NCBI GenBank assembly: GCA_009773395.1
Contig: WRPI01000001.1
Span: forward strand, 434,001-498,000
DNA from: Hyphomonadaceae bacterium
Lineage (GTDB): Bacteria; Pseudomonadota; Alphaproteobacteria; Caulobacterales; Aquidulcibacteraceae
DNA: 64,000 nucleotides
Direction of reading: 5' to 3'
A program made the translations under genes and the position numbers. How positions within the stretch are numbered: the stretch's first letter is position 1; each line of letters opens with the position of its first letter. Below are positions 1 to 64,000 of this stretch, one piece after another. Below the pieces are notes generated by a model that worked only from the letters and a program-made list of their open reading frames with translations, was not told where the DNA came from and searched no databases.

Positions 1-549
1 TGTATGCATGAACATGCGAGAGTTGCGGCGGCGCAAATTGGCGATAATGGTCCAATTATTCACAATCTTTATGTCCCAGCGGGCGGCGATATTCCTAATG
101 CGGAAGAAAATGAAAAATTCGCGCATAAATTGGATTTTCTAGGCAAAATGGAAAGTTTTTATTCCGCCAACAAGCACAAAAACCATATTGTGGTTGGGGA
201 TCTTAATATAGCACCCCATGAGCATGATGTTTGGTCTCACAGAGCGCTTTTGGATGTCGTAAGCCATACTCCGATTGAAACTGAACTTTTGGAGGTTTTG
301 CGCAAAGGCGGTAATTTAATTGATATTGCGCGCGCCGCACACACTATGGACGAAAAGCTGTTTTCATGGTGGTCATACCGTAGTGCCGATTGGACGGCAA
401 ATAATCGTGGCAGGCGGCTGGATCACATTTGGCTTAGCGAAAAAATCGCCCCAACAGCGGATTTAGCGAGTTTTACTATTCACCGCGAAACAAGATCTTG
501 GGAGAAACCGTCGGACCATGTGCCTGTGAGTTTGGAAATTGAGGTTTAG
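1..549 (+). CDS. xth: Exodeoxyribonuclease III, C-terminal part (5' truncated by window edge)
   Basis: This is the C-terminal portion of an exonuclease III / AP endonuclease of the EEP (exonuclease-endonuclease-phosphatase) superfamily, which cleaves DNA at abasic sites in base excision repair. The frame is open from base 1, so the true start lies upstream and at least the first third of the protein is missing. Visible family motifs are GDLNIAP (about residue 64 of the visible part, metal and phosphate binding), the W-WSYR segment, NNRGRRLDHIW, and the terminal SDHVPV with the catalytic Asp-His pair. It ends 158 bases before a convergent response-regulator gene. Confidence 0.93.
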   Translation, partial: CMHEHARVAAAQIGDNGPIIHNLYVPAGGDIPNAEENEKFAHKLDFLGKMESFYSANKHKNHIVVGDLNIAPHEHDVWSHRALLDVVSHTPIETELLEVLRKGGNLIDIARAAHTMDEKLFSWWSYRSADWTANNRGRRLDHIWLSEKIAPTADLASFTIHRETRSWEKPSDHVPVSLEIEV

Positions 550-574
550 GTCATGAACTCATTAAAAAGGGTGA

Positions 575-682
575 AAAAGCCGTTAAAATGGCAAAATAGT
601 GGGCGTGAAGATTGCGAAAAGAGGGTTTATCCCCTCTTTGAGTAAGATTTGCGCCCAATATGAAGCCATTTTTGCGGCTTTT
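575..682. terminator. Two-level inverted repeat between convergent genes, probable bidirectional terminator
   Basis: An outer 18-base arm (575-592) pairs with 665-682 at 16 of 18 positions. Inside it lies a perfect 8-bp GC-containing hairpin, AAAGAGGG at 618-625 with CCCTCTTT at 632-639. The outer right arm ends in TTTT, and read from the other strand the left arm also ends in a U-run. The position between the 3' ends of the exonuclease and response-regulator genes suggests bidirectional termination. Confidence 0.55.
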
Positions 683-706
683 CGAACTTTTTGATGAGTC
701 CATGGC

Positions 707-1363
707 CTATTGCGCTAGTTGATAGCCACCCTCTTGGGTTAATAATACTTCCTTTTGGCCAATAATTGTCGATAGTTTTTGTCGCAATTTATAAATATGG
801 GTTTCCAAAGTGTGGGTGGTTACGCCTTTATTATAGCGCCAGACTTCGCGCAATAATTCCTCCCGCGTTACCGGGCTACCAGCCGCGCCGTTTAGATAGG
901 TTAAAATCGCCACTTCTTTGTCGGTTAGTTTTAGTTCAACGCCATTGTTATTCGTCAGCGATTTGCGCACAGGGTTCAGCTCAAATCCTTCGATATTGAT
1001 AAGCGACATTTGCAGCGCTTCGCGCGCTCGCAATAGAAACCTTATTTTGGTCTCTAATTGGCCGAGCCTGATTGGTTTGGAAAAATGGTTGGCGGCAAAA
1101 TTTTCATTATTTGGTTTGTAGCGACCAATTGTAATTAAGGGAGTTTCGCCAAATTCTAGGTTTGAAACGGAAGCAAAATTATCACTATCCGAATCGATAA
1201 TTATCAAATCAGGATTAATTTCACTAATTTGTGCCACCAAATCATCGGCGCTCAAATCCACAGCAACCGCTTCAAATCCGCCTGCATCATTTAGCCAATC
1301 TACAAGTGCGCCAGAGGAGTCAGTGTCGAAATTAGCAATAATTATTTTGTGTTTTTGAAACAT
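707..1363 (-). CDS. OmpR-like response regulator with atypical receiver domain
   Basis: Predicted cytoplasmic transcription factor of 218 residues: an N-terminal receiver-like domain (about 5-115) followed by an OmpR/PhoB-type winged-helix DNA-binding domain (about 125-216; ELKLTDKEVAIL, TREELLREVW, HTLETHIYKLRQKL). The phospho-acceptor position is kept (Asp57 in the LIIIDSD strand), as is a Lys-Pro near residue 98. The usual Asp-Asp pair after strand 1 is replaced by Asn-Phe-Asp, so phosphorylation may be weak or absent. No partner histidine kinase is in the window. The start is the first ATG, with an AT-rich 45-base gap to the divergent L,D-transpeptidase gene. Confidence 0.8.
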   Translation of the reverse strand: MFQKHKIIIANFDTDSSGALVDWLNDAGGFEAVAVDLSADDLVAQISEINPDLIIIDSDSDNFASVSNLEFGETPLITIGRYKPNNENFAANHFSKPIRLGQLETKIRFLLRAREALQMSLINIEGFELNPVRKSLTNNNGVELKLTDKEVAILTYLNGAAGSPVTREELLREVWRYNKGVTTHTLETHIYKLRQKLSTIIGQKEVLLTQEGGYQLAQ

Positions 1364-1408
1364 TTGATGATATTATTATGAATTGCCAAAAATTAAAGGA
1401 ATGATTGC

Positions 1409-1930
1409 ATGATAATTTTTGAAGCCACGCCCGGTGCCGACGAGCGCAAAGGGACAATGGCCATTGATGGCCACAGCGTCCCATGCGCTTTTGGCAAAAA
1501 TGGCGTGATTGCCGCTGCTGATAAGCGCGAAGGCGATGGCAAAAGCCCGACTGGCACTTGGCCGATTCGCAACGTCTATTGGCGCGCCGATCGCGGTGGG
1601 CGACCAATCACCTGCTTCAACACCATTGCAATTGAGCCAAATTTCGGTTGGTGCGACACGCCGACCGATTCCAATTACAACCGCCTTGTCACCCACCCTT
1701 ACCCAGTTTCTGCTGAGCATCTTTGGCGCGACGACGAGCTTTACGACATTATTGTTGAATTGGGCCACAATGATTCGCCGCCAGTGCCATTTATGGGCTC
1801 GGCGATTTTTTTGCACTGTGCCAAACCTGATTATCCACCAACTGAAGGCTGCGTTGCGCTTAATATTTCGGATTTGCGCAGACTATTGAAAATCGCAACT
1901 CTGGGAAGCGCCATGAGGATAGTGGGTTAA
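1409..1930 (+). CDS. L,D-transpeptidase (YkuD) family protein
   Basis: YkuD-fold protein of 173 residues. The active-site pattern is visible near the C-terminus: His at about 136 (IFLHC) followed 12 residues later by the nucleophile Cys at about 148 in TEGCVAL, which corresponds to the family's S/T-x-G-C. Such enzymes form 3-3 cross-links or attach proteins to peptidoglycan. No N-terminal signal peptide is seen, unlike many periplasmic members, so export or exact function is uncertain. Its 3' end overlaps the convergent PLP-protein gene by four bases. Confidence 0.83.
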   Translation: MIIFEATPGADERKGTMAIDGHSVPCAFGKNGVIAAADKREGDGKSPTGTWPIRNVYWRADRGGRPITCFNTIAIEPNFGWCDTPTDSNYNRLVTHPYPVSAEHLWRDDELYDIIVELGHNDSPPVPFMGSAIFLHCAKPDYPPTEGCVALNISDLRRLLKIATLGSAMRIVG

Positions 1931-2604
1931 TTGCGCTCACCAAAAAGTGCCGAACCAATGCGAATATGAGTCGCCCCAAACTGGATTGCGATTTTGAAAT
2001 CATCGCTCATGCCCATCGACAATTCTTGAAGATGGTGGCGGTCTGCCAGTTTTCGCATCAAGGCAAAATACGGCCCCGCAGGCTGTCTCGCCGGCGGAAT
2101 ACACATTAAGCCCGATACTTGAAGGCCATATTCGCCTTGCAAATCTTCTAAGAACTTTGGCAATTGTGGAACGCTTATGCCCGATTTTTGTGGTTCATCG
2201 CCAATGTTCACTTGCACTAATAATTTGGGGGTTTTGCCAAGTTTTTGCATGGCATTGGCCAACGCAAGCGCCAAACTCGGCCTGTCCAGACTTTCAATGA
2301 CATCAAAAATTGCAACTGCATCTTCGGCTTTTTTTGATTGCAACGAACCAATCATTCTAAGCTCAACCCCTGCTAAATCACGGCCTTCAAAATGCTCATA
2401 GACTTCGGCAACGCGGTTCTCACCAAATATTTTTTGACCTGCTGCCAAGGCCGCATCAATTATTTCATTGGATTGGGTTTTACATGCTGCAACAAGAACT
2501 ATATCCTCGGGCTTTCTGTTTGCCGATTTTGCGGCTTTTTCTATTTCCTCCAATAGTCTAAGTCGCCTTATCTCAAAGTTTTGGAATTCTGTGTTTTGTG
2601 TCAT
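1927..2604 (-). CDS. YggS/PLPBP family pyridoxal-phosphate homeostasis protein
   Basis: Alanine-racemase-fold PLP-binding protein of 225 residues, in a family that buffers cellular PLP and affects amino acid pools without a firm catalytic role. Family landmarks are the PLP lysine in VAACKTQ (about 42), FGENRVAE, VNIGDEPQKSGI, and C-terminal MGMSDDFKIAI with HIRIGSALFGER. The usual HFIGxLQxNK motif reads RMIGSLQSKK here. Its ATG lies in the palindrome CATG that also supplies the ATG of the divergent ThiE-like gene, leaving no intergenic promoter space. Confidence 0.9.
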   Translation of the reverse strand: MTQNTEFQNFEIRRLRLLEEIEKAAKSANRKPEDIVLVAACKTQSNEIIDAALAAGQKIFGENRVAEVYEHFEGRDLAGVELRMIGSLQSKKAEDAVAIFDVIESLDRPSLALALANAMQKLGKTPKLLVQVNIGDEPQKSGISVPQLPKFLEDLQGEYGLQVSGLMCIPPARQPAGPYFALMRKLADRHHLQELSMGMSDDFKIAIQFGATHIRIGSALFGERN

Positions 2605-3223
2605 GCGCGCTGATTTAGCTTATATTCAGAGAAAAGCGAAGTTACTTTTCGCAAGCTCCAAACGTCCAAGCAATTTGCCATTCTTATTTTTGCTTACCGA
2701 TTCGGCGCGCGGGTTTTCACCCGAACTCGCGCTTAGTTCGGCCCCAAAGGGTGCGGTGGTCATTTTGCGCACCTTTGGTGACGCTGAATTGATTGCAAAA
2801 ATTACCCCAAAAGCTCGAATTAAGGTTGGCGCCACTGTTGCACCGCAAATCGCTCGTAAATATCAATTGCACGGTGTCCATATTCCAAATCGCCGTCTAA
2901 AATATTACAAAAGGTCCGAACCCTGCCCCAAATTGCTGACTGCCTCAGCGCATAATTTGCACGAATTATTGCGCGCGAAACAGGCTGGTGTCACCAATAT
3001 TTTGATTTCAGCCATATTTGCAAGTGACAGCAAAAGTGCAAACGAGCGCCCGATTGGGCCAATACGGCTCGCAAAATTGGCAAGAGATTTCCCTGAAATG
3101 AATCTAATTGCTTTGGGGGGGATTAGTCGAAAAACTCTGCCGCACCTGAAAAACACTAATGCAAGAGCGGTTGCGGGTGTTAGTTTCGAGAGGCTAGCGC
3201 AGAGTGCTTTTAGTTGTCACTAA
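2603..3223 (+). CDS. ThiE-like thiamine phosphate synthase family protein
   Basis: TIM-barrel protein of 206 residues resembling alphaproteobacterial thiamine-monophosphate synthase homologues. ThiE joins the hydroxymethylpyrimidine and thiazole phosphates in thiamine synthesis. Visible family features are the early strand FLFLLTD, the HGVHIPN segment (ThiE: DGVHLGQ), SAHNLHELLRAKQAGVTNILIS, and ALGGIS near the end. The substrate motifs are degenerate, so it may be a TenI-like or otherwise diverged paralogue. The frame stays open upstream into the PLP-protein gene, but ATG 2603 fits the barrel start. There is no clear ribosome-binding site, so a leaderless transcript is possible. Confidence 0.7.
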   Translation: MRADLAYIQRKAKLLFASSKRPSNLPFLFLLTDSARGFSPELALSSAPKGAVVILRTFGDAELIAKITPKARIKVGATVAPQIARKYQLHGVHIPNRRLKYYKRSEPCPKLLTASAHNLHELLRAKQAGVTNILISAIFASDSKSANERPIGPIRLAKLARDFPEMNLIALGGISRKTLPHLKNTNARAVAGVSFERLAQSAFSCH

Positions 3224-3225
3224 AC

Positions 3226-3295
3226 GCCTGCGCTAGATTCTTTTTTGGTCGCGCTTTTGGTGCGCAAAACCGCACACACTTTTGCGCAAAGCGCT
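3226..3295. repeat. 70-bp palindromic repeat, copy 1 (inverted partner at 4678-4747)
   Basis: The segment from CTGCGCTAGATTC to the GCGCT at 3291-3295 recurs in reverse orientation at 4678-4747 with only scattered differences. Each copy folds on itself: GCGCTTT...TGCGCAAAA pairs with TTTTGCGCAAAGCGC. It lies between the convergent ThiE-like and NtrZ-like genes, where the hairpin could serve as a terminator. It is unrelated to the three-hairpin family found elsewhere in the window. Confidence 0.8.
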
Positions 3296-3721
3296 CTAGA
3301 ATCTAAATGCTGATTCGACTTTTACGCTTGGTGCGCGACTGCGGCTATCTGTGCGATTGGTTGCACCATCTTGCGGAAGCACAACTTGGCCACCGACCCG
3401 AAATTTTGGGGTAAGATCATAAAATGCGCCTGCGCTGGTTTGCCCATTACGGCGATCCAAAGGCCTTTGTGATTCTTCTTGCATGCCAAAAGTTACGCCC
3501 CAACGAGATCTTGGTGATACTCTAATGGTCGCTTTTGGCTCACCGCGCGGTGTCCATGCGTTTACACCAGAGTCAATTTCAGATCCAAATGTAAAACGCT
3601 CATACCAAGGTGCAGTTGAAGGAGAGTTTGCGTTGCGCGTTTGGGCCATAGTATCGCCGCTCGCCATCACTAGAATGGCAAAAATAGCAGCAGCTAATTT
3701 TTCTGACCCTTTTTTCAACAA
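3296..3721 (-). CDS. NtrZ-like periplasmic protein
   Basis: Small exported protein of 141 residues with an N-terminal signal peptide (hydrophobic stretch about 9-21, likely cleavage after TMA at about 26). The mature part has short amphipathic strands (RWGVTFGM, SAGAFYDLTPKFRVGGQVVL) and ends in the aromatic VKVESAFRF, giving a porin-fragment appearance. This matches my memory of the NtrZ family, periplasmic proteins that in Caulobacter modulate the histidine kinase NtrY; the assignment rests on pattern only. The palindromic repeat at 3226-3295 abuts its stop codon. Confidence 0.6.
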   Translation of the reverse strand: MLKKGSEKLAAAIFAILVMASGDTMAQTRNANSPSTAPWYERFTFGSEIDSGVNAWTPRGEPKATIRVSPRSRWGVTFGMQEESQRPLDRRNGQTSAGAFYDLTPKFRVGGQVVLPQDGATNRTDSRSRAPSVKVESAFRF

Positions 3722-3846
3722 ACCAACTTTCGATACCGCCCAGAATCATCCCGTGACTTGCACGCATAATAGGCTGTTTTGGTTATTTTACCATTAAACC
3801 AACAGCTATTTTTAGCTTTTGCAAGCAAGAAGGATATTTAGCTGGC

Positions 3847-4023
3847 ATGCCCAAAGAGTCAAGTATCGATAATGTCACATGTGGGACATATTTTCATAAG
3901 CATATAATGGCTGTGTTTGGAGGCCATAAACTCTCTGTGCTGGTCGCCCATCCAATATCTAAGGGGAGTGGCGAATATAGGAAACCTAAGAGAGATTCCC
4001 CAACCATTTCCAATATTCTTTAA
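3847..4023 (+). CDS. Possible small protein, 58 residues
   Basis: An ATG-to-TAA frame of 58 codons in the otherwise empty 447-base gap between the NtrZ-like gene and the DUF3576 gene. A purine-rich AAGAAGGA lies about 13 bases upstream, slightly far for a ribosome-binding site. The product would be basic and soluble, with one Cys, several His and a KxSGxxRKPKRD-like tail. I do not recognise it. It may be chance; codon choice is not distinctive enough to decide. Confidence 0.25.
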   Translation: MPKESSIDNVTCGTYFHKHIMAVFGGHKLSVLVAHPISKGSGEYRKPKRDSPTISNIL

Positions 4024-4073
4024 GTTTTTTAATATTCAAAGATGAAATAGCGCTTGCAAAATCTACCTCGTGC

Positions 4074-4099
4074 TTGATAAAGCAATTGTGCTTTATCAA
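4074..4099. promoter_or_regulatory. Perfect 10-bp inverted repeat upstream of the DUF3576 gene
   Basis: TTGATAAAGC (4074-4083) and GCTTTATCAA (4090-4099) are exact inverted copies separated by AATTGT, about 70 bases before the start of the downstream gene. There is no U-run, so an operator or mRNA 5' hairpin is more likely than a terminator. The binding protein is unknown. Confidence 0.45.
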
Positions 4100-4168
4100 T
4101 CATAAAGAATGATATAGAAATTGGTTTACCTGTTTTGGGTAGTTGGTCTTAGAAGTTGGAGTGTAAAC

Positions 4169-4654
4169 ATGCGCCAAGCAGCGCTTAAGGTATTTTTAGT
4201 ATTGGCGTTAGCGCTTCCAGCAAGTGCTTGTGCGAGCAAAAACCCAAGACCACAAGCCAGTGAAGCCGGCGCCCCACGCCCAGCGCTTGTGAGGTTTGGC
4301 ACTAGCAAGCAAAAGGGTGACGTTGGCATTGGCGTAAATTCGTTTTTGTGGCGCGCAACCCTTGACACGCTTGGCTTTATGCCAGTTGCTTCGGCTGATC
4401 CTTTTGGTGGCACTTATATTACTGAATGGCATGCCAATACAGAAAGGCCATTAGAGCGTTTCAAAATACAAGTTTTCATTCTCGATACTCGGCTTCGCGC
4501 AGATGGTATTGCAGTGCAAGTGTTTCGCCAAATCAATAATGGCGCGACTTGGGTCGATGCCAGCGTTGATCCCGATACGCCTTTGCAAATTGAAAATGCT
4601 ATTCTGACAAGAGCGCGCCAATTGCGGATTTCTTCACTGGATACTCGGCGTTAA
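4169..4654 (+). CDS. DUF3576 family lipoprotein
   Basis: Predicted lipoprotein of 161 residues. The signal peptide ends in ALPASAC, giving a lipidated Cys at about 21. The mature domain (GVNSFLWRATLDTLGF...DPFGGTYITEW, later ILDTRLRADGIAVQVFRQ) matches the DUF3576 family of unknown function, which in many alphaproteobacteria precedes leuS and lptE as here. A TTG 48 bases upstream would extend the frame, but ATG 4169 is preceded by TTGGAG at good spacing and begins directly with the signal peptide. A role in the outer envelope alongside LptE is an inference from context. Confidence 0.82.
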   Translation: MRQAALKVFLVLALALPASACASKNPRPQASEAGAPRPALVRFGTSKQKGDVGIGVNSFLWRATLDTLGFMPVASADPFGGTYITEWHANTERPLERFKIQVFILDTRLRADGIAVQVFRQINNGATWVDASVDPDTPLQIENAILTRARQLRISSLDTRR

Positions 4655-4677
4655 AAATTGCCGCATTTTTGCTTTGG

Positions 4678-4747
4678 AGCGCTTTGCGCAAAAGTGTTTG
4701 CGGTTTTGCGCACTAAAAGCGCGACCAAGTAAGGAATCTAGCGCTGC
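4678..4747. repeat. 70-bp palindromic repeat, copy 2 (inverted relative to 3226-3295)
   Basis: Reverse complement of the 3226-3295 element, starting 24 bases after the DUF3576 stop. The core AGCGCTTTGCGCAAAAGTGT and the GGTTTTGCGCACTAAAAGCG segment pair with each other as a hairpin. The two copies enclose the NtrZ-like gene, the possible 58-residue ORF and the DUF3576 gene. Confidence 0.8.
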
Positions 4748-4864
4748 GGTTTGATTCGATCAGAACGCAAACTGCGATAGAGAGCATGACTTCACACTTG
4801 TAGAGGAATGCTATATTGCCATTGCCATGGTGGCGTAACGCTTTAGTATTTTAAGTGTGTTTTT

Positions 4865-7489
4865 ATGACTGAGTTGAATAACAATGAAACCGAGGCGGCG
4901 ATTGCTCGGTATGAGCCTATAGCAACCGAGACGCGGCAGCGCCAAAAATGGCAAGCCGCCGAACTGTTCAAGACTGGCCCAATTGATAACTCAAAGCCCA
5001 AAGCCTATGTGCTTGAAATGTTTCCCTACCCATCGGGGCGGATTCACATGGGGCACGTAAGAAATTATGCAATGGGTGACGTGATTGCACGTTTTGCCCA
5101 CGCAAATGGCGCACAGGTTTTGCATCCAATGGGTTGGGACGCTTTTGGCTTGCCGGCTGAAAATGCTGCTATTGAACGCGGCGAACACCCTGGTAAATGG
5201 ACCCATGAAAATATCGCAGCAATGCGAGAGCAATTGAAAATGCTCGGGTTTTCGATTGATTGGTCGCGCGAATTTGCTACTTGCGACAAGGATTATTACA
5301 AGCACCAACAAAAGCTTTTTATACAAATGTATGAAAAAGACTTGGTTTATCGCAAAATGTCCAAAGTTAATTGGGATCCAGTTGAAAATACGGTGCTTGC
5401 CAATGAACAAGTCGTTGATGGTCGCGGTTGGCGCTCTGGCGCATTGGTTGAACAACGGGCGCTTAATCAGTGGTTTTTCAAAATTACCGATTTTGCCGAT
5501 GAATTGATTGACGATTTAGCAAGTTTGAATGAATGGCCAGACCGTGTAATTTCGCAACAATTCAATTGGATTGGCCGCTCCGAAGGGCTTAAATTCAAGT
5601 TTGATATTGCCGAAAATCCACCTGCAGCGCATGATTTCACCGAAATTGAAGTCTATACAACAAGGCCAGACACGCTTTTCGGCGCGAGTTTTGTCGCGAT
5701 TTCCATTGATCATCCTTTGGCGTTACAACTGGCACAAACCAATTCGCAATTGAACGATTTTGCGATTAAGTGCCGACAATTGGGCACTACTGCTGAGGCA
5801 ATTGAAACCCAAGAAAAGCATGGCTTAGACACCGGAGTGCGGGTTGTCCATCCGTTTGATGAGACTAAACAGCTAGCGGTTTGGGTCGCAAATTTTGTTT
5901 TGATGGATTATGGCACTGGCGCGATTTTTGGTTGCCCGGCGCACGATTCAAGGGATTTGGATTTTGCCCGCAAATATGACTTAGCAGTAGTGCCAGTTAT
6001 TTTGCCTGATGGCGCGGATGCGGCAGGGTTTGAAATCCGCGCTGAAGCGTATTTGGGTGATGGGACTATTATTAATTCTGGTTTCCTTAATGGGCTGAGC
6101 ATCGAAGCAGGAAAAGCTGCTACCATCCAAAAGATGGTGGAGTTGAATCGTGGCTCAAAAGCGATAAATTTCCGCTTGCGTGATTGGGGTGTTTCGCGGC
6201 AAAGATATTGGGGCTGCCCAATTCCAATGGTTCATTGCGATGATTGTGGTGTCGTGCCGGTCGCTTTTGAGTGTTTGCCCGTTGAATTGCCTGAAGACGT
6301 AACATTTGATGTGCCGGGCAATCCATTGGAACGTCATCCAAATTGGAAAAACACCAATTGCCCCAAATGTCATAAGCCGGCGCGCCGCGAAACCGATACA
6401 TTGGACACTTTTGTCGATAGTAGTTGGTATTGGGCGCGGTTTTGCGGACTTAATCCCGATGAGCCAACCGATTTAGAGGAGGTGAAACACTGGTTGCCAG
6501 TAGATCACTATATTGGCGGTATCGAACATGCGGTTTTGCATTTGCTTTACTCGCGGTTTTTTTCGCGCGCTATGAAGTTGAGTGGGCAAGTTTTTGTATC
6601 TGAGCCATTCAAGCATCTATTTACGCAAGGAATGGTGACCCATGCGACCTTTAGGTCCGAAGATGGTCGTTGGCTTGAGCCAATTGCAGTGGAAATTTCA
6701 GGCAAAAAGGCAATTGAAATAGCGACTGGCGGGCCAGTAATTATTGGCGCTTCTGAGAAAATGTCGAAATCGAAGCGAAACACGATAGATCCGACTGGAA
6801 TAATTGAAAAATATGGCGCCGATGTTGCGCGGCTTTTTGTATTGTCAGACTCGCCACCCGAACGTGACGTTGAGTGGTCGCAAGCGGGAGTTGAAGGCGC
6901 GGCGCGTTTTATCTCCCGTTCCTGGGCGATTTTTGCAAAACATGCCAAAAACGGCCTGCTGCCAATCAATGAAACTCCAAATGACTTGTCTGATGATGCC
7001 TTGGAAATAGTAAAGGCCGCCCACCGCGCCGCGAGCCATGTAACATCGGGTATTGACGGATTTAGATTCAATACGTCGATTTCGCACCTTTATGAGTTCT
7101 TGAACAAATATCGCGAATTTGACGATAAAACTGGACAAGATTTTGACAGGGCCAGAGCTTGTGCCCTAAGCATTTTTGCAAGGCTTTTGCAGCCTTTCGT
7201 GCCACACATAGCCGAAGAAGCCTGGACGCTTTTGGGTAATGATGGGTTCTGTGTAAAAGCGCCGTGGCCAATTGCAGATGCGGAACTGATTGCCGAAAAT
7301 CAGGTTGTCATACCTGTGCAAATCAATGGCAAGCGCCGTGGTGAAGTCCATGTCGCCAAGGACGCGGGTCAAGACGCTGTTTTGGCGGCTGCCAGTGCAA
7401 TTCCATCGGCGGCAATTCATTTAGATGGAAAGAGCATAAAAAAAGTGATATTTGTAACGAATAGAATTATTAACATCGTTACCGATTGA
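4865..7489 (+). CDS. leuS: Leucyl-tRNA synthetase
   Basis: Class I aminoacyl-tRNA synthetase of 874 residues, the usual length for bacterial LeuRS, charging tRNA-Leu with leucine in the cytoplasm. It has the HIGH-type signature PSGRIHMGH (about 58-66), the editing (CP1) domain with [12 protein letters not shown] and the [15 protein letters not shown] segment, and the KMSKS loop [13 protein letters not shown] (about 636). The C-terminal anticodon-binding domain is complete. The start is the ATG after an A/T-rich leader; the ribosome-binding site is weak. lptE begins 16 bases after the stop, so the genes are probably cotranscribed. Confidence 0.98.
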
Positions 7490-7505
7490 GGTTTCACAAA
7501 AGGTT

Positions 7506-8033
7506 ATGAATATAATGCGGCTACCGCTTTTGTTTTTTTGGCAGAAATCACCTCGGCAAGCCAGCGCCAGAGTCTCGGCCGTTTTTGTTTGGCTTTTTTC
7601 GGTTTTTTTGTTGTCGAGCTGTGGATTTACACCACTTTACGGCACTTCTGGCGGGAATCTTGGCCCGATAAATGTAGCACAAATTGACACGCGAATCGGC
7701 TATTTTCTTCATGAGAAACTCGAAGCGCACAGCGTTTTGGAGCGTGGGACAACTTCGCCGCGCACCCTAAACGTGGTTTTGCGAAAAGAACATAAAGACA
7801 CCAATTTACGCAGCGATGGATTTCGCACGCGCATCCAAATTGTGGTTTTTGCTCACTACGAGCTAATTGGCGCTTCGGGCAAAATTGAAGGCGATGTATC
7901 CACTACCATTGGATATGATGGTGGGGCCGATGCCGGCAGCGAAATTGCACTATCATTGGATGCCGAGGAGCGCGCAGCAAACCAATTAGCTGATAAAATT
8001 TGGGTGGACTTGCTAAATAAGACCCGCCAATAA
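7506..8033 (+). CDS. lptE: LPS-assembly lipoprotein LptE
   Basis: Outer-membrane lipoprotein of 175 residues. It partners the LptD barrel to insert lipopolysaccharide into the outer leaflet. The signal peptide (hydrophobic about 23-37) ends in the lipobox LLSSC, and the mature protein opens with CGFTPLYG, the typical start of alphaproteobacterial LptE. The remainder is the two-layer sheet domain (IDTRIGYFLHEKLE, LRKEH). AAAGG lies just before the ATG; an in-frame ATG three codons later is also possible. It sits between leuS and holA, the conserved order in this class. Confidence 0.93.
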   Translation: MNIMRLPLLFFWQKSPRQASARVSAVFVWLFSVFLLSSCGFTPLYGTSGGNLGPINVAQIDTRIGYFLHEKLEAHSVLERGTTSPRTLNVVLRKEHKDTNLRSDGFRTRIQIVVFAHYELIGASGKIEGDVSTTIGYDGGADAGSEIALSLDAEERAANQLADKIWVDLLNKTRQ

Positions 8034-8059
8034 TTGGTTTTTGGTTTCAAAAAGAGCCT

Positions 8060-9100
8060 ATGGTCAAGTTAAACAAAATTGATGATGCGATTTCTGCTTC
8101 TAACAAAAGCGGGGCGTCTCGGCTTGTCCTCATGTTTGGGCCAGATTTCGGCATGATTAGTCGCAAAATGAACCATTTCGCGGCGGCATTAAAGAAAGAA
8201 AACCCAGATCTTGAACTAAGGCGCTTTAGTGAAAATGACCTTGCCAATGATTTTGAGGGGTTCGAGAATTCAGTTTTACACAATTCACTTTTTGGCGGAG
8301 CCAATATCGGGCGATTGCGGCTTGGGAGCGAAAGCCAATCAGCGAAATTGATTGATTTTGTCTCTCGGTATGATGATGTCGGCGGAAATATCGGTGGAGC
8401 AGTCTTGATTGAAGCTGGCGATATTTCACCAACGAATAAATTGGTTCAGGCGTTTGAAAAATCGCCGTTTGCTTGGGCAATTCGCCTCTATGATTCAAGC
8501 AAGCAAGACTTGATAGCTTTGATGAAAGCTAAAGCCGCCGACGAGGGCGTGCGAATCGACCAAGAAGCTATTGATAGATTGCTTGAATTTGTTCCCAATG
8601 ATGTAGATAGTTTGCTGGCCGAAGTTGAGAATTTGGCGCTCTTTGTTGGCCTAAATGGCAAAATTGATAGCCAGGCAATTGTTGCTTTATCCAGCGGTGG
8701 TCGTGACGCGGATTTGAGCGAAATTACAAACGCTGCTTTTCTTGGCGAAACCCGTATATTGGCAATTAAACTTAATCAAGCGCTGGAAAACGGCCAAAGC
8801 CCGATTGCCATTTATAACGCGATAATGCGGCGATTGAGGCTGCTATTATCAATACATGTTGAGGCCGAGCGTGGCAGCAATATTGACAATATAGTGAAAG
8901 ACAAAAAATTAGGGGTTTTTTGGAAAGAACAGTCCAGCGTGGCTAGGCAAGCAAAAATATGGCAGCGGAATTTCATCGAAGACGTTTTGTCTAAGACTAT
9001 TGAAGCAGATAGTTTGAGCAAGCGGCGAGACGCACCTGCTGACGCGATTTTGGAGCGCTTGTTAAACCGAATATGCGCTCGCGCAGCGAGAGTCGCCTAA
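8060..9100 (+). CDS. holA: DNA polymerase III subunit delta
   Basis: Clamp-loader delta subunit of 346 residues, which opens the beta sliding clamp as part of the gamma/tau complex. It has the HolA pattern: an N-terminal RecA-like AAA+ fold without Walker A (LVLMFGPDFGMIS), the clamp-contact region around HNSLFGGANIGRLRL, and a helical collar with LAEVENLALF and AIYNAIMRRLRLLL. It ends overlapping the convergent parB by four bases (CTAA). Confidence 0.93.
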   Translation: MVKLNKIDDAISASNKSGASRLVLMFGPDFGMISRKMNHFAAALKKENPDLELRRFSENDLANDFEGFENSVLHNSLFGGANIGRLRLGSESQSAKLIDFVSRYDDVGGNIGGAVLIEAGDISPTNKLVQAFEKSPFAWAIRLYDSSKQDLIALMKAKAADEGVRIDQEAIDRLLEFVPNDVDSLLAEVENLALFVGLNGKIDSQAIVALSSGGRDADLSEITNAAFLGETRILAIKLNQALENGQSPIAIYNAIMRRLRLLLSIHVEAERGSNIDNIVKDKKLGVFWKEQSSVARQAKIWQRNFIEDVLSKTIEADSLSKRRDAPADAILERLLNRICARAARVA

Positions 9101-9987
9101 TTCTTAGTAAGCCGCCGACATAATTCGTCTAATTGTTCCAAATTATTGTAATTCAACACCAAGGCTCCAACACCAGTTTTCTTGGAGTGCTTAATTTCCA
9201 CTTCGAGGCCAAGCGAATTTGACAAATCGTTAGAAAGAGCAATAGAATCAATGTCTTGCTGGCTTTTTGGGGCGGCGGATTTGGTTTTACTCGCTGGTCT
9301 ATTCGACAATTTTTCCGCGTCTCTAACGCTTAATCCTTTTGCTAACATCTCCCTAGCGGCAGCAAGCGGGTCCTCGGCCGCCAAAGCAGCGCGAGCGTGC
9401 CCAGCACTTAAAGCACCACTCACCACCATTTCCTTGACTTCGTCGGGCAAAGTCAAAAGCCTTAAAGTATTGGCGACATAGGCACGACTGCGCCCAACTG
9501 ATTCGGCAATTTTGGGTTGGTTATAGCCGAATCTGTCAATCAATTGTTCGAATGCCATTGCTTCTTCGATGGCGTTCAAATTGCTGCGTTGTAAATTTTC
9601 TACGATTGCAACTTTTAAGGTTTCTAAATCATCGAAGTGGCGAATAACCACGGGAACTCGGTGCAGGCCCGCCAATTGTGCCGCGCGCCAACGCCTTTCA
9701 CCAGCAACAATAGAATATTGCCCGCCGCCATTTTCACTTAGGCGGACAACAATTGGCTGCACAATGCCGTGTTCTTTTATTGTATCAGCAAGTGTTTCCA
9801 ATTCTTCACGGTCGAAATGGCGTCGCGGTTGATTGGGGTTGGGGTGAATCATTTCAATAGGTGTTTCACGTGAAACATTATTATGCGAATTTGATTGCAC
9901 TTCCGCGGCTTCCCCAAGTAGTGCCGAAAGACCACGACCAAGGCCGCGTTGCGCCGTTGATTTTGGTGTAGTTTTTTCTTCGTTCAT
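9097..9987 (-). CDS. parB: Chromosome partitioning protein ParB
   Basis: ParB/Spo0J of 296 residues, a CTP-dependent DNA clamp that loads at parS and spreads to form the partition complex. Domains: a short N-terminal ParA-contact segment (RGLGRGLSALLG), the ParB/Srx CTP-binding domain with NPNQPRRHFD and the GERRWRAA motif, a helix-turn-helix (IAESVGRSRAYVANTLRLL) and a C-terminal dimerisation domain. A parS site lies inside the gene and is translated as VSRET. The ATG overlaps the parA stop by four bases, indicating translational coupling in one operon. Confidence 0.98.
   Translation of the reverse strand: MNEEKTTPKSTAQRGLGRGLSALLGEAAEVQSNSHNNVSRETPIEMIHPNPNQPRRHFDREELETLADTIKEHGIVQPIVVRLSENGGGQYSIVAGERRWRAAQLAGLHRVPVVIRHFDDLETLKVAIVENLQRSNLNAIEEAMAFEQLIDRFGYNQPKIAESVGRSRAYVANTLRLLTLPDEVKEMVVSGALSAGHARAALAAEDPLAAAREMLAKGLSVRDAEKLSNRPASKTKSAAPKSQQDIDSIALSNDLSNSLGLEVEIKHSKKTGVGALVLNYNNLEQLDELCRRLTKN
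9862..9877. promoter_or_regulatory. parS: parS site 1 (inside parB)
   Basis: Perfect 16-bp palindrome TGTTTCACGTGAAACA, identical to the general bacterial parS consensus bound by ParB. It lies in the 5' part of parB, about 10 kb from the predicted origin. Confidence 0.95.
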
Positions 9988-10796
9988 GCGGCCCTTGCCC
10001 TTTCTCTTTGAATCAGCTCACTCGCCAAGCGCATATAGGCCATGCTGCCCGCACAATTATGGTCATAAATCAACACCGGCTTTCCGTGCGATGGCGCTTC
10101 CGAAACCCGAACATTTCTTGGGATTATTGTTTGATAGACTTTTTCGCCAAAATGCTGCCTAACGTCTTGGGCAACTTGTTCCGAAAGTCGGTTTCGATTG
10201 TCATACATAGTAAGAACAACGCCTTGTATTTCAAGGTCCGGATTTAATGATCCCCTGACAAGTTCGACGGTTCGCATCAATTGTGTCAGCCCTTCTAGCG
10301 CGAAAAACTCACATTGAAGCGGCACAAGCAGTGCATTTGCTGCGGTCATCGCATTTATCGTGACGACATTTAGCGAAGGTGGGCAATCAATTATTATATA
10401 ATCATAGATTTCCGAATTTGGATCCAAAACCGATTGGTTTATCGCTTCACGCAAACGAAAGGCGCGATTAGGAATATTTGCAAGCTCAATTTCGGCACCC
10501 GCAAGATTCGCGTTAGAGGGCGCTAGAAACAAATTTGGGATATTGGTTTTTACTGCCACCGCGGAAATCGCTGCTTCGCCCATCAGGATTTCATAAGTAG
10601 TAGTTCTTCGGCCCGATTGGGTAATACCAAGGCCGGTCGAAGCATTACCTTGGGCGTCAATATCAAAAATTAGCACTTTTTTGCCAATCGCCGCTAACGC
10701 TGTAGCCAGATTTATTGCTGTCGTTGTTTTTCCGACGCCACCTTTTTGGTTGGCAACTGCTATGACCCGTGGCCTCGTTTCCATACTATTTTTCAC
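9984..10796 (-). CDS. parA: Chromosome partitioning ATPase ParA
   Basis: ParA/Soj-type deviant Walker ATPase of 270 residues that moves ParB-parS complexes along the nucleoid. It has the deviant Walker A KGGVGKTTTAINLA (about 18-31) with the signature lysine, Walker A' IFDIDAQGNAS and Walker B IIIDCPPSL. A few codons precede the conserved RVIAVANQKGGVGKT block. Its start overlaps the end of rsmG by 11 bases and its end overlaps parB, so rsmG-parA-parB read as one transcript. Confidence 0.98.
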   Translation of the reverse strand: MKNSMETRPRVIAVANQKGGVGKTTTAINLATALAAIGKKVLIFDIDAQGNASTGLGITQSGRRTTTYEILMGEAAISAVAVKTNIPNLFLAPSNANLAGAEIELANIPNRAFRLREAINQSVLDPNSEIYDYIIIDCPPSLNVVTINAMTAANALLVPLQCEFFALEGLTQLMRTVELVRGSLNPDLEIQGVVLTMYDNRNRLSEQVAQDVRQHFGEKVYQTIIPRNVRVSEAPSHGKPVLIYDHNCAGSMAYMRLASELIQRERARAA

Positions 10797-11415
10797 CAGT
10801 GTTCAGCCTCATCAAATCCGAAATTTCCAGCACACAGCCATGTTTATGGGTAATGCTTTGCGTTGTTTTGTAACAGAACTTCCACTTTGTCGAGGCCTCA
10901 TTAATTTCCTTCGACACATCTTCGCCTTTTAAGAACAACATTCGTGCGCCAAGTTGTGAATAAGCCAGTGATAAATCTAAGAGCTTGGTCAGGGGTGCAA
11001 ATGCTCTCGCCGTCACGAGGTCATATTTTGCGGGTGACAAATCTTCTATCTTTTTGTTTTCTATGTTTATTTTGACGTCCAATGTCCGCGCGGCTTCGCG
11101 CAGAAACGCACATTTCTTGGATTGAGCTTCGACCAAAGTTATTTGCTGCATGCGCGATTTGTCTTTCAATAGCGCTGCGATAATGAGACCCGGCAGGCCA
11201 GCTCCCGATCCCATATCAATCACGCTATGGATATTCTCGCCCGCTACATCAAGAATTTGCGCACAATCCGCTGCGTGGCGCGACCAAAAATCCGTTATTG
11301 TCGATGCCGAAACAAGGTTTATTCTAGCATTCCATAAAATTAGTAGTTCGCGATAGGTGTTTATTCGAGAAAGTGTTTCACGTGAAACATTAAACTTCTC
11401 ACCAAATTCGGCCAT
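10786..11415 (-). CDS. rsmG: 16S rRNA (guanine-N7) methyltransferase RsmG
   Basis: SAM-dependent methyltransferase (GidB) of 209 residues that modifies G527 of 16S rRNA. The SAM loop DMGSGAGLPGLI is visible, followed by VEAQSKKCAFLREA and VTARAFAPL. The frame is open to 11454, but the ATG at 11415 has AAGGA nine bases upstream and follows the mnmG stop, so it is preferred; the two earlier ATGs would lie inside mnmG. The second parS site is within its 5' end and is translated as VSRET. Confidence 0.95.
   Translation of the reverse strand: MAEFGEKFNVSRETLSRINTYRELLILWNARINLVSASTITDFWSRHAADCAQILDVAGENIHSVIDMGSGAGLPGLIIAALLKDKSRMQQITLVEAQSKKCAFLREAARTLDVKINIENKKIEDLSPAKYDLVTARAFAPLTKLLDLSLAYSQLGARMLFLKGEDVSKEINEASTKWKFCYKTTQSITHKHGCVLEISDLMRLNTGEK
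11374..11389. promoter_or_regulatory. parS: parS site 2 (inside rsmG)
   Basis: Exact TGTTTCACGTGAAACA palindrome, identical to sites 1 and 3, about 1.5 kb from site 1 and within the first codons of rsmG. Confidence 0.95.
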
Positions 11416-11428
11416 GCCGAGATTTCCT

Positions 11429-13288
11429 TCAGGCAACATTTTTCTGACCGCCACGCTTTACATGAGCCAAAAGCGCGGTTATCGCACCGGGTGTAATGCC
11501 CTCGAGCCTTGAAGCGTGCCCCAATGTGGCGGGCCGAAAACGATTTAGTTTTTCTTGAATTTCGGTTGATAACCCGCCAACCCGCAGATAGTCCAAATCC
11601 AAGGGCAAGCTCAGAGCTTCGTCGCGCTTAAAAGCTGTAATGTCGGCATTTTGCCTATCCAAATAGCCATAATATATCGCCTCAATTTCAAGCTGCTCGC
11701 GCACTTCTGGGCTATAAGTTGAAAGCTGAGGAAAATGTTTGCATAAATCATCGTAGCCAATGTCGGTCAAAGTCAATAATTCAATTAAGTTTCTGCGGCG
11801 GCCATCTTGGCGCACACCGAAACCTCTTACTGCCGCTTCGTTCGGCGTAAAACCTTCGGCGCTGGCGTAAGTTCGTGCGCTGGCAAGTTCGTTCATTTTG
11901 GCGGTAAAAATGTCGTTCCTTTTTTCCCCGACTAAGCCCAACTCATGCCCCATACCTGTGAGCCTTTGATCAGCATTGTCCGAGCGCATGGTCAGTCGAT
12001 ATTCGGCGCGTGAAGTAAACATTCGATATGGCTCCGACACACCCTTGGTCACCAAATCGTCAATTAGAACTCCAATATATGAATTGGCCCGTGAGAAATA
12101 CACTGGCTCTTGCGCCTTTGAATATCTCGCGGCATTAAGACCCGCGACCAATCCTTGTGCTGCAGCTTCCTCATAGCCCGTCGTGCCATTTATTTGCCCA
12201 GCCAAATAAAGCCCGCCAACTGTCTTTACCCCAAGATCCAATCCTAATTCGGTTGGATCCACAAAGTCATACTCAATCGCATAAGCCCATTTCTCAATTC
12301 TCACATTCTCAAGACCGGCAATCGAGTGTATGATTTTTTCTTGAACTTCTTCAGGAAAAGAAGTCGAAATCCCGTTGGGATAGATAGTGGTGGTGGTTAG
12401 ACCTTCGGGTTCGAGGAAAATTTGGTGTTGGCTCTTGTCGCTAAACCTAACAATTTTATCTTCAATTGATGGACAATAACGCGGGCCTGTCCCAGTAATT
12501 GCGCCCGAATTGATAGCTGAAAGGTGAAGGTTTTCGCGTACAATTTCATGGGTTTTTTCATTGGTCCAAGTAATGTGGCAAGGCACTTGTCGGTTTAGCG
12601 CGCCACTATGAATAAAGGAAAATGGCTTTGGTTCATCGTCGCCGGGTTGAATTTCACAAGCGCTATAATCTATAGTGCTGCCGTCCAGTCGGGCCGGGGT
12701 TCCGGTCTTCAGCCGCCCCATTTTCAGTCCCAATCCATACAATGATTGGGCCAAACCAATGGATGGCGGGGCGTCAAGCCTTCCCGCAGGCCATTGTTTC
12801 TGGCCTAAATGAATAACGCCATTCAAAAATGTTCCTGTGGTGACGATTACAGCCGAAGCGCATATTTCATCACCGTTTTCGAGGATGACGCCACAACAAT
12901 TGCCATTTTTCAGCACCAAAGATTCGACTCCTTGGGAAATCACTTTAAGGTTTTCGTCCTCGTCGATGAAGCTTTTAACAGCGCTTTTGAACAAAACTCT
13001 GTCGCATTGTGCGCGCGGCCCTCTAACCGCCGGGCCGCGAGATTGATTGAGCATACGAAACTGAATGGCGCCCGCATCGGCAGCTTTGCCCAATATCCCA
13101 TCAAGCGCATCAATTTCGCGAACTAAATGACCCTTCCCAAGGCCACCTACTGCGGGATTGCACGACATTTCACCAATGGTTGCGGCATCATGAGTAATTA
13201 ATGCAGTTCTGACGCCAAGGCGCGCAGCGGCGCCCGCCGCCTCAACGCCGGCGTGCCCACCGCCAATCACAATTACACCAAAATCCAT
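11429..13288 (-). CDS. mnmG: tRNA uridine-5-carboxymethylaminomethyl enzyme MnmG
   Basis: FAD protein of 619 residues (GidA). With MnmE it installs the carboxymethylaminomethyl group on wobble U34 of several tRNAs. It has the N-terminal dinucleotide-binding loop VIGGGHAGVEAA, the PAVGGLGKGHLVREIDALDG motif region, the TTGTFLNG and AGQINGTTGYEEAAAQG signatures, and the C-terminal helical domain that contacts MnmE (RPATLGHASRLEGITPGAI). It ends 13 bases before the preferred rsmG start. Its start faces a 486-base gap containing a three-hairpin repeat and parS 3. Confidence 0.98.
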   Translation of the reverse strand: MDFGVIVIGGGHAGVEAAGAAARLGVRTALITHDAATIGEMSCNPAVGGLGKGHLVREIDALDGILGKAADAGAIQFRMLNQSRGPAVRGPRAQCDRVLFKSAVKSFIDEDENLKVISQGVESLVLKNGNCCGVILENGDEICASAVIVTTGTFLNGVIHLGQKQWPAGRLDAPPSIGLAQSLYGLGLKMGRLKTGTPARLDGSTIDYSACEIQPGDDEPKPFSFIHSGALNRQVPCHITWTNEKTHEIVRENLHLSAINSGAITGTGPRYCPSIEDKIVRFSDKSQHQIFLEPEGLTTTTIYPNGISTSFPEEVQEKIIHSIAGLENVRIEKWAYAIEYDFVDPTELGLDLGVKTVGGLYLAGQINGTTGYEEAAAQGLVAGLNAARYSKAQEPVYFSRANSYIGVLIDDLVTKGVSEPYRMFTSRAEYRLTMRSDNADQRLTGMGHELGLVGEKRNDIFTAKMNELASARTYASAEGFTPNEAAVRGFGVRQDGRRRNLIELLTLTDIGYDDLCKHFPQLSTYSPEVREQLEIEAIYYGYLDRQNADITAFKRDEALSLPLDLDYLRVGGLSTEIQEKLNRFRPATLGHASRLEGITPGAITALLAHVKRGGQKNVA

Positions 13289-13439
13289 TTATACGTCCAA
13301 AATGCGACGCAATACAGCAAATCAAAAGAATCGTCGAGGGTGAAACTCAATCGACCAAAAGCAAGAATAATCATGATGAATCAATAATTCACTTGCGTGT
13401 AGCATCCATTTCTAGATGAACGAAGGTACTAAGTGCCTT

Positions 13440-13617
13440 GGAATGGTTTATGGCGAAACTTGTTTCCCCAAAACCATTCATCAAGTGTGTTATGCGCCCT
13501 AGACTTTTGTCAAGCCCGCGCTTTGCGCCCGAAGGCTTTGGGGCTTGACAAAAATCTAGGGCGCAAAAGAACAATCATCGAATGGGCTTAAGGCAAACTT
13601 GTCCTTAAGACCATTCC
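13440..13617. repeat. Three-hairpin repeat, copy A
   Basis: Member of the dispersed structured-repeat family. Hairpin 1 (13441-13479) begins GAATGG and ends CCATTC. The central long hairpin (13494-13564) has arms starting GCGCCCTAGA and ending TCTAGGGCGC, with a conserved inner GTCAAG/CTTGAC. Hairpin 3 (13580-13616) again runs GAATGG to CCATTC. The outermost GGAATGG/CCATTCC can also pair across the whole element. The loop is of the second class, in the orientation opposite to copy F. It occupies most of the mnmG-mnmE gap (13289-13774), which otherwise holds only parS 3. Confidence 0.85.
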
Positions 13618-13746
13618 CAAGCTAATTCCTTCATGCTGAACAGCCTATAATGCCATTGCCCTGATTTAGAAAACATTCTTACTAAAACCGAATCTGAACT
13701 TGAAAAATCAGTCAACTAGGACGTTTTTCGCACTAATTTCTTACAC

Positions 13747-13762
13747 TGTTTCACGTGAAACA
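13747..13762. promoter_or_regulatory. parS: parS site 3 (just downstream of mnmE)
   Basis: Third exact TGTTTCACGTGAAACA palindrome, 12 bases after the mnmE stop in the intergenic region. The three sites span about 3.9 kb and lie 6-10 kb from the predicted origin, consistent with a centromere-like partition locus. Confidence 0.95.
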
Positions 13763-13774
13763 TTTGAGCCATTG

Positions 13775-15109
13775 TCATTTTCCAATACAAAAGGACGAAA
13801 ATACTTTGTCCAAAACATCCTCGACACCAATTTCACCACTTATCGCCGCCAAGTTCCGCGCAGCCATACGAATGTTTTCGCAAGTAAGCTCGGCGGGCGC
13901 CGAAGGATTTTGCAATATTGTATCAATTGCGTCTATCGCACTTTCCACTGCGACTTTGTGGCGTTCACGGGTTAGCGGCGCGGCCTCAAATTCTCGGCTT
14001 TCATGCCCAATTACCTCAGATAACATCCGCTGCATGTCATCAAGGCCGCTTCCAGATTTCGCCGCTATCATAATTTGTGCGATTCCCGCCTTTTCAATTC
14101 GCCCTTGCAATTTGGGCGACCACAAATCAGTTTTGGACCAAGCCAAAATATCACCCTCGCGCAACAATCCAAAAGTCGCGGCAATTTCGCTTTCGCCGCT
14201 AACAAGGCCAATTCGCAAATCGGCTTCCTCGGCGCGCAAAATCGCGCGGCGCATTCCTTCTCGTTCGATATCATTGTCGCTTTCGTGCAGCCCAGCAGTA
14301 TCGGCAATCCAAACCAATTGCCCATCCAATATCAAACTCACCTCGACAATATCCCTTGTTGTTCCGGCTATTGCGGAAACAATCGACGCATCTCGCTTCA
14401 CTAGCGCATTAAGAAGCGTTGATTTTCCGCTATTGGGCGCACCCAACAGCACGACTCTAAACCCCTCGCGCACTCTTTGCGCTTGCTTTGCTGATTCCAA
14501 ATGTTTGCTTAGATTCTGTTTTAGATCGGTAATATTCAACAAAACTGTTTGAATCAGCCCACCTGGTATGTCTTCGTCAGGAAAATCAATATAGGCTTCT
14601 AATTGCGCTAAACATTCTATAAGCGACAATCGCCACGCCTTTGAGAGTTCGCCCAGCTCTCCCGTCATAAGCCTAAGTGCTTGTTTTCGTTGTGCTTCTG
14701 TCTCAGCTTCGATTAAATCACAAAGACCCTCGGCCTCGGTTAAATCCATCTTTCCATTGTCAAAAGCTTGCCGGCTAAACTCGCCTGGCATTGCCAAACG
14801 ACACAAACCTGTGTCCAAACAAATTTGCATGACTTTCTCTAAATTGGCTCGGCCGCCATGAATATGAAGCTCAACCACATCTTCACCAGTAAACGAATTC
14901 GGCGCTATAAATAATAAAACCAGCGCTTTATCTGCCTCAACTCCTTGGGCATCATACAAACTAAACAAGGTCGCAATTCTTGGTTCGGGGAGTTTCTTGC
15001 GCGAAATAAGTCGCAAAACTTCCGCGCTTTTAGGGCCAGAAAGGCGAAGCACAGCAACGCCTGCTCGCCCAGCACCAGAAGCCAGCGCGATAATAGTATC
15101 ATGCACCAC
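13775..15109 (-). CDS. mnmE: tRNA modification GTPase MnmE
   Basis: GTPase of 444 residues that works with MnmG on wobble uridines. It has an N-terminal folate-binding TrmE domain (DTIIALASGAGRAGVAVLRLSG), a helical domain, and an inserted G domain with the P-loop GAPNSGKSTLLNAL (about 223), the IAGTTRDIVE switch, DTAGLHES and a later SKTD specificity motif. The C-terminus is the diagnostic FCIGK with the catalytic cysteine. The DUF6489 stop lies five bases downstream of the mnmE end of the next gene's frame, so the minus-strand genes are closely packed here. Confidence 0.97.
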   Translation of the reverse strand: MVHDTIIALASGAGRAGVAVLRLSGPKSAEVLRLISRKKLPEPRIATLFSLYDAQGVEADKALVLLFIAPNSFTGEDVVELHIHGGRANLEKVMQICLDTGLCRLAMPGEFSRQAFDNGKMDLTEAEGLCDLIEAETEAQRKQALRLMTGELGELSKAWRLSLIECLAQLEAYIDFPDEDIPGGLIQTVLLNITDLKQNLSKHLESAKQAQRVREGFRVVLLGAPNSGKSTLLNALVKRDASIVSAIAGTTRDIVEVSLILDGQLVWIADTAGLHESDNDIEREGMRRAILRAEEADLRIGLVSGESEIAATFGLLREGDILAWSKTDLWSPKLQGRIEKAGIAQIMIAAKSGSGLDDMQRMLSEVIGHESREFEAAPLTRERHKVAVESAIDAIDTILQNPSAPAELTCENIRMAARNLAAISGEIGVEDVLDKVFSSFCIGK

Positions 15110-15114
15110 TATTT

Positions 15115-15399
15115 CTAATCCTTGGCTTTTTTTGAACCTGATTTATCGGATTCGGATTTCACGCCACTTGTCGAAGGCCGAAGCGCAGCGCCAACAAATC
15201 CCGACAAAGCATCTTGCGCCAACCCACCGAGGCCAGACCAAGTTTTAATTAACGGGTCTATATCGACAGACGATGCGGCATCTTTCATTTTATTTTTCGC
15301 CACATTTAAGAAAGCTTCGTGCAATTGTCCAACATTTGGCAAGCCAACAATTTCGCGGGCCTCTTCCGGGGTCAAATCAATTTCGATACTAATTTTCAT
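15115..15399 (-). CDS. DUF6489 family protein
   Basis: Small soluble protein of 94 residues. The opening MKISIEIDLTPEEAREIVGLP is the most conserved part and recalls the DUF6489 family (function unknown), which in alphaproteobacteria often sits next to mnmE and rho. A helical middle (QLHEAFLNVAKNKM) is followed by a Ser/Lys-rich, probably disordered tail. It lies six bases upstream of mnmE on the same strand and is probably cotranscribed with it. Confidence 0.72.
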   Translation of the reverse strand: MKISIEIDLTPEEAREIVGLPNVGQLHEAFLNVAKNKMKDAASSVDIDPLIKTWSGLGGLAQDALSGFVGAALRPSTSGVKSESDKSGSKKAKD

Positions 15400-15470
15400 T
15401 TACCGCGCTCCAAAACTTGCTTTTGACAACAAACAATGCCGATTTGCGCAAAATTATTACGTCTTGCCAA

Positions 15471-15896
15471 CTATTTAATGCAGCGAAGATAAGTTGCTTT
15501 TCCTTCGCCATCAAAAGAAATCTTTACTTGATCGTCTATAATTTCACTAAACAACAAAGAAAACGGCAAATTCGCACCATTTTTGGCTCGAACCACTATA
15601 TCTGCGCCATTTGACGAAATTGATGTGACCGTATGTTCCTCAACCCCACTTGGCCTAATGCTTTCCAAAAGCACTGCGCCATCGGCTTGTGAAAAACTAT
15701 AGCCTTGCATCATATCATTGGCATTGCAACTGGCAGATTTGCCCTCAAATGGGCTACCCATAAATGCCACTCTGCTCTCATCATCCCCGAAAATAAAAAA
15801 GCGCTGCTCTTCACGCAAATCAGCAAGCGGGTTTTTCGGCGCACATGATGTCGCTATCGCAACAGCAAACATAGCAATAATGATTTTTGTTTTCAT
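15471..15896 (-). CDS. Putative lipoprotein of unknown function
   Basis: Exported protein of 141 residues. From ATG 15896 it starts with a typical lipoprotein signal (MKTKIIIAMFAVAIATSC, lipidated Cys at about 18) and has a GTGGGGA ribosome-binding site. An upstream ATG would add 15 residues and spoil the signal, so it is rejected. The mature part is probably mostly beta (AVLLESIRP, HTVTSISSNGADIVVRA, KISFDGEGKATYLRC) and has two further cysteines that could pair. No family is recognised. It lies between rho and the DUF6489 gene. Confidence 0.7.
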   Translation of the reverse strand: MKTKIIIAMFAVAIATSCAPKNPLADLREEQRFFIFGDDESRVAFMGSPFEGKSASCNANDMMQGYSFSQADGAVLLESIRPSGVEEHTVTSISSNGADIVVRAKNGANLPFSLLFSEIIDDQVKISFDGEGKATYLRCIK

Positions 15897-15954
15897 TTCG
15901 ATTCCCCACCGCAATGAGTCAAGAATGAAGGATAATATCAAAGCAAAGTTAATG

Positions 15955-17406
15955 TCAGGTATTCATGCTTGTAAAGAACTCTTCGTTATTCTTGGCACTT
16001 TTCATTTTATCCAGCAAGAATTCCATAGCGTCCATGGTGCCCATAGGTGCCAAAATTCGCCTTAACATATACATTTTCGGCAAATGTTCTTTTGGCACCA
16101 ATAATTCTTCTTTGCGAGTGCCAGATTTGATAATATCAATCGCCGGGAAAATCCGTTTGTCGGATACTTTTCTATCCAAAATAACTTCCGAATTGCCCGT
16201 GCCTTTGAATTCCTCAAAAATGACTTCATCCATTCTCGAGCCAGTTTCAATCAAAGCTGTTGCAATAATTGTAAGCGAACCGCCCTCTTCGAGATTCCGC
16301 GCCGCACCGAAAAAGCGTTTTGGCCTTTGCAAGGCATTGGCATCAACACCACCAGTCAAAACTTTGCCCGAAGACGGAACGACAGTGTTGTAAGCACGGC
16401 CCAGCCTAGTAATTGAATCAAGTAAAATAACAACGTCGCGGCCATGTTCGGCCAAGCGCTTTGCTTTTTCAATAACCATTTCGGCAACTTGCACGTGACG
16501 AGTGGCAGGTTCATCAAAAGTTGAAGACACGACTTCGCCTTTCACCGATCTTTTCATATCGGTTACTTCTTCGGGACGTTCATCAATCAGCAGGACAATC
16601 AGATAGGCTTCAGGGTGGTTAGTCTCAATTGAGCGCGCAATATTCTGCAAAATGACGGTTTTACCAGTTCTTGGCGGTGCAACGATTAGTGAGCGCTGGC
16701 CTTTACCAATTGGCGCAACAATATCAATAATTCGCCCGGTTTTATCTTTCAAAGTCGGGTCATCAATTTCCATTTGAAAACGCTCATTCGGATAAAGCGG
16801 AGTCAAATTATCAAAATTGACTTTATGTTTTGCTTCTTCAGGATCTACAAAATTAATTTTATCGACTTTATGAAGCGCAAAATAACGCTCGCCATCGCGC
16901 GGAGCTTTTACCGGCCCTTCAACCGTGTCACCAGTACGCAGGCCATAGCGTCTAGTTTGGCTCGGGCTGACATAAATATCATCTGGCCCTGGCAGATAAT
17001 TGGATTCAGGTGAGCGCAAAAAGCCAAAACCATCTGGCAATACTTCCAAAACGCCAGATCCGCCAATTTCCGCGCCGTTTTCAGCTTTAGTTTTCAATAT
17101 AGCAAACAGCAAATCCTGTGTGCGCAAGGTTGCTGCGCCATCAATTTCCAAAGCTTCGGCCATCGCCACCAATTCAGCAGGTTTGATAAGCTTTAATTCT
17201 TGCAATGTTGTGCGAACAGCAGGCGCGTCGTCTTCGGCATCAGCAGTTTTAGCCAATATTGGTGCGACTTCAGCAATGGGGACATCAATTTGTGCAATTT
17301 CTTCAACCGCAACAGGCTCTTCAACTTTTTTGGTTCTTAGGCCCAATTTTGGGCGCGCTTTTGCTGCATCTGGTGCAGCAGCACCGTCAAATTCTTCCTC
17401 ACTCAT
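15955..17406 (-). CDS. rho: Transcription termination factor Rho
   Basis: Hexameric RNA-dependent ATPase/helicase of 483 residues that terminates transcription. An extra N-terminal Ala/Pro/acid-rich extension of about 70 residues precedes the Rho N-domain ([19 protein letters not shown]) and the cold-shock RNA-binding fold ([33 protein letters not shown] shortened here by position only). The motor domain has P-loop [13 protein letters not shown], Walker [17 protein letters not shown] and the R-loop. AAGGAAAA precedes the ATG. Length exceeds E. coli Rho because of the N-terminal extension. Confidence 0.98.
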
Positions 17407-17510
17407 AGAGGTTTTCCTTATATTTTATCATGGGGAACCGCACTCCGAGAACCGAAGGGGTATATCAATTACGGTTATGATAGCATTTATCCGCCTTCAA
17501 AGGCAATAGC

Positions 17511-17960
17511 TTATATTCGCGGTTCAAGCACTACCATCAAAACCGCGACAATCATCAACAAAAACGGTGCTTCATTGATAAATCGGAAAAAAACATGGTT
17601 TAAGGGACGCTTGGAATTAGCAAAATCCATTTGCCATTTGCCATAAAATAAATTGATGATTGTAATCAATGAAACCATTGATAATTTTACAAAAAACCAA
17701 TTGGTTTCCCATAATACAGGGCCCCTAACCAACATCAAGCAAACGCCGAGCACCCAAGAAATTAGCATCGCGGGAACCATAATATACCAAAAAAGTTTGC
17801 GCTCCATAGTAATAAGCGTCAAATCAAGATCGCTGGCGACCTCGGCTTTGGAATGATAAACAAATAAACGCGGAAGATACATAAGGCCCGCCATCCACGA
17901 TATTACAGCAATAATATGCAATGCGCGTAATAATTCATAATTGCCTAAAAATATTTCCAT
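17511..17960 (-). CDS. hemJ: Protoporphyrinogen oxidase HemJ
   Basis: Integral inner-membrane protein of 149 residues in the UPF0093/HemJ family, which oxidises protoporphyrinogen IX to protoporphyrin IX in bacteria lacking HemG and HemY. About four transmembrane helices are visible. The conserved His of the first helix (LRALHIIAVISWMAGLMYLP) and an Arg-containing loop (PRLFVYH) match the family, as do the C-terminal RFINEAPFLLMI segment and its following hydrophobic helix. hemH lies eight bases upstream on the same strand, giving hemE-hemH-hemJ as consecutive late haem steps. Confidence 0.93.
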   Translation of the reverse strand: MEIFLGNYELLRALHIIAVISWMAGLMYLPRLFVYHSKAEVASDLDLTLITMERKLFWYIMVPAMLISWVLGVCLMLVRGPVLWETNWFFVKLSMVSLITIINLFYGKWQMDFANSKRPLNHVFFRFINEAPFLLMIVAVLMVVLEPRI

Positions 17961-17968
17961 AAAATTGT

Positions 17969-18940
17969 TTAAATCTCCAACAATTTTTCGTCAACTAAAT
18001 CAGCAAGAGACCCAATAAAAACCTTGTTGGTTCCAACAGTTCGGGAACGACCAAAAAAAGGAACACCCATATCTAAGGCCAGTTTTTTATACTCAAGATC
18101 AAGCTCCACTAAAGTTTCGATATGTTCGGATACAAAGGAAATAGGGCAAATTATTATCCCAATTTTATCATTTGCCGCTTTCGCAATTTCACCTGTCGTC
18201 GCAGGGCCGAGCCACTCTAACGGCCCAACTTTGGATTGATAACAAGTAACAAATTGAAAATTCTCCGGCAATAATTTGGCGACGCCATTAGCGCTTAGTC
18301 GAATTTGCGCTTCATAGGGATCGCCATTATCAATATTTTTTTTCGGCAGACCATGCGCGGAAAACAGCACTCTTACCTCATTGGGACTCCCTAGTTTTTC
18401 ATATTCCAACAAAATCTCAGCAGCAACACTGGAAACAAAGCCCGCGGTAATCGGGTATTCATTTATTATCTTGCATGGCGCTTTATAGCGCTTATTCCAT
18501 TCAACCAAGGATGAACCAGTGGTAGTTAGCGAATATTGCGGATAAAGCGGCAATAATACAACTTCATCAGGCTCAAATTTTTCGACTTCTTTTGCCGCTT
18601 GTTTACAAAAAGGATGCCAATAGCGCATCGCAATAAAAACCTTAATTTCGCTGCCTTTGTGCCGCGCCGCCAATTCATTTTGTAACGCCATTGCTTGGGA
18701 TTTCGTGTTCGCAAGCAGCGGCGATCCACCACCCATTAGCGCATATAAGGGCCTCGATTTCGGAGCGCGAAGCGTTGAAATCAGCCACGCTAATGGAAAA
18801 CGGAAAATGGCTGGCAATCCAATTATGGCTTTGTCGGAAAAAAGATTTCTCAAAAATGGACGAACATCATCTTGACAATCGGGTCCACCCAAATTGAACA
18901 AAACAACCGCAATTTTCTTTTGCGCCATTTCTTTCGGCAT
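17969..18940 (-). CDS. hemH: Ferrochelatase
   Basis: Inserts ferrous iron into protoporphyrin IX, the last haem step. The protein is 323 residues; landmarks are VVLFNLGGPD at the start, FIAMRYWHPF, LLPLYPQYS, the catalytic-His region RVLFSAHGLP, and CPISFVSEHIETLVELDLEY near the metal site. ATG 18940 overlaps the hemE stop as TGATG, so translation is coupled. A TTG one codon upstream and an ATG four codons downstream are possible but less likely starts. Confidence 0.96.
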   Translation of the reverse strand: MPKEMAQKKIAVVLFNLGGPDCQDDVRPFLRNLFSDKAIIGLPAIFRFPLAWLISTLRAPKSRPLYALMGGGSPLLANTKSQAMALQNELAARHKGSEIKVFIAMRYWHPFCKQAAKEVEKFEPDEVVLLPLYPQYSLTTTGSSLVEWNKRYKAPCKIINEYPITAGFVSSVAAEILLEYEKLGSPNEVRVLFSAHGLPKKNIDNGDPYEAQIRLSANGVAKLLPENFQFVTCYQSKVGPLEWLGPATTGEIAKAANDKIGIIICPISFVSEHIETLVELDLEYKKLALDMGVPFFGRSRTVGTNKVFIGSLADLVDEKLLEI

Positions 18941-19989
18941 CAATTATTCCTAATTATGGCAATTAGTTTTTCGACATTGCTAATCGGTGTCTGCGGCACC
19001 ACACCATGGCCAAGGTTAAAAATATGGGGCCCTCTATTTGCTGCCTTTAATATATGTTTTGTCGCATTTTCAAGGGCTTCGCCACCCGCAACTAAACACA
19101 TTGGATCCAAATTGCCTTGCAAACAGGCCTTATCGCCAATTTCGACCCTGACTTTTTCGATATCCGCGCCGATATCTAGTCCTACAGCATTTATGCCCGT
19201 TGCCGCATAATATTGGGCAGCGCGGTTTGAAGCACCACGCGGAAAACCGATTATTTTGGCATCGGGAACTTTGGCTCGCAACATATCTACTATGCGCCTA
19301 GTTGGATCTATGACCCATTCTTCGAACATCAATGACGGAATATCTTCGGCCCAGGATTCAAATATTTGCACAACATCCGCGCCCGCCAATAATTGCTGAT
19401 AAAGATGTTCGGTAACGGCTTCCACCAATAACTCGAACAAATTTTTCATGAAATCTGGGTTTTGATAAGCAAATTCCCGCGCATAAGTTCTGTCGCCACC
19501 TTTACCTTGAATCATATAAGTCGCCAATGTCCAAGGGGCACCAGCAAAACCAAACAAGGCTTTTTCTTTTGGTAATTTCTCACGAACCCGGGCGATTATT
19601 TCATAAACTGGCGCCAAGCGCGAATTTTGACTATTTGTATTTAGTTTTTTTAGCGAGCTTAAGTCAGTTATTGAATCGAGCACCGGCCCAATTCCTTCAG
19701 CAAAACTGACTTTTTGCCCCAAAGCATCGGGAATTACTAAAATATCCGAAAACACTATCGCGGCATCAATGTCATATCGACGCACTGGTTGTAATGTCGC
19801 TTCGGTCGCTGCGGCGGGCGCATAACAAAAATCCAAAAAACTACCGTTTCTGGCTCGCAATTCACGATATTCTGGCAAATGACGACCAGCTTGGCGCATT
19901 AACCAAATTGGGGTTCTTTGATTTTTCTCACCTTCCAAAGCCCTAATAATTATGGGTTTGGAGGAATCATTAGGATTAGGCTCTAACAA
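18940..19989 (-). CDS. hemE: Uroporphyrinogen decarboxylase
   Basis: Decarboxylates uroporphyrinogen III to coproporphyrinogen III. It has 349 residues with the two family signatures: PIWLMRQAGRHLPEYR (about 28-43, with the substrate Arg residues) and GFAGAPWTLATYMIQG (about 147-162). No in-frame ATG precedes the first signature; the start appears to be TTG at 19989, with a weak AAAGAAA upstream. The gene reads away from the predicted origin. In Caulobacter, hemE borders the origin in the same way. Confidence 0.95.
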   Translation of the reverse strand: MLEPNPNDSSKPIIIRALEGEKNQRTPIWLMRQAGRHLPEYRELRARNGSFLDFCYAPAAATEATLQPVRRYDIDAAIVFSDILVIPDALGQKVSFAEGIGPVLDSITDLSSLKKLNTNSQNSRLAPVYEIIARVREKLPKEKALFGFAGAPWTLATYMIQGKGGDRTYAREFAYQNPDFMKNLFELLVEAVTEHLYQQLLAGADVVQIFESWAEDIPSLMFEEWVIDPTRRIVDMLRAKVPDAKIIGFPRGASNRAAQYYAATGINAVGLDIGADIEKVRVEIGDKACLQGNLDPMCLVAGGEALENATKHILKAANRGPHIFNLGHGVVPQTPISNVEKLIAIIRNN

Positions 19990-20365
19990 AATATAATTTC
20001 TTTATAAAAATCTTGATAGTAAAAGATATTAGTAAGGTGGATAAAAACTTTGATTGGCGAGATAATCACAATTTGTCCATAGTTGCCAAAGATTTGTCCA
20101 CAGTCCAGATGAAAATATCGAAGAAATAATCTCCTATAAACAGTTATTTATGTTGCTTTCGAAATCATGTTAATAAAATGGTTGCATCAGTAATCTTGCC
20201 AACAGCTTGTGGAAAAATTGTCAATAAGTCACCAGAAAAAGGAACAAAGACATTGAGAATTGCGTGTTAATCTTTAGTTAAGTATGTTTCTTCACAGCCT
20301 GTTAATAAAAATTACTAAATCGTTAAAATTAAAACCTAGTTCGCAAAACCCAGAAACCCACAAAC
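19990..20365. other. oriC: Predicted chromosomal replication origin (oriC)
   Basis: AT-rich 376-base gap between the divergent hemE and ppsR genes, the arrangement that flanks the Caulobacter crescentus origin (hemE and RP001). Visible DnaA-box-like sequences: 20036-20044 (minus strand, TTATCCACC, 8 of 9), 20073-20081 (TTGTCCATA), 20094-20102 (TTGTCCACA, 8 of 9) and 20208-20216 (minus strand, TTTTCCACA, fits the relaxed consensus). A full CtrA-type site lies at 20267-20281, followed by the most AT-rich part (20296-20335), a candidate unwinding element. Gene orientation switches here, and parS sites lie 6-10 kb away. Confidence 0.85.
20267..20281. promoter_or_regulatory. CtrA-type binding site TTAA-N7-TTAA in the origin
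   Basis: TTAA (20267-20270), seven bases, TTAA (20278-20281): an exact match to the full CtrA consensus. In Caulobacter, CtrA bound to such sites in the origin blocks initiation in swarmer cells. A partial ATGGTT half-site lies at about 20178-20183. Occupancy is an inference; no ctrA gene is in the window. Confidence 0.65.
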
Positions 20366-21190
20366 ATGACAAAAACCTCAATTTTCTTTAACGTCCATTT
20401 GGTTTCGGATTCAACTGGTGAAACATTAAACGCAATGGTAAGAGCGGTCACGCCTTTGTTTGAAAATGTAACGGCACTCGAAAAATCCTATTATCTTGTA
20501 AGGTCTCGCCGTCAAATAGATAGGGTTTTGGAGGAAATCGAATCCCGCCCTGGTGTAGTATTATTCACTATTGCCTCGCACGAAATGCGCGACATATTGG
20601 AAGAAAAATGCAAGGCACTCAATATACCTTGTATGGGCCTTTTAGACGCACCTTTAAACTTTTTTTCGCGCTATTTAGGAATAGCGCCAAGCGTAAAAAC
20701 CGGTTTGAAACAAAGCCTTGATGAAAATTACTTCAAACGCATTGAAGCCATGAATTATTCCATGACCCACGATGATGGCCAATTGGTCAGTGAATTTGAA
20801 GAAGCCGATATTGTATTAGTAGGGGTAAGCCGAACTTCAAAAACCCCAACATCGATTTATCTTGCAAATCGCGGCTATAAAACTGCTAATTTCCCATTGG
20901 TTCGCGAAGGCACAATTCCACCAGTTTTATTTGAATTGAGCAAACCATTGGTGGTTGGGCTTAAATTATCGCCAGATCGCTTAGTTGCAATAAGGACAAA
21001 TCGATTATTGACCCTAAATGCCGAAATTAACACTTCTTATGTTGATGAAGATTCGGTGCGCGAAGAAGTTGTTTTCGCAAATCGTTTGTTTGAGCGTCAA
21101 AAATGGGATGTCATTGATGTAAGTCGCCGTTCCATAGAAGAAACCGCAGCCGCAATTCTAAACTTACTTGCCAACCGGCTCCAGAAATAA
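20366..21190 (+). CDS. ppsR: PPDK/PEP-synthase regulatory protein (bifunctional kinase/pyrophosphorylase, DUF299)
   Basis: Protein of 274 residues in the PDRP/PSRP family, which inactivates pyruvate phosphate dikinase or PEP synthase by ADP-dependent phosphorylation of a Thr and reactivates it by phosphorolysis. Diagnostic features are the opening VHLVSDSTGETLNAM and the P-loop GVSRTSKTPTSIYLA (about 153-167). It is the homologue of the RP001-type gene next to the origin in Caulobacter and Rickettsia. The ribosome-binding site is weak. maf starts two bases after the stop; ppsR-maf-aroE-coaE-dnaQ form one tight plus-strand operon. Confidence 0.95.
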   Translation: MTKTSIFFNVHLVSDSTGETLNAMVRAVTPLFENVTALEKSYYLVRSRRQIDRVLEEIESRPGVVLFTIASHEMRDILEEKCKALNIPCMGLLDAPLNFFSRYLGIAPSVKTGLKQSLDENYFKRIEAMNYSMTHDDGQLVSEFEEADIVLVGVSRTSKTPTSIYLANRGYKTANFPLVREGTIPPVLFELSKPLVVGLKLSPDRLVAIRTNRLLTLNAEINTSYVDEDSVREEVVFANRLFERQKWDVIDVSRRSIEETAAAILNLLANRLQK

Positions 21191-21191
21191 A

Positions 21192-21794
21192 ATGACCCAA
21201 AAAAGCAAATTGATTTTAGCATCAAGCAGCGCAATAAGGCGAAAATTGCTCGCCGATGCTGGCCTTGAATTCACCGCGCGCGATTCTATGCTGGACGAAG
21301 AAAACGCCAAAATCGCCATGCGCGAACAACAACTAAACCCGGCCCAACAAGCTCATGAACTCGCACTTCTAAAAGCCAAAAAAATCTCAAATGGCAATGA
21401 TGATTTTGTAATTGGCTGCGATCAAATATTGGCTTTGAACGGCCAAGCCTTTGACAAAGCACATGATATGGAATGCGCCAAAGAGCGACTAAAGGCGCTT
21501 CGTGGTAAAGCGCACGTTCTTGAAACCGCTATAGCCATAGCAAGAGAAGGAAAATTAATTTGGCGATATGATGCTTCGCCACGCCTTGTTATGAGAGATT
21601 TTTCGGACGAGTTTTTGGATAATTATCTTAATATATCTGGCGAAAGAATTCTGTCATCAGTTGGCTGTTACCAACTTGAGGGAATGGGTAGTCAATTATT
21701 CGAAAAAATAGACGGCGATTATTTTTCAATTCTTGGCTTGCCATTATTGGAATTATTGGCCTATTTAAGACTTCATAAAATCGCAGAAACATAG
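21192..21794 (+). CDS. maf: Maf family nucleotide pyrophosphatase
   Basis: Maf/YceF protein of 200 residues, a house-cleaning pyrophosphatase acting on modified or canonical NTPs. Landmarks are LILASSSAIRRKLLADAGL at the N-terminus, the metal-binding DEENAK region and GCDQIL, with the family glutamate-rich IDGDYFSILGLPL near the end. ATG 21192 follows the ppsR stop directly; a longer in-frame start inside ppsR is rejected because the family begins at this point. aroE starts three bases after the stop. Confidence 0.94.
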   Translation: MTQKSKLILASSSAIRRKLLADAGLEFTARDSMLDEENAKIAMREQQLNPAQQAHELALLKAKKISNGNDDFVIGCDQILALNGQAFDKAHDMECAKERLKALRGKAHVLETAIAIAREGKLIWRYDASPRLVMRDFSDEFLDNYLNISGERILSSVGCYQLEGMGSQLFEKIDGDYFSILGLPLLELLAYLRLHKIAET

Positions 21795-21797
21795 ACA

Positions 21798-22658
21798 ATG
21801 AAAATAACTGCTTCCACTGAAATATATGGCGTGATGGGCAATCCAATTCGCCATTCACTTTCGCCGATATTACAAAATGGCTGGCTTGAAGAAGCTGGAT
21901 ATAATGCTGTCTATTTGGCTTTTGAACCCAAAATGGAACAATTCACAGGCGCACTAAACGGGCTAGCGCTTTCGCAAATAAAAGGTCTTAATGTTACCGC
22001 GCCATTCAAAAACACCGCTGCTGAACTGGCAGTTACAAAAACCGAAGACGTTGCAATTATCGGTGCAGCGAATACTTTGCGATTAAGCCCCATTGGCTAT
22101 GACGCCCATAATACTGATGGCAAGGGTTTAGCTTTGGATTTGGATAATCGCGCCGAAAACTGGCGCGAACAAACCAAAATAATAACCATTTTGGGGGCCG
22201 GTGGCGCAGCAAAAGGAATCTTAAGCGCGCTTATAGCGGCGGGCGCAAAAGAAATCAGATTTGTGGGCCGCGATGACGCCAAATGCCGAGAAATAGTCGA
22301 ACTGGCAAAATCGCTAGCAAAGAGCGAGGCTATAATAATTCACAGCTATGGGTGGGAAAAAATGGCGCAAGCAATTGCAGACGCCGACTTAATTATCAAT
22401 GCAACGCCAATTGGCCAAAGCCATGACAATTCACTGAGTTTGGATTTTGGAAAAACAGCCGCAAAAGCAATTATTTATGATATGACATATGCCCAAAAGG
22501 AAAGCGACCTTTTGAAGTCAGCGAAAGCGCAAAATCGAATGGCTTTGAACGGAATCGGAATGCTGGTTGGCCAAGGGGCTTATGCTTTTGAAATATGGTT
22601 TGGCCAATTGCCCGATTTCACTAAAGGTTTTGAGCGCCTAATAAATATGGACCGATGA
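21798..22658 (+). CDS. aroE: Shikimate dehydrogenase
   Basis: NADPH-dependent reduction of 3-dehydroshikimate in aromatic amino acid synthesis. The protein has 286 residues: an N-terminal substrate domain with YGVMGNPIRHSLSP and LNVTAPFKNTAAEL (catalytic Lys at about 66) and a C-terminal Rossmann domain with ILGAGGAAKGIL (about 131). NATPIG and GIGMLVGQGAYAFEIW are also conserved. It lies between maf and coaE in the operon. Confidence 0.97.
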   Translation: MKITASTEIYGVMGNPIRHSLSPILQNGWLEEAGYNAVYLAFEPKMEQFTGALNGLALSQIKGLNVTAPFKNTAAELAVTKTEDVAIIGAANTLRLSPIGYDAHNTDGKGLALDLDNRAENWREQTKIITILGAGGAAKGILSALIAAGAKEIRFVGRDDAKCREIVELAKSLAKSEAIIIHSYGWEKMAQAIADADLIINATPIGQSHDNSLSLDFGKTAAKAIIYDMTYAQKESDLLKSAKAQNRMALNGIGMLVGQGAYAFEIWFGQLPDFTKGFERLINMDR

Positions 22659-22659
22659 A

Positions 22660-23271
22660 ATGTTTATTGTTGGCCTAACTGGTTCAATTGGTATGGGAAA
22701 AACCACGATTGCCCAAATGTTTCAAAAACTTGGCGTGCCAATTTGGAATGCCGATGAAGTTGTCCACAAATTATATGAAACAGGGCCTGCTGTTGAACAA
22801 ATATCGGCTGTTTTTGATGATGTTCTTACGCCAGACGGAAGAATCAATCGTCAAAAATTGGCCGAACAGGTCTTGAATGACAGTAGCAAGCTAAAAAAGC
22901 TGCAAAGCATTGTTCACCCAATGGTAGCAACGAATCGCCTACAATTTATCGACAATGCGAGCAAAAATAATGTGCCCTATATCGTGCTTGACATACCACT
23001 ACTTTTTGAAACCAATTCCCAAAAGACAGTGGATAAAGTAATTGTCGTTTCGTGCCGACCAGAAATCCAAAAACAAAGGGTTTTGACGCGCGAAAATATG
23101 AGCGAGGAAAAATTTGAACAAATCCTCGCCAATCAAATCCCCAACGAAACCAAGGTAAAACAGGCTGATTTTGTCATTGAAACTTCTGGCAGTTTGGAAG
23201 ATAGTGAACGCCAAGTTTTTGAATTGAATCAAAAGCTGTTGGAACTGTGCAAGAAGCCAAAACATGATTAG
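22660..23271 (+). CDS. coaE: Dephospho-CoA kinase
   Basis: Final coenzyme A step, phosphorylating the 3'-hydroxyl of dephospho-CoA. The protein has 203 residues with the P-loop GLTGSIGMGKTTIAQMF (about 5-21), the WNADEVVHKLYE motif with catalytic Asp, and VLDIPLLFET. It starts one base after the aroE stop and its 3' end overlaps dnaQ by eight bases, so the two are translationally linked. Confidence 0.96.
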   Translation: MFIVGLTGSIGMGKTTIAQMFQKLGVPIWNADEVVHKLYETGPAVEQISAVFDDVLTPDGRINRQKLAEQVLNDSSKLKKLQSIVHPMVATNRLQFIDNASKNNVPYIVLDIPLLFETNSQKTVDKVIVVSCRPEIQKQRVLTRENMSEEKFEQILANQIPNETKVKQADFVIETSGSLEDSERQVFELNQKLLELCKKPKHD

Positions 23272-23992
23272 GGAAATAGTTTTCGATACCGAAACCACTG
23301 GGCTCGAAGCGGAACACGCAGATGCAGCCAAGAGGGATAAAATTGTCGAAATTGGAATGGTCGAATTAGTGGATTTGGTTCCAACTGGTCGCAGTTTTCA
23401 CCGCTTCATCAACCCCTTGCGACCCATGCCATTCGAAGCATTCAAAATTCACGGCCTAAGCGATGAATTTCTAAGCGGCTTCCCTAATTTTGGCGCTCCA
23501 GAAATATGCGATGAAATGTTGGATTTTATCGGGGACGCGCCATTAATCGCCCATAATGCTGAATTTGACAGAAAATTCCTAAACGCTGAACTGCGCGAAA
23601 TCGGGTTAGCGCCAATTCCGCAATCTCGCTGCATCGACACCATGATGCTGGCCAGAAAGAAATACCCTGGCGCGCCAGCCTCGCTTGATGCTCTGTGCCG
23701 CCGCTTTGCAATAGACCTTAAAGACCGCAGCAAACACGGCGCTTTGATAGATGCAAAATTATTGGCAGCGGTATATTTGGAACTAAAAGGCGGCAGAGAA
23801 CGTAGTTTCGGTTTTCTTGAAAGTAAAAGTGAAAAATTGGAACAAGAAAATCAAACTCAGCCATCAATAAATGTAAAAACACGGTCACAGAGGGCGAAAA
23901 AACTCGAACCGCTAATCAGCGATGAAGAAATGGCGGCTCATAATATTTTCATTTCCAATTTGGGAGCTTCGGCTATTTGGCTTGATTCGTAA
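23264..23992 (+). CDS. dnaQ: DNA polymerase III subunit epsilon (proofreading exonuclease)
   Basis: DEDDh 3'-5' exonuclease of 242 residues. ExoI is FDTETTGLE (Asp7, Glu9), ExoII is LIAHNAEFDRKFLN, and ExoIII carries the His/Asp of RSKHGALIDAKLLAAVY. The C-terminal part beyond about 180 is charged and probably binds the polymerase alpha subunit. It overlaps coaE by eight bases, the usual neighbour near alphaproteobacterial origins. It is the last gene of the origin-proximal operon and is followed by 500 bases of repeats. Confidence 0.96.
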   Translation: MIREIVFDTETTGLEAEHADAAKRDKIVEIGMVELVDLVPTGRSFHRFINPLRPMPFEAFKIHGLSDEFLSGFPNFGAPEICDEMLDFIGDAPLIAHNAEFDRKFLNAELREIGLAPIPQSRCIDTMMLARKKYPGAPASLDALCRRFAIDLKDRSKHGALIDAKLLAAVYLELKGGRERSFGFLESKSEKLEQENQTQPSINVKTRSQRAKKLEPLISDEEMAAHNIFISNLGASAIWLDS

Positions 23993-24078
23993 AACTTGGG
24001 TCTTATTATTTAAGAGCGACAGATTTTCAAGACGAATTAATTTTGTCCTTATGGTATCAATCTTTCAGGGTTGTTGGA

Positions 24079-24304
24079 AAGAAAGAATAAGTGGCTAAGG
24101 AATGGTTTATGGCGAACCTTGTCTCGCCAAAACCATTCATCGAGTTTGTTAAGCGCCCTAGGTTTTAGTCAAGTCCCGAAGCCGCTTCGCGGTCGCGCTT
24201 TGCGCGAGGACTTGACTAAAGCCTAGGGCGCGAAGGGATAATAAGCGAATGGGCTTAGGGCAAACCTGTCCTTAAGACCATTCCAAAGCCACTTATTCTT
24301 TCTT
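24079..24304. repeat. Three-hairpin repeat, copy B (most complete)
   Basis: Outer inverted repeat 24079-24105 / 24278-24304 pairs at 25 of 27 positions. It encloses hairpin 1 (24100-24138), a long central hairpin (24153-24231, arms GCGCCCTAGG / CCTAGGGCGC with inner GTCAAGTCC/GGACTTGAC) and hairpin 3 (24247-24283). The GAATGG and CCATTC ends are shared between the outer stem and hairpins 1 and 3, so alternative folds compete. The loop is of the first class (GCCGCTTCGCGGTCGCGC). The right flank to about 24353 recurs beside copy G. It follows dnaQ; 23993-24078 shows nothing else. Confidence 0.88.
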
Positions 24305-24358
24305 CCCCAAACAATACACCAAACGTAGATATTTGATGCAACTTGAAGATCCGATGCA

Positions 24359-24456
24359 CCAGCACTTCGCCCCTTGACAGGCGCACTAGGCGGCAGAACC
24401 ATATTTGAAGGGTTTTTGTTAAAACAAAGTTTTCACCAAAAACCCCTCCCAAGCCT
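24359..24456. repeat. Truncated three-hairpin repeat, copy H (related to copy E)
   Basis: CAGCACTTCGCCCCTTGACA followed by an altered CACTAGGCGGC corresponds to half of the central hairpin of copy E. It is joined to the reverse complement of copy E's first hairpin (24407-24450, GAAGGGTTTTTG ... CCAAAAACCC). The other half of the centre and the third hairpin are missing. It lies directly beside copy B, suggesting one element was damaged by insertion or recombination with another. Confidence 0.7.
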
Positions 24457-24503
24457 TGACACCCTTGCTCCCCATAAAGCCCTTGTCTATTAATCTCTCA
24501 AAG

Positions 24504-24608
24504 CTAAGTAAATTCCTCAAATTCGCCTTCAAAGCCAGCATTTATTTTGGCCAAACGCGCTTCTAATTCGGCAAAAAGCGCATCTCGTTCTCGCCTTTCT
24601 TTCATCAT
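24504..24608 (-). CDS. Possible 34-residue charged peptide or gene remnant
   Basis: Starting at a double ATG (24608), the frame encodes a short, strongly charged helical peptide (KERRERDALFAELEARLAKI ... ending EFEEFT). It is in the same frame as the ORF at 24624-24830, and only the TAA at 24624-24626 separates them. It may be a separate coupled small gene, or the tail of a longer ancestral protein split by a stop codon. No family is recognised. Confidence 0.35.
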   Translation of the reverse strand: MMKERRERDALFAELEARLAKINAGFEGEFEEFT

Positions 24609-24623
24609 TAACAAAGCCGCGGA

Positions 24624-24830
24624 TTAGGGTGTAGGTTTGGGTGGTAAAGGTTCTTCGATAAGGCCTTTGGCAATTTTCAACAATTTTTCCAAAAGATCCA
24701 CTTCTGTTTTTATTTCGCGTGCCTCGCCGACAGCAATTATCGCCGCGATTCTTGCGGTTGAGGTCTCTATAAAGTCATCAATCGCGACATTTATGTAATT
24801 GGCAGGCAGTTCATCGGTTTCCATAGTCAT
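24624..24830 (-). CDS. Small hypothetical protein
   Basis: Frame of 68 residues from ATG 24830 (a second ATG follows two codons later; a TTG at 24899 would extend it to 91). The product is acidic and helical (VAIDDFIETSTARIAAIIAVGEARE, LLEKLLKIAKGLIEE) with a Pro-rich end. I do not recognise it. It is convergent with dnaQ and divergent from the peptidoglycan-binding gene across about 280 bases (24831-25108) that should hold both promoters. The reading frame continues after its stop (see 24504-24608). Confidence 0.45.
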   Translation of the reverse strand: MTMETDELPANYINVAIDDFIETSTARIAAIIAVGEAREIKTEVDLLEKLLKIAKGLIEEPLPPKPTP

Positions 24831-25108
24831 AGGGTATGATAAACCGCAGCAAAACAGGTTGGATAAGCGGCCATAAATCCCGATATTAAATTTGGTCAAA
24901 CCCGTATTTATTTCGTTGATTGTATCAAAACGGCATAAAGTCGCCTGTTTGGTGAAGTCAATTATTAAGCTTTCGGCAAAGTGGTGAAAAAATAGTCAAA
25001 TATTTGACTCTTATTGTCTCAGACAACCATAATGCTGCAATTAACTATCAAATAGGCGCGCGGCTTTGGCAAAAGCCGATCAGGTCAAACATGGTAAAGG
25101 GTGAAGCA

Positions 25109-26182
25109 ATGAGAAACTACAATATGTCACTTTTGGCAACTACATTACTTGCCATTGCTATACCAGCGACAGCGTCGGCAGGCCATCATCAAGCGCAAGC
25201 TGTTGCCGAAGCGCCCAACACAACGCTGCCAAGCGGCGCCCATGCTGGGCAATGTTTCGCCCGTCGTTTGGTGCCAGCAACTTATCGCAATGCACCGATG
25301 TCGGTGGTAACCCAAGAAGCGGTTGAGGGTTATGAAATAACTGACCCAGTGTTTGAAGCCCGTCCGCAAACGGTTGTGACTCGCGATGGTTATTCGCGCT
25401 ATGAAGTCACCGAACCAGTTTTCAGAGCCGAATCTTCTTCCGTTGTAACTAGGCCAGCTTATGAGCGTTTAGTAGCTACCCAAGCACAAATTGGCACAAG
25501 AAGCGAAGTGGTTGTAATTCGTGAACCGCGCATGGTGTGGCGGCGCGGTGAAAACCTTTCAGGGGTTCGTAGATTAGACCCAAATAGTGGGGAAATTTAT
25601 TGTTTGGTTGAAGAGCGTGGCGTTACGCAGACTGTGACGCGGCGAGTTGTTACTAATCCAGCTGTGGTTAGTGTCGTCAATGTTCCAGCGCAAGTTCAAA
25701 CTATTACTCGCCAAGTGTTGGCCGCGCCGGCACAGGTTCGTGAAATTCGGGTGCCAGAACAAACTCAAACAATTCAAATCCAAGAATTGGCAAATCGTGC
25801 GACAGCGCGCAAAACCGTAACTCCAGAACAGACCTCAACAATTAATCGCCAAGAATTGGTGACTGCCGAACATTATGAATGGGTGCAAGTTGCGTGCGAT
25901 AATTCAGGCGCACAACATGGTGGTCACGGCGCTGCTGTCCCGGGCGTTCGCCCGGTTCCACATCAAGTCCCAATGGGCAATGGCGCAAATAATGTCGTGG
26001 TTTCGACCACAAGTTTGCAACGCGCATTGGCGGAGCTTGGCCTTTATCGCGGTCCAATTGACGGCATTTATGGCCCATTAACCCGTGAAGCAGTGGCGCA
26101 ATTCCAACGCGCAAACCACCTTACAGTGACTGGCCGCGTAAATGCTGATGTTGTTCGCGGTTTGGGGTTAGGGCAGAAATAG
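25109..26182 (+). CDS. Secreted repeat protein with C-terminal peptidoglycan-binding domain
   Basis: Exported protein of 357 residues. A signal peptide ends at about TASA (23). The N-terminal half has imperfect tandem units of about 23 residues (SVVTQEAVEGYEITDPVF, TVVTRDGYSRYEVTEPVF, SVVTRPAYERL), and the middle has a second series rich in Val/Gln/Pro (VVNVPAQVQTITRQVL, REIRVPEQTQTIQIQEL, KTVTPEQTSTINRQEL). The last 65 residues form a PG_binding_1 domain (LQRALAELGLYRGPIDGIYGPLTREAVAQFQ, given here in part). ATG 25109 is chosen for its AAAGGG site and because it starts the signal peptide. A periplasmic, cell-wall-bound structural role is inferred. Confidence 0.85.
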   Translation: MRNYNMSLLATTLLAIAIPATASAGHHQAQAVAEAPNTTLPSGAHAGQCFARRLVPATYRNAPMSVVTQEAVEGYEITDPVFEARPQTVVTRDGYSRYEVTEPVFRAESSSVVTRPAYERLVATQAQIGTRSEVVVIREPRMVWRRGENLSGVRRLDPNSGEIYCLVEERGVTQTVTRRVVTNPAVVSVVNVPAQVQTITRQVLAAPAQVREIRVPEQTQTIQIQELANRATARKTVTPEQTSTINRQELVTAEHYEWVQVACDNSGAQHGGHGAAVPGVRPVPHQVPMGNGANNVVVSTTSLQRALAELGLYRGPIDGIYGPLTREAVAQFQRANHLTVTGRVNADVVRGLGLGQK

Positions 26183-26201
26183 TCATTAAAAAAGCACACA
26201 C

Positions 26202-28976
26202 CTATCCATGCGCACCAAAATAATTGGCAATCGCAACGCCGATTCTTAAAATTAGATCGTAAGATTTTTCGATTTCATCGAAATAATCAGTGTGCAGGCT
26301 TTTATAGGCTTGGGTGGTTTCGCTTGGATAATCAGTTGGCTCGTCAATTTCAAAATCATTGATTGAAGGCGCGGATATAACAAATGCGCGCCGTAAAAGT
26401 TCCAGCGCTTCGGTGATTCGCAGCGATAAAATCATATCCAATATGTCATCTCGGCTAATATCATTGCGCCGCGAAAATGCTGGTATTTGCACCGCTTTGA
26501 TGAAAATATGTTGCATCAAGCAAATCCGTAAAGCGTGCAATACTCCCAATTGTCGCCGCACATCTTGATCTTGCTCCTTTAATGGCCCAAGGTCCAATTG
26601 CGCCAAAAGCCTGTGGAAGCGTAAACCATCAACTCGTAGCCTTGAAGCTAAGCGCCGCATTTGCGAAGATCTGTCGTCATTTTCAAGTTTTTCGGCCAAT
26701 GCCAAACAAGCATTTTCAAGCTGGCTTTCGGTGCCGCGATAGGTCCGCGATGACCAAAAGGCACTTGTAAAAATCTCGCCATAAGCCGCGAGGCTTTTGA
26801 TGCTAGCAAGTGAGTTTGATGCCATAAACAGGCGGAATATTTGTTGCCCGCGCGCACTATTATTGATTAGTTCGCCAATCCCTTCAACATCGTCTTTGCT
26901 CGCGGTTCCAACACCGGTCAGAATATTTACGGGAAAACCCAATTGCTGCAAAATCGCATTGTGCGGGATAGCCCGTATTTGGCGCAAGCTCATGTCCCTA
27001 TCGGCCGAAAGGTCCGATTGCCGCCGTGATTTGCGCGATCCAGTTTCTTTTAACAAGCCAAGGCCAAAAGCCGATATTGCGCGCGAATAGGATTTGTCAT
27101 TAAGGTAGTCGCGTTGAACCTGGCGAACGCCGCGATAAAAATCCAAACTCAAATCAGTTCGCGTATAAAAAGGGTCGTCAATAATCGGCGTATCTTCGCA
27201 CTCAACCTCTGCAATTCGAGTCAAAGTCGAAAGCGCTAAATCATAAGAACGGAAATATAAATAACCATCACCGCCTTGAAAACTAACTTCAAGCTCGGTC
27301 CGCAAATGGTGTTTTTTGAACTGCCCCCTTGCCCAAATACTCATTGGATAAGTCAATCTATCGCGCATAGATGATGGATGAGCGCCGCGCCCCATGGATT
27401 CGCCGTGGGTGTTGAAAATTAAAGCCGAAACTTCGCGCAAATCATGGTCCGCCATTGTGCGGGCAAGGCGCGAATGAAGCCGTTCAATCGCCAAAGCTGC
27501 TGGAATTTGCCCCACAAAACGCCCAGCATCCGAAAAACCAGTTTGAATAGCAATTCGACCGCGTGATTTGATATATTTGCGATATTTCCTATCGCTTAGC
27601 AAGGTTTCCAAAAAGCGCCCGCCATGCTCCATGGCACTTTCGGTTTCAAAAAGTGGTGAGATATCGATTTTTTCGTCAATTCCGAATAATTTGGCAAAAT
27701 AAAGCGCGATTAATGCGGTTTGTGGCTGCTCACACTCGGCAATCAATAATCTGACTTCTGCATCACTATCAATGTGACGTAAAATCTGCGCAATCGCCAA
27801 AAACTGCCTTATGGCTGTGGTTGATTCAATGGCAAGGGCAGCGAAATTGCTGCGGAGCGGTTTAACGGCTGCAATAAGTTTTTGAACTGTCTTTAATGCA
27901 CCAGTGCTATTTAGCTCAAAATCAATTTCTTCACCAATATGTTGGCGCATGGCGTTATTTAGCTGGGCGGAATTGACCCTGAAATGAATCATACCCATTC
28001 CAAGTCCGTCAGTGCGCATTGCCGCCGCCAAAACCAACATGTCTTTTGCAGCTTTTTGGTTGGTTTCTTGTTCTGCCAAAGCTTCAATTTCGCCAATAAT
28101 TTCGGCCAATGATAATATTTTGCTTGAATCCTCTTTGGTTAGCTCATTTGCCGCGTGGGACAATTCATCAGCAGAGGTGAAATCGCTTGCAAAAAGTGCT
28201 GCCATTGTCTCGGTATGTTGTTTTGCCGCCTTTAGCTTTTCGGCTATTTCCGAAATACCCAAATCATCAGCTCGTTCATGGTAAATACCGAGAATATTGG
28301 CTTTTTCACTCAGGCGATATTTGATTGAGGTGACCCACGAAATATCGGTGCGACCGTCCATATCGTAACCAACCCAAGTTGCGAAACGATACGGGGCAGG
28401 CTTTGCTTGTTTCCAGTCTTGCGGATATTGCTTCGCAGCGACATCAAACACAATTTCCGATAATTTATCGCGGGCTTTCATTGCCCGCCCAATTGCGGCC
28501 ATCGCCTCGCCGTGTTCATAATCCAGTGAAATATTGTCAAATTTGGTTTTTGGTGTGCACATTAAAGGCGAAACTAGACCAGCAGTAACAGCATCCGCGA
28601 CCGCATCGGCTTCGTTTTTGTTCAAAAGAAACGTCGGGTGTGCAGTGAAAACACAATGCAAAATTGGTTTTGCCCAAAAATCACTAAAGCTCTGAAAATC
28701 AAGGGTTTGCGCGCGCGCCGCAACAATCTTCGCGAAAGAACCCAAATTATCTTTCTCATTTATCGGTTGCAAAAAAGCATGAAGCTTGCGCGACCTCGAT
28801 TGCAAACTTTCGCAGGCAAGCTCGGAAACCAAATCGGATACTTGGTTCAAAGATAGTTCATGCTTTTCAAGCTGCCGCGACAGGTCAAATGCAAGTTGAA
28901 AAACCGGATTAAATAACGGGGTTTCCTCGGTCGTTTTATGCAATTTTTGAAGCCTAGCGGCAAGTGAGAGCGACAT
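26202..28976 (-). CDS. ppc: Phosphoenolpyruvate carboxylase, divergent form
   Basis: Protein of 924 residues matching PEP carboxylase in length and motif order. The enzyme carboxylates PEP to oxaloacetate. The first catalytic motif is recognisable as FTAHPT (His at about 151; usual form LTAHPTE), and a central motif reads FNTHGESMGRGAHPSS where most enzymes have FHGRGGxxGRGGxP. FQGGDGYLYF and GIGELI follow. The C-terminus ends FGAHG rather than the nearly invariant xNTG. These changes suggest a diverged clade or altered regulation; activity is not certain. It is convergent with the peptidoglycan-binding gene. Confidence 0.75.
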   Translation of the reverse strand: MSLSLAARLQKLHKTTEETPLFNPVFQLAFDLSRQLEKHELSLNQVSDLVSELACESLQSRSRKLHAFLQPINEKDNLGSFAKIVAARAQTLDFQSFSDFWAKPILHCVFTAHPTFLLNKNEADAVADAVTAGLVSPLMCTPKTKFDNISLDYEHGEAMAAIGRAMKARDKLSEIVFDVAAKQYPQDWKQAKPAPYRFATWVGYDMDGRTDISWVTSIKYRLSEKANILGIYHERADDLGISEIAEKLKAAKQHTETMAALFASDFTSADELSHAANELTKEDSSKILSLAEIIGEIEALAEQETNQKAAKDMLVLAAAMRTDGLGMGMIHFRVNSAQLNNAMRQHIGEEIDFELNSTGALKTVQKLIAAVKPLRSNFAALAIESTTAIRQFLAIAQILRHIDSDAEVRLLIAECEQPQTALIALYFAKLFGIDEKIDISPLFETESAMEHGGRFLETLLSDRKYRKYIKSRGRIAIQTGFSDAGRFVGQIPAALAIERLHSRLARTMADHDLREVSALIFNTHGESMGRGAHPSSMRDRLTYPMSIWARGQFKKHHLRTELEVSFQGGDGYLYFRSYDLALSTLTRIAEVECEDTPIIDDPFYTRTDLSLDFYRGVRQVQRDYLNDKSYSRAISAFGLGLLKETGSRKSRRQSDLSADRDMSLRQIRAIPHNAILQQLGFPVNILTGVGTASKDDVEGIGELINNSARGQQIFRLFMASNSLASIKSLAAYGEIFTSAFWSSRTYRGTESQLENACLALAEKLENDDRSSQMRRLASRLRVDGLRFHRLLAQLDLGPLKEQDQDVRRQLGVLHALRICLMQHIFIKAVQIPAFSRRNDISRDDILDMILSLRITEALELLRRAFVISAPSINDFEIDEPTDYPSETTQAYKSLHTDYFDEIEKSYDLILRIGVAIANYFGAHG

Positions 28977-29225
28977 TTGGAAAACCTATTCAATTGGGAA
29001 AGCCGCAAACAAACCGTATATATCTCGGGCTTTTCGGGCTGCACTTATCAACAACCACTAAGTTTGGCAAATTATTCTAGCTTGTTTTGTGGCGTAAATG
29101 GCGCAATTGAGTGAATTTTACGCAATTTAACGCGTGGCAATGCACATAATTAGCATTCGCACTCTTTTACTTAAGGTAAACTGCTCCTATATCATTGAAA
29201 TATTGGAAACACGAAGGAGCGACCG

Positions 29226-29510
29226 ATGGATTTACCTGTGCAGTGGTTATTATCTACAGTTTTGGGTTTGTATTTGTGGGTCATTATTATTGACGCGATT
29301 TTATCGTGGCTAATCGCTTTTGATGTGGTCAACACTCGCAATAAATTGGTTGGCACAATCGCCGATGGCACAAATCGCCTTACAACCCCAGCTTTGGCGC
29401 CGATTAGAAAAATAATTCCACCTTTGGGCGGCATGGATATAACACCAGTTGTGCTTATTATTGCTATTCAATTTGTGCAAAAATTCGTGATTCCGCTTAT
29501 CCCATTTTAA
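29226..29510 (+). CDS. YggT family membrane protein
   Basis: Integral membrane protein of 94 residues with two hydrophobic segments (about 6-30 and 70-92) flanking a polar loop with the family pattern NRLTTPALAPIRKIIPPLGGMDITPVV (in part). YggT proteins have a poorly defined role in membrane or osmotic homeostasis. A strong AAGGAG site lies nine bases before the ATG. It begins a tight plus-strand group with the DUF167 gene and folD. The 249-base upstream gap to ppc (divergent) contains AT-rich promoter-like sequence but no repeat. Confidence 0.93.
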   Translation: MDLPVQWLLSTVLGLYLWVIIIDAILSWLIAFDVVNTRNKLVGTIADGTNRLTTPALAPIRKIIPPLGGMDITPVVLIIAIQFVQKFVIPLIPF

Positions 29511-29519
29511 GCAGCGAAC

Positions 29520-29828
29520 TTGGAAAATGCCTGGATAAATCAAACTGACAAAGGGCTTTTGCTGCGTATCCGCGCCACACCAAATGCCAATAAAGATGAA
29601 ATATTAGGAACCCAAATTCGCGATGATGGGCTTTGTTATCTAAACCTAAAAGTGCGCGCCAATCCAAATGAAAACGCGGCAAATGTCGCAATTATTGCGC
29701 TATTGGCAAAGGTTTTTGGTATTGCGAAATCGCATTTGGAAATTGCATCTGGCCACAAAAGCCGCGTCAAAATCATCTTGGTGAAATCTTCAACTTTGTC
29801 TATAGAGGCGCTAACCCAACAAATCTAG
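29520..29828 (+). CDS. DUF167 (YggU) family protein
   Basis: Small protein of 102 residues in the DUF167/YggU fold. The conserved core is LRIRATPNANKDEI near the start, LNLKVRANPNENAANVAIIALLAKVF in the middle (in part) and the helix-strand IASGHKSRVKIILV. The likely start is TTG at 29520, nine bases after the yggT stop; no in-frame ATG fits. Function is unknown; the yggT-yggU pairing is common in proteobacteria. Confidence 0.9.
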   Translation: MENAWINQTDKGLLLRIRATPNANKDEILGTQIRDDGLCYLNLKVRANPNENAANVAIIALLAKVFGIAKSHLEIASGHKSRVKIILVKSSTLSIEALTQQI

Positions 29829-29835
29829 GCACAAA

Positions 29836-30711
29836 ATGAACGCGCAAATTATTGACGGAAAACATCAAGCATCGCTATTAAACCAAAAAACCAAAACCGA
29901 TGTTGAAATCCTGGTGGCCAAACATGGCTTTGCGCCTAGTTTAGCAGTTGTTTTGGTGGGCCATGATCCCGCAAGCGAAGTTTATGTGCGCAATAAAGTG
30001 CGAACCGCAAAAGAAATAGGGATAAACTCGCTCGAATATTTATTGCCCGCCGATATTGCCCAGACTGAACTAGAAGCAAAAATAACAGAGCTTTCCCAAA
30101 ATCCACAAATAGACGGGATTTTGGTTCAACTTCCTTTGCCAGAGGGTTTGAACGCAGAAAAAGTTATCGAGCTTATAGACCCGCAAAAAGACGTAGATGG
30201 CCTAAGCGAAATTAGCATCGGCAAATTGGCGCTTGGCAAACTTGGCTTGCGCGCCTGCACCCCTTTGGGGGTTGTGATATTGGCAAAGACTGCTTTGGGC
30301 AATAATTTGTCGGGCAAAAATGTGGTGGTTATTGGCCGATCAAACTTGGTCGGCAAGCCAGTTGCCTTTTTGTTTTTGCAAGAAAATTGCACCGTGACGA
30401 TTGCCCATTCAAAAACCGAAAACTTGCCACAGATTTGCAAAACCGCAGATATTTTGGTGGCCGCGGTTGGGCAGCCAAACATGGTGAAGGCCGATTGGGT
30501 CAAGGCGGGCGCGTGTGTGATTGATGTTGGCATAAATCGCGTGGCAATCGAAAATAGCCCAAAAACCAAATTGGTTGGTGATGTTGATTTTGAAGAGGCA
30601 AAAGATATCGCTGGCTTCATTACGCCAGTTCCAGGCGGCGTTGGCCCGATGACAATTGCTTGCTTAATGGCGAACACAGTTATGGCTGCAAAACTTCGCC
30701 GCAATATTTGA
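29836..30711 (+). CDS. folD: Bifunctional methylenetetrahydrofolate dehydrogenase / cyclohydrolase FolD
   Basis: One-carbon enzyme of 291 residues interconverting methylene-, methenyl- and formyl-tetrahydrofolate. It has the catalytic YVRNK with Lys at about 55, DGILVQLPLP (about 95), the GRSNLVGKPVA dinucleotide loop, and PVPGGVGPMTIACLM near the end. It starts seven bases after the DUF167 stop and is followed by a 101-base gap before glmM. Confidence 0.97.
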   Translation: MNAQIIDGKHQASLLNQKTKTDVEILVAKHGFAPSLAVVLVGHDPASEVYVRNKVRTAKEIGINSLEYLLPADIAQTELEAKITELSQNPQIDGILVQLPLPEGLNAEKVIELIDPQKDVDGLSEISIGKLALGKLGLRACTPLGVVILAKTALGNNLSGKNVVVIGRSNLVGKPVAFLFLQENCTVTIAHSKTENLPQICKTADILVAAVGQPNMVKADWVKAGACVIDVGINRVAIENSPKTKLVGDVDFEEAKDIAGFITPVPGGVGPMTIACLMANTVMAAKLRRNI

Positions 30712-30812
30712 TTTGCTTCTGTGCTGCATAATAATTAGCAGCACCCTTATGAGAATTTTAGAGTATTTATGCCAATATAGCGACATGTAATTTGCCGTAT
30801 AAAGAGGAAAGC

Positions 30813-32165
30813 ATGAAAAAGAAATATTTTGGCACTGATGGGGTTCGGGGCGAAGCCAATAAATGGCCGATGACTGCCGAAACCGCGCTCTATCTTGGCA
30901 TGGCCGCTGGAACTTATTTCAAAACTGGCGGTGGCCATAATAATATCGTGATAATTGGCAAAGACACGCGGCGATCGGGCTATATGGTGGAATATGCTTT
31001 GGTTTCTGGCTTTGCTGCCGTTGGCATGGATGTTAGGATATTGGGCCCTATCCCAACGCCAGCAGTGGGAATTTTGACGAGGAGCCTACGCGCTGATTTA
31101 GGGGTTATGATTTCAGCTTCCCACAATGGTTTTGCCGATAATGGAATTAAATTTTTTGGCCCCGACGGCTTCAAATTGGACGACAATCAAGAGCTTGATA
31201 TTGAAAAACTAATGGCGGAACAAGAAAAAATCGCCCGCGCCGCGCCAAGCCAAATCGGACAAGTGAAATCTTTTGAAGATTCGCGCGGTCGTTATGTTGA
31301 ATTTGCTAAAAACGCTTTCCCGCGCGGTGCCCGCCTCGACGGGCTAAGAATTGTGATTGATTGTGCCAATGGTGCAGCCTATAAAACCGCGCCTTGGGCG
31401 TTGTTTGAACTTGGTGCCGAAGTTGTCGAAATCGCGGTTGCACCAAATGGCATGAATATCAATGATGGTTGCGGTTCAACCGATTTGGATTTGCTCAAGA
31501 CAACAGTAATGGAACGCCGCGCCGATTTGGGCATAGCGCTTGACGGCGATGCCGATAGAATTGCCCTAATTGACGAAAAAGGCAATGAAATAGACGGCGA
31601 TCAAATAATTGCGGCAATCGCGCGCGATATGATAAATGCTGGCACTTTGAACGGTGGCGCAGTTGTCACGACCATTATGTCCAACCTCGGCCTTGAAAAT
31701 TATATGACTAGTTTGGGCTCAAAGCTGGTGCGCACCGATGTTGGGGATCGCAATGTAGTTATGAAAATGCGCGAATTGGGCGCAAATTTGGGCGGTGAGC
31801 AATCGGGGCATGTGGTGGCGCTTGATTATGCAACCACTGGCGACGGCCTAATAAGTGCGCTTTTGGTTTTGGCTTCAATGGTTACCAACAATAAAAAAGC
31901 CAGCGAAATTTTGAATTGTTTCAAACCCGCGCCACAAATAAAAAAGAACATTCATTATGTGGGCACTTCGCCGCTAAATAATAGCAAAATTGCCGACCAT
32001 GTTGCCAAAACCGCAGAACATTTAACCCAAAATGGCGCGCGCTTGGTCGTCAGGACATCCGGCACTGAGCCATTAGTTAGGCTTATGGCGGAAGGCGCAG
32101 ACAAAGGGCTTTTGAAAACCACAATTGATGAATTGGCGCATATTATGGCCAAAGGGCAAGTCTAG
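30813..32165 (+). CDS. glmM: Phosphoglucosamine mutase
   Basis: Converts glucosamine-6-phosphate to glucosamine-1-phosphate for UDP-GlcNAc, feeding peptidoglycan and LPS synthesis. The protein has 450 residues: YFGTDGVRG at the N-terminus, the active-site serine in MISASHN (about 103), the metal loop LDGDADR (about 244) and the phosphate-binding RTSGTEPLVRLM at the end. ATG 30813 follows an AAAGAGGAAA site; an upstream TTG is rejected. It converges on the DUF6065 gene across repeat copy C. Confidence 0.97.
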   Translation: MKKKYFGTDGVRGEANKWPMTAETALYLGMAAGTYFKTGGGHNNIVIIGKDTRRSGYMVEYALVSGFAAVGMDVRILGPIPTPAVGILTRSLRADLGVMISASHNGFADNGIKFFGPDGFKLDDNQELDIEKLMAEQEKIARAAPSQIGQVKSFEDSRGRYVEFAKNAFPRGARLDGLRIVIDCANGAAYKTAPWALFELGAEVVEIAVAPNGMNINDGCGSTDLDLLKTTVMERRADLGIALDGDADRIALIDEKGNEIDGDQIIAAIARDMINAGTLNGGAVVTTIMSNLGLENYMTSLGSKLVRTDVGDRNVVMKMRELGANLGGEQSGHVVALDYATTGDGLISALLVLASMVTNNKKASEILNCFKPAPQIKKNIHYVGTSPLNNSKIADHVAKTAEHLTQNGARLVVRTSGTEPLVRLMAEGADKGLLKTTIDELAHIMAKGQV

Positions 32166-32194
32166 GCTAAGTCGCTAAAACAATAAAAACTGGG

Positions 32195-32375
32195 AACGGC
32201 TTTATGTCACGTTGTGCCAGTAAAGCCTTGGTTCGATTTTGTAATTCGCGCTATTTCATTGTCAAGTCCCGCAGCCGCTTCGCGGTCGCGCTTTGGCGCG
32301 AGGACTTGACAATGAAATAGCGCAATTAGACTTGAAGAAGGCTTGTGGCAGATTTTGCCATAAGCGTTCAAGACC
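32195..32375. repeat. Three-hairpin repeat, copy C (sequence-diverged arms)
   Basis: Same architecture as copy B but with different stem sequences. Hairpin 1 (32198-32227) has arms GGCTTTA / TAAAGCC. The central hairpin (about 32242-32329) has arms GCGCTATTTCATT / AATGAAATAGCGC with the conserved inner GTCAAGTCC/GGACTTGAC. Hairpin 3 (32331-32372) has arms CTTGAA / TTCAAG and inner TGGCA/TGCCA. The first-class loop is nearly unchanged. It fills the 299-base gap between the convergent glmM and DUF6065 genes. Confidence 0.82.
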
Positions 32376-32464
32376 AAATAATCCAAGTCATGCATGATGG
32401 TAATTTGTTGTATAAAAGCACCATTTTTATGCCAGCAAATAAAACTCGCACCTTGATAATTGTC

Positions 32465-33436
32465 CTATTTCTTCTTCGCAGCCGATCCCGGAAATGCCAT
32501 CACGTCTAATTTCGTCCAATGGCTATGGCCTTTAACTGGGCAGCCATCGGGGCCTTTGCCGCGAAAATACCCCTTTTGCCATTTTTCTTTGGTGGCTTCA
32601 ATTGAAGTTGGGTCATTAAGCGCGTCGTTAAATTGGTTGCGGCTTGCTTGAAAACCTTCATAGGCTTCTTTTAAATCTGGGTTAGAATCAATCGGCAAAA
32701 ACACGGTTTCATATTGTTCAATTTGCGCAAGATTTACTGGCATTATATGGGCAAAAGGCTCACCTTTTTCAAATCTAACTGGGAAATAAGGCCGCGTCAT
32801 CGCCCAATTCATTGTGAATGTATAATGCGACCAATCGGTTTCGATAATACCAGTCATCGCACTAATGCCGTCTTTGGGATTATTCATCGGCCCAGTAACC
32901 ATCATTTGCACACCGGGCGGAGTGCGGAAAATTTGGTTTATGTGAAAAGTCAAAACCCCGCTGCCAAAATGGCTAACGGGCGGCGGCCAGCCATCGTCAA
33001 TGATATTGATATCAATCGCGTCTCCATGAGCATCGCCATTCCAAATTGCCTCAAAAGTGCAAGGCGATAATAATTCCCAACCATATTGATTGGCAATATT
33101 AAGCGGCAAACAACGGTAGGCGAATCTGTTGGGCGTGCTTTCCATAAAGTCACGCTGCGCTGGCCCGGGGCGCGAAATTGTTGGCGCAAAACCAAGTGTA
33201 TAAGCAATAATTTTGGGCTTTTCTTTATGCGGGCAGGATTTTACTTCGTCCTCGGCGGGAGCAAGCGAATAACTGGCCGAATTTGGCACATCGCCAACCG
33301 CCTCGGCCCACACGCTTTCACGTGTTTCTTCTTTTGCTGTCGCAAAAGTACCGGCCGCAGTTGCTGCTGCTGTTGGCTTTTGGGTGGGCTTAGAAGTGCG
33401 CCGTCTGTTGTTAGTTTTTTTGCTCGCTTTTTTCAT
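32465..33436 (-). CDS. DUF6065 family protein
   Basis: Soluble protein of 323 residues. An N-terminal Lys/Thr/Ala-rich low-complexity tail (about 1-45) precedes a globular domain with NRFAYRCLPLNIANQYGWELLSP (in part), GSGVLTFHI, GWPPPVSHFG, and ETDWSHYTFTMNW. This pattern matches my recollection of DUF6065, a family of unknown function. The C-terminus is basic (PGSAAKKK). No membrane segment or signal peptide is seen. It is convergent with glmM and divergent from kdsA. Confidence 0.7.
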   Translation of the reverse strand: MKKASKKTNNRRRTSKPTQKPTAAATAAGTFATAKEETRESVWAEAVGDVPNSASYSLAPAEDEVKSCPHKEKPKIIAYTLGFAPTISRPGPAQRDFMESTPNRFAYRCLPLNIANQYGWELLSPCTFEAIWNGDAHGDAIDINIIDDGWPPPVSHFGSGVLTFHINQIFRTPPGVQMMVTGPMNNPKDGISAMTGIIETDWSHYTFTMNWAMTRPYFPVRFEKGEPFAHIMPVNLAQIEQYETVFLPIDSNPDLKEAYEGFQASRNQFNDALNDPTSIEATKEKWQKGYFRGKGPDGCPVKGHSHWTKLDVMAFPGSAAKKK

Positions 33437-33510
33437 ACACCAAATTATCCATTAAGATTCGATATTTATTGGTTTTGGGGTGTTTGTCTAGATGCTAAAA
33501 TTCAAAGCAT

Positions 33511-33768
33511 ATGCGGCTTTTTGTCTGTGATGCTCAGTGTTTTAATAAGTTCAAACCAAAAAACAACAAACCCCAAAGCACCAAAGAAACCCCAAGCGAA
33601 ACCCAAATCGTCCGCCTTGCAGACCATTGTTTCGCAACTACTTCAGGCGGTGTGCTAAGCGCTGATCGCGTTTCAATTGCTTCAGGAGAGGATAGTTCAA
33701 TTATCGACATAGATTGTTTTTGTGCCGCAAAAGTTTACAAAACCTTACCAACATGGTTTTGGCTATAG
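33511..33768 (+). CDS. Possible small protein in the DUF6065-kdsA gap
   Basis: ATG-initiated frame of 85 residues in the 385-base gap 33437-33821. The second half (TSGGVLSADRVSIASGEDSSIIDIDCFCAAKVYK, shown only in part by position 45-78) has a protein-like composition, while the first half is Lys/Pro/Thr-rich and may be non-coding. A second frame across the same bases also stays open, which argues for caution. There is no clear ribosome-binding site, and no family is recognised. Confidence 0.28.
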   Translation: MRLFVCDAQCFNKFKPKNNKPQSTKETPSETQIVRLADHCFATTSGGVLSADRVSIASGEDSSIIDIDCFCAAKVYKTLPTWFWL

Positions 33769-33821
33769 AAAAAAGAACCTATTTCGACTATTGAAGCCGT
33801 GTTCCCAAAAGAAAGCTACCA

Positions 33822-34703
33822 ATGCGCAATAAAACACCCCAAAATAATTCGTCAAAACAAGCCAATTCAGTTATTCATATTGGCGAAGGCGAGCGTAATT
33901 TCGCAATTGCCAATGATTTGCCAATCAGCTTCATTTGCGGGCCCTGCCAAATGGAAAGCCGCGACCACGCAATGGAAACTGCGCATTGGCTCAAGGAGCG
34001 ATTTGAACGTTTGGGCGTGAACCTAATTTATAAAACTAGCTTTGACAAAGCCAACCGTTCCTCACTATCAGGCAAGCGTGGTTTAGGTTTAGAAGCCGCA
34101 ATGGCGGTGTTTGATGAAATTAAATCCAAATATGGCCTGCCAATTATTACCGACATTCACAATGAAGCCCAATGCGCCATTGTCGCGCCACATGTGGACA
34201 TTTTGCAAATACCGGCGTTTTTGTGCAGACAGACGGATTTGCTAATCGCCGCCGCAAAAACCAATAAAATTATCAATGTTAAAAAAGGCCAATTTCTCGC
34301 ACCATGGGATATGGCAAATGTCGTTAAGAAAATTGTTGAAAGTGGCAATTCGAATGTTTTGGTAACCGAACGTGGCGCTTGTTTTGGTTACAATACTTTG
34401 GTGACGGATTTTAGGGCTTTTCCAATAATGGCCAAGTTTGGCGCGCCAATGGTGTTTGATGCCACACATTCGGTGCAGCAACCGGGTGGCCTTGGTGATA
34501 GTTCAGGCGGTGATAGGTCAATGGTGCCATATTTGGCGCGCGCGGCAGCCGCAGTTGGGGTTGCGGCCATTTTTATGGAAGCCCACCCCGACCCCGACAA
34601 CGCACCGTCAGATGGCCCAAATATGATTGCTTTTGATGATTTGGAAGAATTGGTGGCGTCAATCATGGCGTATGATAAAATCACCAAAGCACGGATTGCT
34701 TAA
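33822..34703 (+). CDS. kdsA: 2-dehydro-3-deoxyphosphooctonate aldolase (KDO-8-phosphate synthase)
   Basis: Condenses PEP with arabinose-5-phosphate to KDO-8-phosphate for LPS inner core. The protein has 293 residues with FICGPCQMESRDHAM, YKTSFDKANRSS (active-site Lys), the VKKGQFLAPWDM loop, RGACFGYNTLVTDFR, and DATHSVQQPGG. Here the metal-dependent-type Cys is present in ISFICGPCQ. The first 16 residues are a nonconserved tail. leuD starts immediately after its stop with no spacer. Confidence 0.96.
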   Translation: MRNKTPQNNSSKQANSVIHIGEGERNFAIANDLPISFICGPCQMESRDHAMETAHWLKERFERLGVNLIYKTSFDKANRSSLSGKRGLGLEAAMAVFDEIKSKYGLPIITDIHNEAQCAIVAPHVDILQIPAFLCRQTDLLIAAAKTNKIINVKKGQFLAPWDMANVVKKIVESGNSNVLVTERGACFGYNTLVTDFRAFPIMAKFGAPMVFDATHSVQQPGGLGDSSGGDRSMVPYLARAAAAVGVAAIFMEAHPDPDNAPSDGPNMIAFDDLEELVASIMAYDKITKARIA

Positions 34704-35309
34704 ATGAAGGCCTTTACCAAACTTAACAGCAGCGCCGCACCGATAAATCTGTCCAATATCGACACCGATCAGATAATCCCCAAGCAATTCCTAACCACAA
34801 TCGAAAGAGCCGGGCTGTCGCGCGGATTATTTTATGATTTCAGGTTTGATGAAAATGGCAACTCAAAGCCAGATTTTGTTCTTAATCAGGAAAAATATAA
34901 AGGCGCTGGGATTTTAGTAACTGGGGCAAATTTCGGTTGTGGCTCGTCGCGCGAACACGCGCCTTGGGCCCTGCTGGATTTTGGCATTTCATGCATAATC
35001 GCGCCTTCATTTGGCGATATTTTTTACAATAACTGCTTTAAGAACGGTATTTTGCCGGTTCGATTACCGCAAGTCACGATTGATGATTTAATGTCCCAAG
35101 CTAATGGTCAAAATGCACGTTTCGAAATCGACCTCCAAACCCAAACCATTTCAGCACCAGACGGAAGCGTCACAAAATTTGATGTCGAACCAAGCTATAA
35201 ACGCGCTTTATTATTGGGCTTAGACGATATAGCTGATAGCCTCACCCATAAAAGCGCTATTGCCAGACACCAAGAGAGGCGCAAGCAAAACACGCCTTGG
35301 TTGGCATAA
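34704..35309 (+). CDS. leuD: 3-isopropylmalate dehydratase small subunit
   Basis: Swivel domain of isopropylmalate isomerase in leucine synthesis, 201 residues. Landmarks are NIDTDQIIPKQFLTTIERAGL (in part), ILVTGANFGCGSSREHAPWAL and FGDIFYNNCFKNGILPV. The large subunit leuC is not adjacent but 7.3 kb away at 42591, so the usual leuCD pair is split. leuD instead abuts kdsA with zero spacing and is followed 19 bases later by the DUF4340 gene. Confidence 0.96.
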   Translation: MKAFTKLNSSAAPINLSNIDTDQIIPKQFLTTIERAGLSRGLFYDFRFDENGNSKPDFVLNQEKYKGAGILVTGANFGCGSSREHAPWALLDFGISCIIAPSFGDIFYNNCFKNGILPVRLPQVTIDDLMSQANGQNARFEIDLQTQTISAPDGSVTKFDVEPSYKRALLLGLDDIADSLTHKSAIARHQERRKQNTPWLA

Positions 35310-35328
35310 TATTTGCACGAATGACTAA

Positions 35329-36330
35329 ATGAATTCGCCACCCAAGTCCGCATTTAGAGTTATTAGATTTATGCTTGGCTTGGCCTTGCTTATTGGCGTC
35401 ATTGGCTTTTTTATGATTACCAATGCTCAAATGAACAAAACCCAAGTCGTAACCCTTCCGCCGGTTTTTGCTGAAATGCAGGGTGATTTTGCAGGGGTGA
35501 AGCGAATTAGAATAAGTGTCCCAGAAGGATCTTTTCAAATTATGCGGCAAGGTGAAAATTGGGTTATGCCAGAACGCGGCAATTTTCCAGTTTCGTCTAA
35601 AGCAATTGGCATTTTCGCTGCGGACGTGAAATATCTTAAAATCCTCGGCCAATATAGCAACGATCCAAGCCAATTTGATATTTTGGGCGTCGGCGAATCA
35701 AAAGAATTTGGCGAAGGGACAACTGTCGAATTATTCGATGCAAGGGATAATATTATCGCCGCCCGCCACATTGCAACCAAGGCAAGCCGCGTATTTGTCC
35801 GAAAACTTGGCCAAGCAGAAGTATATTCGGCACAGGGCCATTGGCCAAAAATTGAACGTAAATCAGCCTGGCTTGATTTTGAACTTCTCAATATCACAGC
35901 GCGCGATATTGAAAAAGTAACCATTCACCCAAAAACTGGCGCGATTTTTGAAATTGAAACCAACGATGATGGGTCATTAACGCTCAATGGCCACCGAAGC
36001 ACAAACATCAATGCCTTAGCGCTCGCGGTGGCGGATTGGCAACCGATTGATGTAATTGACCGTTACCGAATTAGTGCGCCTAATATTATGAGCCACCAAA
36101 CCACAACAAAATCGGGGCTGGTTATCAAAGCGTCATTAAAGCGTCATTTCGACGTTTATTGGTTGGTGATTGATGCCGAAACCAGTGAAAATGCCAATGA
36201 AGCAATAATTCAACAAGCCGCTGCCATAAATGCGCGCGCCGCCAAATGGGCCTTCGCAATTTCTGAACCCGCGGCCGATATTTTGAAACAAAGACAGAGC
36301 CTCTTGGCAATGCGCGGCACTAGTCAATAG
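35329..36330 (+). CDS. DUF4340 domain-containing membrane-anchored protein
   Basis: Protein of 333 residues with one N-terminal transmembrane helix (about 13-32) and a large periplasmic domain. The DUF4340-like pattern is seen in IRISVPEGSFQIMRQGENWVMPE (in part), SKAIGIFAADVKYLKIL, and VTIHPKTGAIFEIETNDDGSLTL. DUF4340 proteins usually accompany gliding-type ABC transporters; none is present here. It is convergent with the DUF4175 gene, leaving two bases between stops. Function unknown. Confidence 0.75.
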   Translation: MNSPPKSAFRVIRFMLGLALLIGVIGFFMITNAQMNKTQVVTLPPVFAEMQGDFAGVKRIRISVPEGSFQIMRQGENWVMPERGNFPVSSKAIGIFAADVKYLKILGQYSNDPSQFDILGVGESKEFGEGTTVELFDARDNIIAARHIATKASRVFVRKLGQAEVYSAQGHWPKIERKSAWLDFELLNITARDIEKVTIHPKTGAIFEIETNDDGSLTLNGHRSTNINALALAVADWQPIDVIDRYRISAPNIMSHQTTTKSGLVIKASLKRHFDVYWLVIDAETSENANEAIIQQAAAINARAAKWAFAISEPAADILKQRQSLLAMRGTSQ

Positions 36331-36332
36331 TT

Positions 36333-38747
36333 TCATTGCCGCCTCAACAATTCCTCCAAATAGCGCCTTTGTTCGTCATCCTTCTGGTTTTTTTCAAGCC
36401 TTTGTCGCAAGCGTTCAAAAATATTTCTTGAGCGCGCTTGTTCTTGATTTGTCGGGATTTTTTCTTTGTCGCTATTGCCGCCACTGGGCCCGGATTTAGA
36501 TTGTTCTTCAGAAGCGGGGATTTGTCGCCCTATTGGATCCGATGGATTGTTGCTATCAAGCGAATTTGCATAATTTTGAAGCGCGCTTAATGCGCTATTT
36601 TGCGCCCCCATAGCCTCATTTTTATGGTTGGTTCTTAATTTCTGGGCAGCCTCGCTCATTGCGTCCTTAGCTGCGTGCAAATTTGGATCATCGCTTTGCC
36701 CCGATTGGCCTAATTTTTTGCGTAATTCTTCTTGTCTTGCCGCAAGTCCTTGAATTGCGTTGCCGTCGTCTGCGTTTTGCGTGTCATCGGCAAGCGTTCT
36801 TTGATCTCGCAATATTTCATCAATGGCCGTGGCGTTCATGCCGTCATTTTTGCCTGCTTGCCCCTCGGCGCCGCCGCCATCGCTCGCTTCAACCCCGCTT
36901 AAATTTTCCAATTGCCGCGCCAGTTCATCGAGTTTTTGGTTCGCCGCATCAACATCGCCAGTTTTGGCCAAGGCCTGCGCCTCGTCAATTGTTTGGCCGA
37001 TTGATGCTTGAGTAGTAGTGTCGTGACCCTCGACTTCCATATCCCCAGCTTCGGGCGATTGGTTTTGCAATGCTTCTATATGCTCAGAAATTGCCTGGCC
37101 AAGTTCAGCGCGTAAATCAGAAATTTCACCTTCCCCCGCGCCAGATTGCAGCGCTTGCTTCAATTTGGATATCGCCTCGGCAATGCGGGATTTAGTATCC
37201 TGCGGTTGGGCTTGGTTACTGCGAATTACCAAATCCCACAAAATATCAGCCGCCAATTTTGCACTTTCAAGATTTTTTGCGCCTGCCAATTGGGTTTGGG
37301 CATAAATCAGGCCAGCAGTGCCAGTTTCATCAAGCCCCATTTGCAATGGCGCAATTAAAATAGCGGTGATGGCGTTATATACGGCTTGTATTTCGGGCGG
37401 TGCACCCGCCGCAGGGCGTCCCATTGAAACCCTAATATCGGGGTTCGCATCGAAATTTGCGCCAAAAAGTCCAGAACGCGAACGATAATGTTTTCGCGTG
37501 CGCAATAATTTCAATCTTTGCTCTTGCAGCGCCTGCGCCAAATTGGTTTCAAGTAATGGGTTGTCAATTTCAAGCGCAATTGCTTTACTTGTGGTTCGTA
37601 AACCCGCACTATCTTCCAAAATCACAAAAGCATTTGCAGACTTTCCGGACAAAACACTATCGCCAACATCAATTTCAAAATGAGAAACCTCATCTTGGCT
37701 GATAAGATCGGCGTTAAACCCATATATTGATTGAAGCGGGGGACCTATCAGTTCAACAAAAGGAAACCAAGGTTTTTCCCTTAATACCAGAGCGGCTTTG
37801 GCGATTTTATAATCATCTCTCGCCTTGAAACTAAGCGCAATTTTGCTGTTTTGGGCTTTTTCGATTCGAAAGGGTCGTCCAATTTTTGGTGGCTTGTCGT
37901 CTTTGATTTTGATGTGCCACTTTTGCCTGCTACCAAATCGTGAAATTTCTAAAGTGCCAGATTTGTAAATAACAACCCGCTGAACATAGCGGCGCTCGCC
38001 GATTTTGCCCATTTTCGAATGGTAATTCCCGATTTTTAGTGTCGGCGCGCCTTTTGCCCCAAAACCACGAACCTCAACAACACTTCCTTTGGCAAGCTCA
38101 ATTGTGCCCTTGGTGGCTGAAATATCTAAATTCGCTCCACCAATATAAGGCGGCGAACTTGCCCAAGCGACAATTTCAAGCGCATAATCACCAACCACGG
38201 GCGAAAAATCTACGGAAATGGCCCTGCCGCTTTGGCTCGGATTGACCATGCACAAAAGAACCGTCGACATTATGCACAAAGCGAAAAACCAATCTTGAAA
38301 TTCCAATTTTGGCAAAGCTCTTATGTCGGCCAATTTAGCTTGATCGCTTTGCGAGCGCAGCAGCTCCCAAAGCGAATTATCGCCATTTGCTTTTTTATTT
38401 TCAATAACGCCAGAAGGCGGCAATCCTGTCCGCTCTAATATTTCATCGGTTCTAGCAAGCACATTTGCGCGGCTTGGAGGCTGCAATTTCAGCATTCTGC
38501 GGACGAGCATTGCCAGAGCGATTGCCCAACAAATAAATGCAACAAAAAAACTATAAATGCCCATTTTGGGTGAAGTTTGCTCGGTTTGAAACAGGCTTTC
38601 AAACATTGGGGCAAATGCGCCAAGGCTTAGAATGATAATCAAGCTTGGGGCGAAAGTGCGGAAAATTCTAACCGCAAGACTTCGAGACGCGATTTTCTTT
38701 GTCAAGGCGTGAATTTGCGTGTTTATTGTTAGAAGGTCGCCTGACAA
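36333..38747 (-). CDS. DUF4175 / TIGR02302 family membrane protein
   Basis: Large protein of 804 residues. Two N-terminal transmembrane helices (about 30-50 and 65-82) and a third at about 160-180 are followed by a long periplasmic region with Ig-like strands (PPYIGGANLDIS, SVVEVRGFGAKGAPTL). A helical stretch and a low-complexity Gln/Ala/Gly/Asp-rich C-terminal half then end in a charged coiled-coil (NIFERLRQRLEKNQKDDEQRR). This architecture fits the DUF4175 family of unknown function in alphaproteobacteria. The FAD oxidoreductase gene lies 11 bases downstream. Confidence 0.82.
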   Translation of the reverse strand: MSGDLLTINTQIHALTKKIASRSLAVRIFRTFAPSLIIILSLGAFAPMFESLFQTEQTSPKMGIYSFFVAFICWAIALAMLVRRMLKLQPPSRANVLARTDEILERTGLPPSGVIENKKANGDNSLWELLRSQSDQAKLADIRALPKLEFQDWFFALCIMSTVLLCMVNPSQSGRAISVDFSPVVGDYALEIVAWASSPPYIGGANLDISATKGTIELAKGSVVEVRGFGAKGAPTLKIGNYHSKMGKIGERRYVQRVVIYKSGTLEISRFGSRQKWHIKIKDDKPPKIGRPFRIEKAQNSKIALSFKARDDYKIAKAALVLREKPWFPFVELIGPPLQSIYGFNADLISQDEVSHFEIDVGDSVLSGKSANAFVILEDSAGLRTTSKAIALEIDNPLLETNLAQALQEQRLKLLRTRKHYRSRSGLFGANFDANPDIRVSMGRPAAGAPPEIQAVYNAITAILIAPLQMGLDETGTAGLIYAQTQLAGAKNLESAKLAADILWDLVIRSNQAQPQDTKSRIAEAISKLKQALQSGAGEGEISDLRAELGQAISEHIEALQNQSPEAGDMEVEGHDTTTQASIGQTIDEAQALAKTGDVDAANQKLDELARQLENLSGVEASDGGGAEGQAGKNDGMNATAIDEILRDQRTLADDTQNADDGNAIQGLAARQEELRKKLGQSGQSDDPNLHAAKDAMSEAAQKLRTNHKNEAMGAQNSALSALQNYANSLDSNNPSDPIGRQIPASEEQSKSGPSGGNSDKEKIPTNQEQARSRNIFERLRQRLEKNQKDDEQRRYLEELLRRQ

Positions 38748-38758
38748 TTATAAAACCC

Positions 38759-39865
38759 TCACAAATTCTTAGCACGCCGCAACACTTTGTTCGCAATGGC
38801 AAATGAAGACGTAAGCCCTGGGCTATCAATACCAAATAAACAAATAAGCCCACCCAAACCGTGATTTGTTTCGTCCAAAATCTGAAAGTCCACAAACTCA
38901 TGCAGCGCATTGCCAATTTTGGGGCGGATGCCAGCATAGTCGGGCGTCAAAAGGCTTTCGTCCAATTCGGGCCAATAGGCGCGAATAGACTCGGCGAATA
39001 TTGGCTTTTTGGTAACATCAACTTGATAGTCCAACACTTCAACAGCTTGGGCATCTGGCCCAAATCGCGCATGGCCCGCAGCATCTGGGGTAAGGTGTAT
39101 TCCAAGGCCGCCAACGCTCGGCATTGGGTAAATCAAATGCGAAAATGGCGCTTTCCCCATATATCGGAAATAATTGCCTTTTGCATAATGCATTTTTGGT
39201 ATGAAGTTCGCGTCCAAGCCTATGACATTGGCGGCGGCTTTATCTGACCACAGACCTGCGCTTAGCACCAACGTTTTTGCAGTAATTGAAGTTGGCTCAT
39301 CGCCGCCAACCGAAATTTCCCACTCGCCATTTTTTTGCTTTGCGCCGATAAAAGGAGACGAACGCACCAAAGCGCCGCCGCCGTCCTCTAATTCGCCCAA
39401 ACAGGCCAGCATGACTGAATGGCTATCAACAATACCCGAAGTCGGTGAATAAATGGCCGCTATTGCTTTAATTGCAGGCTCCAAAGACTTAATTTTTTGG
39501 GCGTCGATTAGTTCAAGCGCCGCAAGCCCGTTTTCAATGCCGCGGGCGTAAATATCGTGCAGACCAGCAACTTCGGCATCGCTGGTGGCAACAATCAATT
39601 TCCCAATCGCATTGGCCATAATGCCGCGCGGCTTACAATAATCATAGATTAAGCGATTACCCTCAACACAAAGCTGTGCCTTAAGGCTATCAGTCGGGTA
39701 ATACATGCCGGCATGAATAACTTCGGAATTGCGTGACGAAGTTTCTTCGCCGAAGCTCGGGTTTTTTTCCAAAACAATTGTGCTTTGACCAGATCTTGCG
39801 AAACTAGCGGCTGTAGCAAGGCCCACAATGCCTGCGCCCACAATCACAACATCTATATCAGCCAA
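38759..39865 (-). CDS. FAD-dependent oxidoreductase, L-2-hydroxyglutarate dehydrogenase-like
   Basis: DAO-family flavoprotein of 368 residues. It has the FAD dinucleotide loop VVIVGAGIVGLATAA (about 6-20), the adjacent acidic residue in VLEKN, and RNSEVIHAGMYYPTDSLKAQLCVEGNRL (in part), which is typical of L-2-hydroxyglutarate oxidase relatives. GLGIHLTPD and PDYAGIRPKI in the C-terminal half match the same subfamily. The probable activity is oxidation of L-2-hydroxyglutarate or a similar 2-hydroxyacid. It lies nine bases downstream of msrA on the same strand. Confidence 0.85.
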   Translation of the reverse strand: MADIDVVIVGAGIVGLATAASFARSGQSTIVLEKNPSFGEETSSRNSEVIHAGMYYPTDSLKAQLCVEGNRLIYDYCKPRGIMANAIGKLIVATSDAEVAGLHDIYARGIENGLAALELIDAQKIKSLEPAIKAIAAIYSPTSGIVDSHSVMLACLGELEDGGGALVRSSPFIGAKQKNGEWEISVGGDEPTSITAKTLVLSAGLWSDKAAANVIGLDANFIPKMHYAKGNYFRYMGKAPFSHLIYPMPSVGGLGIHLTPDAAGHARFGPDAQAVEVLDYQVDVTKKPIFAESIRAYWPELDESLLTPDYAGIRPKIGNALHEFVDFQILDETNHGLGGLICLFGIDSPGLTSSFAIANKVLRRAKNL

Positions 39866-39874
39866 ATCAAACCT

Positions 39875-40519
39875 CTATACATTCAGGCCAATTGGGCACG
39901 AAACGCCAAGTCCGCCAATACCACAATAACCATCTATATTCTTAGCCAAATATTGTTGATGATAAGTTTCAGCGTAATAAAAACTAATGTCAGGCACAAT
40001 TTCAGTGGTTATTTGCCCATGACCCGCCAAACTTAGAACTTCTTGATATAAAAGAATCGCGTTTTGCGCCGAAATTTCTTGCGCTTGATTGGTGGGATAA
40101 ATGCCAGATCGATATTGCGTGCCAATGTCGCCACCTTGGCGCATGCCAGAAGTTGGATCATGGCTTTCAAAAAACACTTTCACCAAGCCTTCAAAACTAA
40201 TGATATTGGGGTCAAACACCACCATCACAATTTCATTATGGCCAGTCCTGCCGCTACACACTTCTTCATAGGTCGGGTTTGGGGTTATGCCCGCGCCATA
40301 TCCAACTGCAGTGACATAAACACCCGCCTGTTGCCAAAACTTGCGCTCCGCACCCCAAAAACAACCCAAGCCGAAATATGCAATTTCTAAACCTGCAGGC
40401 CATGGGCCAAAAATCGGGCGGCCATTAACAAAGTGATTCTTATCCACATCCATTGGCGTGCCTCGGCCCTTTAAGGCGACTTCAGGAGATGGCATTTTAG
40501 TTTTATCGAAATTGAACAT
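39875..40519 (-). CDS. msrA: Peptide-methionine (S)-S-oxide reductase MsrA
   Basis: Repairs methionine-S-sulfoxide in proteins. The protein has 214 residues: catalytic cysteine in GLGCFWGAE (about 53), [27 protein letters not shown] (in part) and the recycling cysteines near the C-terminus (GYCGIGG, VSCPIG). ATG 40519 has AAGG upstream and begins the conserved MFNFDKTKM. The longer frame to 40561 would overlap the upstream gene and is rejected. Confidence 0.96.
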
Positions 40520-40532
40520 GGCTAAGCGACCT

Positions 40533-40910
40533 TTATGTGTTTTGCCCTTGTTTAACAGCATTTACAAAATTTGGCGATTTCCGTTTAAGCGGTGAGCGCT
40601 TCATTGGCTTTGCTGACTTTAATTTAGACGCACCAGTCTTAGGCAAAAGCGCCTTGACGGTTTTCTTGGGCTGGGCTTTTCGCTTAATTTGCTTAAGTTT
40701 GAGGCCTTGGCGAAGCGATAATGCGCCGCACGTGGCTCCTAAATCTGGGTCATTGAAGGCAGAACCGTATTTTTGCAAACGCTCCTCTAAACCATCAAGA
40801 AACTCACCCTCCCAATTGGTGAGCCCTTCGTCAAGCGCGAGATTGGATTGCCGCGTTTTTGAGACAAGGCGTATGGCGGCTCTTGTTATGGATGGGGTTA
40901 CGCGGCTCAT
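40533..40910 (-). CDS. Conserved-looking hypothetical protein with basic tail
   Basis: Protein of 125 residues. The first half is neutral and structured-looking ([45 protein letters not shown] in part). The second half is highly basic ([31 protein letters not shown]), suggesting nucleic-acid contact. I do not recognise a named family. It lies 13 bases upstream of msrA and is probably cotranscribed. The 588-base gap upstream (40911-41498) holds repeat copy D and otherwise nothing recognisable. Confidence 0.7.
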
Positions 40911-41186
40911 ATTTCACTTTTTGGCTTTGATCCAGGGAAAATGTCTAATTCCTAAACTTAGAGCATTTCCCACGAAGTGTTAAGCGGTTTTTGGATAAGA
41001 AATCGGACAAACAACAAAATCGAAACCCGGCAATACTGGCACAACGTGGCCTAACGCAAAAGCTGTGCAAATAGAATCGCTTAAGCCGGAATGTGTTTGA
41101 TTTTTCGGTTTTGGTTTTATGCATGGAAAAACTAACACGCTAATGCGACGCATTTGCTAATGTGTCAGTATTGCTTTGAAGAAATT

Positions 41187-41382
41187 GCTTTGGAATGGTC
41201 TTATGGGCAGGCTTGCCCTAAGCCCATTCGCTTATTATCCCTTCGCGCCCTAGGTTTTAGTCAAGTCCCAAAGCCGCTTCGCGGTCGCGCTTTGGCGCGA
41301 GGGCTTGACAAAAACCTAGGGCGCACAAACACTTGATGAATGGTTTTGGCGAGACAAGGTTCGCCATAAACCATTCCTAAGC
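41187..41382. repeat. Three-hairpin repeat, copy D (arms inverted relative to its centre)
   Basis: Outer stem 41187-41198 / 41371-41382 (GCTTTGGAATGG with CCATTCCTAAGC). The GGGC-type hairpin, third in copies A, B and F, comes first here (41193-41229). The central hairpin follows (41245-41324, arms GCGCCCTAGG / CCTAGGGCGC) with its first-class loop in the same direction as copy B, and then the GGTTTTGG-type hairpin (41338-41376). The arms are thus flipped while the centre is not. It lies upstream of the basic-tail protein gene. Confidence 0.87.
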
Positions 41383-41498
41383 CACTTACATATCTCTCCA
41401 ACAACCCTGCAAAATTAATTCATCTTGAAAGTCTGGTGCGCTCGCGCCTATCCAAAGCCCTTTTCTCGCCTATAAACCGCCGAGCGGCGAAAAAATGA

Positions 41499-41774
41499 CT
41501 AGATTTCACCCAGCGCAAGCAAATATAAATCCAGCATCATTTCTTCTTCTTGGCGGGTTTTGCTGTCTTTTTTGCGCAAACGAACAACGGTGCGCAGCGC
41601 TTTGGTATCAAAACCCAGCGCTTTGGCGTCGCCATAAACCTCTTTTAATTGATCCGCGACTTCTGCTTTTTCGGTTTCTAAATTTTCAATTCGCGTAACA
41701 TAAGACCGCAATTTTTCTTTTGTGGTTTCGGTCAGTGCTTGTGGGGCTACAAATTCAACATCTTCAAAGCTCAT
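41499..41774 (-). CDS. gapR: GapR family DNA-binding protein (DUF2312)
   Basis: Small coiled-coil protein of 91 residues matching DUF2312/UPF0335. In Caulobacter, GapR encircles overtwisted DNA and is needed for replication and chromosome organisation. Features include KEKLRSYVTRIENLETEKAEVADQLKEVYGDAKALGFD (in part) and KALRTVVRLRKKD, the conserved basic DNA-contact region. Presence is typical of alphaproteobacteria and fits the CtrA/DnaA-type origin in this window. It lies 85 bases downstream of the TPR gene. Confidence 0.92.
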   Translation of the reverse strand: MSFEDVEFVAPQALTETTKEKLRSYVTRIENLETEKAEVADQLKEVYGDAKALGFDTKALRTVVRLRKKDSKTRQEEEMMLDLYLLALGEI

Positions 41775-41859
41775 TTTATTTTCCTCAATTGAGATGCTTT
41801 CCTAACCAGTTTAGATATTGGTTCAACCGCGAACACCAGCTCGACCACAGAAAAAGTCA

Positions 41860-42534
41860 TTAAAGGCCGATGCCTTTGGTTTTGCTGTCAATCCGAAAAA
41901 TTGCCCGCTCAGCGTCACTAAGGTTTGGGTTGTGATAAAGTGCTTTTTCAAACGCTTTGCGCGCTTTATCCAATTCGCCAGCTTCTTCATATAATGTGCC
42001 AAGCCCATGCCAAGCGGCAAAATGGCGGGGTTCAATTTCGAGCGCCTTTAACGTCATGGCTTTTGCAAGCTCTTTGTCGCCAAGCCGATATGCAATTGCC
42101 CCCGCCCGCGCAAATGATTCGCTAAAGCTGGGTTCAAGTTTCTGGGCGCTTTGATAGATTTGTAGCGCACGTGGCCAATCCTCCGCTTGCTCCAGTTCAG
42201 CAGCGCCTTCAAGCAGTAAATTTACTGTTGGCTGCTCGGCAACGGACATTTGCGCATAAAGTTTCGCCTCAATCATTTCTGCTTCAATCACGTTTTTCGC
42301 AAATCGCAATTCATTGAAATAATAAGTAATTTGTGTTTCGCGGAGCTGGCTTTCGTTTTGTGGGATTGGTGCTGGTTTTGGCGCTGCGACTTTTGAATGA
42401 ACCGCCTCAAATTCTTCTGGAGCTACATTGTTTCGAGTTCCAAACAGCCATAAGGCAACCAAAACCAAGGCCAATATCACGCTGAATATTTGGATGTCTC
42501 TTTTGTTGCGGTTTTGGGTTTTTGAAACAGTCAA
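41860..42534 (-). CDS. Membrane-anchored TPR protein
   Basis: Protein of 224 residues. One N-terminal transmembrane helix (about 14-30) is followed by a Pro/Ala linker and tetratricopeptide repeats in the C-terminal half (DWPRALQIYQSAQKLEPSF, KELAKAMTLKALEIEPRHFA, GELDKARKAFEKALYHNPNL). TPRs mediate protein contacts; the partner is unknown. It is divergent from leuC, with only 56 bases between the start codons. Confidence 0.85.
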   Translation of the reverse strand: MTVSKTQNRNKRDIQIFSVILALVLVALWLFGTRNNVAPEEFEAVHSKVAAPKPAPIPQNESQLRETQITYYFNELRFAKNVIEAEMIEAKLYAQMSVAEQPTVNLLLEGAAELEQAEDWPRALQIYQSAQKLEPSFSESFARAGAIAYRLGDKELAKAMTLKALEIEPRHFAAWHGLGTLYEEAGELDKARKAFEKALYHNPNLSDAERAIFRIDSKTKGIGL

Positions 42535-42590
42535 AAGATTTCCACTCCCAATACTAGATAGTTTGGCGTTGATTGTTTATATGGCGCGTT

Positions 42591-44027
42591 ATGAAAACCC
42601 TCGCAACACCAAAAACCCTATATGACAAAATATGGGACAGCCATTTTATTTGTGATACCGAAAATGGCGACAGCCTAATTTATATCGACCTTCACCTTAT
42701 TCACGAAGTAACCACGCCCCAGGCATTTGCAGGATTGGCCGCAAATCGCCGCGAAGTTGCTGCGCCACAACAAACATTGGCGGTTGCCGATCATAATACT
42801 CCAACCGAAAACCAAGCAGCAGGCGTTGATGCGGTGGAAGATGACGAAGCGAGGCTGCAACTACAAACACTTTCGCGAAATGTCGCCAAGCATAATATCG
42901 AATTTTTCCCGATGGGGCATGTCAACAATGGCATTGTGCATGTTGTTGGCCCAGAGCAAGGGCGAACTCAACCGTTTATGACCATTGTTTGCGGCGACAG
43001 CCATACTTCAACTCATGGCGCATTTGGCGCATTGGCGCACGGAATTGGCACGTCAGAAGTAGAACATGTTTTGGCAAGCCAGACTTTGCGCGCCCGCAAA
43101 ATGAAAAATATGGCAATTGTCGTCGAGGGCAGTTTGCAAAATGGTGTAAGCGCCAAAGACTTGGCTTTGGCAATAATTGCAAAAATTGGCACGGCAGGCG
43201 GAACTGGTGCAGTTATAGAATTTATGGGCTCAGCCATCAGAGAATTGTCAATGGAAGGCCGTATGACGCTTTGCAATATGGCAATCGAAGCCGGTGCTCG
43301 CGCTGGCCTGATTGGGGTTGATGAAAAAACAATTGGATATCTTGAAAATAGGCCATCGTCGCCAAAAGGCGATAATTGGGGCAAAGCCGTTGAATATTGG
43401 CGAGGAGCCATAAGTGATGAAGGCGCGAAGTTTGACATGACCTTCACCCTTGATGGCAACAAAATTAAACCAATGGTCACATGGGGAACCAGCCCCGAAC
43501 AAGCAATTGCAATTGACGAAGTCATTCCCGCGCGAAATACAATCTCGCAAATTGGGCTTGAAACTTTTGATAGGGCGCTCGATTATATGGACTTGCAGGC
43601 GGGCCAAAAAATTGCAAGCGTTGCAATCCAGCGGGTGTTTATTGGCTCTTGCACCAATTCGCGGATTGAAGATTTACGCGAAGCGGCCAGTGTTGCTCGT
43701 GGGCAAAAAGTAGCGCCATCAGTTCGCGCCATGGTAGTGCCAGGATCGGGGCTAGTAAAATTACAAGCCGAGGCCGAAGGATTGGCAGATATATTCATTG
43801 AAGCTGGATTTGAATGGCGCGAACCTGGCTGTTCGATGTGTTTAGGAATGAACCCTGATAAATTGGGGCCAAAGGAGCGCTGTGCTTCAACATCAAATCG
43901 CAATTTTGAAGGAAGGCAAGGGCGCGGTGGCCGCACCCATTTGGTTTCACCGCGAATGGCAGCTTGGGCGGCGATTAAAGGTGAGCTGTTCGATTATCGC
44001 CCAGGGTTGGCCCGCGCTGTCGATTGA
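42591..44027 (+). CDS. leuC: 3-isopropylmalate dehydratase large subunit
   Basis: Aconitase-family [4Fe-4S] subunit of isopropylmalate isomerase, 478 residues. It has [11 protein letters not shown]-like ([12 protein letters not shown]), [24 protein letters not shown] (in part), and the cluster cysteines in [17 protein letters not shown] and [13 protein letters not shown] 42591 is used; a TTG 18 bases upstream is less likely. The 3' end overlaps the convergent M14 peptidase coding sequence by 34 bases. Its partner leuD is 7.3 kb away. Confidence 0.96.
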
Positions 44028-46720
44028 ACAATTGCATTTAGCAAAAGCCCATTAAGCCCGTCGCTGTGGGCGCGATAGGTTAGATCCGAATTGATGCCGA
44101 TAACAAAGCCACGACCTCTTGGTTGCACCATTGCATAGGGTTTAAGCGCCATTTGCTCTTGATTGGCTTCCCAAACCACACCGCTTGCGACCAAATTCGG
44201 TTTTGACGAAAATAACAGAGGATTGGCACCATTTGCTCGATTTAATGGGCGGAAAATGTCGGAGCCTTGATACATGACATAAAGATTTGCGGGCAAGCCT
44301 TGCGTAAGCCAATGCGGTTCTGAAGTTTCTACCCGAACGATTGCACCATCGACAGAAATTGGATCCGCGGCATCTTCTTTAATAGTGTTTTCATACTCGC
44401 TTTTGTCGCTTATGCTGGTTCCAGCGACTGTAGCGCTGGTTTCACGTGAACGAGCTTCGCCACTGGGCGTTGCAGTTTCGCGGCGCGTTGCCAATAATTC
44501 CACGTTGGGCGCTGCTAGAAAGCGGGTCGCGCCACCAAGCGCAATAATAGTTCCACCATTCTGCACATAGGCTTTTAGATTGCTGATGCCGTCTTCACCG
44601 AGCATGGTTAAATAACCCGCATTTGTGTCGGGTAAAATTAAAACATCGAACCTTGCCATCGAAGCGCTTCGCAAGTTTCGGGTTCTTATTGGGGTAACAT
44701 TAAAGCCGATATTGCGCTCGATAACGAAGCGAGTATTGCCCGCAGAATATGGATCTGTCGGCGCGTCCCAAGCAATTGCGATTCGTGGAAGCCGCAACTT
44801 TACTGCCTTAGGTGAGCCAAGGCTTGGGCCATTTGTGACCCAAGAATCATCAAAACCAACAATATTCGCGCCTGATTGATTGGCCAAAAGTGCGACTTTA
44901 CCGCCAAGCCCATCGGAATTTTCGCTGTTCAAAAGAACAATTGAACCAGCAGGATAGGTTTTTCCTTCGAGAGTGAAAGCCTCTTCGAGCGCCCGCATTT
45001 TAAGGCCGTTCCTCAAAGCTAAAGCCTCAAAACGAATATAAGCGGCACTTCCAGAAGCGACAACATACCCGACTTTTGCAGCAGGGTTCAGCACATTCCC
45101 GCGCAAACCTGATTGCGGGGTTACTATATTGGTCGCGACCTGTGGGTTGGCGTTGCAATTTGCAACAGTGACATTAAACATCAACGGCAAAGACCATGCC
45201 GTTACGTCGTAAATTTCATCTTCAAGGCCACGGTTGCGCCTATCTTGTTGCCTCGCGATAAAATCTCTATCGAGCGCGACATTTCTATCAAGCAAATTTC
45301 TAATTAGACGTGAGCTTGGCTGTGCCCCCGAGACAATATAAGATCCAGCGCCATAATTATTCCCACAAGCATTAAAACTGCCGTTCGCAACTTTCACATC
45401 AATTCCTTGGCGAACCATAAGCTGTGCCAATTTATCGGCGCTTGCTTGATCGCTTTGGATTGGTATAAAATAATTGCCAGCGCTTTGGCCTTCGCTAATT
45501 GCTGTGCGTCGGAACTCATAAAAACTGCGCAAAAATTGCTGGCGATCGCGTGCGCCAACTTCAATGGTGGACATTGCCGCAACGAAATGGTGGTGAACCG
45601 TGTCGCGATAAGTCAAAACATTGCCATCACGACCGCGTGAGCGAAGCCCGCGCGAGGATCCTTGCTCATAAGTTAAAGCAATTGTGCCTTGCGCCGTTGG
45701 CCAGCCATCGCCATAGCCCGGGTAAAAGCCGTCAAATATTTCGCGTGTAAAATAATTAAAGCCAAAATTATCAAACCAACGGGCATTATTGCGCCCAATG
45801 CTGGCTCTCAATGCCCTTTGCCCCGCAGTGTGAAACGGGTTTATTGGATCGGCCTCTGGCGGGAAGAAGAAAGTTTCATCACGGCTCATTTCATGGGCAT
45901 CAACCAAAATTGTTGGATACCATTGCAAATATGCCGCTACATGCCCTTGGGTTTCGGGCTGGGTTAGTGAAATCCAGTCGCGATTAAGGTCAAAATTATA
46001 GTGGTTCATGCGCCCACCTGGCCAAGGCTGGTCGCGCTCCGCCGCTAGTTCATCGGCATCAGCTTCAAGGCCAATTGCTTGTTCATTATTGGCCAAAACC
46101 CGCGCGCGACCGTCAGGGTTTTGGCTTGGAACAATTATTGTAAGGCTGTTTTGCCTTATGTTTGCCATACGATTATCGCCGCGACTTGCCAATAAATGAT
46201 AGGCAACCATCATTGAGCTATCGGCAGGGCTAATTTCATCGCCATGCACAGAATTTGCAAGCCAAATGATTGTCGGTTGCGCTGCGATAATCGCATCTGA
46301 TTGGGCTGGCGTTGTGCGCCGTGGATCCGCCAATGCCAGCGAATTCGCTTTGATTGCATCAAGATTGCGAATTTGCTCTGGCGTGCCAATTGCCACATAA
46401 ATCAAGCGCCGGTTTTGCCATGTGCGACCATAATCAAATATTTTCACGCGCTCTGGCAGGGCGGTTTGCAATGCTTCGAAATAGCGAATAATTTCGGAAG
46501 GCGGCGTTATACGCTCACCAATATCATAACCAAGAACGCTTCTTGGTGTGGGAATCGTGGGGTCATAATCTGCATTTGGCCACATTAAATCGGGGGCAGC
46601 GGCAATTGGTGGCTCCGTGGTTTGCGCCATCGCGATATTGGGTAATGACTGAATATAAAGCGCGCATATGGCAACCATACCGACGCTTAGTTGTTTGAAA
46701 TGCCTAAATCGATTTGTCAA
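43994..46720 (-). CDS. Secreted M14 family zinc carboxypeptidase
   Basis: Large exported metallopeptidase of 908 residues. A signal peptide (about 14-32, ending AMA) is followed by the M14 catalytic domain: zinc-binding His and Glu in [14 protein letters not shown] (about 158-164), [18 protein letters not shown] with substrate-binding Asn-Arg, and the later VDAHEM. The C-terminal 400 residues include a Rossmann-like, GATase1-type region ([15 protein letters not shown]) common in large M14 homologues. Likely role is degrading extracellular or periplasmic peptides. It overlaps leuC by 34 bases at the 3' ends. Confidence 0.88.
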
Positions 46721-46807
46721 AACCCCAATCCCCTAAAGATACGAAGTTGTTGCATCACGAAAAGGTTAAATCAAGACTAGATTACTTCAAAAGGGAAAAC
46801 GCTACTC

Positions 46808-47353
46808 TCAATCTTGCGTCTTCAAATATTCAAGATGCCTCTCAACGCCTTCGACAATCAAATTCTTCGCAAAAGCCGAATCATGCCAGCCGCCGAGTTT
46901 GGTCCATTTTCCAGGCTCCAAATCCTTGTAATGGGTGAAAAAATGCTCAATTTGTGCGAGTTGTATTGCTGGTAAGTCGGTATATTCGTCGATGCCGCTA
47001 TAAAAAGCGGTTAGACGCGGAACCGGGACGGCGATGATTTTTTCATCAATTCCCGCTTGGTCTTCCATCATTAAAACCCCAACAGGCTTAACCCGCAAAA
47101 CACAGCCAGGAATTAGTGGTCGCCTGCCGATGCATAAAACATCCACAGGGTCGCCATCGCCCGATAAAGTGCCAGGGATAAAACCGTAATTGGTGGGATA
47201 GCGCATCGGGGTATATAGGAACCTATCGACGAACATTGCACCAGAAGCCTTGTCAATTTCGTATTTTATTGGCTCGCCACCAAGCGGAACTTCAATAATT
47301 ACATTGACTTCGTTTGGTACGTCGGCGCCAACTGGTATTTTGGTTATGTCCAT
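46808..47353 (-). CDS. ppa: Inorganic pyrophosphatase
   Basis: Family I soluble pyrophosphatase of 181 residues, hydrolysing PPi to drive biosynthesis. It has [18 protein letters not shown], the [23 protein letters not shown] signature region (in part, metal-binding Asp residues), and KVIAVP-like [10 protein letters not shown]. It is alone between the M14 gene and the repeat copy E; 47354-47502 upstream contains its promoter region and a 20-base sequence similar to one at about 40974. Confidence 0.96.
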
Positions 47354-47502
47354 AAACTTTCTCCGCTTTTATTGCTCGGGTGAATACACTGTCTGGTAAA
47401 AAGAAGCACGAAAAAAGACTTCACAAAATCCAAAGTGCGGTAATTAACATAAAGCAATGCCCGAAAAGTGCTAAACGGTTTTTGGAAAGAGCTAAGGCTT
47501 AG

Positions 47503-47683
47503 GAAGGGTTTTTGGTGAAAACTGTGTTTTAACAAAAACCCTTCATATATGATCTTGCCGCCCCGAGTGCTTGTCAAGGGGTGGCTTCGCCATGCTAGCA
47601 CTTCGCCCCTTGACAAGCACTCGGGGCGGCTTTCACCATTGATACCAAGTTTTTTGAAGCTAAAAGGTTCACCAAAACTTGGT
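47503..47683. repeat. Three-hairpin repeat, copy E (different sequence family, same layout)
   Basis: Hairpin 1 (47503-47544) has arms GAAGGGTTTTTG / CAAAAACCCTTC. The central hairpin (47557-47630) has a perfect 25-bp stem starting GCCGCCCCGAG and ending in GTCAAGGGG, with a loop of its own. Hairpin 3 (47644-47683) has arms ACCAAG / CTTGGT. Only the layout and the inner GTCAAG/CTTGAC are shared with copies A-D. It lies between ppa and the RND permease gene (gap 47354-47793). Confidence 0.84.
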
Positions 47684-47793
47684 CATGTCTCTTTTCAAAT
47701 TGTACCAAATCGACAGGTCTTTTTTGAATAAACCAGTGAATATAGGTGATTTTATAGCCTCGACATCAGTATTCAGTCGGCTATAGCCGCTGC

Positions 47794-50700
47794 CTATTCC
47801 GCAGGTAAACCCGCTTTCAACCGTCTTTCATGCTCTGCTCTAATTGCGACCAATCGGTCTTCTTCAGAAACACTCGAAACGCCGCCAAATAGCCGTTTTA
47901 TCCAATGGTCCAAATCATCAACAATTGTGTATACAGCAGGAACAAAAACCAAGCTCAGCGCAGTTGATAAAGCCAACCCGCCAATTACCGCAATTGCCAT
48001 ACCTTGCCTGAATGCACCAGGGCCAGCGGAGGTTAGGGCGTTGGGTATCATACCCGCAATCATTGCAATTGAAGTCATAATGATGGGGCGTGAGCGTTTG
48101 CGAGCCGCGTCAATCAATGCTTCATAACGCCCCATTCCATGGGCGATGGATTCAACCGCAAAGTCCACCAGCAAAATTGAGTTTTTGGTAGCAATACCAA
48201 TCAGCATCAAAAGCCCAATAAAGACTGGTATGGATAAAGGTTGCTGCACCAAGAATAACCCTAAAAATGCCCCCGCAGGCGCGAGAACAATAACTGAAAC
48301 AATGGTAATTGGTTGCAAGAAATCTTTAAACAAAAGCACAAGAACGCAATAAACCAAAAACACACCCAAAAGAATTGCGCTCAAAAACTGACTTACCATA
48401 TCACCTAATTCTTCGGCGTCACCAGATTCCTTAATTATGACGCCGGGGCCTGGGTTCTTGTAAAAATCCAAATTTTTCAATTCGTCAAAAGCCGGGCCAA
48501 GTTCATAACCATCGGCAAGACCCGAAGATACTGACACTACTCTTTGACGATTTTCACGTGAAATCCGCGCTTGCCCGCCGCCGTATGTGACTTCGGCAAC
48601 AGCATCCAAAGGCACAGTTCCGCCACTCATGGTCGGGACGCGCAATGCCCTTATGCTTTCAATATCGGCACGATTTTCACGACCCAAGCGAACCAAAATC
48701 GGAATTTGCCGCTCGCCAGCATTAAACTTCGGCAAGTTCATTTCTACGTCCCCGGAAGTTGCAATTCGGGTTGCGTTCGCGATTTCATACACGCTTACCC
48801 CAAGCCTTGCCGCTTCTTCTCGGCGCGGCACCACATGGATTTCGGGCTTGGTAATATCCGCCGAGGAGCGTAAATCGACAACCCATTTAAGTTTGCGCAT
48901 TTCTTGAACCATGCGATCTGCGGCTGCATCAAGGGCTTGCGGGTTATCTGAAACCAAATTGATTGTGACTTGGCCACCGCCCGGTCCGCCACCGCCGCCA
49001 AATTGCGCACGGATTCCTGGGATTTGTGTGATTTGTGAACGCAAAGAGGCTTCATATTGTTTCTTGGTAACGTCACGATCTTTACGGTCAGTCATAGTTA
49101 TGAAATAGCGCGCACCAGTCAAATCACCGCGCAAAGACTGAACCACATGTTTGGTCCCTTGCTCATTGGCAACTATAATCCCGACTTGACGCGCTGTAAT
49201 ATCCGCCTCATGCGGCGTAAGGCCGGGCGGTAAGTCGATGGAAACTTGCATAAAGCCATCATCAAGCTCTGGCATGAATGTTTTGGGCGTAAATACTGCT
49301 GCGCCCAACGAAACAACCATAACAACCATACCGATGCCAAAAGTTTTCCAGCGGTTTAGCAAAGCCCAATTGAGAACGCCTTCATACCAAATCATGGCTT
49401 TGCTTGGCCCTTTTTGTTCCTCAGTTTTTGGGTTCAAAAGGTATGCCGCCATCAATGGCGTGATTAGCCTAGCCACTAGAAGCGAGAACATCACCGCAAT
49501 TGCTACGGTTATGCCAAATGATTTGAAAAACTGGCCGACGATCCCGGTCATAAAACTAACTGGCACAAACACCGCCACGATTGTGAAAGTCGTTGCCACT
49601 ACCGCAAGGCCAATTTCGTCCGCCGCTTCTAAAGCAGCTTGAAATGGGGTTTTGCCCATTTGAATGTGGCGTTCAATATTTTCGATTTCAACAATTGCGT
49701 CATCAACCAAAATCCCTGCCACCAAACCTAGCGCAAGCAAGGTCACGCCATTTAGGGTGAAACCCAACAAATCCATGAAGTAAAAAGTCGGAATAGTTGA
49801 TAGCGGAATTGCGACTGCCGCCAAAAACGTCGCTCGCCCTTCTTTTCTGGCAATCGCAAATATCGCAATTACCAATGTGAAAAGCGCTAAAATCACCACT
49901 TCACTAATATGTTGATGGGTCAATTTGCCAATAATATAGCCACCGCCAAAAAGGACAATACCGATAGCTGCCGCAGCTTTGAATATTACGCGCCAACCAC
50001 CCAAAAATATCGAGACAACTAAAGTCGCCAATAATGCGCCTTCGAACATCGATAAAAGCGATGAATCATAATCGGACTGCACATAATCGGCAGGCGTATA
50101 AGCGGGGTAAATTTCAATGCCGGGGTTTGCCTTGCTAAAATCAGCAAGTTTTTTTTGCACCAAACGATAAGTGCGCAATGCCGAGGCGGTTTTGGTTGAT
50201 TGAATTTCAAACATTGTAACTGGCGCATCATTGAGCCGTGAAACACTGGCCAAATCTGTGCCGCCATCGCGCACATCCGCGATATCGGACAGCTTTATCG
50301 CGCGCCCGCCACCAAGAATAATTGGGGTTTGCGCCAATTCTTCAACGGTTTTGGCTGAGCCAATGGTGCGAATAAGTTGCTGGCCTGAACCGGTTTCCGC
50401 CATGCCGCCGGGGATATCGGCGTTTTGCGCCCGCAATGCCCGCGAAACATCGGATACAGTTGCCCCAAAAGCATTAAGCCGCGCAGGGGAAACTTCAACG
50501 CTGATTTGGCGATTGGTTCCGCCAAAGCGATTAACCCGCCCTACGCCTTTTACACTAAGCAATTGGCGCGAGATTTCGCGGTCAATTAGCCATGATAAAT
50601 CTTGCGGCGACATGTTTGGCGCCCTAACCGCATATATACCAAGTGGATCCTGATCATTAAAATCAAAACGCTGGACAATTGGTTCCATAATGCCATCGGG

Positions 50701-51060
50701 TAATTCTGAACGAACTTGCGCCACCGCCGCCCTTGCATCATCGACTGCTTTTGAAATATCAGTGCCAATTTGCAATTCCACAAATGTTTCAGAATTTCCA
50801 GTTCGCGCGGTTGAATTTACTTTCTTAACGCCTTCAATGCCAGCCAAAGCCCCTTCTATTTTTATGGTAATTTGGTTTTCAATTTCGGCAGGTGCGGCAC
50901 CCGGTTGTGAAACCACAACCACAAAAGCCGGAAAGCTAATTTCAGGATTTGAATTAATCGGGAGCTTAAAAAATGCACCCATACCCATAATGGTGAGAAT
51001 AAAAAACAACACCACTGGTGGAATTGGGTTCTTAATCGCCCAAGAAGAAATATTGCGCAT
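47794..51060 (-). CDS. RND efflux permease (HAE1/AcrB family)
   Basis: Inner-membrane proton-driven multidrug exporter of 1088 residues. Twelve transmembrane helices are implied, with two large periplasmic loops. Recognisable segments are [13 protein letters not shown] near the N-terminus, the GVKKVNS pore-domain start, helix 4 with [21 protein letters not shown] (in part; the proton-relay Asp pair in DDA), and the second-half [20 protein letters not shown]. It is about 40 residues longer than AcrB. It lies ten bases downstream of the adaptor gene. A core parS-like TTTCACGTGAAA at 48552-48563 is probably coincidental. Confidence 0.95.
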
Positions 51061-51069
51061 TTCGCCCTC

Positions 51070-52473
51070 TTATTTCTTATTTTGTGGCGCAGCCACTGTT
51101 GGTGTTGGCCGTGCAGCAGGAACAGCCCCGCGAACCGGAGTTCTTGTTGGCGCAATTTTTTCGTTTTCAGCAAGGAAAGATGCGCCCGCCGTCACAATCC
51201 ATGAACCGACAGCTGGGCCAGTTAATAATTCCACCATATCGCCGTTACGACTACCGATGGTAATTTTTTGCTTAGTAACACTATTATCGGGGCGCATTAC
51301 GAACACCGAAGCACCGTCTTTATCATACAGAATGCCAGCGGCAGGTAGCGCGCTTACTCGTCTTGTGCTGCCATTGGCGACACCATTCAAAAAGACGCCA
51401 GAACCAATTGCAGATGAAGGTTCAAGCGTGAATCTTGCGATGCCTGTATGTTTTTGCGGGTCAATTTGCGCTGGTAATCGCCGTAGATTGCCACCGACAT
51501 AAGAACCATCGGGTGCGCGAAATTGGGCGCGCATTCCGATGCTAAGGCGCGAAATATCGGCTTCCGAGGTTTCGGCGGCAACCTCGAGCGCGCCATTTGA
51601 AGTTATTGTGAACATTGGCATACCAGTTGCGCCAGCAATTTCGCCAACCGAAACATTGCGGGCAGTAACAAGGCCACCGACAGGGGATGTAATTAAGCCG
51701 CCATTTTGCCGCGAATTTGATTGCGCTTGTTGCGCAATTGCTACCCGCAAATCTGCCTGCGCCGCAGCTAATCTTGCTTGTGCTGCTGAAAGCCCTTGCC
51801 GCCTTGATTGCATAATGGCGTTCATGTCGCCGCGTGCCGAATTAAGCCGTGCTTGGGCGGATTCCATTTGGTGTCTGCGCCGTTCAATTTCTTCGCGTGA
51901 CAATGCACCAACATCATTGGTCGCCAATGCGCGTTCATATTGCGAGCGTGCCTCGGCGGCTGCAATTTCGGCGGCATCAATTGAAAGCGCGGATTCGCGT
52001 GGCCCACTGCTGCTGCGGTTAAGCACTTCACGGGCGCTAGTTACAGAAACTTGGGCTTCTGCAAGTGAAGTTTGGGCGCGGCGAACTTGGGCCGCCAATA
52101 ATTCACTATCGGCGCCGATTTGCCTGCCATCAAGACGCGCCAAAGCCTGCCCCGCCCTAACATAATCGCCGGCATCAACCAATAATTGAACTACCCGTGC
52201 GCCAGATGAAGTTGGAAAAATTCTCGCTTCTTGAATTGCCTGCACTCGGCCCGCAACAATGATTGTTGGGGTAAAGTCGGTTTGCACGATTTGCGCAATT
52301 GACACCGCCTGCGGCGAACGCCCAGGGCCTTTTTTCTTATTTGATTCCTTTTTTTCAACTGATTCTTTTTTTGCTTTTTCGGTACCAGTTTTTGAACAAG
52401 CATTAAAAGAAAAAACCGAAACTAGCGCCAAAAGTGAAACCGCTATTTTGAACTTATTGTTATTTTTTCTCAT
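51070..52473 (-). CDS. RND efflux periplasmic adaptor (membrane fusion protein)
   Basis: AcrA/MexA-type adaptor of 467 residues linking the permease to the outer-membrane channel. The signal region ends SFNACSK, a weak lipobox with Cys at about 26. A Lys-rich linker is followed by the beta-barrel/lipoyl start (GRVQAIQEARIFPTSSG), a long helical hairpin (about 130-260, with AARSQYERAL and SAQARLNSARGDM), then lipoyl return (NGGLITSPVGGLVTARNVSVGEIAG in part) and membrane-proximal domain. It lies between the TetR gene and the permease gene, all on the minus strand. Confidence 0.93.
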   Translation of the reverse strand: MRKNNNKFKIAVSLLALVSVFSFNACSKTGTEKAKKESVEKKESNKKKGPGRSPQAVSIAQIVQTDFTPTIIVAGRVQAIQEARIFPTSSGARVVQLLVDAGDYVRAGQALARLDGRQIGADSELLAAQVRRAQTSLAEAQVSVTSAREVLNRSSSGPRESALSIDAAEIAAAEARSQYERALATNDVGALSREEIERRRHQMESAQARLNSARGDMNAIMQSRRQGLSAAQARLAAAQADLRVAIAQQAQSNSRQNGGLITSPVGGLVTARNVSVGEIAGATGMPMFTITSNGALEVAAETSEADISRLSIGMRAQFRAPDGSYVGGNLRRLPAQIDPQKHTGIARFTLEPSSAIGSGVFLNGVANGSTRRVSALPAAGILYDKDGASVFVMRPDNSVTKQKITIGSRNGDMVELLTGPAVGSWIVTAGASFLAENEKIAPTRTPVRGAVPAARPTPTVAAPQNKK

Positions 52474-52482
52474 GGGAATCTC

Positions 52483-53124
52483 TCAGGCTCGGTTCTTTAT
52501 TTGGGATTGGGTTTGGCTTTTAGGGCTTAAATAACGCTGGCAAAAATTTTTCAACCATCGGCTTGCTTCAATATTGCTAACATCGCCGCAAAACGCCATG
52601 CGCAGCACCATACCGTCAACAGAGGCCATAATCATGGTCGCTGCTTCGGCAATATTAAGGCTCTCATCAATATGCCGCAATTTTTGGCCGCATTCCAAAA
52701 TCGCGCAAAAATGACTATGTAAATCCATATAAGCGCGCGAACAGCTTTCGGCGAAAATCGGGTTGCGCATGGCTTCTGAAATCAGCTCCGCTGCCATTGC
52801 GCCTTGTTCTTTGGTGCAATAATTTGTCACAACGTCGTCAAGCAATTTATCCATAGTTTGAAAAAAATCTGCGCCGTTTTGAATTTCGCTAAGCGCCGAT
52901 TTGAATGATTGCATGGCACGGAATTGATCGTCTTCAGCCATAGCCGCAATAATTGATTCTTTGGAATCGAAATAGCGATAAAGCGCGCCCGGGCTAATGC
53001 TGGCTTTGGCGCAAATCTCGGCCATGGTGGTTGAGTGAAAACCACGCTGCTCGAAACATATTTTTGCTGCTTCGACTATTTCCCTTTTTCTAATTTCGAC
53101 CTTTTGAGGGTTGACTGTGCGCAC
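52483..53124 (-). CDS. TetR/AcrR family transcriptional repressor
   Basis: Repressor of 213 residues with the TetR N-terminal helix-turn-helix: RKREIVEAAKICFEQRGFHSTTMAEICAKASISPGALYRYF (shown only by ends; about 12-52). The ligand-binding C-terminal domain is divergent, as usual. It heads the tetR-adaptor-permease operon, nine bases before the adaptor, and is divergent from the outer-membrane channel gene. A perfect dyad operator candidate lies 19 bases upstream of its start, so it probably represses both itself and the efflux genes. Confidence 0.93.
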   Translation of the reverse strand: MRTVNPQKVEIRKREIVEAAKICFEQRGFHSTTMAEICAKASISPGALYRYFDSKESIIAAMAEDDQFRAMQSFKSALSEIQNGADFFQTMDKLLDDVVTNYCTKEQGAMAAELISEAMRNPIFAESCSRAYMDLHSHFCAILECGQKLRHIDESLNIAEAATMIMASVDGMVLRMAFCGDVSNIEASRWLKNFCQRYLSPKSQTQSQIKNRA

Positions 53125-53142
53125 GATTGCCCCTATTCATAA

Positions 53143-53156
53143 AACGAACATTCGTT
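53143..53156. promoter_or_regulatory. Candidate TetR operator in the divergent efflux promoter
   Basis: AACGAA-CA-TTCGTT is a perfect 6-bp dyad with a two-base centre, 19 bases before the repressor start and about 150 before the divergent channel gene. Similar GAACG/CGTTC dyads are typical of AcrR-like operators. Regulation of both promoters by the adjacent TetR protein is inferred. Confidence 0.6.
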
Positions 53157-53306
53157 CTCTTTATTGTTATCTGTGATTTGGGTCAAGGGTTTTTTGGTTG
53201 TTTTTGCATTGGTATTTAAGCGAAAATTGCCATTACAAGCCTGACAAATCCATATAAGAGGCATGAAGTGATTGTGTGGCGCTTAATTTAATAGGACCTT
53301 GGAAAT

Positions 53307-54782
53307 ATGCACGGCAGAACTTTTGGCATATCTAATAATAAAAATACGTCGATTTTTGCGATATTGGTTTTCGCGGGCGCACTAAGTTCTTGCACGCATG
53401 TGCCGAAGAAAGACGGTTTTCTGCCAATTGGTATGCGCGCAGTAAACGCGCCCACTATTGCTATTGAAGATTTTCGTGACGTGCCGCCTGCGCCTTCTGA
53501 GCAAAGTGCGCAGTGGTGGCAAAAATTCGCCGATGCCACTTTGACCCAATTGGTGCGTGATGCGCAAAGCGAGAATATTGACTTGCAAATCGCTCATTCG
53601 AGGCTGCGTGAAGCACGCGCCCAGGGCCTTGCAACAATTGCTGGCTATGCGCCGCGCCTTGATATTGGTGGCAGTGTTTCGCAAACCAAGCGCACAGCGG
53701 GGGAGGGGCTAGAGAACATATATGGCCAGCCAGTAAATTCGCAAAGCACCGCTAACAGTTTCGCTCGCGCAAGTTGGGAAGTGCCGCTTTTTGGCCGCCT
53801 CGGAGCATCTGTTGCTGGCGCAAGGGCCAATGTCGAACTTGGTGAAATCGGTATAGAAGCCGCTAAAATTGCAATGATCTCAGACATTGCCGCCGCCTAT
53901 ATTGATTTACGCGCCGCCCAGACGCGCCAAATTTATTTGCAAGAAGATTTGGCCCGAGCCGAAGTCTTGTCGCGCATAGCGCAAGAAAGATTGCGCGTCG
54001 GTCTAATATCCCGCAGCGATGCTTCTTATGCTGCCACCCAAGAATCTGGAACCCGTATTGCGCTTGCTGACGCAATTTTACGCGCGCGTGGCAGTCTTGA
54101 TAGGTTGGCAATTTTGCGCGGCGTGACGCCCGGAAGTTTGGATGCACAATTGGCGCTATCGGCTGCGGATTATGCGTTTCCTGCAAATGCGCCGCAAATT
54201 GAGGCAATTCCCGCCAATTTCGTCAGGCGCAGGCTTGATGTCAAACAAGCCGAAAGAAATGCTATTTTGGCCTCGGCCAATGTCGGAATAAACCGTGCAC
54301 AATTATACCCAAGTCTGTCAATAAGTGGCACCATTTCACTGGTCGCGGCACTTGCGGGCGCGCCAATCGGTTCAGCAATAGGGCGCTCGGTAGTGTCGCC
54401 GTCGGTGAGCTTGCCACTTTTTGATTTTGGTCAAAATTGGGCGGCAGTAAGGGTTGCCAACTCGCGTTTTGACGTTGCGATGTTAAATTACAAGGCCGCA
54501 GTTTTAGGCGCAATTGCCGAAGGTCAATCGGCGCTAAGCGCTTATGATCAAGGGCTTAACCGCGCCAATGCCGCCAAAACCTCGGAAGATGCCGCCAAAA
54601 CTCGGGTAATTGCGGCGCGCGAAGCGTTTCGGGTTGGGCTTATTTCAATGAAAGACAATATTGAGGCCGAAAGCGATTACGCCAACGCCCGTCAATCACG
54701 CCTTGCCGCACAAGCACAATTATCCGACAGCGCCATTGGCCTCTATCGCACGTTTGCTGGTAGCCCAGAGATTATTGAATAG
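53307..54782 (+). CDS. RND efflux outer-membrane channel (NodT/OprM family lipoprotein)
   Basis: TolC-like outer-membrane factor of 491 residues completing the tripartite pump. A lipoprotein signal ends in GALSSC (Cys at about 31). Two OEP repeats follow, with helical barrel segments (VRDAQSENIDLQIAHSRLREARAQ in part; YAPRLDIGGSVSQT) and second-half equivalents (LYPSLSISGTISLV, DFGQNWAAVRVAN). It is transcribed divergently from the tetR-adaptor-permease operon, sharing the candidate operator. Downstream lies repeat copy F. Confidence 0.93.
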   Translation: MHGRTFGISNNKNTSIFAILVFAGALSSCTHVPKKDGFLPIGMRAVNAPTIAIEDFRDVPPAPSEQSAQWWQKFADATLTQLVRDAQSENIDLQIAHSRLREARAQGLATIAGYAPRLDIGGSVSQTKRTAGEGLENIYGQPVNSQSTANSFARASWEVPLFGRLGASVAGARANVELGEIGIEAAKIAMISDIAAAYIDLRAAQTRQIYLQEDLARAEVLSRIAQERLRVGLISRSDASYAATQESGTRIALADAILRARGSLDRLAILRGVTPGSLDAQLALSAADYAFPANAPQIEAIPANFVRRRLDVKQAERNAILASANVGINRAQLYPSLSISGTISLVAALAGAPIGSAIGRSVVSPSVSLPLFDFGQNWAAVRVANSRFDVAMLNYKAAVLGAIAEGQSALSAYDQGLNRANAAKTSEDAAKTRVIAAREAFRVGLISMKDNIEAESDYANARQSRLAAQAQLSDSAIGLYRTFAGSPEIIE

Positions 54783-54953
54783 AAAACCAACGAGACATCT
54801 GGACAAATTGCACATTATATGGTGCAGTGCGTAGAGAATTATGCGCGCGGCACTGGGTCATCAAGAAAGCGCCAACGGGAGTGTGGAACAGTTGGGTGGA
54901 ATTAATCACCTTCAATCCAAAAATAAAACTTTTGGTTTGCGAAAGGAAAGTCA

Positions 54954-55147
54954 AGTGGCTTTGGAATGGTTTATGGAAAACCATGCTTTTCCAAAACCAT
55001 TCAACGAGTTTGTGTGCGCCCTAGGTTTTTGTCAAGCCCCTTGCCTTCGGGCGCAAAGCGCGGGCTTGACAAAAACCTAGGGCGCGAAAGGACAATAACC
55101 GAATGGGCTTAAGGCAAACCTGTCCTTAAGACCATTCCAAAGCAACT
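54954..55147. repeat. Three-hairpin repeat, copy F
   Basis: Outer stem 54954-54969 / 55132-55147 pairs at 15 of 16 bases. Hairpin 1 (54964-55002), central hairpin (55016-55085, arms GCGCCCTAGG / CCTAGGGCGC) and hairpin 3 (55101-55137) follow in the copy A/B order. The loop is of the second class (CCTTCGGGCGCAAAGCGCGG) and runs opposite to copy A's loop. It lies between the channel gene and the decayed toxin; 54783-54953 shows no convincing gene. Confidence 0.87.
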
Positions 55148-55194
55148 ACTTCAAGGCAATGAAAACTGATTGCTATTACGCCGCATTAGCATGA

Positions 55195-55329
55195 CGGTTT
55201 GTAGGAAGCGCAAAAACGAAAACCTCAAAACAGAACATAATCCACTTTAAGCGATTCCACTTAAACGACCTCTGCGCTAATGAAATAGAAATTGCTAAGA
55301 AAAGAAAGCGAGAACTCGAAAATGGCTAA
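55195..55329 (+). pseudogene. HigB-like toxin remnant (C-terminal end only)
   Basis: After an in-frame TGA (55192-55194) there are 44 open codons. The last 18 (ANEIEIAKKRKRELENG) closely resemble the C-terminal helix of Gp49/HigB-type RelE-superfamily toxins. The stop TAA at 55327-55329 overlaps the antitoxin ATG (55322) by eight bases, the arrangement usual for intact higBA pairs. Nothing upstream encodes the toxin's N-terminal beta-sheet, so the gene appears lost apart from this end. Identification rests on the short motif and the overlap. Confidence 0.5.
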
Positions 55330-55606
55330 GAACAAACACAAAGGATCATCGTTGGATTCATTCCTTGAAGAAGAAGGCGTTTTGGGAAACTTTCAAGCAA
55401 TTGCTATTAAAGAAGTTGTTGCCTGGCAATTGTCACAAGCGATGAAAGAGAAAAATATTAGCAAAAGCGCGCTTGCTGCCTTAATGAAAACCAGCCGCAC
55501 GCAAATAGACCGTGTTCTTGACCCAACAAACGGCAACGTGACACTCGAAACTTTGCTAAGAGCAGCAGCCGTTTTGGGACGCAGCGTCCAATTGCAATTG
55601 GTTTAA
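55322..55606 (+). CDS. XRE-family antitoxin (HigA-like), apparently orphan
   Basis: Protein of 94 residues: an N-terminal SLDSFLEEEGVLGNFQAIAIKEVVAWQL (in part) and a helix-turn-helix (NISKSALAALMKTSRTQIDRVLDP, about 47-70), ending in LLRAAAVLGRSVQLQLV. This is the pattern of XRE antitoxins encoded after Gp49/HigB toxins. ATG 55322 is chosen over an upstream TTG because the family begins MAKNK-like and it overlaps the toxin remnant's stop. With no intact toxin, it may be a solitary repressor or anti-addiction module. Confidence 0.85.
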   Translation: MAKNKHKGSSLDSFLEEEGVLGNFQAIAIKEVVAWQLSQAMKEKNISKSALAALMKTSRTQIDRVLDPTNGNVTLETLLRAAAVLGRSVQLQLV

Positions 55607-55609
55607 GTT

Positions 55610-56755
55610 CTAAACTTGCTCCAGTACCAAATATTCATGGGATCGCATTTCATAGAGCCGTGAGGCGGTACGCTCAAACTCGGTGCTTTGCGTGCCACTG
55701 ATATAGGTTTCTTCGGGGGGCGCGGCCAATGTGATTATCAATTTGGTTTTGGCTTCATAAAGTGCGTCAATTAAATTGCGAAATCTCGCGGCTTCATTGA
55801 ATTGTGCTGTCGATAATTGCGGCACATTTTCGATTATTATTGTGTTGAAAGTCTTGGCCAATAGCAAATAGTCGCGGGTGCCAAGAGCCGCTTGGGTATT
55901 TGATTGATTGCCGCAAAGTTCAAGAAAATCAAAACGAGCGCACCCTGCGGCGGCGCATTTGATTGTCCAATCACGGCCATCAATATTAAGTTTTTTTTCA
56001 AGCCCTTTTGCACCAAAAGTTAGCCTATCCCATGCCCTGTCGGCAAAAATTTGGGCATTTTCACCCACGCCGATAAAATATGTTGGCTCACTTTCTAGAC
56101 GGCTTAGGCGATAATCGCGCTTTGAATCGAGACTTATTATGTCTAATTCGTTCTCAATTCGCGCAAAAAATGGAAGCAAGAGCTCGCGGTTTATGCCGTC
56201 TTTATAATGCTCGCGCGGCGCTCGGTTTGAGGTTGCAACAATCACGCATTTGCGTTCAAACAAGGCTTCAAACAAGCGCCCCAGAATCATCGCATCAGCA
56301 ATGTCAGTTATTTGGAATTCATCAAAGCACAAAAGTGTCGCTTTGTCGGCAATTAACTTGGCAACTGGCCTTATTGGGTCATCACCCGCGCCGCGCACAT
56401 AATGCGGCATATTGCGCCTTTGGGATTCGGAAAGTTTGCGCCAATTGTTTATTTCATCATGCGCCCACGCCATAAATTCCTGAAAATGGATGCGCATTTT
56501 TTTTGGGATAGTTGCCGCATCAAAAAACAAATCCATAAGCATGGATTTGCCACGCCCAACTTTGCCGTAAATATAAAGCCCTTTTGGCGTGGGTTCAGGG
56601 CGGCCAAATAAGAACAAAGCATTATCTGGCCTCCAGCCAATAAGCCGCTGGTTTAATATGGCCAATTGCTCAATTGCTTCGGCTTGCTCTGGGTCAAATT
56701 CAATCAAGCCAGCTTCGGCTTTTTGCCGATATGCGCTAAGTAAATCGCCCATCAT
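55610..56755 (-). CDS. zapE: Cell division protein ZapE (AFG1-like ATPase)
   Basis: P-loop ATPase of 381 residues in the ZapE/AFG1 family, which associates with the Z-ring. It has the Walker A KGLYIYGKVGRGKSMLMDLF (in part, about 62), RIHFQEFM, Walker B LLCFDEFQITDIADAMIL and the VIATSNRAPREHY sensor region. The frame is open to 56890, but the ATG at 56755 overlaps the mmsA stop as ATGA and starts the conserved DLLSAYRQK region, so it is preferred. Confidence 0.93.
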   Translation of the reverse strand: MMGDLLSAYRQKAEAGLIEFDPEQAEAIEQLAILNQRLIGWRPDNALFLFGRPEPTPKGLYIYGKVGRGKSMLMDLFFDAATIPKKMRIHFQEFMAWAHDEINNWRKLSESQRRNMPHYVRGAGDDPIRPVAKLIADKATLLCFDEFQITDIADAMILGRLFEALFERKCVIVATSNRAPREHYKDGINRELLLPFFARIENELDIISLDSKRDYRLSRLESEPTYFIGVGENAQIFADRAWDRLTFGAKGLEKKLNIDGRDWTIKCAAAGCARFDFLELCGNQSNTQAALGTRDYLLLAKTFNTIIIENVPQLSTAQFNEAARFRNLIDALYEAKTKLIITLAAPPEETYISGTQSTEFERTASRLYEMRSHEYLVLEQV

Positions 56756-58245
56756 TTCATTTGCGGTATAACAAATTCGGAACCCAACAACTCCTCGGGC
56801 CACCTTGCGGTCACGGTTTTGGTTTTGGTATAGAATCTCACGCCTTCGGGCCCATGTTGGTTGATGTCGCCAAAAGCCGAGCGTTTCCAACCACCAAAAC
56901 TATGATAGGCCAAGGGGACTGGTATTGGCACATTTATTCCAACCATGCCAACATCAACACGGCTCGCAAATTCGCGTGCCAACCCGCCAGATTTAGTGTA
57001 AATCGCAACGCCATTGCCATATTGGTGGCTTGAAGGCATTGCCAAAGCCTGTTCAAAATTTTCGCTACGCGCAATTTGCAAAACTGGCCCAAATATTTCT
57101 TGTTTATAGCTCTCCATATCGCTGGTAACTTTGTCAAACAGCGAACCACCAAGAAAATAACCATTTTCATAGCCTTGTAATTTGGTATTGCGGCCATCAA
57201 CAATAAGCTCGGCACCTTCGGCAATGCCTTTTTCAATCCAATTTAGCACGCTTTGGCGATGTTCGGCGGTTATTAATGGGCCGTAATCGGTTGAAGCATC
57301 GCTCGGAACACCAATTTTAAGGCTTTCAACTTTCGGTCTAAGCCTATCAATCAAGCCTTCGGCAGTTTGTTCGCCTACCGGCACGGCAACACTTATTGCC
57401 ATGCAACGCTCGCCTGCCGAACCATAACCCGCACCAATTAAATCATTTGCAACTTGGTCAAGGTCTGCGTCTGGCAATATTATGGCGTGGTTTTTGGCGC
57501 CGCCCATCGCTTGAACCCTTTTCCCATAAGTGGCGGCTTTGGCATAAATATATTCGGCAATCGCAGATGAGCCAACAAAACTAATTGCCTTTATGTCAGG
57601 GTGTTCCAAAATGCCGTCAACCGCGATTCTGTCGCCATTCACAACGTTAAAAACCCCGTCAGCTAGCCCCGCCTCTTGCAATAATTCGGCCAATTTCAAA
57701 GGCACGGACGGGCATTTTTCGGAGGGTTTAAGAATGAATGCATTGCCGCAAGCTATTGCAACAGCCGACATCCACAAAGGTATCATCGCGGGAAAATTAA
57801 AAGGCGTAATGCCCGCGACCACGCCCAACGGCTGGCGCATCGAATACATGTCGATTTTCGGCCCCGCGCCTTGGCTAAATTCGCCTTTTATTAAATGCGG
57901 GATGCCGCAGGCAAATTCGACAACCTCAAGTCCACGGCCAATATCGCCTTTTGCGTCTGCATGGGTTTTGCCATGCTCAGATGATAAAAGCGCCGCCAAT
58001 GCGTCTAAATCGCGCTCAATAAGTGCCTTGAAATTGAACATCACGCGCGCGCGGCGCTGCGGGTTGGTTGCAGCCCAATCGATTTGAGCCTTTTTAGCCG
58101 AAGCTACGGCAAGGCCAAGCTCATCAATTGTTGCTAAGCTAAGTTTGGCTTGAATTTGACCGATTACGGGGTCAAACACATCGTGAAATCGCCCCGAATT
58201 GCCAGAAACTATTTTGCCACCAATAAAATGCCCAATTTGTTGCAT
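56752..58245 (-). CDS. mmsA: CoA-acylating methylmalonate-semialdehyde dehydrogenase
   Basis: ALDH-superfamily enzyme of 497 residues in valine (and inositol) catabolism, making propionyl-CoA from methylmalonate semialdehyde with NAD and CoA. It has IGHFIGGK at the start, TPFNFPAMIPLWM, KPSEKCPSVPLKLAEL, GGAKNHAIILPDAD and the catalytic cysteine in GSAGERCMAIS, the MMSDH signature. ATG 58245 has an AAAAAGGG site six bases upstream; ATG 58272 with AAAGG is an alternative adding nine residues. Translation couples to zapE via ATGA. It is divergent from the acyltransferase pair. Confidence 0.94.
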   Translation of the reverse strand: MQQIGHFIGGKIVSGNSGRFHDVFDPVIGQIQAKLSLATIDELGLAVASAKKAQIDWAATNPQRRARVMFNFKALIERDLDALAALLSSEHGKTHADAKGDIGRGLEVVEFACGIPHLIKGEFSQGAGPKIDMYSMRQPLGVVAGITPFNFPAMIPLWMSAVAIACGNAFILKPSEKCPSVPLKLAELLQEAGLADGVFNVVNGDRIAVDGILEHPDIKAISFVGSSAIAEYIYAKAATYGKRVQAMGGAKNHAIILPDADLDQVANDLIGAGYGSAGERCMAISVAVPVGEQTAEGLIDRLRPKVESLKIGVPSDASTDYGPLITAEHRQSVLNWIEKGIAEGAELIVDGRNTKLQGYENGYFLGGSLFDKVTSDMESYKQEIFGPVLQIARSENFEQALAMPSSHQYGNGVAIYTKSGGLAREFASRVDVGMVGINVPIPVPLAYHSFGGWKRSAFGDINQHGPEGVRFYTKTKTVTARWPEELLGSEFVIPQMK

Positions 58246-58315
58246 CACTTGCCCTTTTTTTGTGAATGACATAACCTTTTCACCGAGCTATGTTTGTAGC
58301 ATAGGGAAAACTGAT

Positions 58316-59143
58316 TTGTCACAAGATGAACCACACATAATTGATAAATTAATTGTCGAACGCGCACCACAGCTAGCAACCAGTCCATTTTGGCCGATTT
58401 TATGGCCAATAATGAAAGTTATTTTGGGCTATGATGCCGCAAAACAAATGATGGACAAAATAAACGGCGTTCCCAGCGCACAAGTTTTTAACTATTTAAG
58501 TGAATTTTTGAATCTAAAGGTCACTTCCCACGGCCTTGAGAACTTACCGTCAAGTGGCAGGGTTATTATTGTTTCAAACCACCCATCTGGAATGGCAGAT
58601 AGCGTGGCATTATTTGATGCCGTTCGTGCTAAAAGGCCCGATATTAAGTTTTGGGCCAATGCTGGGCTAACGAGATCTTGTCCCAATTTATTGCAAACAT
58701 TGATTCCGATTGAATGGACAATTGCCAACCGAACTCACGCCAAAACTCGTACTACATTTTTGGCGACAAAAAAAATGATGCAAAGCGAAGGAATATTGGC
58801 GATTTTCCCCGCTGGCAGATTGTCGAAACTGAAACTAGGTCGCCTAACCGATAGGGAATGGATGACTGGGTTCGTTGCAGCAGCCAAGAAATTCAACGCC
58901 CCAATTTTGCCGGTTCATATTAAGGCCCCAAACGCGTTTTGGTATCATATGCTTGACGTAATTTCCGATCAGTTGCGCAATCTTACTGTGTTTCGGGAAT
59001 TACTAAACAAAAAAGGCGCTTCATTTAAATTGGTAGCGGGGCCATTAATAATGCCGCAGGACTTAGCCAAAGATAATAAAGAAGCCAGCGCAAAATTAAG
59101 AGAATATATCGAAACCAGCCTTGCAAAGCGACGTGAGCATTAA
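58316..59143 (+). CDS. Lysophospholipid acyltransferase-like protein, paralogue 1
   Basis: PlsC-superfamily protein of 275 residues. The acyltransferase block I is SNHPSGMADSVALFDA (His to Asp spacing of five, as in the hemolysin-like LPLAT branch), followed by WANAGLTRSC, and FPAGRLSKL as block III. The start is TTG 58316, eight bases after AGGGA; the open frame continues upstream through the mmsA promoter. It probably acylates a lysophospholipid or lyso-ornithine lipid at the inner membrane. The second paralogue follows immediately. Confidence 0.82.
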   Translation: MSQDEPHIIDKLIVERAPQLATSPFWPILWPIMKVILGYDAAKQMMDKINGVPSAQVFNYLSEFLNLKVTSHGLENLPSSGRVIIVSNHPSGMADSVALFDAVRAKRPDIKFWANAGLTRSCPNLLQTLIPIEWTIANRTHAKTRTTFLATKKMMQSEGILAIFPAGRLSKLKLGRLTDREWMTGFVAAAKKFNAPILPVHIKAPNAFWYHMLDVISDQLRNLTVFRELLNKKGASFKLVAGPLIMPQDLAKDNKEASAKLREYIETSLAKRREH

Positions 59144-59144
59144 T

Positions 59145-59957
59145 TTGTCTGCAAACAACAAGCATATAGTCGATATATTGATAGAAGAACGAGCGCCGAA
59201 ATTGGCCGCTTCGCCCTTTTGGCCAATAATTAAACCGACATTGAATGCATTATTGGGCTATAAAAAGGCCGTCGAAATGGTCGATTTCGTAAAAAGCAAA
59301 TCGGGCCAAGAAGCGCTTCTTTATGTCAGCGAACTTTTGCATCTTCAAAACACGATTAAAGGTTTTGAAAATCTTCCTCGTGGTGGAAGACTAATTGTTG
59401 TAGCGAATCACCCGACAGGAATTGCAGACGGCATCGCGCTTTTTGATGCAATCCGCGAAATCCGCGAAGATATTTTATTTTACGCAAATGCCGATGCGCT
59501 AAGGTGTTGCGGAAGATTTGCGGAAACAATCATACCTGTGGAATGGGTAATTGAAAAACGCACGCGCGAAAAAACTAGAATCACTCTGCACGAAACCAAA
59601 TTGGCGCTCGAAAGCGAAAAAACCCTGGCGATTTTTCCTGCTGGAAGGCTCGCGCGTGTTGAAAAAGGCATTTTGACTGACCCCGAATGGTCGCAAAGTG
59701 CGGTTTCAATTGCCAAAAAATATGATGCTCCGATTTTACCGGTTCGCATAAGCGGCCCAAATGCCTTTTGGTTTCATTTGTTTGATAAAATATCGAAAGA
59801 ATTGAGAGACATAACTTTGTTTCATGAGCTATTGAACAAAAAAGGTAAGGAATACCAATTGATTGCTGGCCCACCCATATATCCATCTGAACTTGACGCT
59901 GATAATCGGGCGGCCACTTTGATGCTAAAAAACTATATTGAAACGCAATTAAGCTGA
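59145..59957 (+). CDS. Lysophospholipid acyltransferase-like protein, paralogue 2
   Basis: Protein of 270 residues clearly homologous to the preceding gene along its length: ANHPTGIADGIALFDAI (block I), ANADALRCC, FPAGRLARVEKG (block III), NAFWFHLFDKIS. The start is placed at TTG 59145, one base after the upstream stop, because this aligns with the TTG start of paralogue 1; GTG 59133 and TTG 59121 are alternatives. A local tandem duplication with divergence, perhaps toward different substrates, is inferred. Confidence 0.82.
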   Translation: MSANNKHIVDILIEERAPKLAASPFWPIIKPTLNALLGYKKAVEMVDFVKSKSGQEALLYVSELLHLQNTIKGFENLPRGGRLIVVANHPTGIADGIALFDAIREIREDILFYANADALRCCGRFAETIIPVEWVIEKRTREKTRITLHETKLALESEKTLAIFPAGRLARVEKGILTDPEWSQSAVSIAKKYDAPILPVRISGPNAFWFHLFDKISKELRDITLFHELLNKKGKEYQLIAGPPIYPSELDADNRAATLMLKNYIETQLS

Positions 59958-60017
59958 CTTTCGCACTTGCTTAATACAAGAAGCATACACATTTGAGTCA
60001 CGAGAGGGCGCAATTTA

Positions 60018-60824
60018 ATGGAAATTATTGGGTGGATGTTTACGCTAGAGGGATGGGTTGCTTTGGCAACTTTGACGCTTTTGGAAATTGTATTGGGGAT
60101 TGATAATGTAATTTTTGTATCAATCGCCGCGTCCAAATTGCCAATAGCAGTTCGCGCCCGCGCCCGCAAAATTGGTTTGTTCTTGGCGATGTTCCTGCGC
60201 ATTGCCTTATTGGCATTTCTCACAACATTGGCTGGCCTAACCGACCCGTTATTTGAATTGATGGGGCGCGGATTTTCGTGGCGTGATATGATTCTCGGTT
60301 TTGGCGGGCTTTATTTGGTTTACAAAGCAACCATCGAAATATCTGACATGGTAAGGGCAAAGTCCTTTGATGAACATGCGGGTCCCAAGACCACTAATGA
60401 CATGTTCTTGCTCGTGGTGGCGCAAATCGCGATTGTTGATGTTGTTTTTGCAATTGATTCGATTTTGACTGCTGTCGGCATGACCAACCATTTACCAATA
60501 ATGGTCGCCGCAGTTGTGATAGCGGTGTTAGTAATGATGTTCGCAAGCGGCATAGTATCGGCATTCATCGAAAAAAACCCAACCACAAAAATGCTGGCCT
60601 TGGTATTTCTATTTATGATTGGCTTGGTTTTGATTGCTGATGGTATGGGTTTTCACATTGAACGTGCTTATATTTATGTCGTCGTTATTTTCTCGATAGT
60701 GGTTGAAACCCTAAACACAATAATGCGCGGTGTGATGGAAAAGCACGCTCTGCAAAATATAATAAAAATGGATATTGACGAAAACAGCGAAAATGACCCC
60801 GTGAGCGATTCTGATAGGGGTTGA
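60018..60824 (+). CDS. TerC family integral membrane protein
   Basis: Membrane protein of 268 residues in the TerC/Alx-YoaE branch, proposed manganese or metal-ion exporters. Seven to eight hydrophobic helices are visible, including the diagnostic TLLEIVLGIDNVIFVSI (about 20-36, with acidic metal-site residues) and the repeat-related VVAQIAIVDVVFAIDSILTAVG (about 137). The C-terminal tail is acidic. The start ATG is preceded by GAGAGGGCGC. It is separated from atpH by 631 bases holding repeat copy G. Confidence 0.93.
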   Translation: MEIIGWMFTLEGWVALATLTLLEIVLGIDNVIFVSIAASKLPIAVRARARKIGLFLAMFLRIALLAFLTTLAGLTDPLFELMGRGFSWRDMILGFGGLYLVYKATIEISDMVRAKSFDEHAGPKTTNDMFLLVVAQIAIVDVVFAIDSILTAVGMTNHLPIMVAAVVIAVLVMMFASGIVSAFIEKNPTTKMLALVFLFMIGLVLIADGMGFHIERAYIYVVVIFSIVVETLNTIMRGVMEKHALQNIIKMDIDENSENDPVSDSDRG

Positions 60825-60912
60825 TACTGAATTACGGCATTCGACATTTAAGTTGAAAAAATCAAGTTCAATTGACGACTTAAGCGTTTGGGTTGAAAAA
60901 AAGAAAAAGCAG

Positions 60913-61114
60913 GTGGCTTAGGAATGGTCTCAAGGGCAGGTTTGCCTTGAGCCCATTCAATTATTATCCTTTCGCGCTATGAATTTAGTCAAGTCCTCGC
61001 GCGAGAGCGCGACCGCGAAGCGGCTACGGGACTTGACTAAATTCATAGCGCAAACACACATTCGATGAATGGTTTTGGAAAAGCAAGGTTTTCCATAAAC
61101 CATTCCTAAGCCAC
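60913..61114. repeat. Three-hairpin repeat, copy G (arms and centre inverted relative to B)
   Basis: Perfect 15-bp outer stem 60913-60927 / 61100-61114, with weaker pairing outward to about 60897/61127. The internal order is the GGGC-type hairpin (60922-60958), the central hairpin (60974-61051, arms GCGCTATGAATTTAG / CTAAATTCATAGCGC) with the first-class loop reversed, then the GGTTTTGG-type hairpin (61067-61105). The right flank 61115-61184 is nearly the same as copy B's right flank, so the inside is flipped while the flank is not. The rest of 60825-61455 shows only AT-rich promoter-like sequence. Confidence 0.87.
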
Positions 61115-61455
61115 TTATTCTTTCTTTCCCAAACAATACACCAAATGTAGGAATTTGATGCAATTTGAAGGTCCGATGCGCTAAGTAGGGTCGGCAAACG
61201 AGTGCTAATGCGTATCATTACCATGCCAATTTCCAATAAATCCAGATCCCACCCTCTAAAAAGCCAAAAATAACCCATGATTAGCAATTTCCCTTAAAAT
61301 ACTGATGCTTTAGAATGCGGTTTTTGCGCCGAATCTGCAATCAATTGCACTTATGATGTTGCGGCATTTTCTTGCTCATGTTAACAGCCGCCGCGCTGTT
61401 GAGTTATTTTCATACATGCTCAATGTTCAATGTAAGTGGAAACGGAAATTAGTAG

Positions 61456-61992
61456 ATGTCACAAGCTATCGCGCGATATGCTTCAACCCTTTTTGAATTG
61501 GCAAATTCTGAAAAGAATTTGGCGGTTGTGGAAAAAGACGCGGCCGCTTTGATGAACGCTTTTGCGGCTTCAAATGATTTGCGAAATGCCATGAAAAGCC
61601 CACTTTATGCGACCGCTGATAAAATTGCGGCATTGACGCAGATATGTGCGAAGTTGAAAGCGTCAAAAATATTAGTGAATTTTGTTTCCGTAGTGGCGGC
61701 CAATGGTCGCAGCGGTGAATTGCCAGCGATGTTCAAGGAGTTTCTTGAAAAATCAGCATCAGCGCGTGGTGTTGTAAATGCGAAAATCGAAACCGCCGCC
61801 GCACTTAACAACGAACAAATTGGCGAATTATCAAATAGCTTAGGCCGCGCCCTTGGCAAGCAAGTAGAAGTTGAAACCAGTATTAAGCCAGAATTATTAG
61901 GCGGCTTAGTGGTAAAAATAGGGTCAGTTTTATTTGATGATTCCATCAAATCCAAACTTGATCGTCTAAAAATTAGTTTGAAAGGTATTTAG
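61456..61992 (+). CDS. atpH: ATP synthase F1 subunit delta
   Basis: Peripheral-stalk subunit of 178 residues joining F1 to Fo. It has the OSCP/delta pattern: QAIARYASTLFELANSEKNLAVVEKDAA (in part), the middle LVNFVSVVAANGRSGELPAMFKEF, and the C-terminal LLGGLVVKIGSVLFDDSIKSKLDRL. It is the first gene of the atpHAG... operon; atpA starts three bases after its stop. The ribosome-binding site (GGAAACGGAAA) is moderate. Confidence 0.96.
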   Translation: MSQAIARYASTLFELANSEKNLAVVEKDAAALMNAFAASNDLRNAMKSPLYATADKIAALTQICAKLKASKILVNFVSVVAANGRSGELPAMFKEFLEKSASARGVVNAKIETAAALNNEQIGELSNSLGRALGKQVEVETSIKPELLGGLVVKIGSVLFDDSIKSKLDRLKISLKGI

Positions 61993-61995
61993 GCA

Positions 61996-63540
61996 ATGGA
62001 CATTCGTGCCTCAGAAATCTCAGCGATTCTCAAGGACCAAATTAAGAATTTTGGCTTTGAAGCCGAAGTGGCCGATATTGGCAGGGTCTTGTCAGTGGGG
62101 GACGGCATCGCGCGTATTCATGGTTTGGACAGCGTTCAAGCCGGTGAAATGGTTGAGTTTAGCGGCGGCGTTAAAGGTATGGCGCTTAACCTAGAGCGCG
62201 ACAATGTCGGTGTAGTTATTTTCGGCGAAGACCGTGGCATTAAAGAAGGCGACAGCGTTAAGCGGCTTGGTGAAATTGTTTCGGTTCCAGTTGGTCGCGG
62301 ACTTTTAGGCCGGGTTGTTGATGCTTTGGGTGAGCCAATTGACGGCAAAGGCCCGATTCAAGATGTAGCATCACGCCAAAAAGTGGACGTGAAAGCTCCG
62401 GGCATTATACCGCGCAAATCAGTGCATGAACCGATGCAAACTGGCATTAAATCGATTGATGCACTTATTCCAATTGGCCGCGGCCAGCGCGAATTGATTA
62501 TTGGCGATCGCCAAACTGGCAAAACCGCAATTGCAATTGATGCGATTATTTACCAACGCGACGCACATGACAGAAATGCCTCTGAAACCGAAAAACTATA
62601 TTGCGTATATGTGGTTATTGGCCAAAAGCGCTCAACAGTTGCGCAATTGGTGAACACGCTTGAAGAACGCGGTGCTTTGAAATATTCAATTATCGTTGCA
62701 GCAACTGCATCTGACCCTGCTCCGCTTCAATATTTGGCACCGTTTACTGGCGCAACTATTGGCGAATGGTTCCGCGATAATGGCATGCACTCGCTGATTA
62801 TTTATGACGATTTGTCCAAACAAGCTGTGGCGTATCGCCAAATGTCCTTGTTGCTTCGTCGTCCACCAGGCCGTGAAGCCTATCCCGGCGATGTATTCTA
62901 TCTTCACTCCCGTTTGCTCGAACGGGCTGCGAAATTAAATGAAGATAATGGCGCAGGTTCGATGACTGCCCTGCCGATTATCGAAACCCAAGCAAATGAC
63001 GTTTCGGCTTATATTCCAACCAATGTGATTTCAATTACTGATGGTCAGATTTTCTTGGAAACTGAGCTTTTCTACCAAGGGATTCGCCCTGCAGTAAATG
63101 TCGGTCTATCGGTTTCACGGGTTGGTTCTTCGGCGCAAGTTAAGGCAATGAAACAAGTTGCTGGCCCAATTAAAGGCGAATTGGCGCAATATCGCGAAAT
63201 GGCGGCATTTGCGAAATTTGGTTCTGACCTTGATGTTTCGACACAGCGTTTGCTCAATCGTGGCGCGCGTTTAACGGAACTATTGAAACAAGACCAATTC
63301 TCGCCAGTGCCAGTCGAAGAACAAGTAATTCTAATTTATGCAGGCACAAAAGGTTATCTTGATAAGGTCGCTGTCAGTGACATTAAGCGTTATGAGCGCG
63401 AACTTAAAGAGCTTCTTTCGGGCAAACATAAGGATTTAGCGACCGCAATCCGCGAAAAGCTAGATATTAAAAAAGACGGCATTGAAGATAAAATTATCGC
63501 ATTGCTTGAAGATTTCACCAATGGCTTTGCGGCTGGCTAG
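61996..63540 (+). CDS. atpA: ATP synthase F1 subunit alpha
   Basis: Regulatory nucleotide-binding subunit of the F1 hexamer, 514 residues, full length. It has [22 protein letters not shown]-loop [17 protein letters not shown] (about 169-183), [15 protein letters not shown], the [35 protein letters not shown] signature region (in part) and the arginine finger in [12 protein letters not shown]. atpG begins nine bases after the stop. Confidence 0.98.
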
Positions 63541-63549
63541 GGATTATCA

Positions 63550-64000
63550 ATGGCGAGCTTAAAAGATTTTCGCACCCGCATTTCTTCGGTAAAATCAACC
63601 CAAAAAATTACCAAAGCAATGCAAATGGTTGCCGCAGCAAAATTAAAGCGCGCGCAAGAGGCCGCTGAAGCTGCACGCCCCTATGGTGAGAAAATTGCAT
63701 CAACGGTTGCCAATCTTGCATTGTCTGTAAAAGGTTCGGATGCTGCGCCAAAATTATTGCGTGGAACTGGAAAAGAGCAAATTCATCTGTTGATTGTTGC
63801 GTCATCTGAGCGCGGCCTTTGCGGAGGTTTCAATACCAATATTGTCAAAAAAGCCCGTGAAGTTTTGAACGCGCTTGAAGCGGCGGGCAAAACCGTTAGG
63901 ATTTTGACTGCGGGTAAAAAAGGCCGTGATCAATTGCAAAGAACATTTGCCGACAAAATGATTGGCCATTTGGATTTTTCAAAAACCCGTGCTGTGGGCG
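63550..64000 (+). CDS. atpG: ATP synthase F1 subunit gamma, N-terminal half (cut by window end)
   Basis: Central rotor subunit of F1. The visible 150 residues begin MASLKDFRTRISSVKSTQKITKAMQMVAAAKL (N-terminal coiled-coil helix, in part) and continue through SSERGLCGGFNTNIVK, all diagnostic for AtpG. The frame remains open at base 64000, so the C-terminal helix lies outside the window. atpD and atpC would be expected next. Confidence 0.96.
   Translation, partial: MASLKDFRTRISSVKSTQKITKAMQMVAAAKLKRAQEAAEAARPYGEKIASTVANLALSVKGSDAAPKLLRGTGKEQIHLLIVASSERGLCGGFNTNIVKKAREVLNALEAAGKTVRILTAGKKGRDQLQRTFADKMIGHLDFSKTRAVG

Follow-up and report, generated by a model that had tools for sequence, protein, structure and literature searches.

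The 64,000-nt stretch of the Hyphomonadaceae bacterium genome analysed here (the window) carries seven copies, A to G, of an element whose anatomy and boundaries can be traced in well-kept copies, which sits mostly at gene 3' ends and is absent from the same sites in a congener. Judging from sequence patterns, we give an even chance to the interpretation that this is a non-autonomous, MITE-like element with an invariable, palindromic, back-to-back pair of sigma-70-type promoters at its centre. The first-pass annotation had described an intergenic, ORF-less, dispersed three-hairpin family of unrecognised type, a description that holds: Rfam gave nothing in the window at gathering score, and nothing over the core at E values up to 1 at four loci. 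Literature searches found no matching element, and the MITE-like family is a real one, undescribed in the sources searched.

All seven copies lie where they had first been placed, and fold into three hairpins on both strands (−82 to −127 kcal/mol); the central stems of copies A to F are 22–28 bp long and 92–100% complementary. Copy A (three-hairpin core at 13440–13617, + strand) scores 200.6 bits at C7:447440–447617 with R1, a covariance model built from 28 copies. Its arms are decayed, its terminal inverted repeats (TIRs) score near chance, and its right end, at about 13735, adjoins a parS site (TGTTTCACGTGAAACA, 13747–13762), with further parS sites at 9862–9877 and 11374–11389. Copy B is a whole element with a left-type arm on both sides (24012–24361, + strand, R1 199.1 bits). 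Its core, at 24099–24284, corresponds to the repeat originally delimited as 24079–24304, its TIR-like ends are at 24012 (+) and 24361 (−), and the left end comes directly after a dnaQ-like ORF ending at 23992. The fragment that had been mentioned beside the seven copies proves to be a truncated E-type copy adjoining B (24360–24460, − strand), with an inverted repeat at 24407–24448 and a weak R1 match (C7:458246–458449, 33.9 bits). Copies D (41052–41445, − strand, 197.7 bits; core 41192–41377; TIR-like ends at 41052 and about 41443) and G (60833–61183, − strand, 183.2 bits; core 60921–61106; TIRs at 60833 (+) and 61183 (−)) are also whole, the central arm of G being GCGCTATGAATTTA. Copy F (54877–55279, + strand, 191.4 bits; core 54963–55138) has its right TIR at 55279 and a decayed left end of approximate position. 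Two copies represent divergent subfamilies with no recognisable TIRs: C (32193–32370, + strand with ambiguous orientation, 76.8 bits at C7:466193–466370), with a perfect central stem of 22 bp, and E (47502–47683, + strand, 69.5 bits at C7:481502–481683), with one of 25 bp. The long outer stem of copy B is a product of its having a left-type arm on both sides.

Alignment of 28 oriented copies with 150-nt flanks places the named core (∼186 nt) at the centre of a longer element, about 340–414 bp in well-kept copies. It runs in the order terminal repeat, arm, hairpin H1, linker, central hairpin H2, linker, hairpin H3, arm, terminal repeat. The left arm is about 77–87 nt and the right arm about 113–142 nt, and they terminate in inverted repeats (TAGAGCATCGGACGTTCAAGT... 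on the left, ...ACTTGAACATCCTTTGCGCTA on the right) of 21–27 nt, found at both ends of well-kept copies and decayed in A. These TIRs begin with TAG in a YTA context, giving TA at both ends (YTA...TAR), a possible TA target duplication. A 21-mer TIR pattern, allowing up to 3 mismatches, had 38 matches, against 0 for a reversed control. The core outlasts the ends, copy A combining a 200-bit core with near-chance TIRs. GTCAAG/CTTGAC is the sole invariant motif, and each arm of H2 has CTTGAC beside the tip. Besides copy B (L009), a left-type arm is found on both sides in L012 (C7:343132), which suggests exchange between the halves of the element. There is also a 164-bp MITE family with the same TIRs but without the three-hairpin core, in about 20 copies over C6, C7, C8, C10 and C15 (e.g. 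G000:C7:87808–87971, 93201–93364 and 189798–189961; L063, L066, L070, L077, L079).

In the whole genome (2.63 Mb), R1 detects 37 loci: 26 on C7, nine on C8 and single ones on C4 and C11, the remaining contigs being free of them; an initial 196-nt query had already found many copies. Standard copies score 163–209 bits, and the divergent C and E 77 and 70 bits. The covariance search that had been proposed thus did yield further copies, but the hundreds projected from the density of the window did not materialise, the 37 being centred on the origin. The contigs C7 and C8 hold 35 of them (p = 3e-13 against an even spread). When the left end of C8 is joined to the right end of C7, following synteny with the congener G001, these 35 extend from −332 to +432 kb around parS, with a median offset of −13 kb and 28 within 200 kb. 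Three perfect parS sites (C7:443862, 445374 and 447747), the genome's only ones at up to 1 mismatch, occur within 4 kb; the window is origin-proximal. In the complete genome G043, of the genus g6, the listed relatives are dispersed around the chromosome, so, within what was tested, the origin clustering is peculiar to the present species. It is real, but a mobile promoter-pair model does not predict it.

Gene calls, made with a simple codon-usage script, were available for 36 of the 37 loci, and all 36 copies are intergenic. Convergent genes enclose 17 of them (17% expected, p = 5e-5), tandem genes another 17, most of which are closer to the upstream stop, and divergent genes two. Several ends overlap the neighbouring gene, whose stop codon is the TAG of the TIR. 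Strict stop-codon targeting was considered and rejected: 13 of the 27 ends that face a gene 3' end are at a stop codon, but so are 15.6% of intergenic YTAR sites, making the coincidence only mildly higher than YTAR sites would give. The choice of YTAR targets plus selection may therefore be enough. A function as promoter for downstream genes was also rejected, as orientation within tandem pairs is unbiased (9 with, 8 against). Elsewhere in the window (26202–28976, − strand) is a gene for a Phosphoenolpyruvate carboxylase-like protein, 61–66% identical in congeners, with a partial Pfam match only (profile positions 334–624 of 919). The nearest matches to a plasmid-borne AcrB are mostly alphaproteobacterial, at about 43% identity, a weak sign of affinity.

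Mobility of the element is likely. The interval that holds copy A measures 486 bp here and 99 bp in G001, and that of copy E 440 bp and 95 bp; the element is absent from both G001 intervals, and the one matching copy A also has parS. R1 found no copy in the congeners G001–G004, from which it follows that the elements were either acquired after the genus arose or have gone through repeated losses. The TIRs, the YTA boundaries and the element-free state of the same gene intervals in a congener bear out the non-autonomous, MITE-like option among those first listed. A trans-acting transposase cutting at YTAR would have moved the element. Among the loci examined in its own genome, no TIR pair was found to enclose a transposase-sized gene, and none of the 59 other genomes tested in the family has the TIR; the partner transposon may have been lost, so that the element is classed as MITE-like only.

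Weaker R1 matches occur in the genus g6, and one in G008. A second covariance model, R2, built from G018 copies, yields matches in each of the nine g6 genomes, by the dozen in several of them, and recognises the original genome at 7e-16; it finds none in other congeners or in the other genera sampled. What recurs in g6 is the ∼200-bp core, whose flanks are mostly unrelated and whose boundaries differ from those described above. Common to the families are the order of the three hairpins, a multi-lobed tip with GTCAAG/CTTGAC at its base, and linkers that resemble one another; the one joining outer to central hairpin in copy B (CATCGAGTTTG) appears reverse-complemented in G018 copies. REP-like hairpins (GTCATCCCGGACGGCGAAGCCGATCCGGGA) border the majority of g6 copies and in places form tandem arrays (G018 and others, e.g. 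L120–L129), yet no Y1 transposase was found in the g6 genomes that have them. Draft contigs of g6 (G042, G044, G046) often end within or just past an element, as if the hairpins interrupted assembly.

Reading outward from the tip, five divergent families have TTGAC followed, 15–19 nt on, by a hexamer with A at position 2 and T at position 6. Using a −10-like score cut of 4.3, which was fixed after seeing the data, the strong side reaches the cut at this spacing in 91% of copies in the original genome and 98% in g6, against 4% and 0% in windows further out and a genomic background of 10–14%. The strong-side hexamers are GATAAT, CATAAT or GACAAT in the original genome and AACAAT in g6, while that of the weak side, CANNCT, is a poor −10. 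G008 shows the promoter layout on both sides (AAGAAT, TATCGT), and at least one side has it in copies of the C and E types; the − strands of copies E and G read TTGACA-17-GATCAT and TTGACT-18-GATAAT. Two of the five best-scoring sites in a 20-kb promoter scan fall in copies G and E. The terminal hairpins begin 4–7 nt past the −10-like hexamer. In the original genome most spacers measure 19 nt, which exceeds the ideal, and the promoter signal amounts to about five independent families only, as copies within a family share ancestry.

On this pattern, the CTTGAC of the two H2 arms would be the outward-facing −35 boxes of back-to-back sigma-70-type promoters, and the outer H2 stem would be their spacer, constrained in length though not in sequence. 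The linkers would carry the −10 hexamers (GATAAT, GACAAT or AACAAT on the strong side, CANNCT on the weak side), and H1 and H3 would sit where each outward transcript starts. Such an arrangement would explain why only one motif is conserved, and why the outer stem varies in sequence yet is alike in length. That the core works as a promoter pair is, to us, about an even bet, and we infer that transcription would start from it.

The tip of H2 (∼50 nt) stands in both orientations. Among 65 g6 cores the ratio is 35:30, with both forms in each of five species, and in the original genome it is about 17 to 10. Orthologous loci, recognised by 75–96% identical flanks, have inverted tips in 7 of 14 pairs, at 5 of 9 loci, and the inverted tips are identical at 0.85–0.96 once reverse-complemented and at about 0.5 otherwise. 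The mismatched base just outside GTCAAG is swapped at two of the five flipped loci and unswapped at three, so the exchange point varies. One orthologous locus has partly lost H2 by deletion in some g6 species, and another species lacks the element there. Template or strand switching is described as making and maintaining hairpins, compensatory stems and loop inversions (PMC8794818), and in vitro work with polymerases is reported to show loop inversion at inverted repeats (PMC5218489). The two-way tip is an observed outcome; the process behind it, and behind the perfect stems, would be either strand switching or an exchange between arms as the palindrome is replicated. Library PCR might conceivably have affected single assemblies, but such events amounted to at most about 1.5% of reads in the in vitro study, and G043 is a single complete contig.

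An A.C pair on one strand is a G.U pair on the other, and wobbles therefore help to tell DNA-level from RNA-level constraint. Right-hand hairpin H3 has 13 G.T against 2 A.C in the original genome and 55 against 5 in g6; for left-hand H1 the figures are 1 against 6 and 7 against 25. Like the promoter-like spacing, these wobbles favour transcription, with transcripts running outward from the centre, and 32 of 46 distinct wobble events agree with the outward strand (p = 0.006, one-sided). The asymmetry of the outer hairpins, the position at gene 3' ends and the compensated stems (all four pairs occur at the position after TCAAG) might also point to a transcribed structured RNA or mRNA 3'-end element, its fold kept by selection and acting on neighbouring transcripts. 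We consider this unlikely: the outer H2 stem has no G.U excess, H2 is deleted at one orthologous locus, Rfam has no match, and the inverted tips weaken a case built on pure RNA covariation. Nor were terminators called in copies D–G; classical intrinsic terminators, recognised by a GC-rich hairpin with a T run after it and one of the functions first suggested, were absent from these copies in a scan of 41300–61200 covering loops of up to 8 nt.

The crowding around the origin could instead mean that a nucleoid or segregation factor binds the hairpins, and that they are retained around oriC/parS to organise the region. The shorter, 164-bp family that shares the TIRs is indeed more widely spread (13 of 20 on C7/C8, against 35 of 37; Fisher p = 0.006), and cores outlast decayed TIRs. 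The dispersed relatives in G043, the congeners that live without copies and the lack of strand bias with respect to replication (20 with, 15 against) make such a role improbable, however. As for the tip, a recombinase or HUH-type nickase might flip it at GTCAAG/CTTGAC, the same hexamer bounding the tip in the original, g6 and G008 families, and the base just outside it being asymmetric in 60 of 65 g6 copies despite their two-way tips. Site-specific inversion is nevertheless quite doubtful, as that base is swapped in 2 of 5 orthologous flips, arguing that the exchange point is not fixed, and neither Y1 nor Y2 HUH transposases were found in the original genome; a −35 box would moreover account for the hexamer. 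An IS91-type Y2 transposase, considered as the flipping or mobilising enzyme, was rejected, being absent from the original genome and patchy in g6. The intergenic, palindromic, paired hairpins also recall a REPIN/BIME-type repeat mobilised by a RAYT, but this we find scarcely credible: the search for a RAYT/Y1 gene that had accompanied the REPIN suggestion gave 0 Y1_Tnp matches in the original genome and 0 in nine g6 genomes, as against its presence in eight other genera of the family, and the GTAG/CGTC head is not conserved.

If the reading we prefer, a mobile element with a central promoter pair, is right, then a non-autonomous element, a hairpin stem serving also as promoter spacer, and loops that invert repeatedly at fixed loci, features usually met apart, would be united in one architecture. 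Its dozens of replicated palindromes would be a natural set for measuring strand switching, and would caution that stems can covary strongly even when RNA selection plays no part. The distribution around parS would mean either that a transposon has spread locally within the origin domain or that the elements have a role in it. A domesticated mobile element, with dozens of palindromic, tip-inverting, bidirectionally transcribed, parS-centred sites by which the origin region of this chromosome is established or marked, is a more speculative version that we think quite unlikely.

Among known systems, REP, BIME and REPIN sequences with their RAYT (PMC2817692) are likewise many-copy extragenic palindromes in which pairing is preserved, but here the unit is much longer, no RAYT was found in the original genome or in g6 carriers, and the GT(A/G)G head is not conserved (GTAG, GTGG or CGTC occurs anywhere in 9 of 36 cores). 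The CerM-associated intergenic repeats (CIR) of Caulobacter, as presented in PMC2229807, are also alphaproteobacterial, consist of two hairpin arms and a linker, and are only partly MITE-like; their conserved motif GANTC (terminal loop) is present in only 2 of 36 cores here. Bacterial MITEs such as RUP, ERIC and NEMIS share the TIRs, TA termini, intergenic position, hairpin formation and lack of ORFs, but are given in that source as about 100–200 bp, whereas the present element has 340–414 bp, three hairpins and conserved linkers, together with both tip orientations, an origin-centred spread and a partner IS not found here. Correia repeat enclosed elements of Neisseria, too, are short and non-coding, with TIRs and TA termini, and are able to provide promoters at one end or both (PMC2649163; PMC2229807); the conserved −35/−10 layout seen here may be a counterpart. 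Set against the description of Correia elements, rather than their sequence, the present family differs in that the promoter-like pair is central, its −35 boxes flanking a multi-lobed, two-way tip and its spacers forming a hairpin stem.

Follow-up and report, generated by a model that had tools for sequence, protein, structure and literature searches.

About 25 bases after glmM lies one of several copies of a palindromic element in which the stem sequences change from copy to copy and the base-pairing is kept. The question raised by this locus is what is actually conserved there. A sequence-only reading of the window (the whole 64-kb stretch of DNA analysed here) had offered an either/or: either the fold, not the sequence, is conserved, or arms are replaced as units. 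Paired substitutions of this kind are normally taken as proof of a functional RNA.

The element is non-coding and about 190 nt long. Its two side hairpins, 1 and 3, are linked by joints to a central palindrome of about 70-80 nt that lies between them. GTCAA/TTGAC occupies a fixed place in the central palindrome, and small hairpins lie within the central loop. On the opposite strand, hairpin 1 reads similarly to hairpin 3, which makes the element nearly two-fold symmetric; the reverse strand of 14 of the 29 type I copies was also scored by R1, a covariance model for which only 28 type I copies were used. In the copy after glmM (copy C), the full three-hairpin core lies at 32193-32370 of the plus strand (R1 match of 78.0 bits, model positions 1-186). 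Folding places its hairpin 1 at 32198-32227 and its hairpin 3 at 32331-32372, both on the plus strand, with the central palindrome at 32248-32323. The latter is composed of two 22-nt arms (32248-32269 and 32302-32323), 100% complementary, with the inner GTCAAG/CTTGAC and a loop of two mini-hairpins. Folded as single-stranded DNA, copy C reaches -58.7 kcal/mol, as compared to -25.7 (sd 3.0) in 200 shuffles (z -11). Central loops of all types are made of mini-hairpins such as CCGCTTCGCGG; their opposite strand contains GCGAAGC, an unusually stable DNA mini-hairpin.

Seven copies (A to G) are present within the window. Type I comprises copies A (13440-13617, plus strand, 196.4 bits), B (24099-24284, plus strand, 199.6 bits), D (inverted, 41192-41377, minus strand, 194.8 bits), F (54963-55138, plus strand, 190 bits) and G (60921-61106, minus strand, 181 bits), the last one having type I side hairpins and replaced central arms. 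Copy C represents type C and copy E (47502-47684, minus strand) type E, while half of a further type E element adjoins copy B in the opposite orientation (24362-24461, minus strand; blastn identity of 81-90% to the four type E copies). BLAST and covariance-model searches of the 2.63 Mb genome to which the window belongs gave 36 full copies, namely 29 of type I, three of type C (C7:466190, C7:374518 and C7:357994) and four of type E (C7:319314, C7:364796, C7:394462 and C7:481491). Beside them we found some fragments, and an additional type I copy devoid of the central palindrome in which parts of both side hairpins are kept (C7:290807-290904, L048). The motif GTCAAG-N20-50-CTTGAC matches seven times in the window versus 0.03 in shuffles, and at 33 places genome-wide versus one for the reversed control; one of the 33 (C7:230933) shows no strong palindrome and was left out of the copy count. 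Contigs C7 (25 copies) and C8 (9 copies), which make up 37% of the genome, hold 34 of the 36 copies; in strain UKL13-1 of the sister genus the copies are spread along the chromosome and such clustering is not evident. Origin-centred placement was considered (dnaA lies at C8:102 kb), and neither an origin nor a terminus was clear from the sampled GC skew. In the copy near dnaA (C8:103862-104088; L059:2963-3189), about 50 additional bases are inserted within the tip of hairpin 1.

The central arms had been read as GCGCCCTAGG in B, D and F, GCGCTATTTC in C, GCGCTATGAA in G and GCCGCCCCGA in E, each with its exact complement, and all of this holds; copy A adds another paired change, GCGCCCTAGA/TCTAGGGCGC. 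Hairpins 1 and 3 of C and E, described as completely rewritten and still pairing, are recovered by R1 as the same three-hairpin fold (78.0 bits for C and 80.0 bits for E), even though this model had seen type I only. One fold is common to three sequence types (I, C and E) in one genome. The inner GTCAAG/CTTGAC, said to be kept in all copies, is indeed present in all seven copies of the window, but it is not fixed genome-wide: two relatives of type C have GTCAAT/ATTGAC and GTCAAC/GTTGAC, which are again paired changes.

The alignment of 28 type I copies has standard pairs in 95.7% of its stem cells. Both sides have changed in 64 cells; shuffles gave 18.3, and sliding the partners gave no more than 19. 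Further pair types number 29, which does not exceed the value for shuffles (30.4). In 20 copies from the sister genus, 21 pairs have changed on both sides, versus 5.2 in shuffles. The covariation expected by the sequence-only reading was also found against a null that takes the tree of the copies into account (29 copies of the window's species, 178 columns, 60 null alignments, E<0.05), and its claim of a conserved fold is borne out with these additional copies. Two of 15,225 column pairs were significant, both in stems (an inner pair of the central palindrome and a pair at the tip of hairpin 1), a third stem pair had an E of 0.25, and no off-stem column pair among the 29 copies passed E<0.05. 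The two pairs stand among 65 stem pairs, and most stem positions barely vary in the window's species. When 74 central stems of all types (48 columns) were subjected to the tree-aware test, one of 990 pairs was significant, on the stem register; here the differences between types are mostly absorbed by the tree. The covariation is real, but it is based on few variable pairs within the species.

Replacement of arms as units, the other half of the either/or, is seen in copy G and in the copy at C8:210688. Both keep the side hairpins of copy B (33-34 of 40 letters shared in hairpin 1 and 34 of 38 in hairpin 3), but not its central arms, each of which has 7-8 of 14 letters alike. Arms in other genomes (e.g. 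GCGACATCTGGGT, GGGCGATTTGTCG, ATTTCAGGGGACTGAGGAT and ACCGGTATTTCGCT) are quite different yet adjoin GTCAAG. The 13 positions from -14 to -2 were compared over 73 distinct central stems. Watson-Crick pairing reaches at least 96% at 8 of them and 81-89% at the remaining five, and each has at most four pair types, around the nearly fixed GTCAA/TTGAC. Pair-by-pair change occurs as well: between copy C and its relative at C7:374518, C-G has become T-A and A-T has become G.T within one arm. Two processes are mixed, pair-by-pair change and replacement of whole arm types, and both halves of the either/or are supported. A caveat absent from the sequence-only reading is that template switching between arms can also yield paired changes, and signs of such switching are seen in the central palindrome.

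The element is dispersed in the genomes of certain freshwater bacteria. An element of the form hairpin, long palindrome, hairpin is present in all nine genomes of the sister genus (g2, that is Aquidulcibacter, Ca. Phycosocius and UKL13-1; g1 stands for the species and genus of the window), with unrelated arms. Applied to 60 genomes of the family, R1 found the own genome, seven of the nine g2 genomes and one of g6 (central stem only), and it matched none of the four other members of the window's genus. The sequence after glmM differs in all four of these and contains no copy, and they thus provide no empty site. A second model, R2, was built from g2 and used to score the best 8 candidates in each of 299 genomes of the order. 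On these candidates it matched 14 genomes: all nine of g2, G000, one of g5 and three of g33, which belongs to another family; in g33 and g5 it is mostly the central stem that matches, accompanied by one side hairpin at most. Across the class, 385 genomes gave the own genome and one weak partial match only. An exact g2 arm pattern occurs in 63 stretches in Aquidulcibacter, Ca. Phycosocius bacilliformis, Hyphomonadaceae bacterium UKL13-1 and related MAGs; the two named species are Caulobacterales. The element of copy B had no blastn match in plasmid or phage collections, which weakens the idea of its carriage by either. In the sister genus the core is surrounded by other flanks than in the window's species. 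Many cores of Ca. Phycosocius (L152, L154, L159, L161, L162, L167 and L201) lie between inverted copies of a different palindromic repeat (GTCCGGGATGAC / GTCATCCCCGCC), which results in nested palindromes. A search of openly licensed literature yielded no description of the element.

Is the fold under selection, or are the stems merely homogenised? The mismatches that are tolerated seem informative in this respect. In 29 g1 copies, hairpin 1 has no G.T and 11 A.C cells, while hairpin 3 has 15 G.T and no A.C cells. At 53 independent places of g2 (kept of 63 rows, with the divergent copies L093 and L107 excluded before alignment), hairpin 1 has 2 G.T and 15 A.C cells, and hairpin 3 is less one-sided, with 11 G.T to 5 A.C. 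Because an A.C cell becomes G.T when the complementary strand is read, wobble is tolerated in each of the side hairpins on that hairpin's own strand. Over both groups, own-strand wobble prevails in the side hairpins by 52 versus 7 cells, or by 23 versus 5 distinct pair positions (counted by hand), the latter being the fairer figure because related copies are not independent. Mismatches in the g1 central arm and inner stem (4 G.T, 8 A.C) have no clear strand bias; the outer central arms of g2 contain 11 G.T and 3 A.C, six of them at one pair. The joints, which are unpaired, are similar between the genera. The left one has the consensus ATCaAGTgTG in g1 and ATCGAGntTG in g2, with AGNNTG in 22 of 29 and 51 of 53 copies, respectively, and the right one contains A(C/T)AAT in 27 of 29 and 50 of 53. 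The pair adjoining GTCAAG is unpaired in 51 of the 52 g2 places with letters there (C.T 28, C.C 20, and A.G, G.G and C.A once each); being mostly one fixed C facing T or C, this mismatch could partly reflect inheritance. Of 31 distinct g1 stems, 26 have a Watson-Crick pair there. One-strand wobble, joints kept between genera and the unpaired position beside GTCAAG argue, at the level of sequence comparison, that the fold is probably selected and not merely homogenised. The right joint has another feature, in that the central-stem CTTGAC is followed 16-19 bases on by A(C/T)AAT (e.g. at 24208-24245); together these might form a candidate outward promoter, which would start near hairpin 3.

It might be argued that mutation alone keeps the palindromes perfect, with replication template switching copying one arm onto the other, so that no selection on the fold is needed. 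The exactness of the arms fits this idea, and so do one-base gaps matched in both central arms (4 of 29 g1 copies), a central loop present in both orientations (12 and 17 of 29) and an inner g1 position occupied by all four Watson-Crick pairs with few intermediates (T-A 10, C-G 6, G-C 6, A-T 4, T-G 1 and C-A 1). Moreover, template switching is reported to render the arms of inverted repeats alike and to flip the spacer between them (PMC8604942), and to create and preserve RNA hairpins (PMC8794818). Flipped loops and doubled one-base gaps do argue that template switching also repairs the central palindrome. As a complete explanation it seems unlikely to us, as it predicts neither the one-strand wobble of the side hairpins nor joints kept between genera outside the stems, and arm-copying would erase the mismatch seen in 51 of 52 places beside GTCAAG. 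A different possibility is that the element acts as RNA at message 3' ends, where a hairpin carried by read-through transcripts coming from either side would protect or process the message, as proposed for REP/BIME. Of 37 placed copies (the 36 and the one lacking the central palindrome), 35 are downstream of at least one gene; 19 lie between convergent, 16 between tandem and 2 between divergent genes according to a rough gene caller, while the window's 57 neighbouring gene pairs comprise 10 convergent, 37 tandem and 10 divergent ones. Tolerance of G.T is also what an RNA would show. On the other hand, a position downstream of genes is expected for any harmless insertion, and on either strand it is the more distant hairpin that tolerates wobble, which does not fit a terminator met first. 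A scan of 32100-32480, covering copy C, revealed no intrinsic terminator (hairpin followed by a T run), and the terminator reading is weakened accordingly for this copy. Nor does the element appear to be a known RNA, as no Rfam family matched at gathering score in the 64 kb, the best sub-threshold score being 28.4 bits for a microRNA model whose gathering score is 101.7. We regard such action of an RNA at message 3' ends as rather unlikely.

Part of the type I cores sit in a carrier with ends like TAGAGCATCGGACGTTCAAGTTG and its complement and with TA at the border. Counted in type I copies only, ends within 8 of 25 letters of the consensus were recognised on the left in 17, on the right in 11 and on both sides in 7 of 30 copies, and TA borders many of them. 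A separate palindromic element of 164 nt has the same terminal repeats (C7:87808-87971, L082:1501-1664; C7:93201-93364, L084:1358-1521), with further copies on contigs C6, C8, C10 and C15; GATTC (GANTC) occurs in its right end and in that of several type I carriers, outside the three-hairpin core. Such ends could suggest an ordinary MITE, with palindromes that arose incidentally from transposon ends and nested insertions and a fold shared only through common descent. The TA-bordered repeats in part of the type I copies and the 164-nt element with the same ends are in its favour. We nevertheless find this explanation improbable, because the core occurs within other flanks in the sister genus and plain descent does not explain arms that are wholly different while joints and pairing are kept. 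Mobilisation by an IS630-type transposase is weakened as well: DDE_3 was absent from the own genome, and none of 24 carrier-end matches were paired at a transposase-sized distance in 3-kb loci, leaving no autonomous partner. A REPIN/BIME, in which a RAYT (Y1) transposase moves two REPs in inverted orientation, would share with the element the inverted hairpin pair, the signs of strand-specific recognition and the internal irregularities; single-strand REP recognition requiring a bulge is known (PMC8266576). However, the Y1 domain was found in none of the 14 g1 and g2 genomes (it was present in 3 of 20 genomes searched, all of other genera), the alignments of 28 and 22 copies inspected by eye had no GTAG or similar tetranucleotide beside hairpin 1 or 3, and there are only 36 copies. 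This identity is highly improbable.

What we observe is a conserved fold with rewritten stems, kept joints, flips, whole-arm swaps and side hairpins whose wobble lies on one strand. This suggests conservation of the folded shape and not of the sequence. The reading that we favour, and to which we would give roughly even chances, is that of a new lineage-bound family of dispersed non-coding REP/MITE-like palindromic repeats in which the folded single strand would be the inherited object. Some factor may recognise the hairpins in single-stranded DNA, either at the fork or during copying of the element, and presumably reads each side hairpin on the strand to which it belongs. The central palindrome would be re-perfected, flipped and occasionally replaced through template switching or through exchange between its inverted arms, and in the window's species many type I copies would reside within the MITE-like carrier with its TA-flanked terminal inverted repeats. 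The opposite strand preferences of the two side hairpins make it somewhat likelier that the folded single strand is DNA than that it is RNA. A bolder version, which we put forward only tentatively, is that this is a Caulobacterales element under selection on the fold, whose spread or function might need nothing but a folded single strand and the GTCAA/TTGAC mark, with stems, carrier and loop orientation exchangeable as long as one conserved partner still recognises it. If the fold alone is recognised, Caulobacterales should contain a partner that reads shape together with a five-letter mark. With dozens of copies per genome in several species, selection on the fold becomes separable from replication-driven palindrome repair, and signs of both can be seen in different stems of this one element.

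Several known systems share some of these properties. The element is like structured non-coding RNAs of Rfam in its conserved fold with covariation and unlike them in that no family reaches its gathering score and the two side hairpins favour opposite strands. MITEs such as RUP and Correia/NEMIS (PMC2229807) are likewise short, non-coding and intergenic, and TA with terminal inverted repeats occurs in part of the g1 copies; the differences are that no matching transposase was found and that the core is kept between genera inside different flanks. The CcrM-associated intergenic repeats (CIR) of Caulobacter come from the same order and are intergenic with palindromic arms, and GATTC lies in one terminal arm of the g1 carrier, outside the core. 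According to PMC2229807, CIRs are about 110 bp long with two arms and a linker; by this description they differ from the present element with its three hairpins and about 190 nt. With REP, BIME and REPIN it shares intergenic palindromes, an implied strand-specific single-strand recognition and two palindromes in inverted orientation, as hairpin 1 reversed resembles hairpin 3; it differs from them in lacking the GTAG foot and a RAYT gene, in its 36 copies, and in the central palindrome of 70-80 nt that stands between its hairpins.
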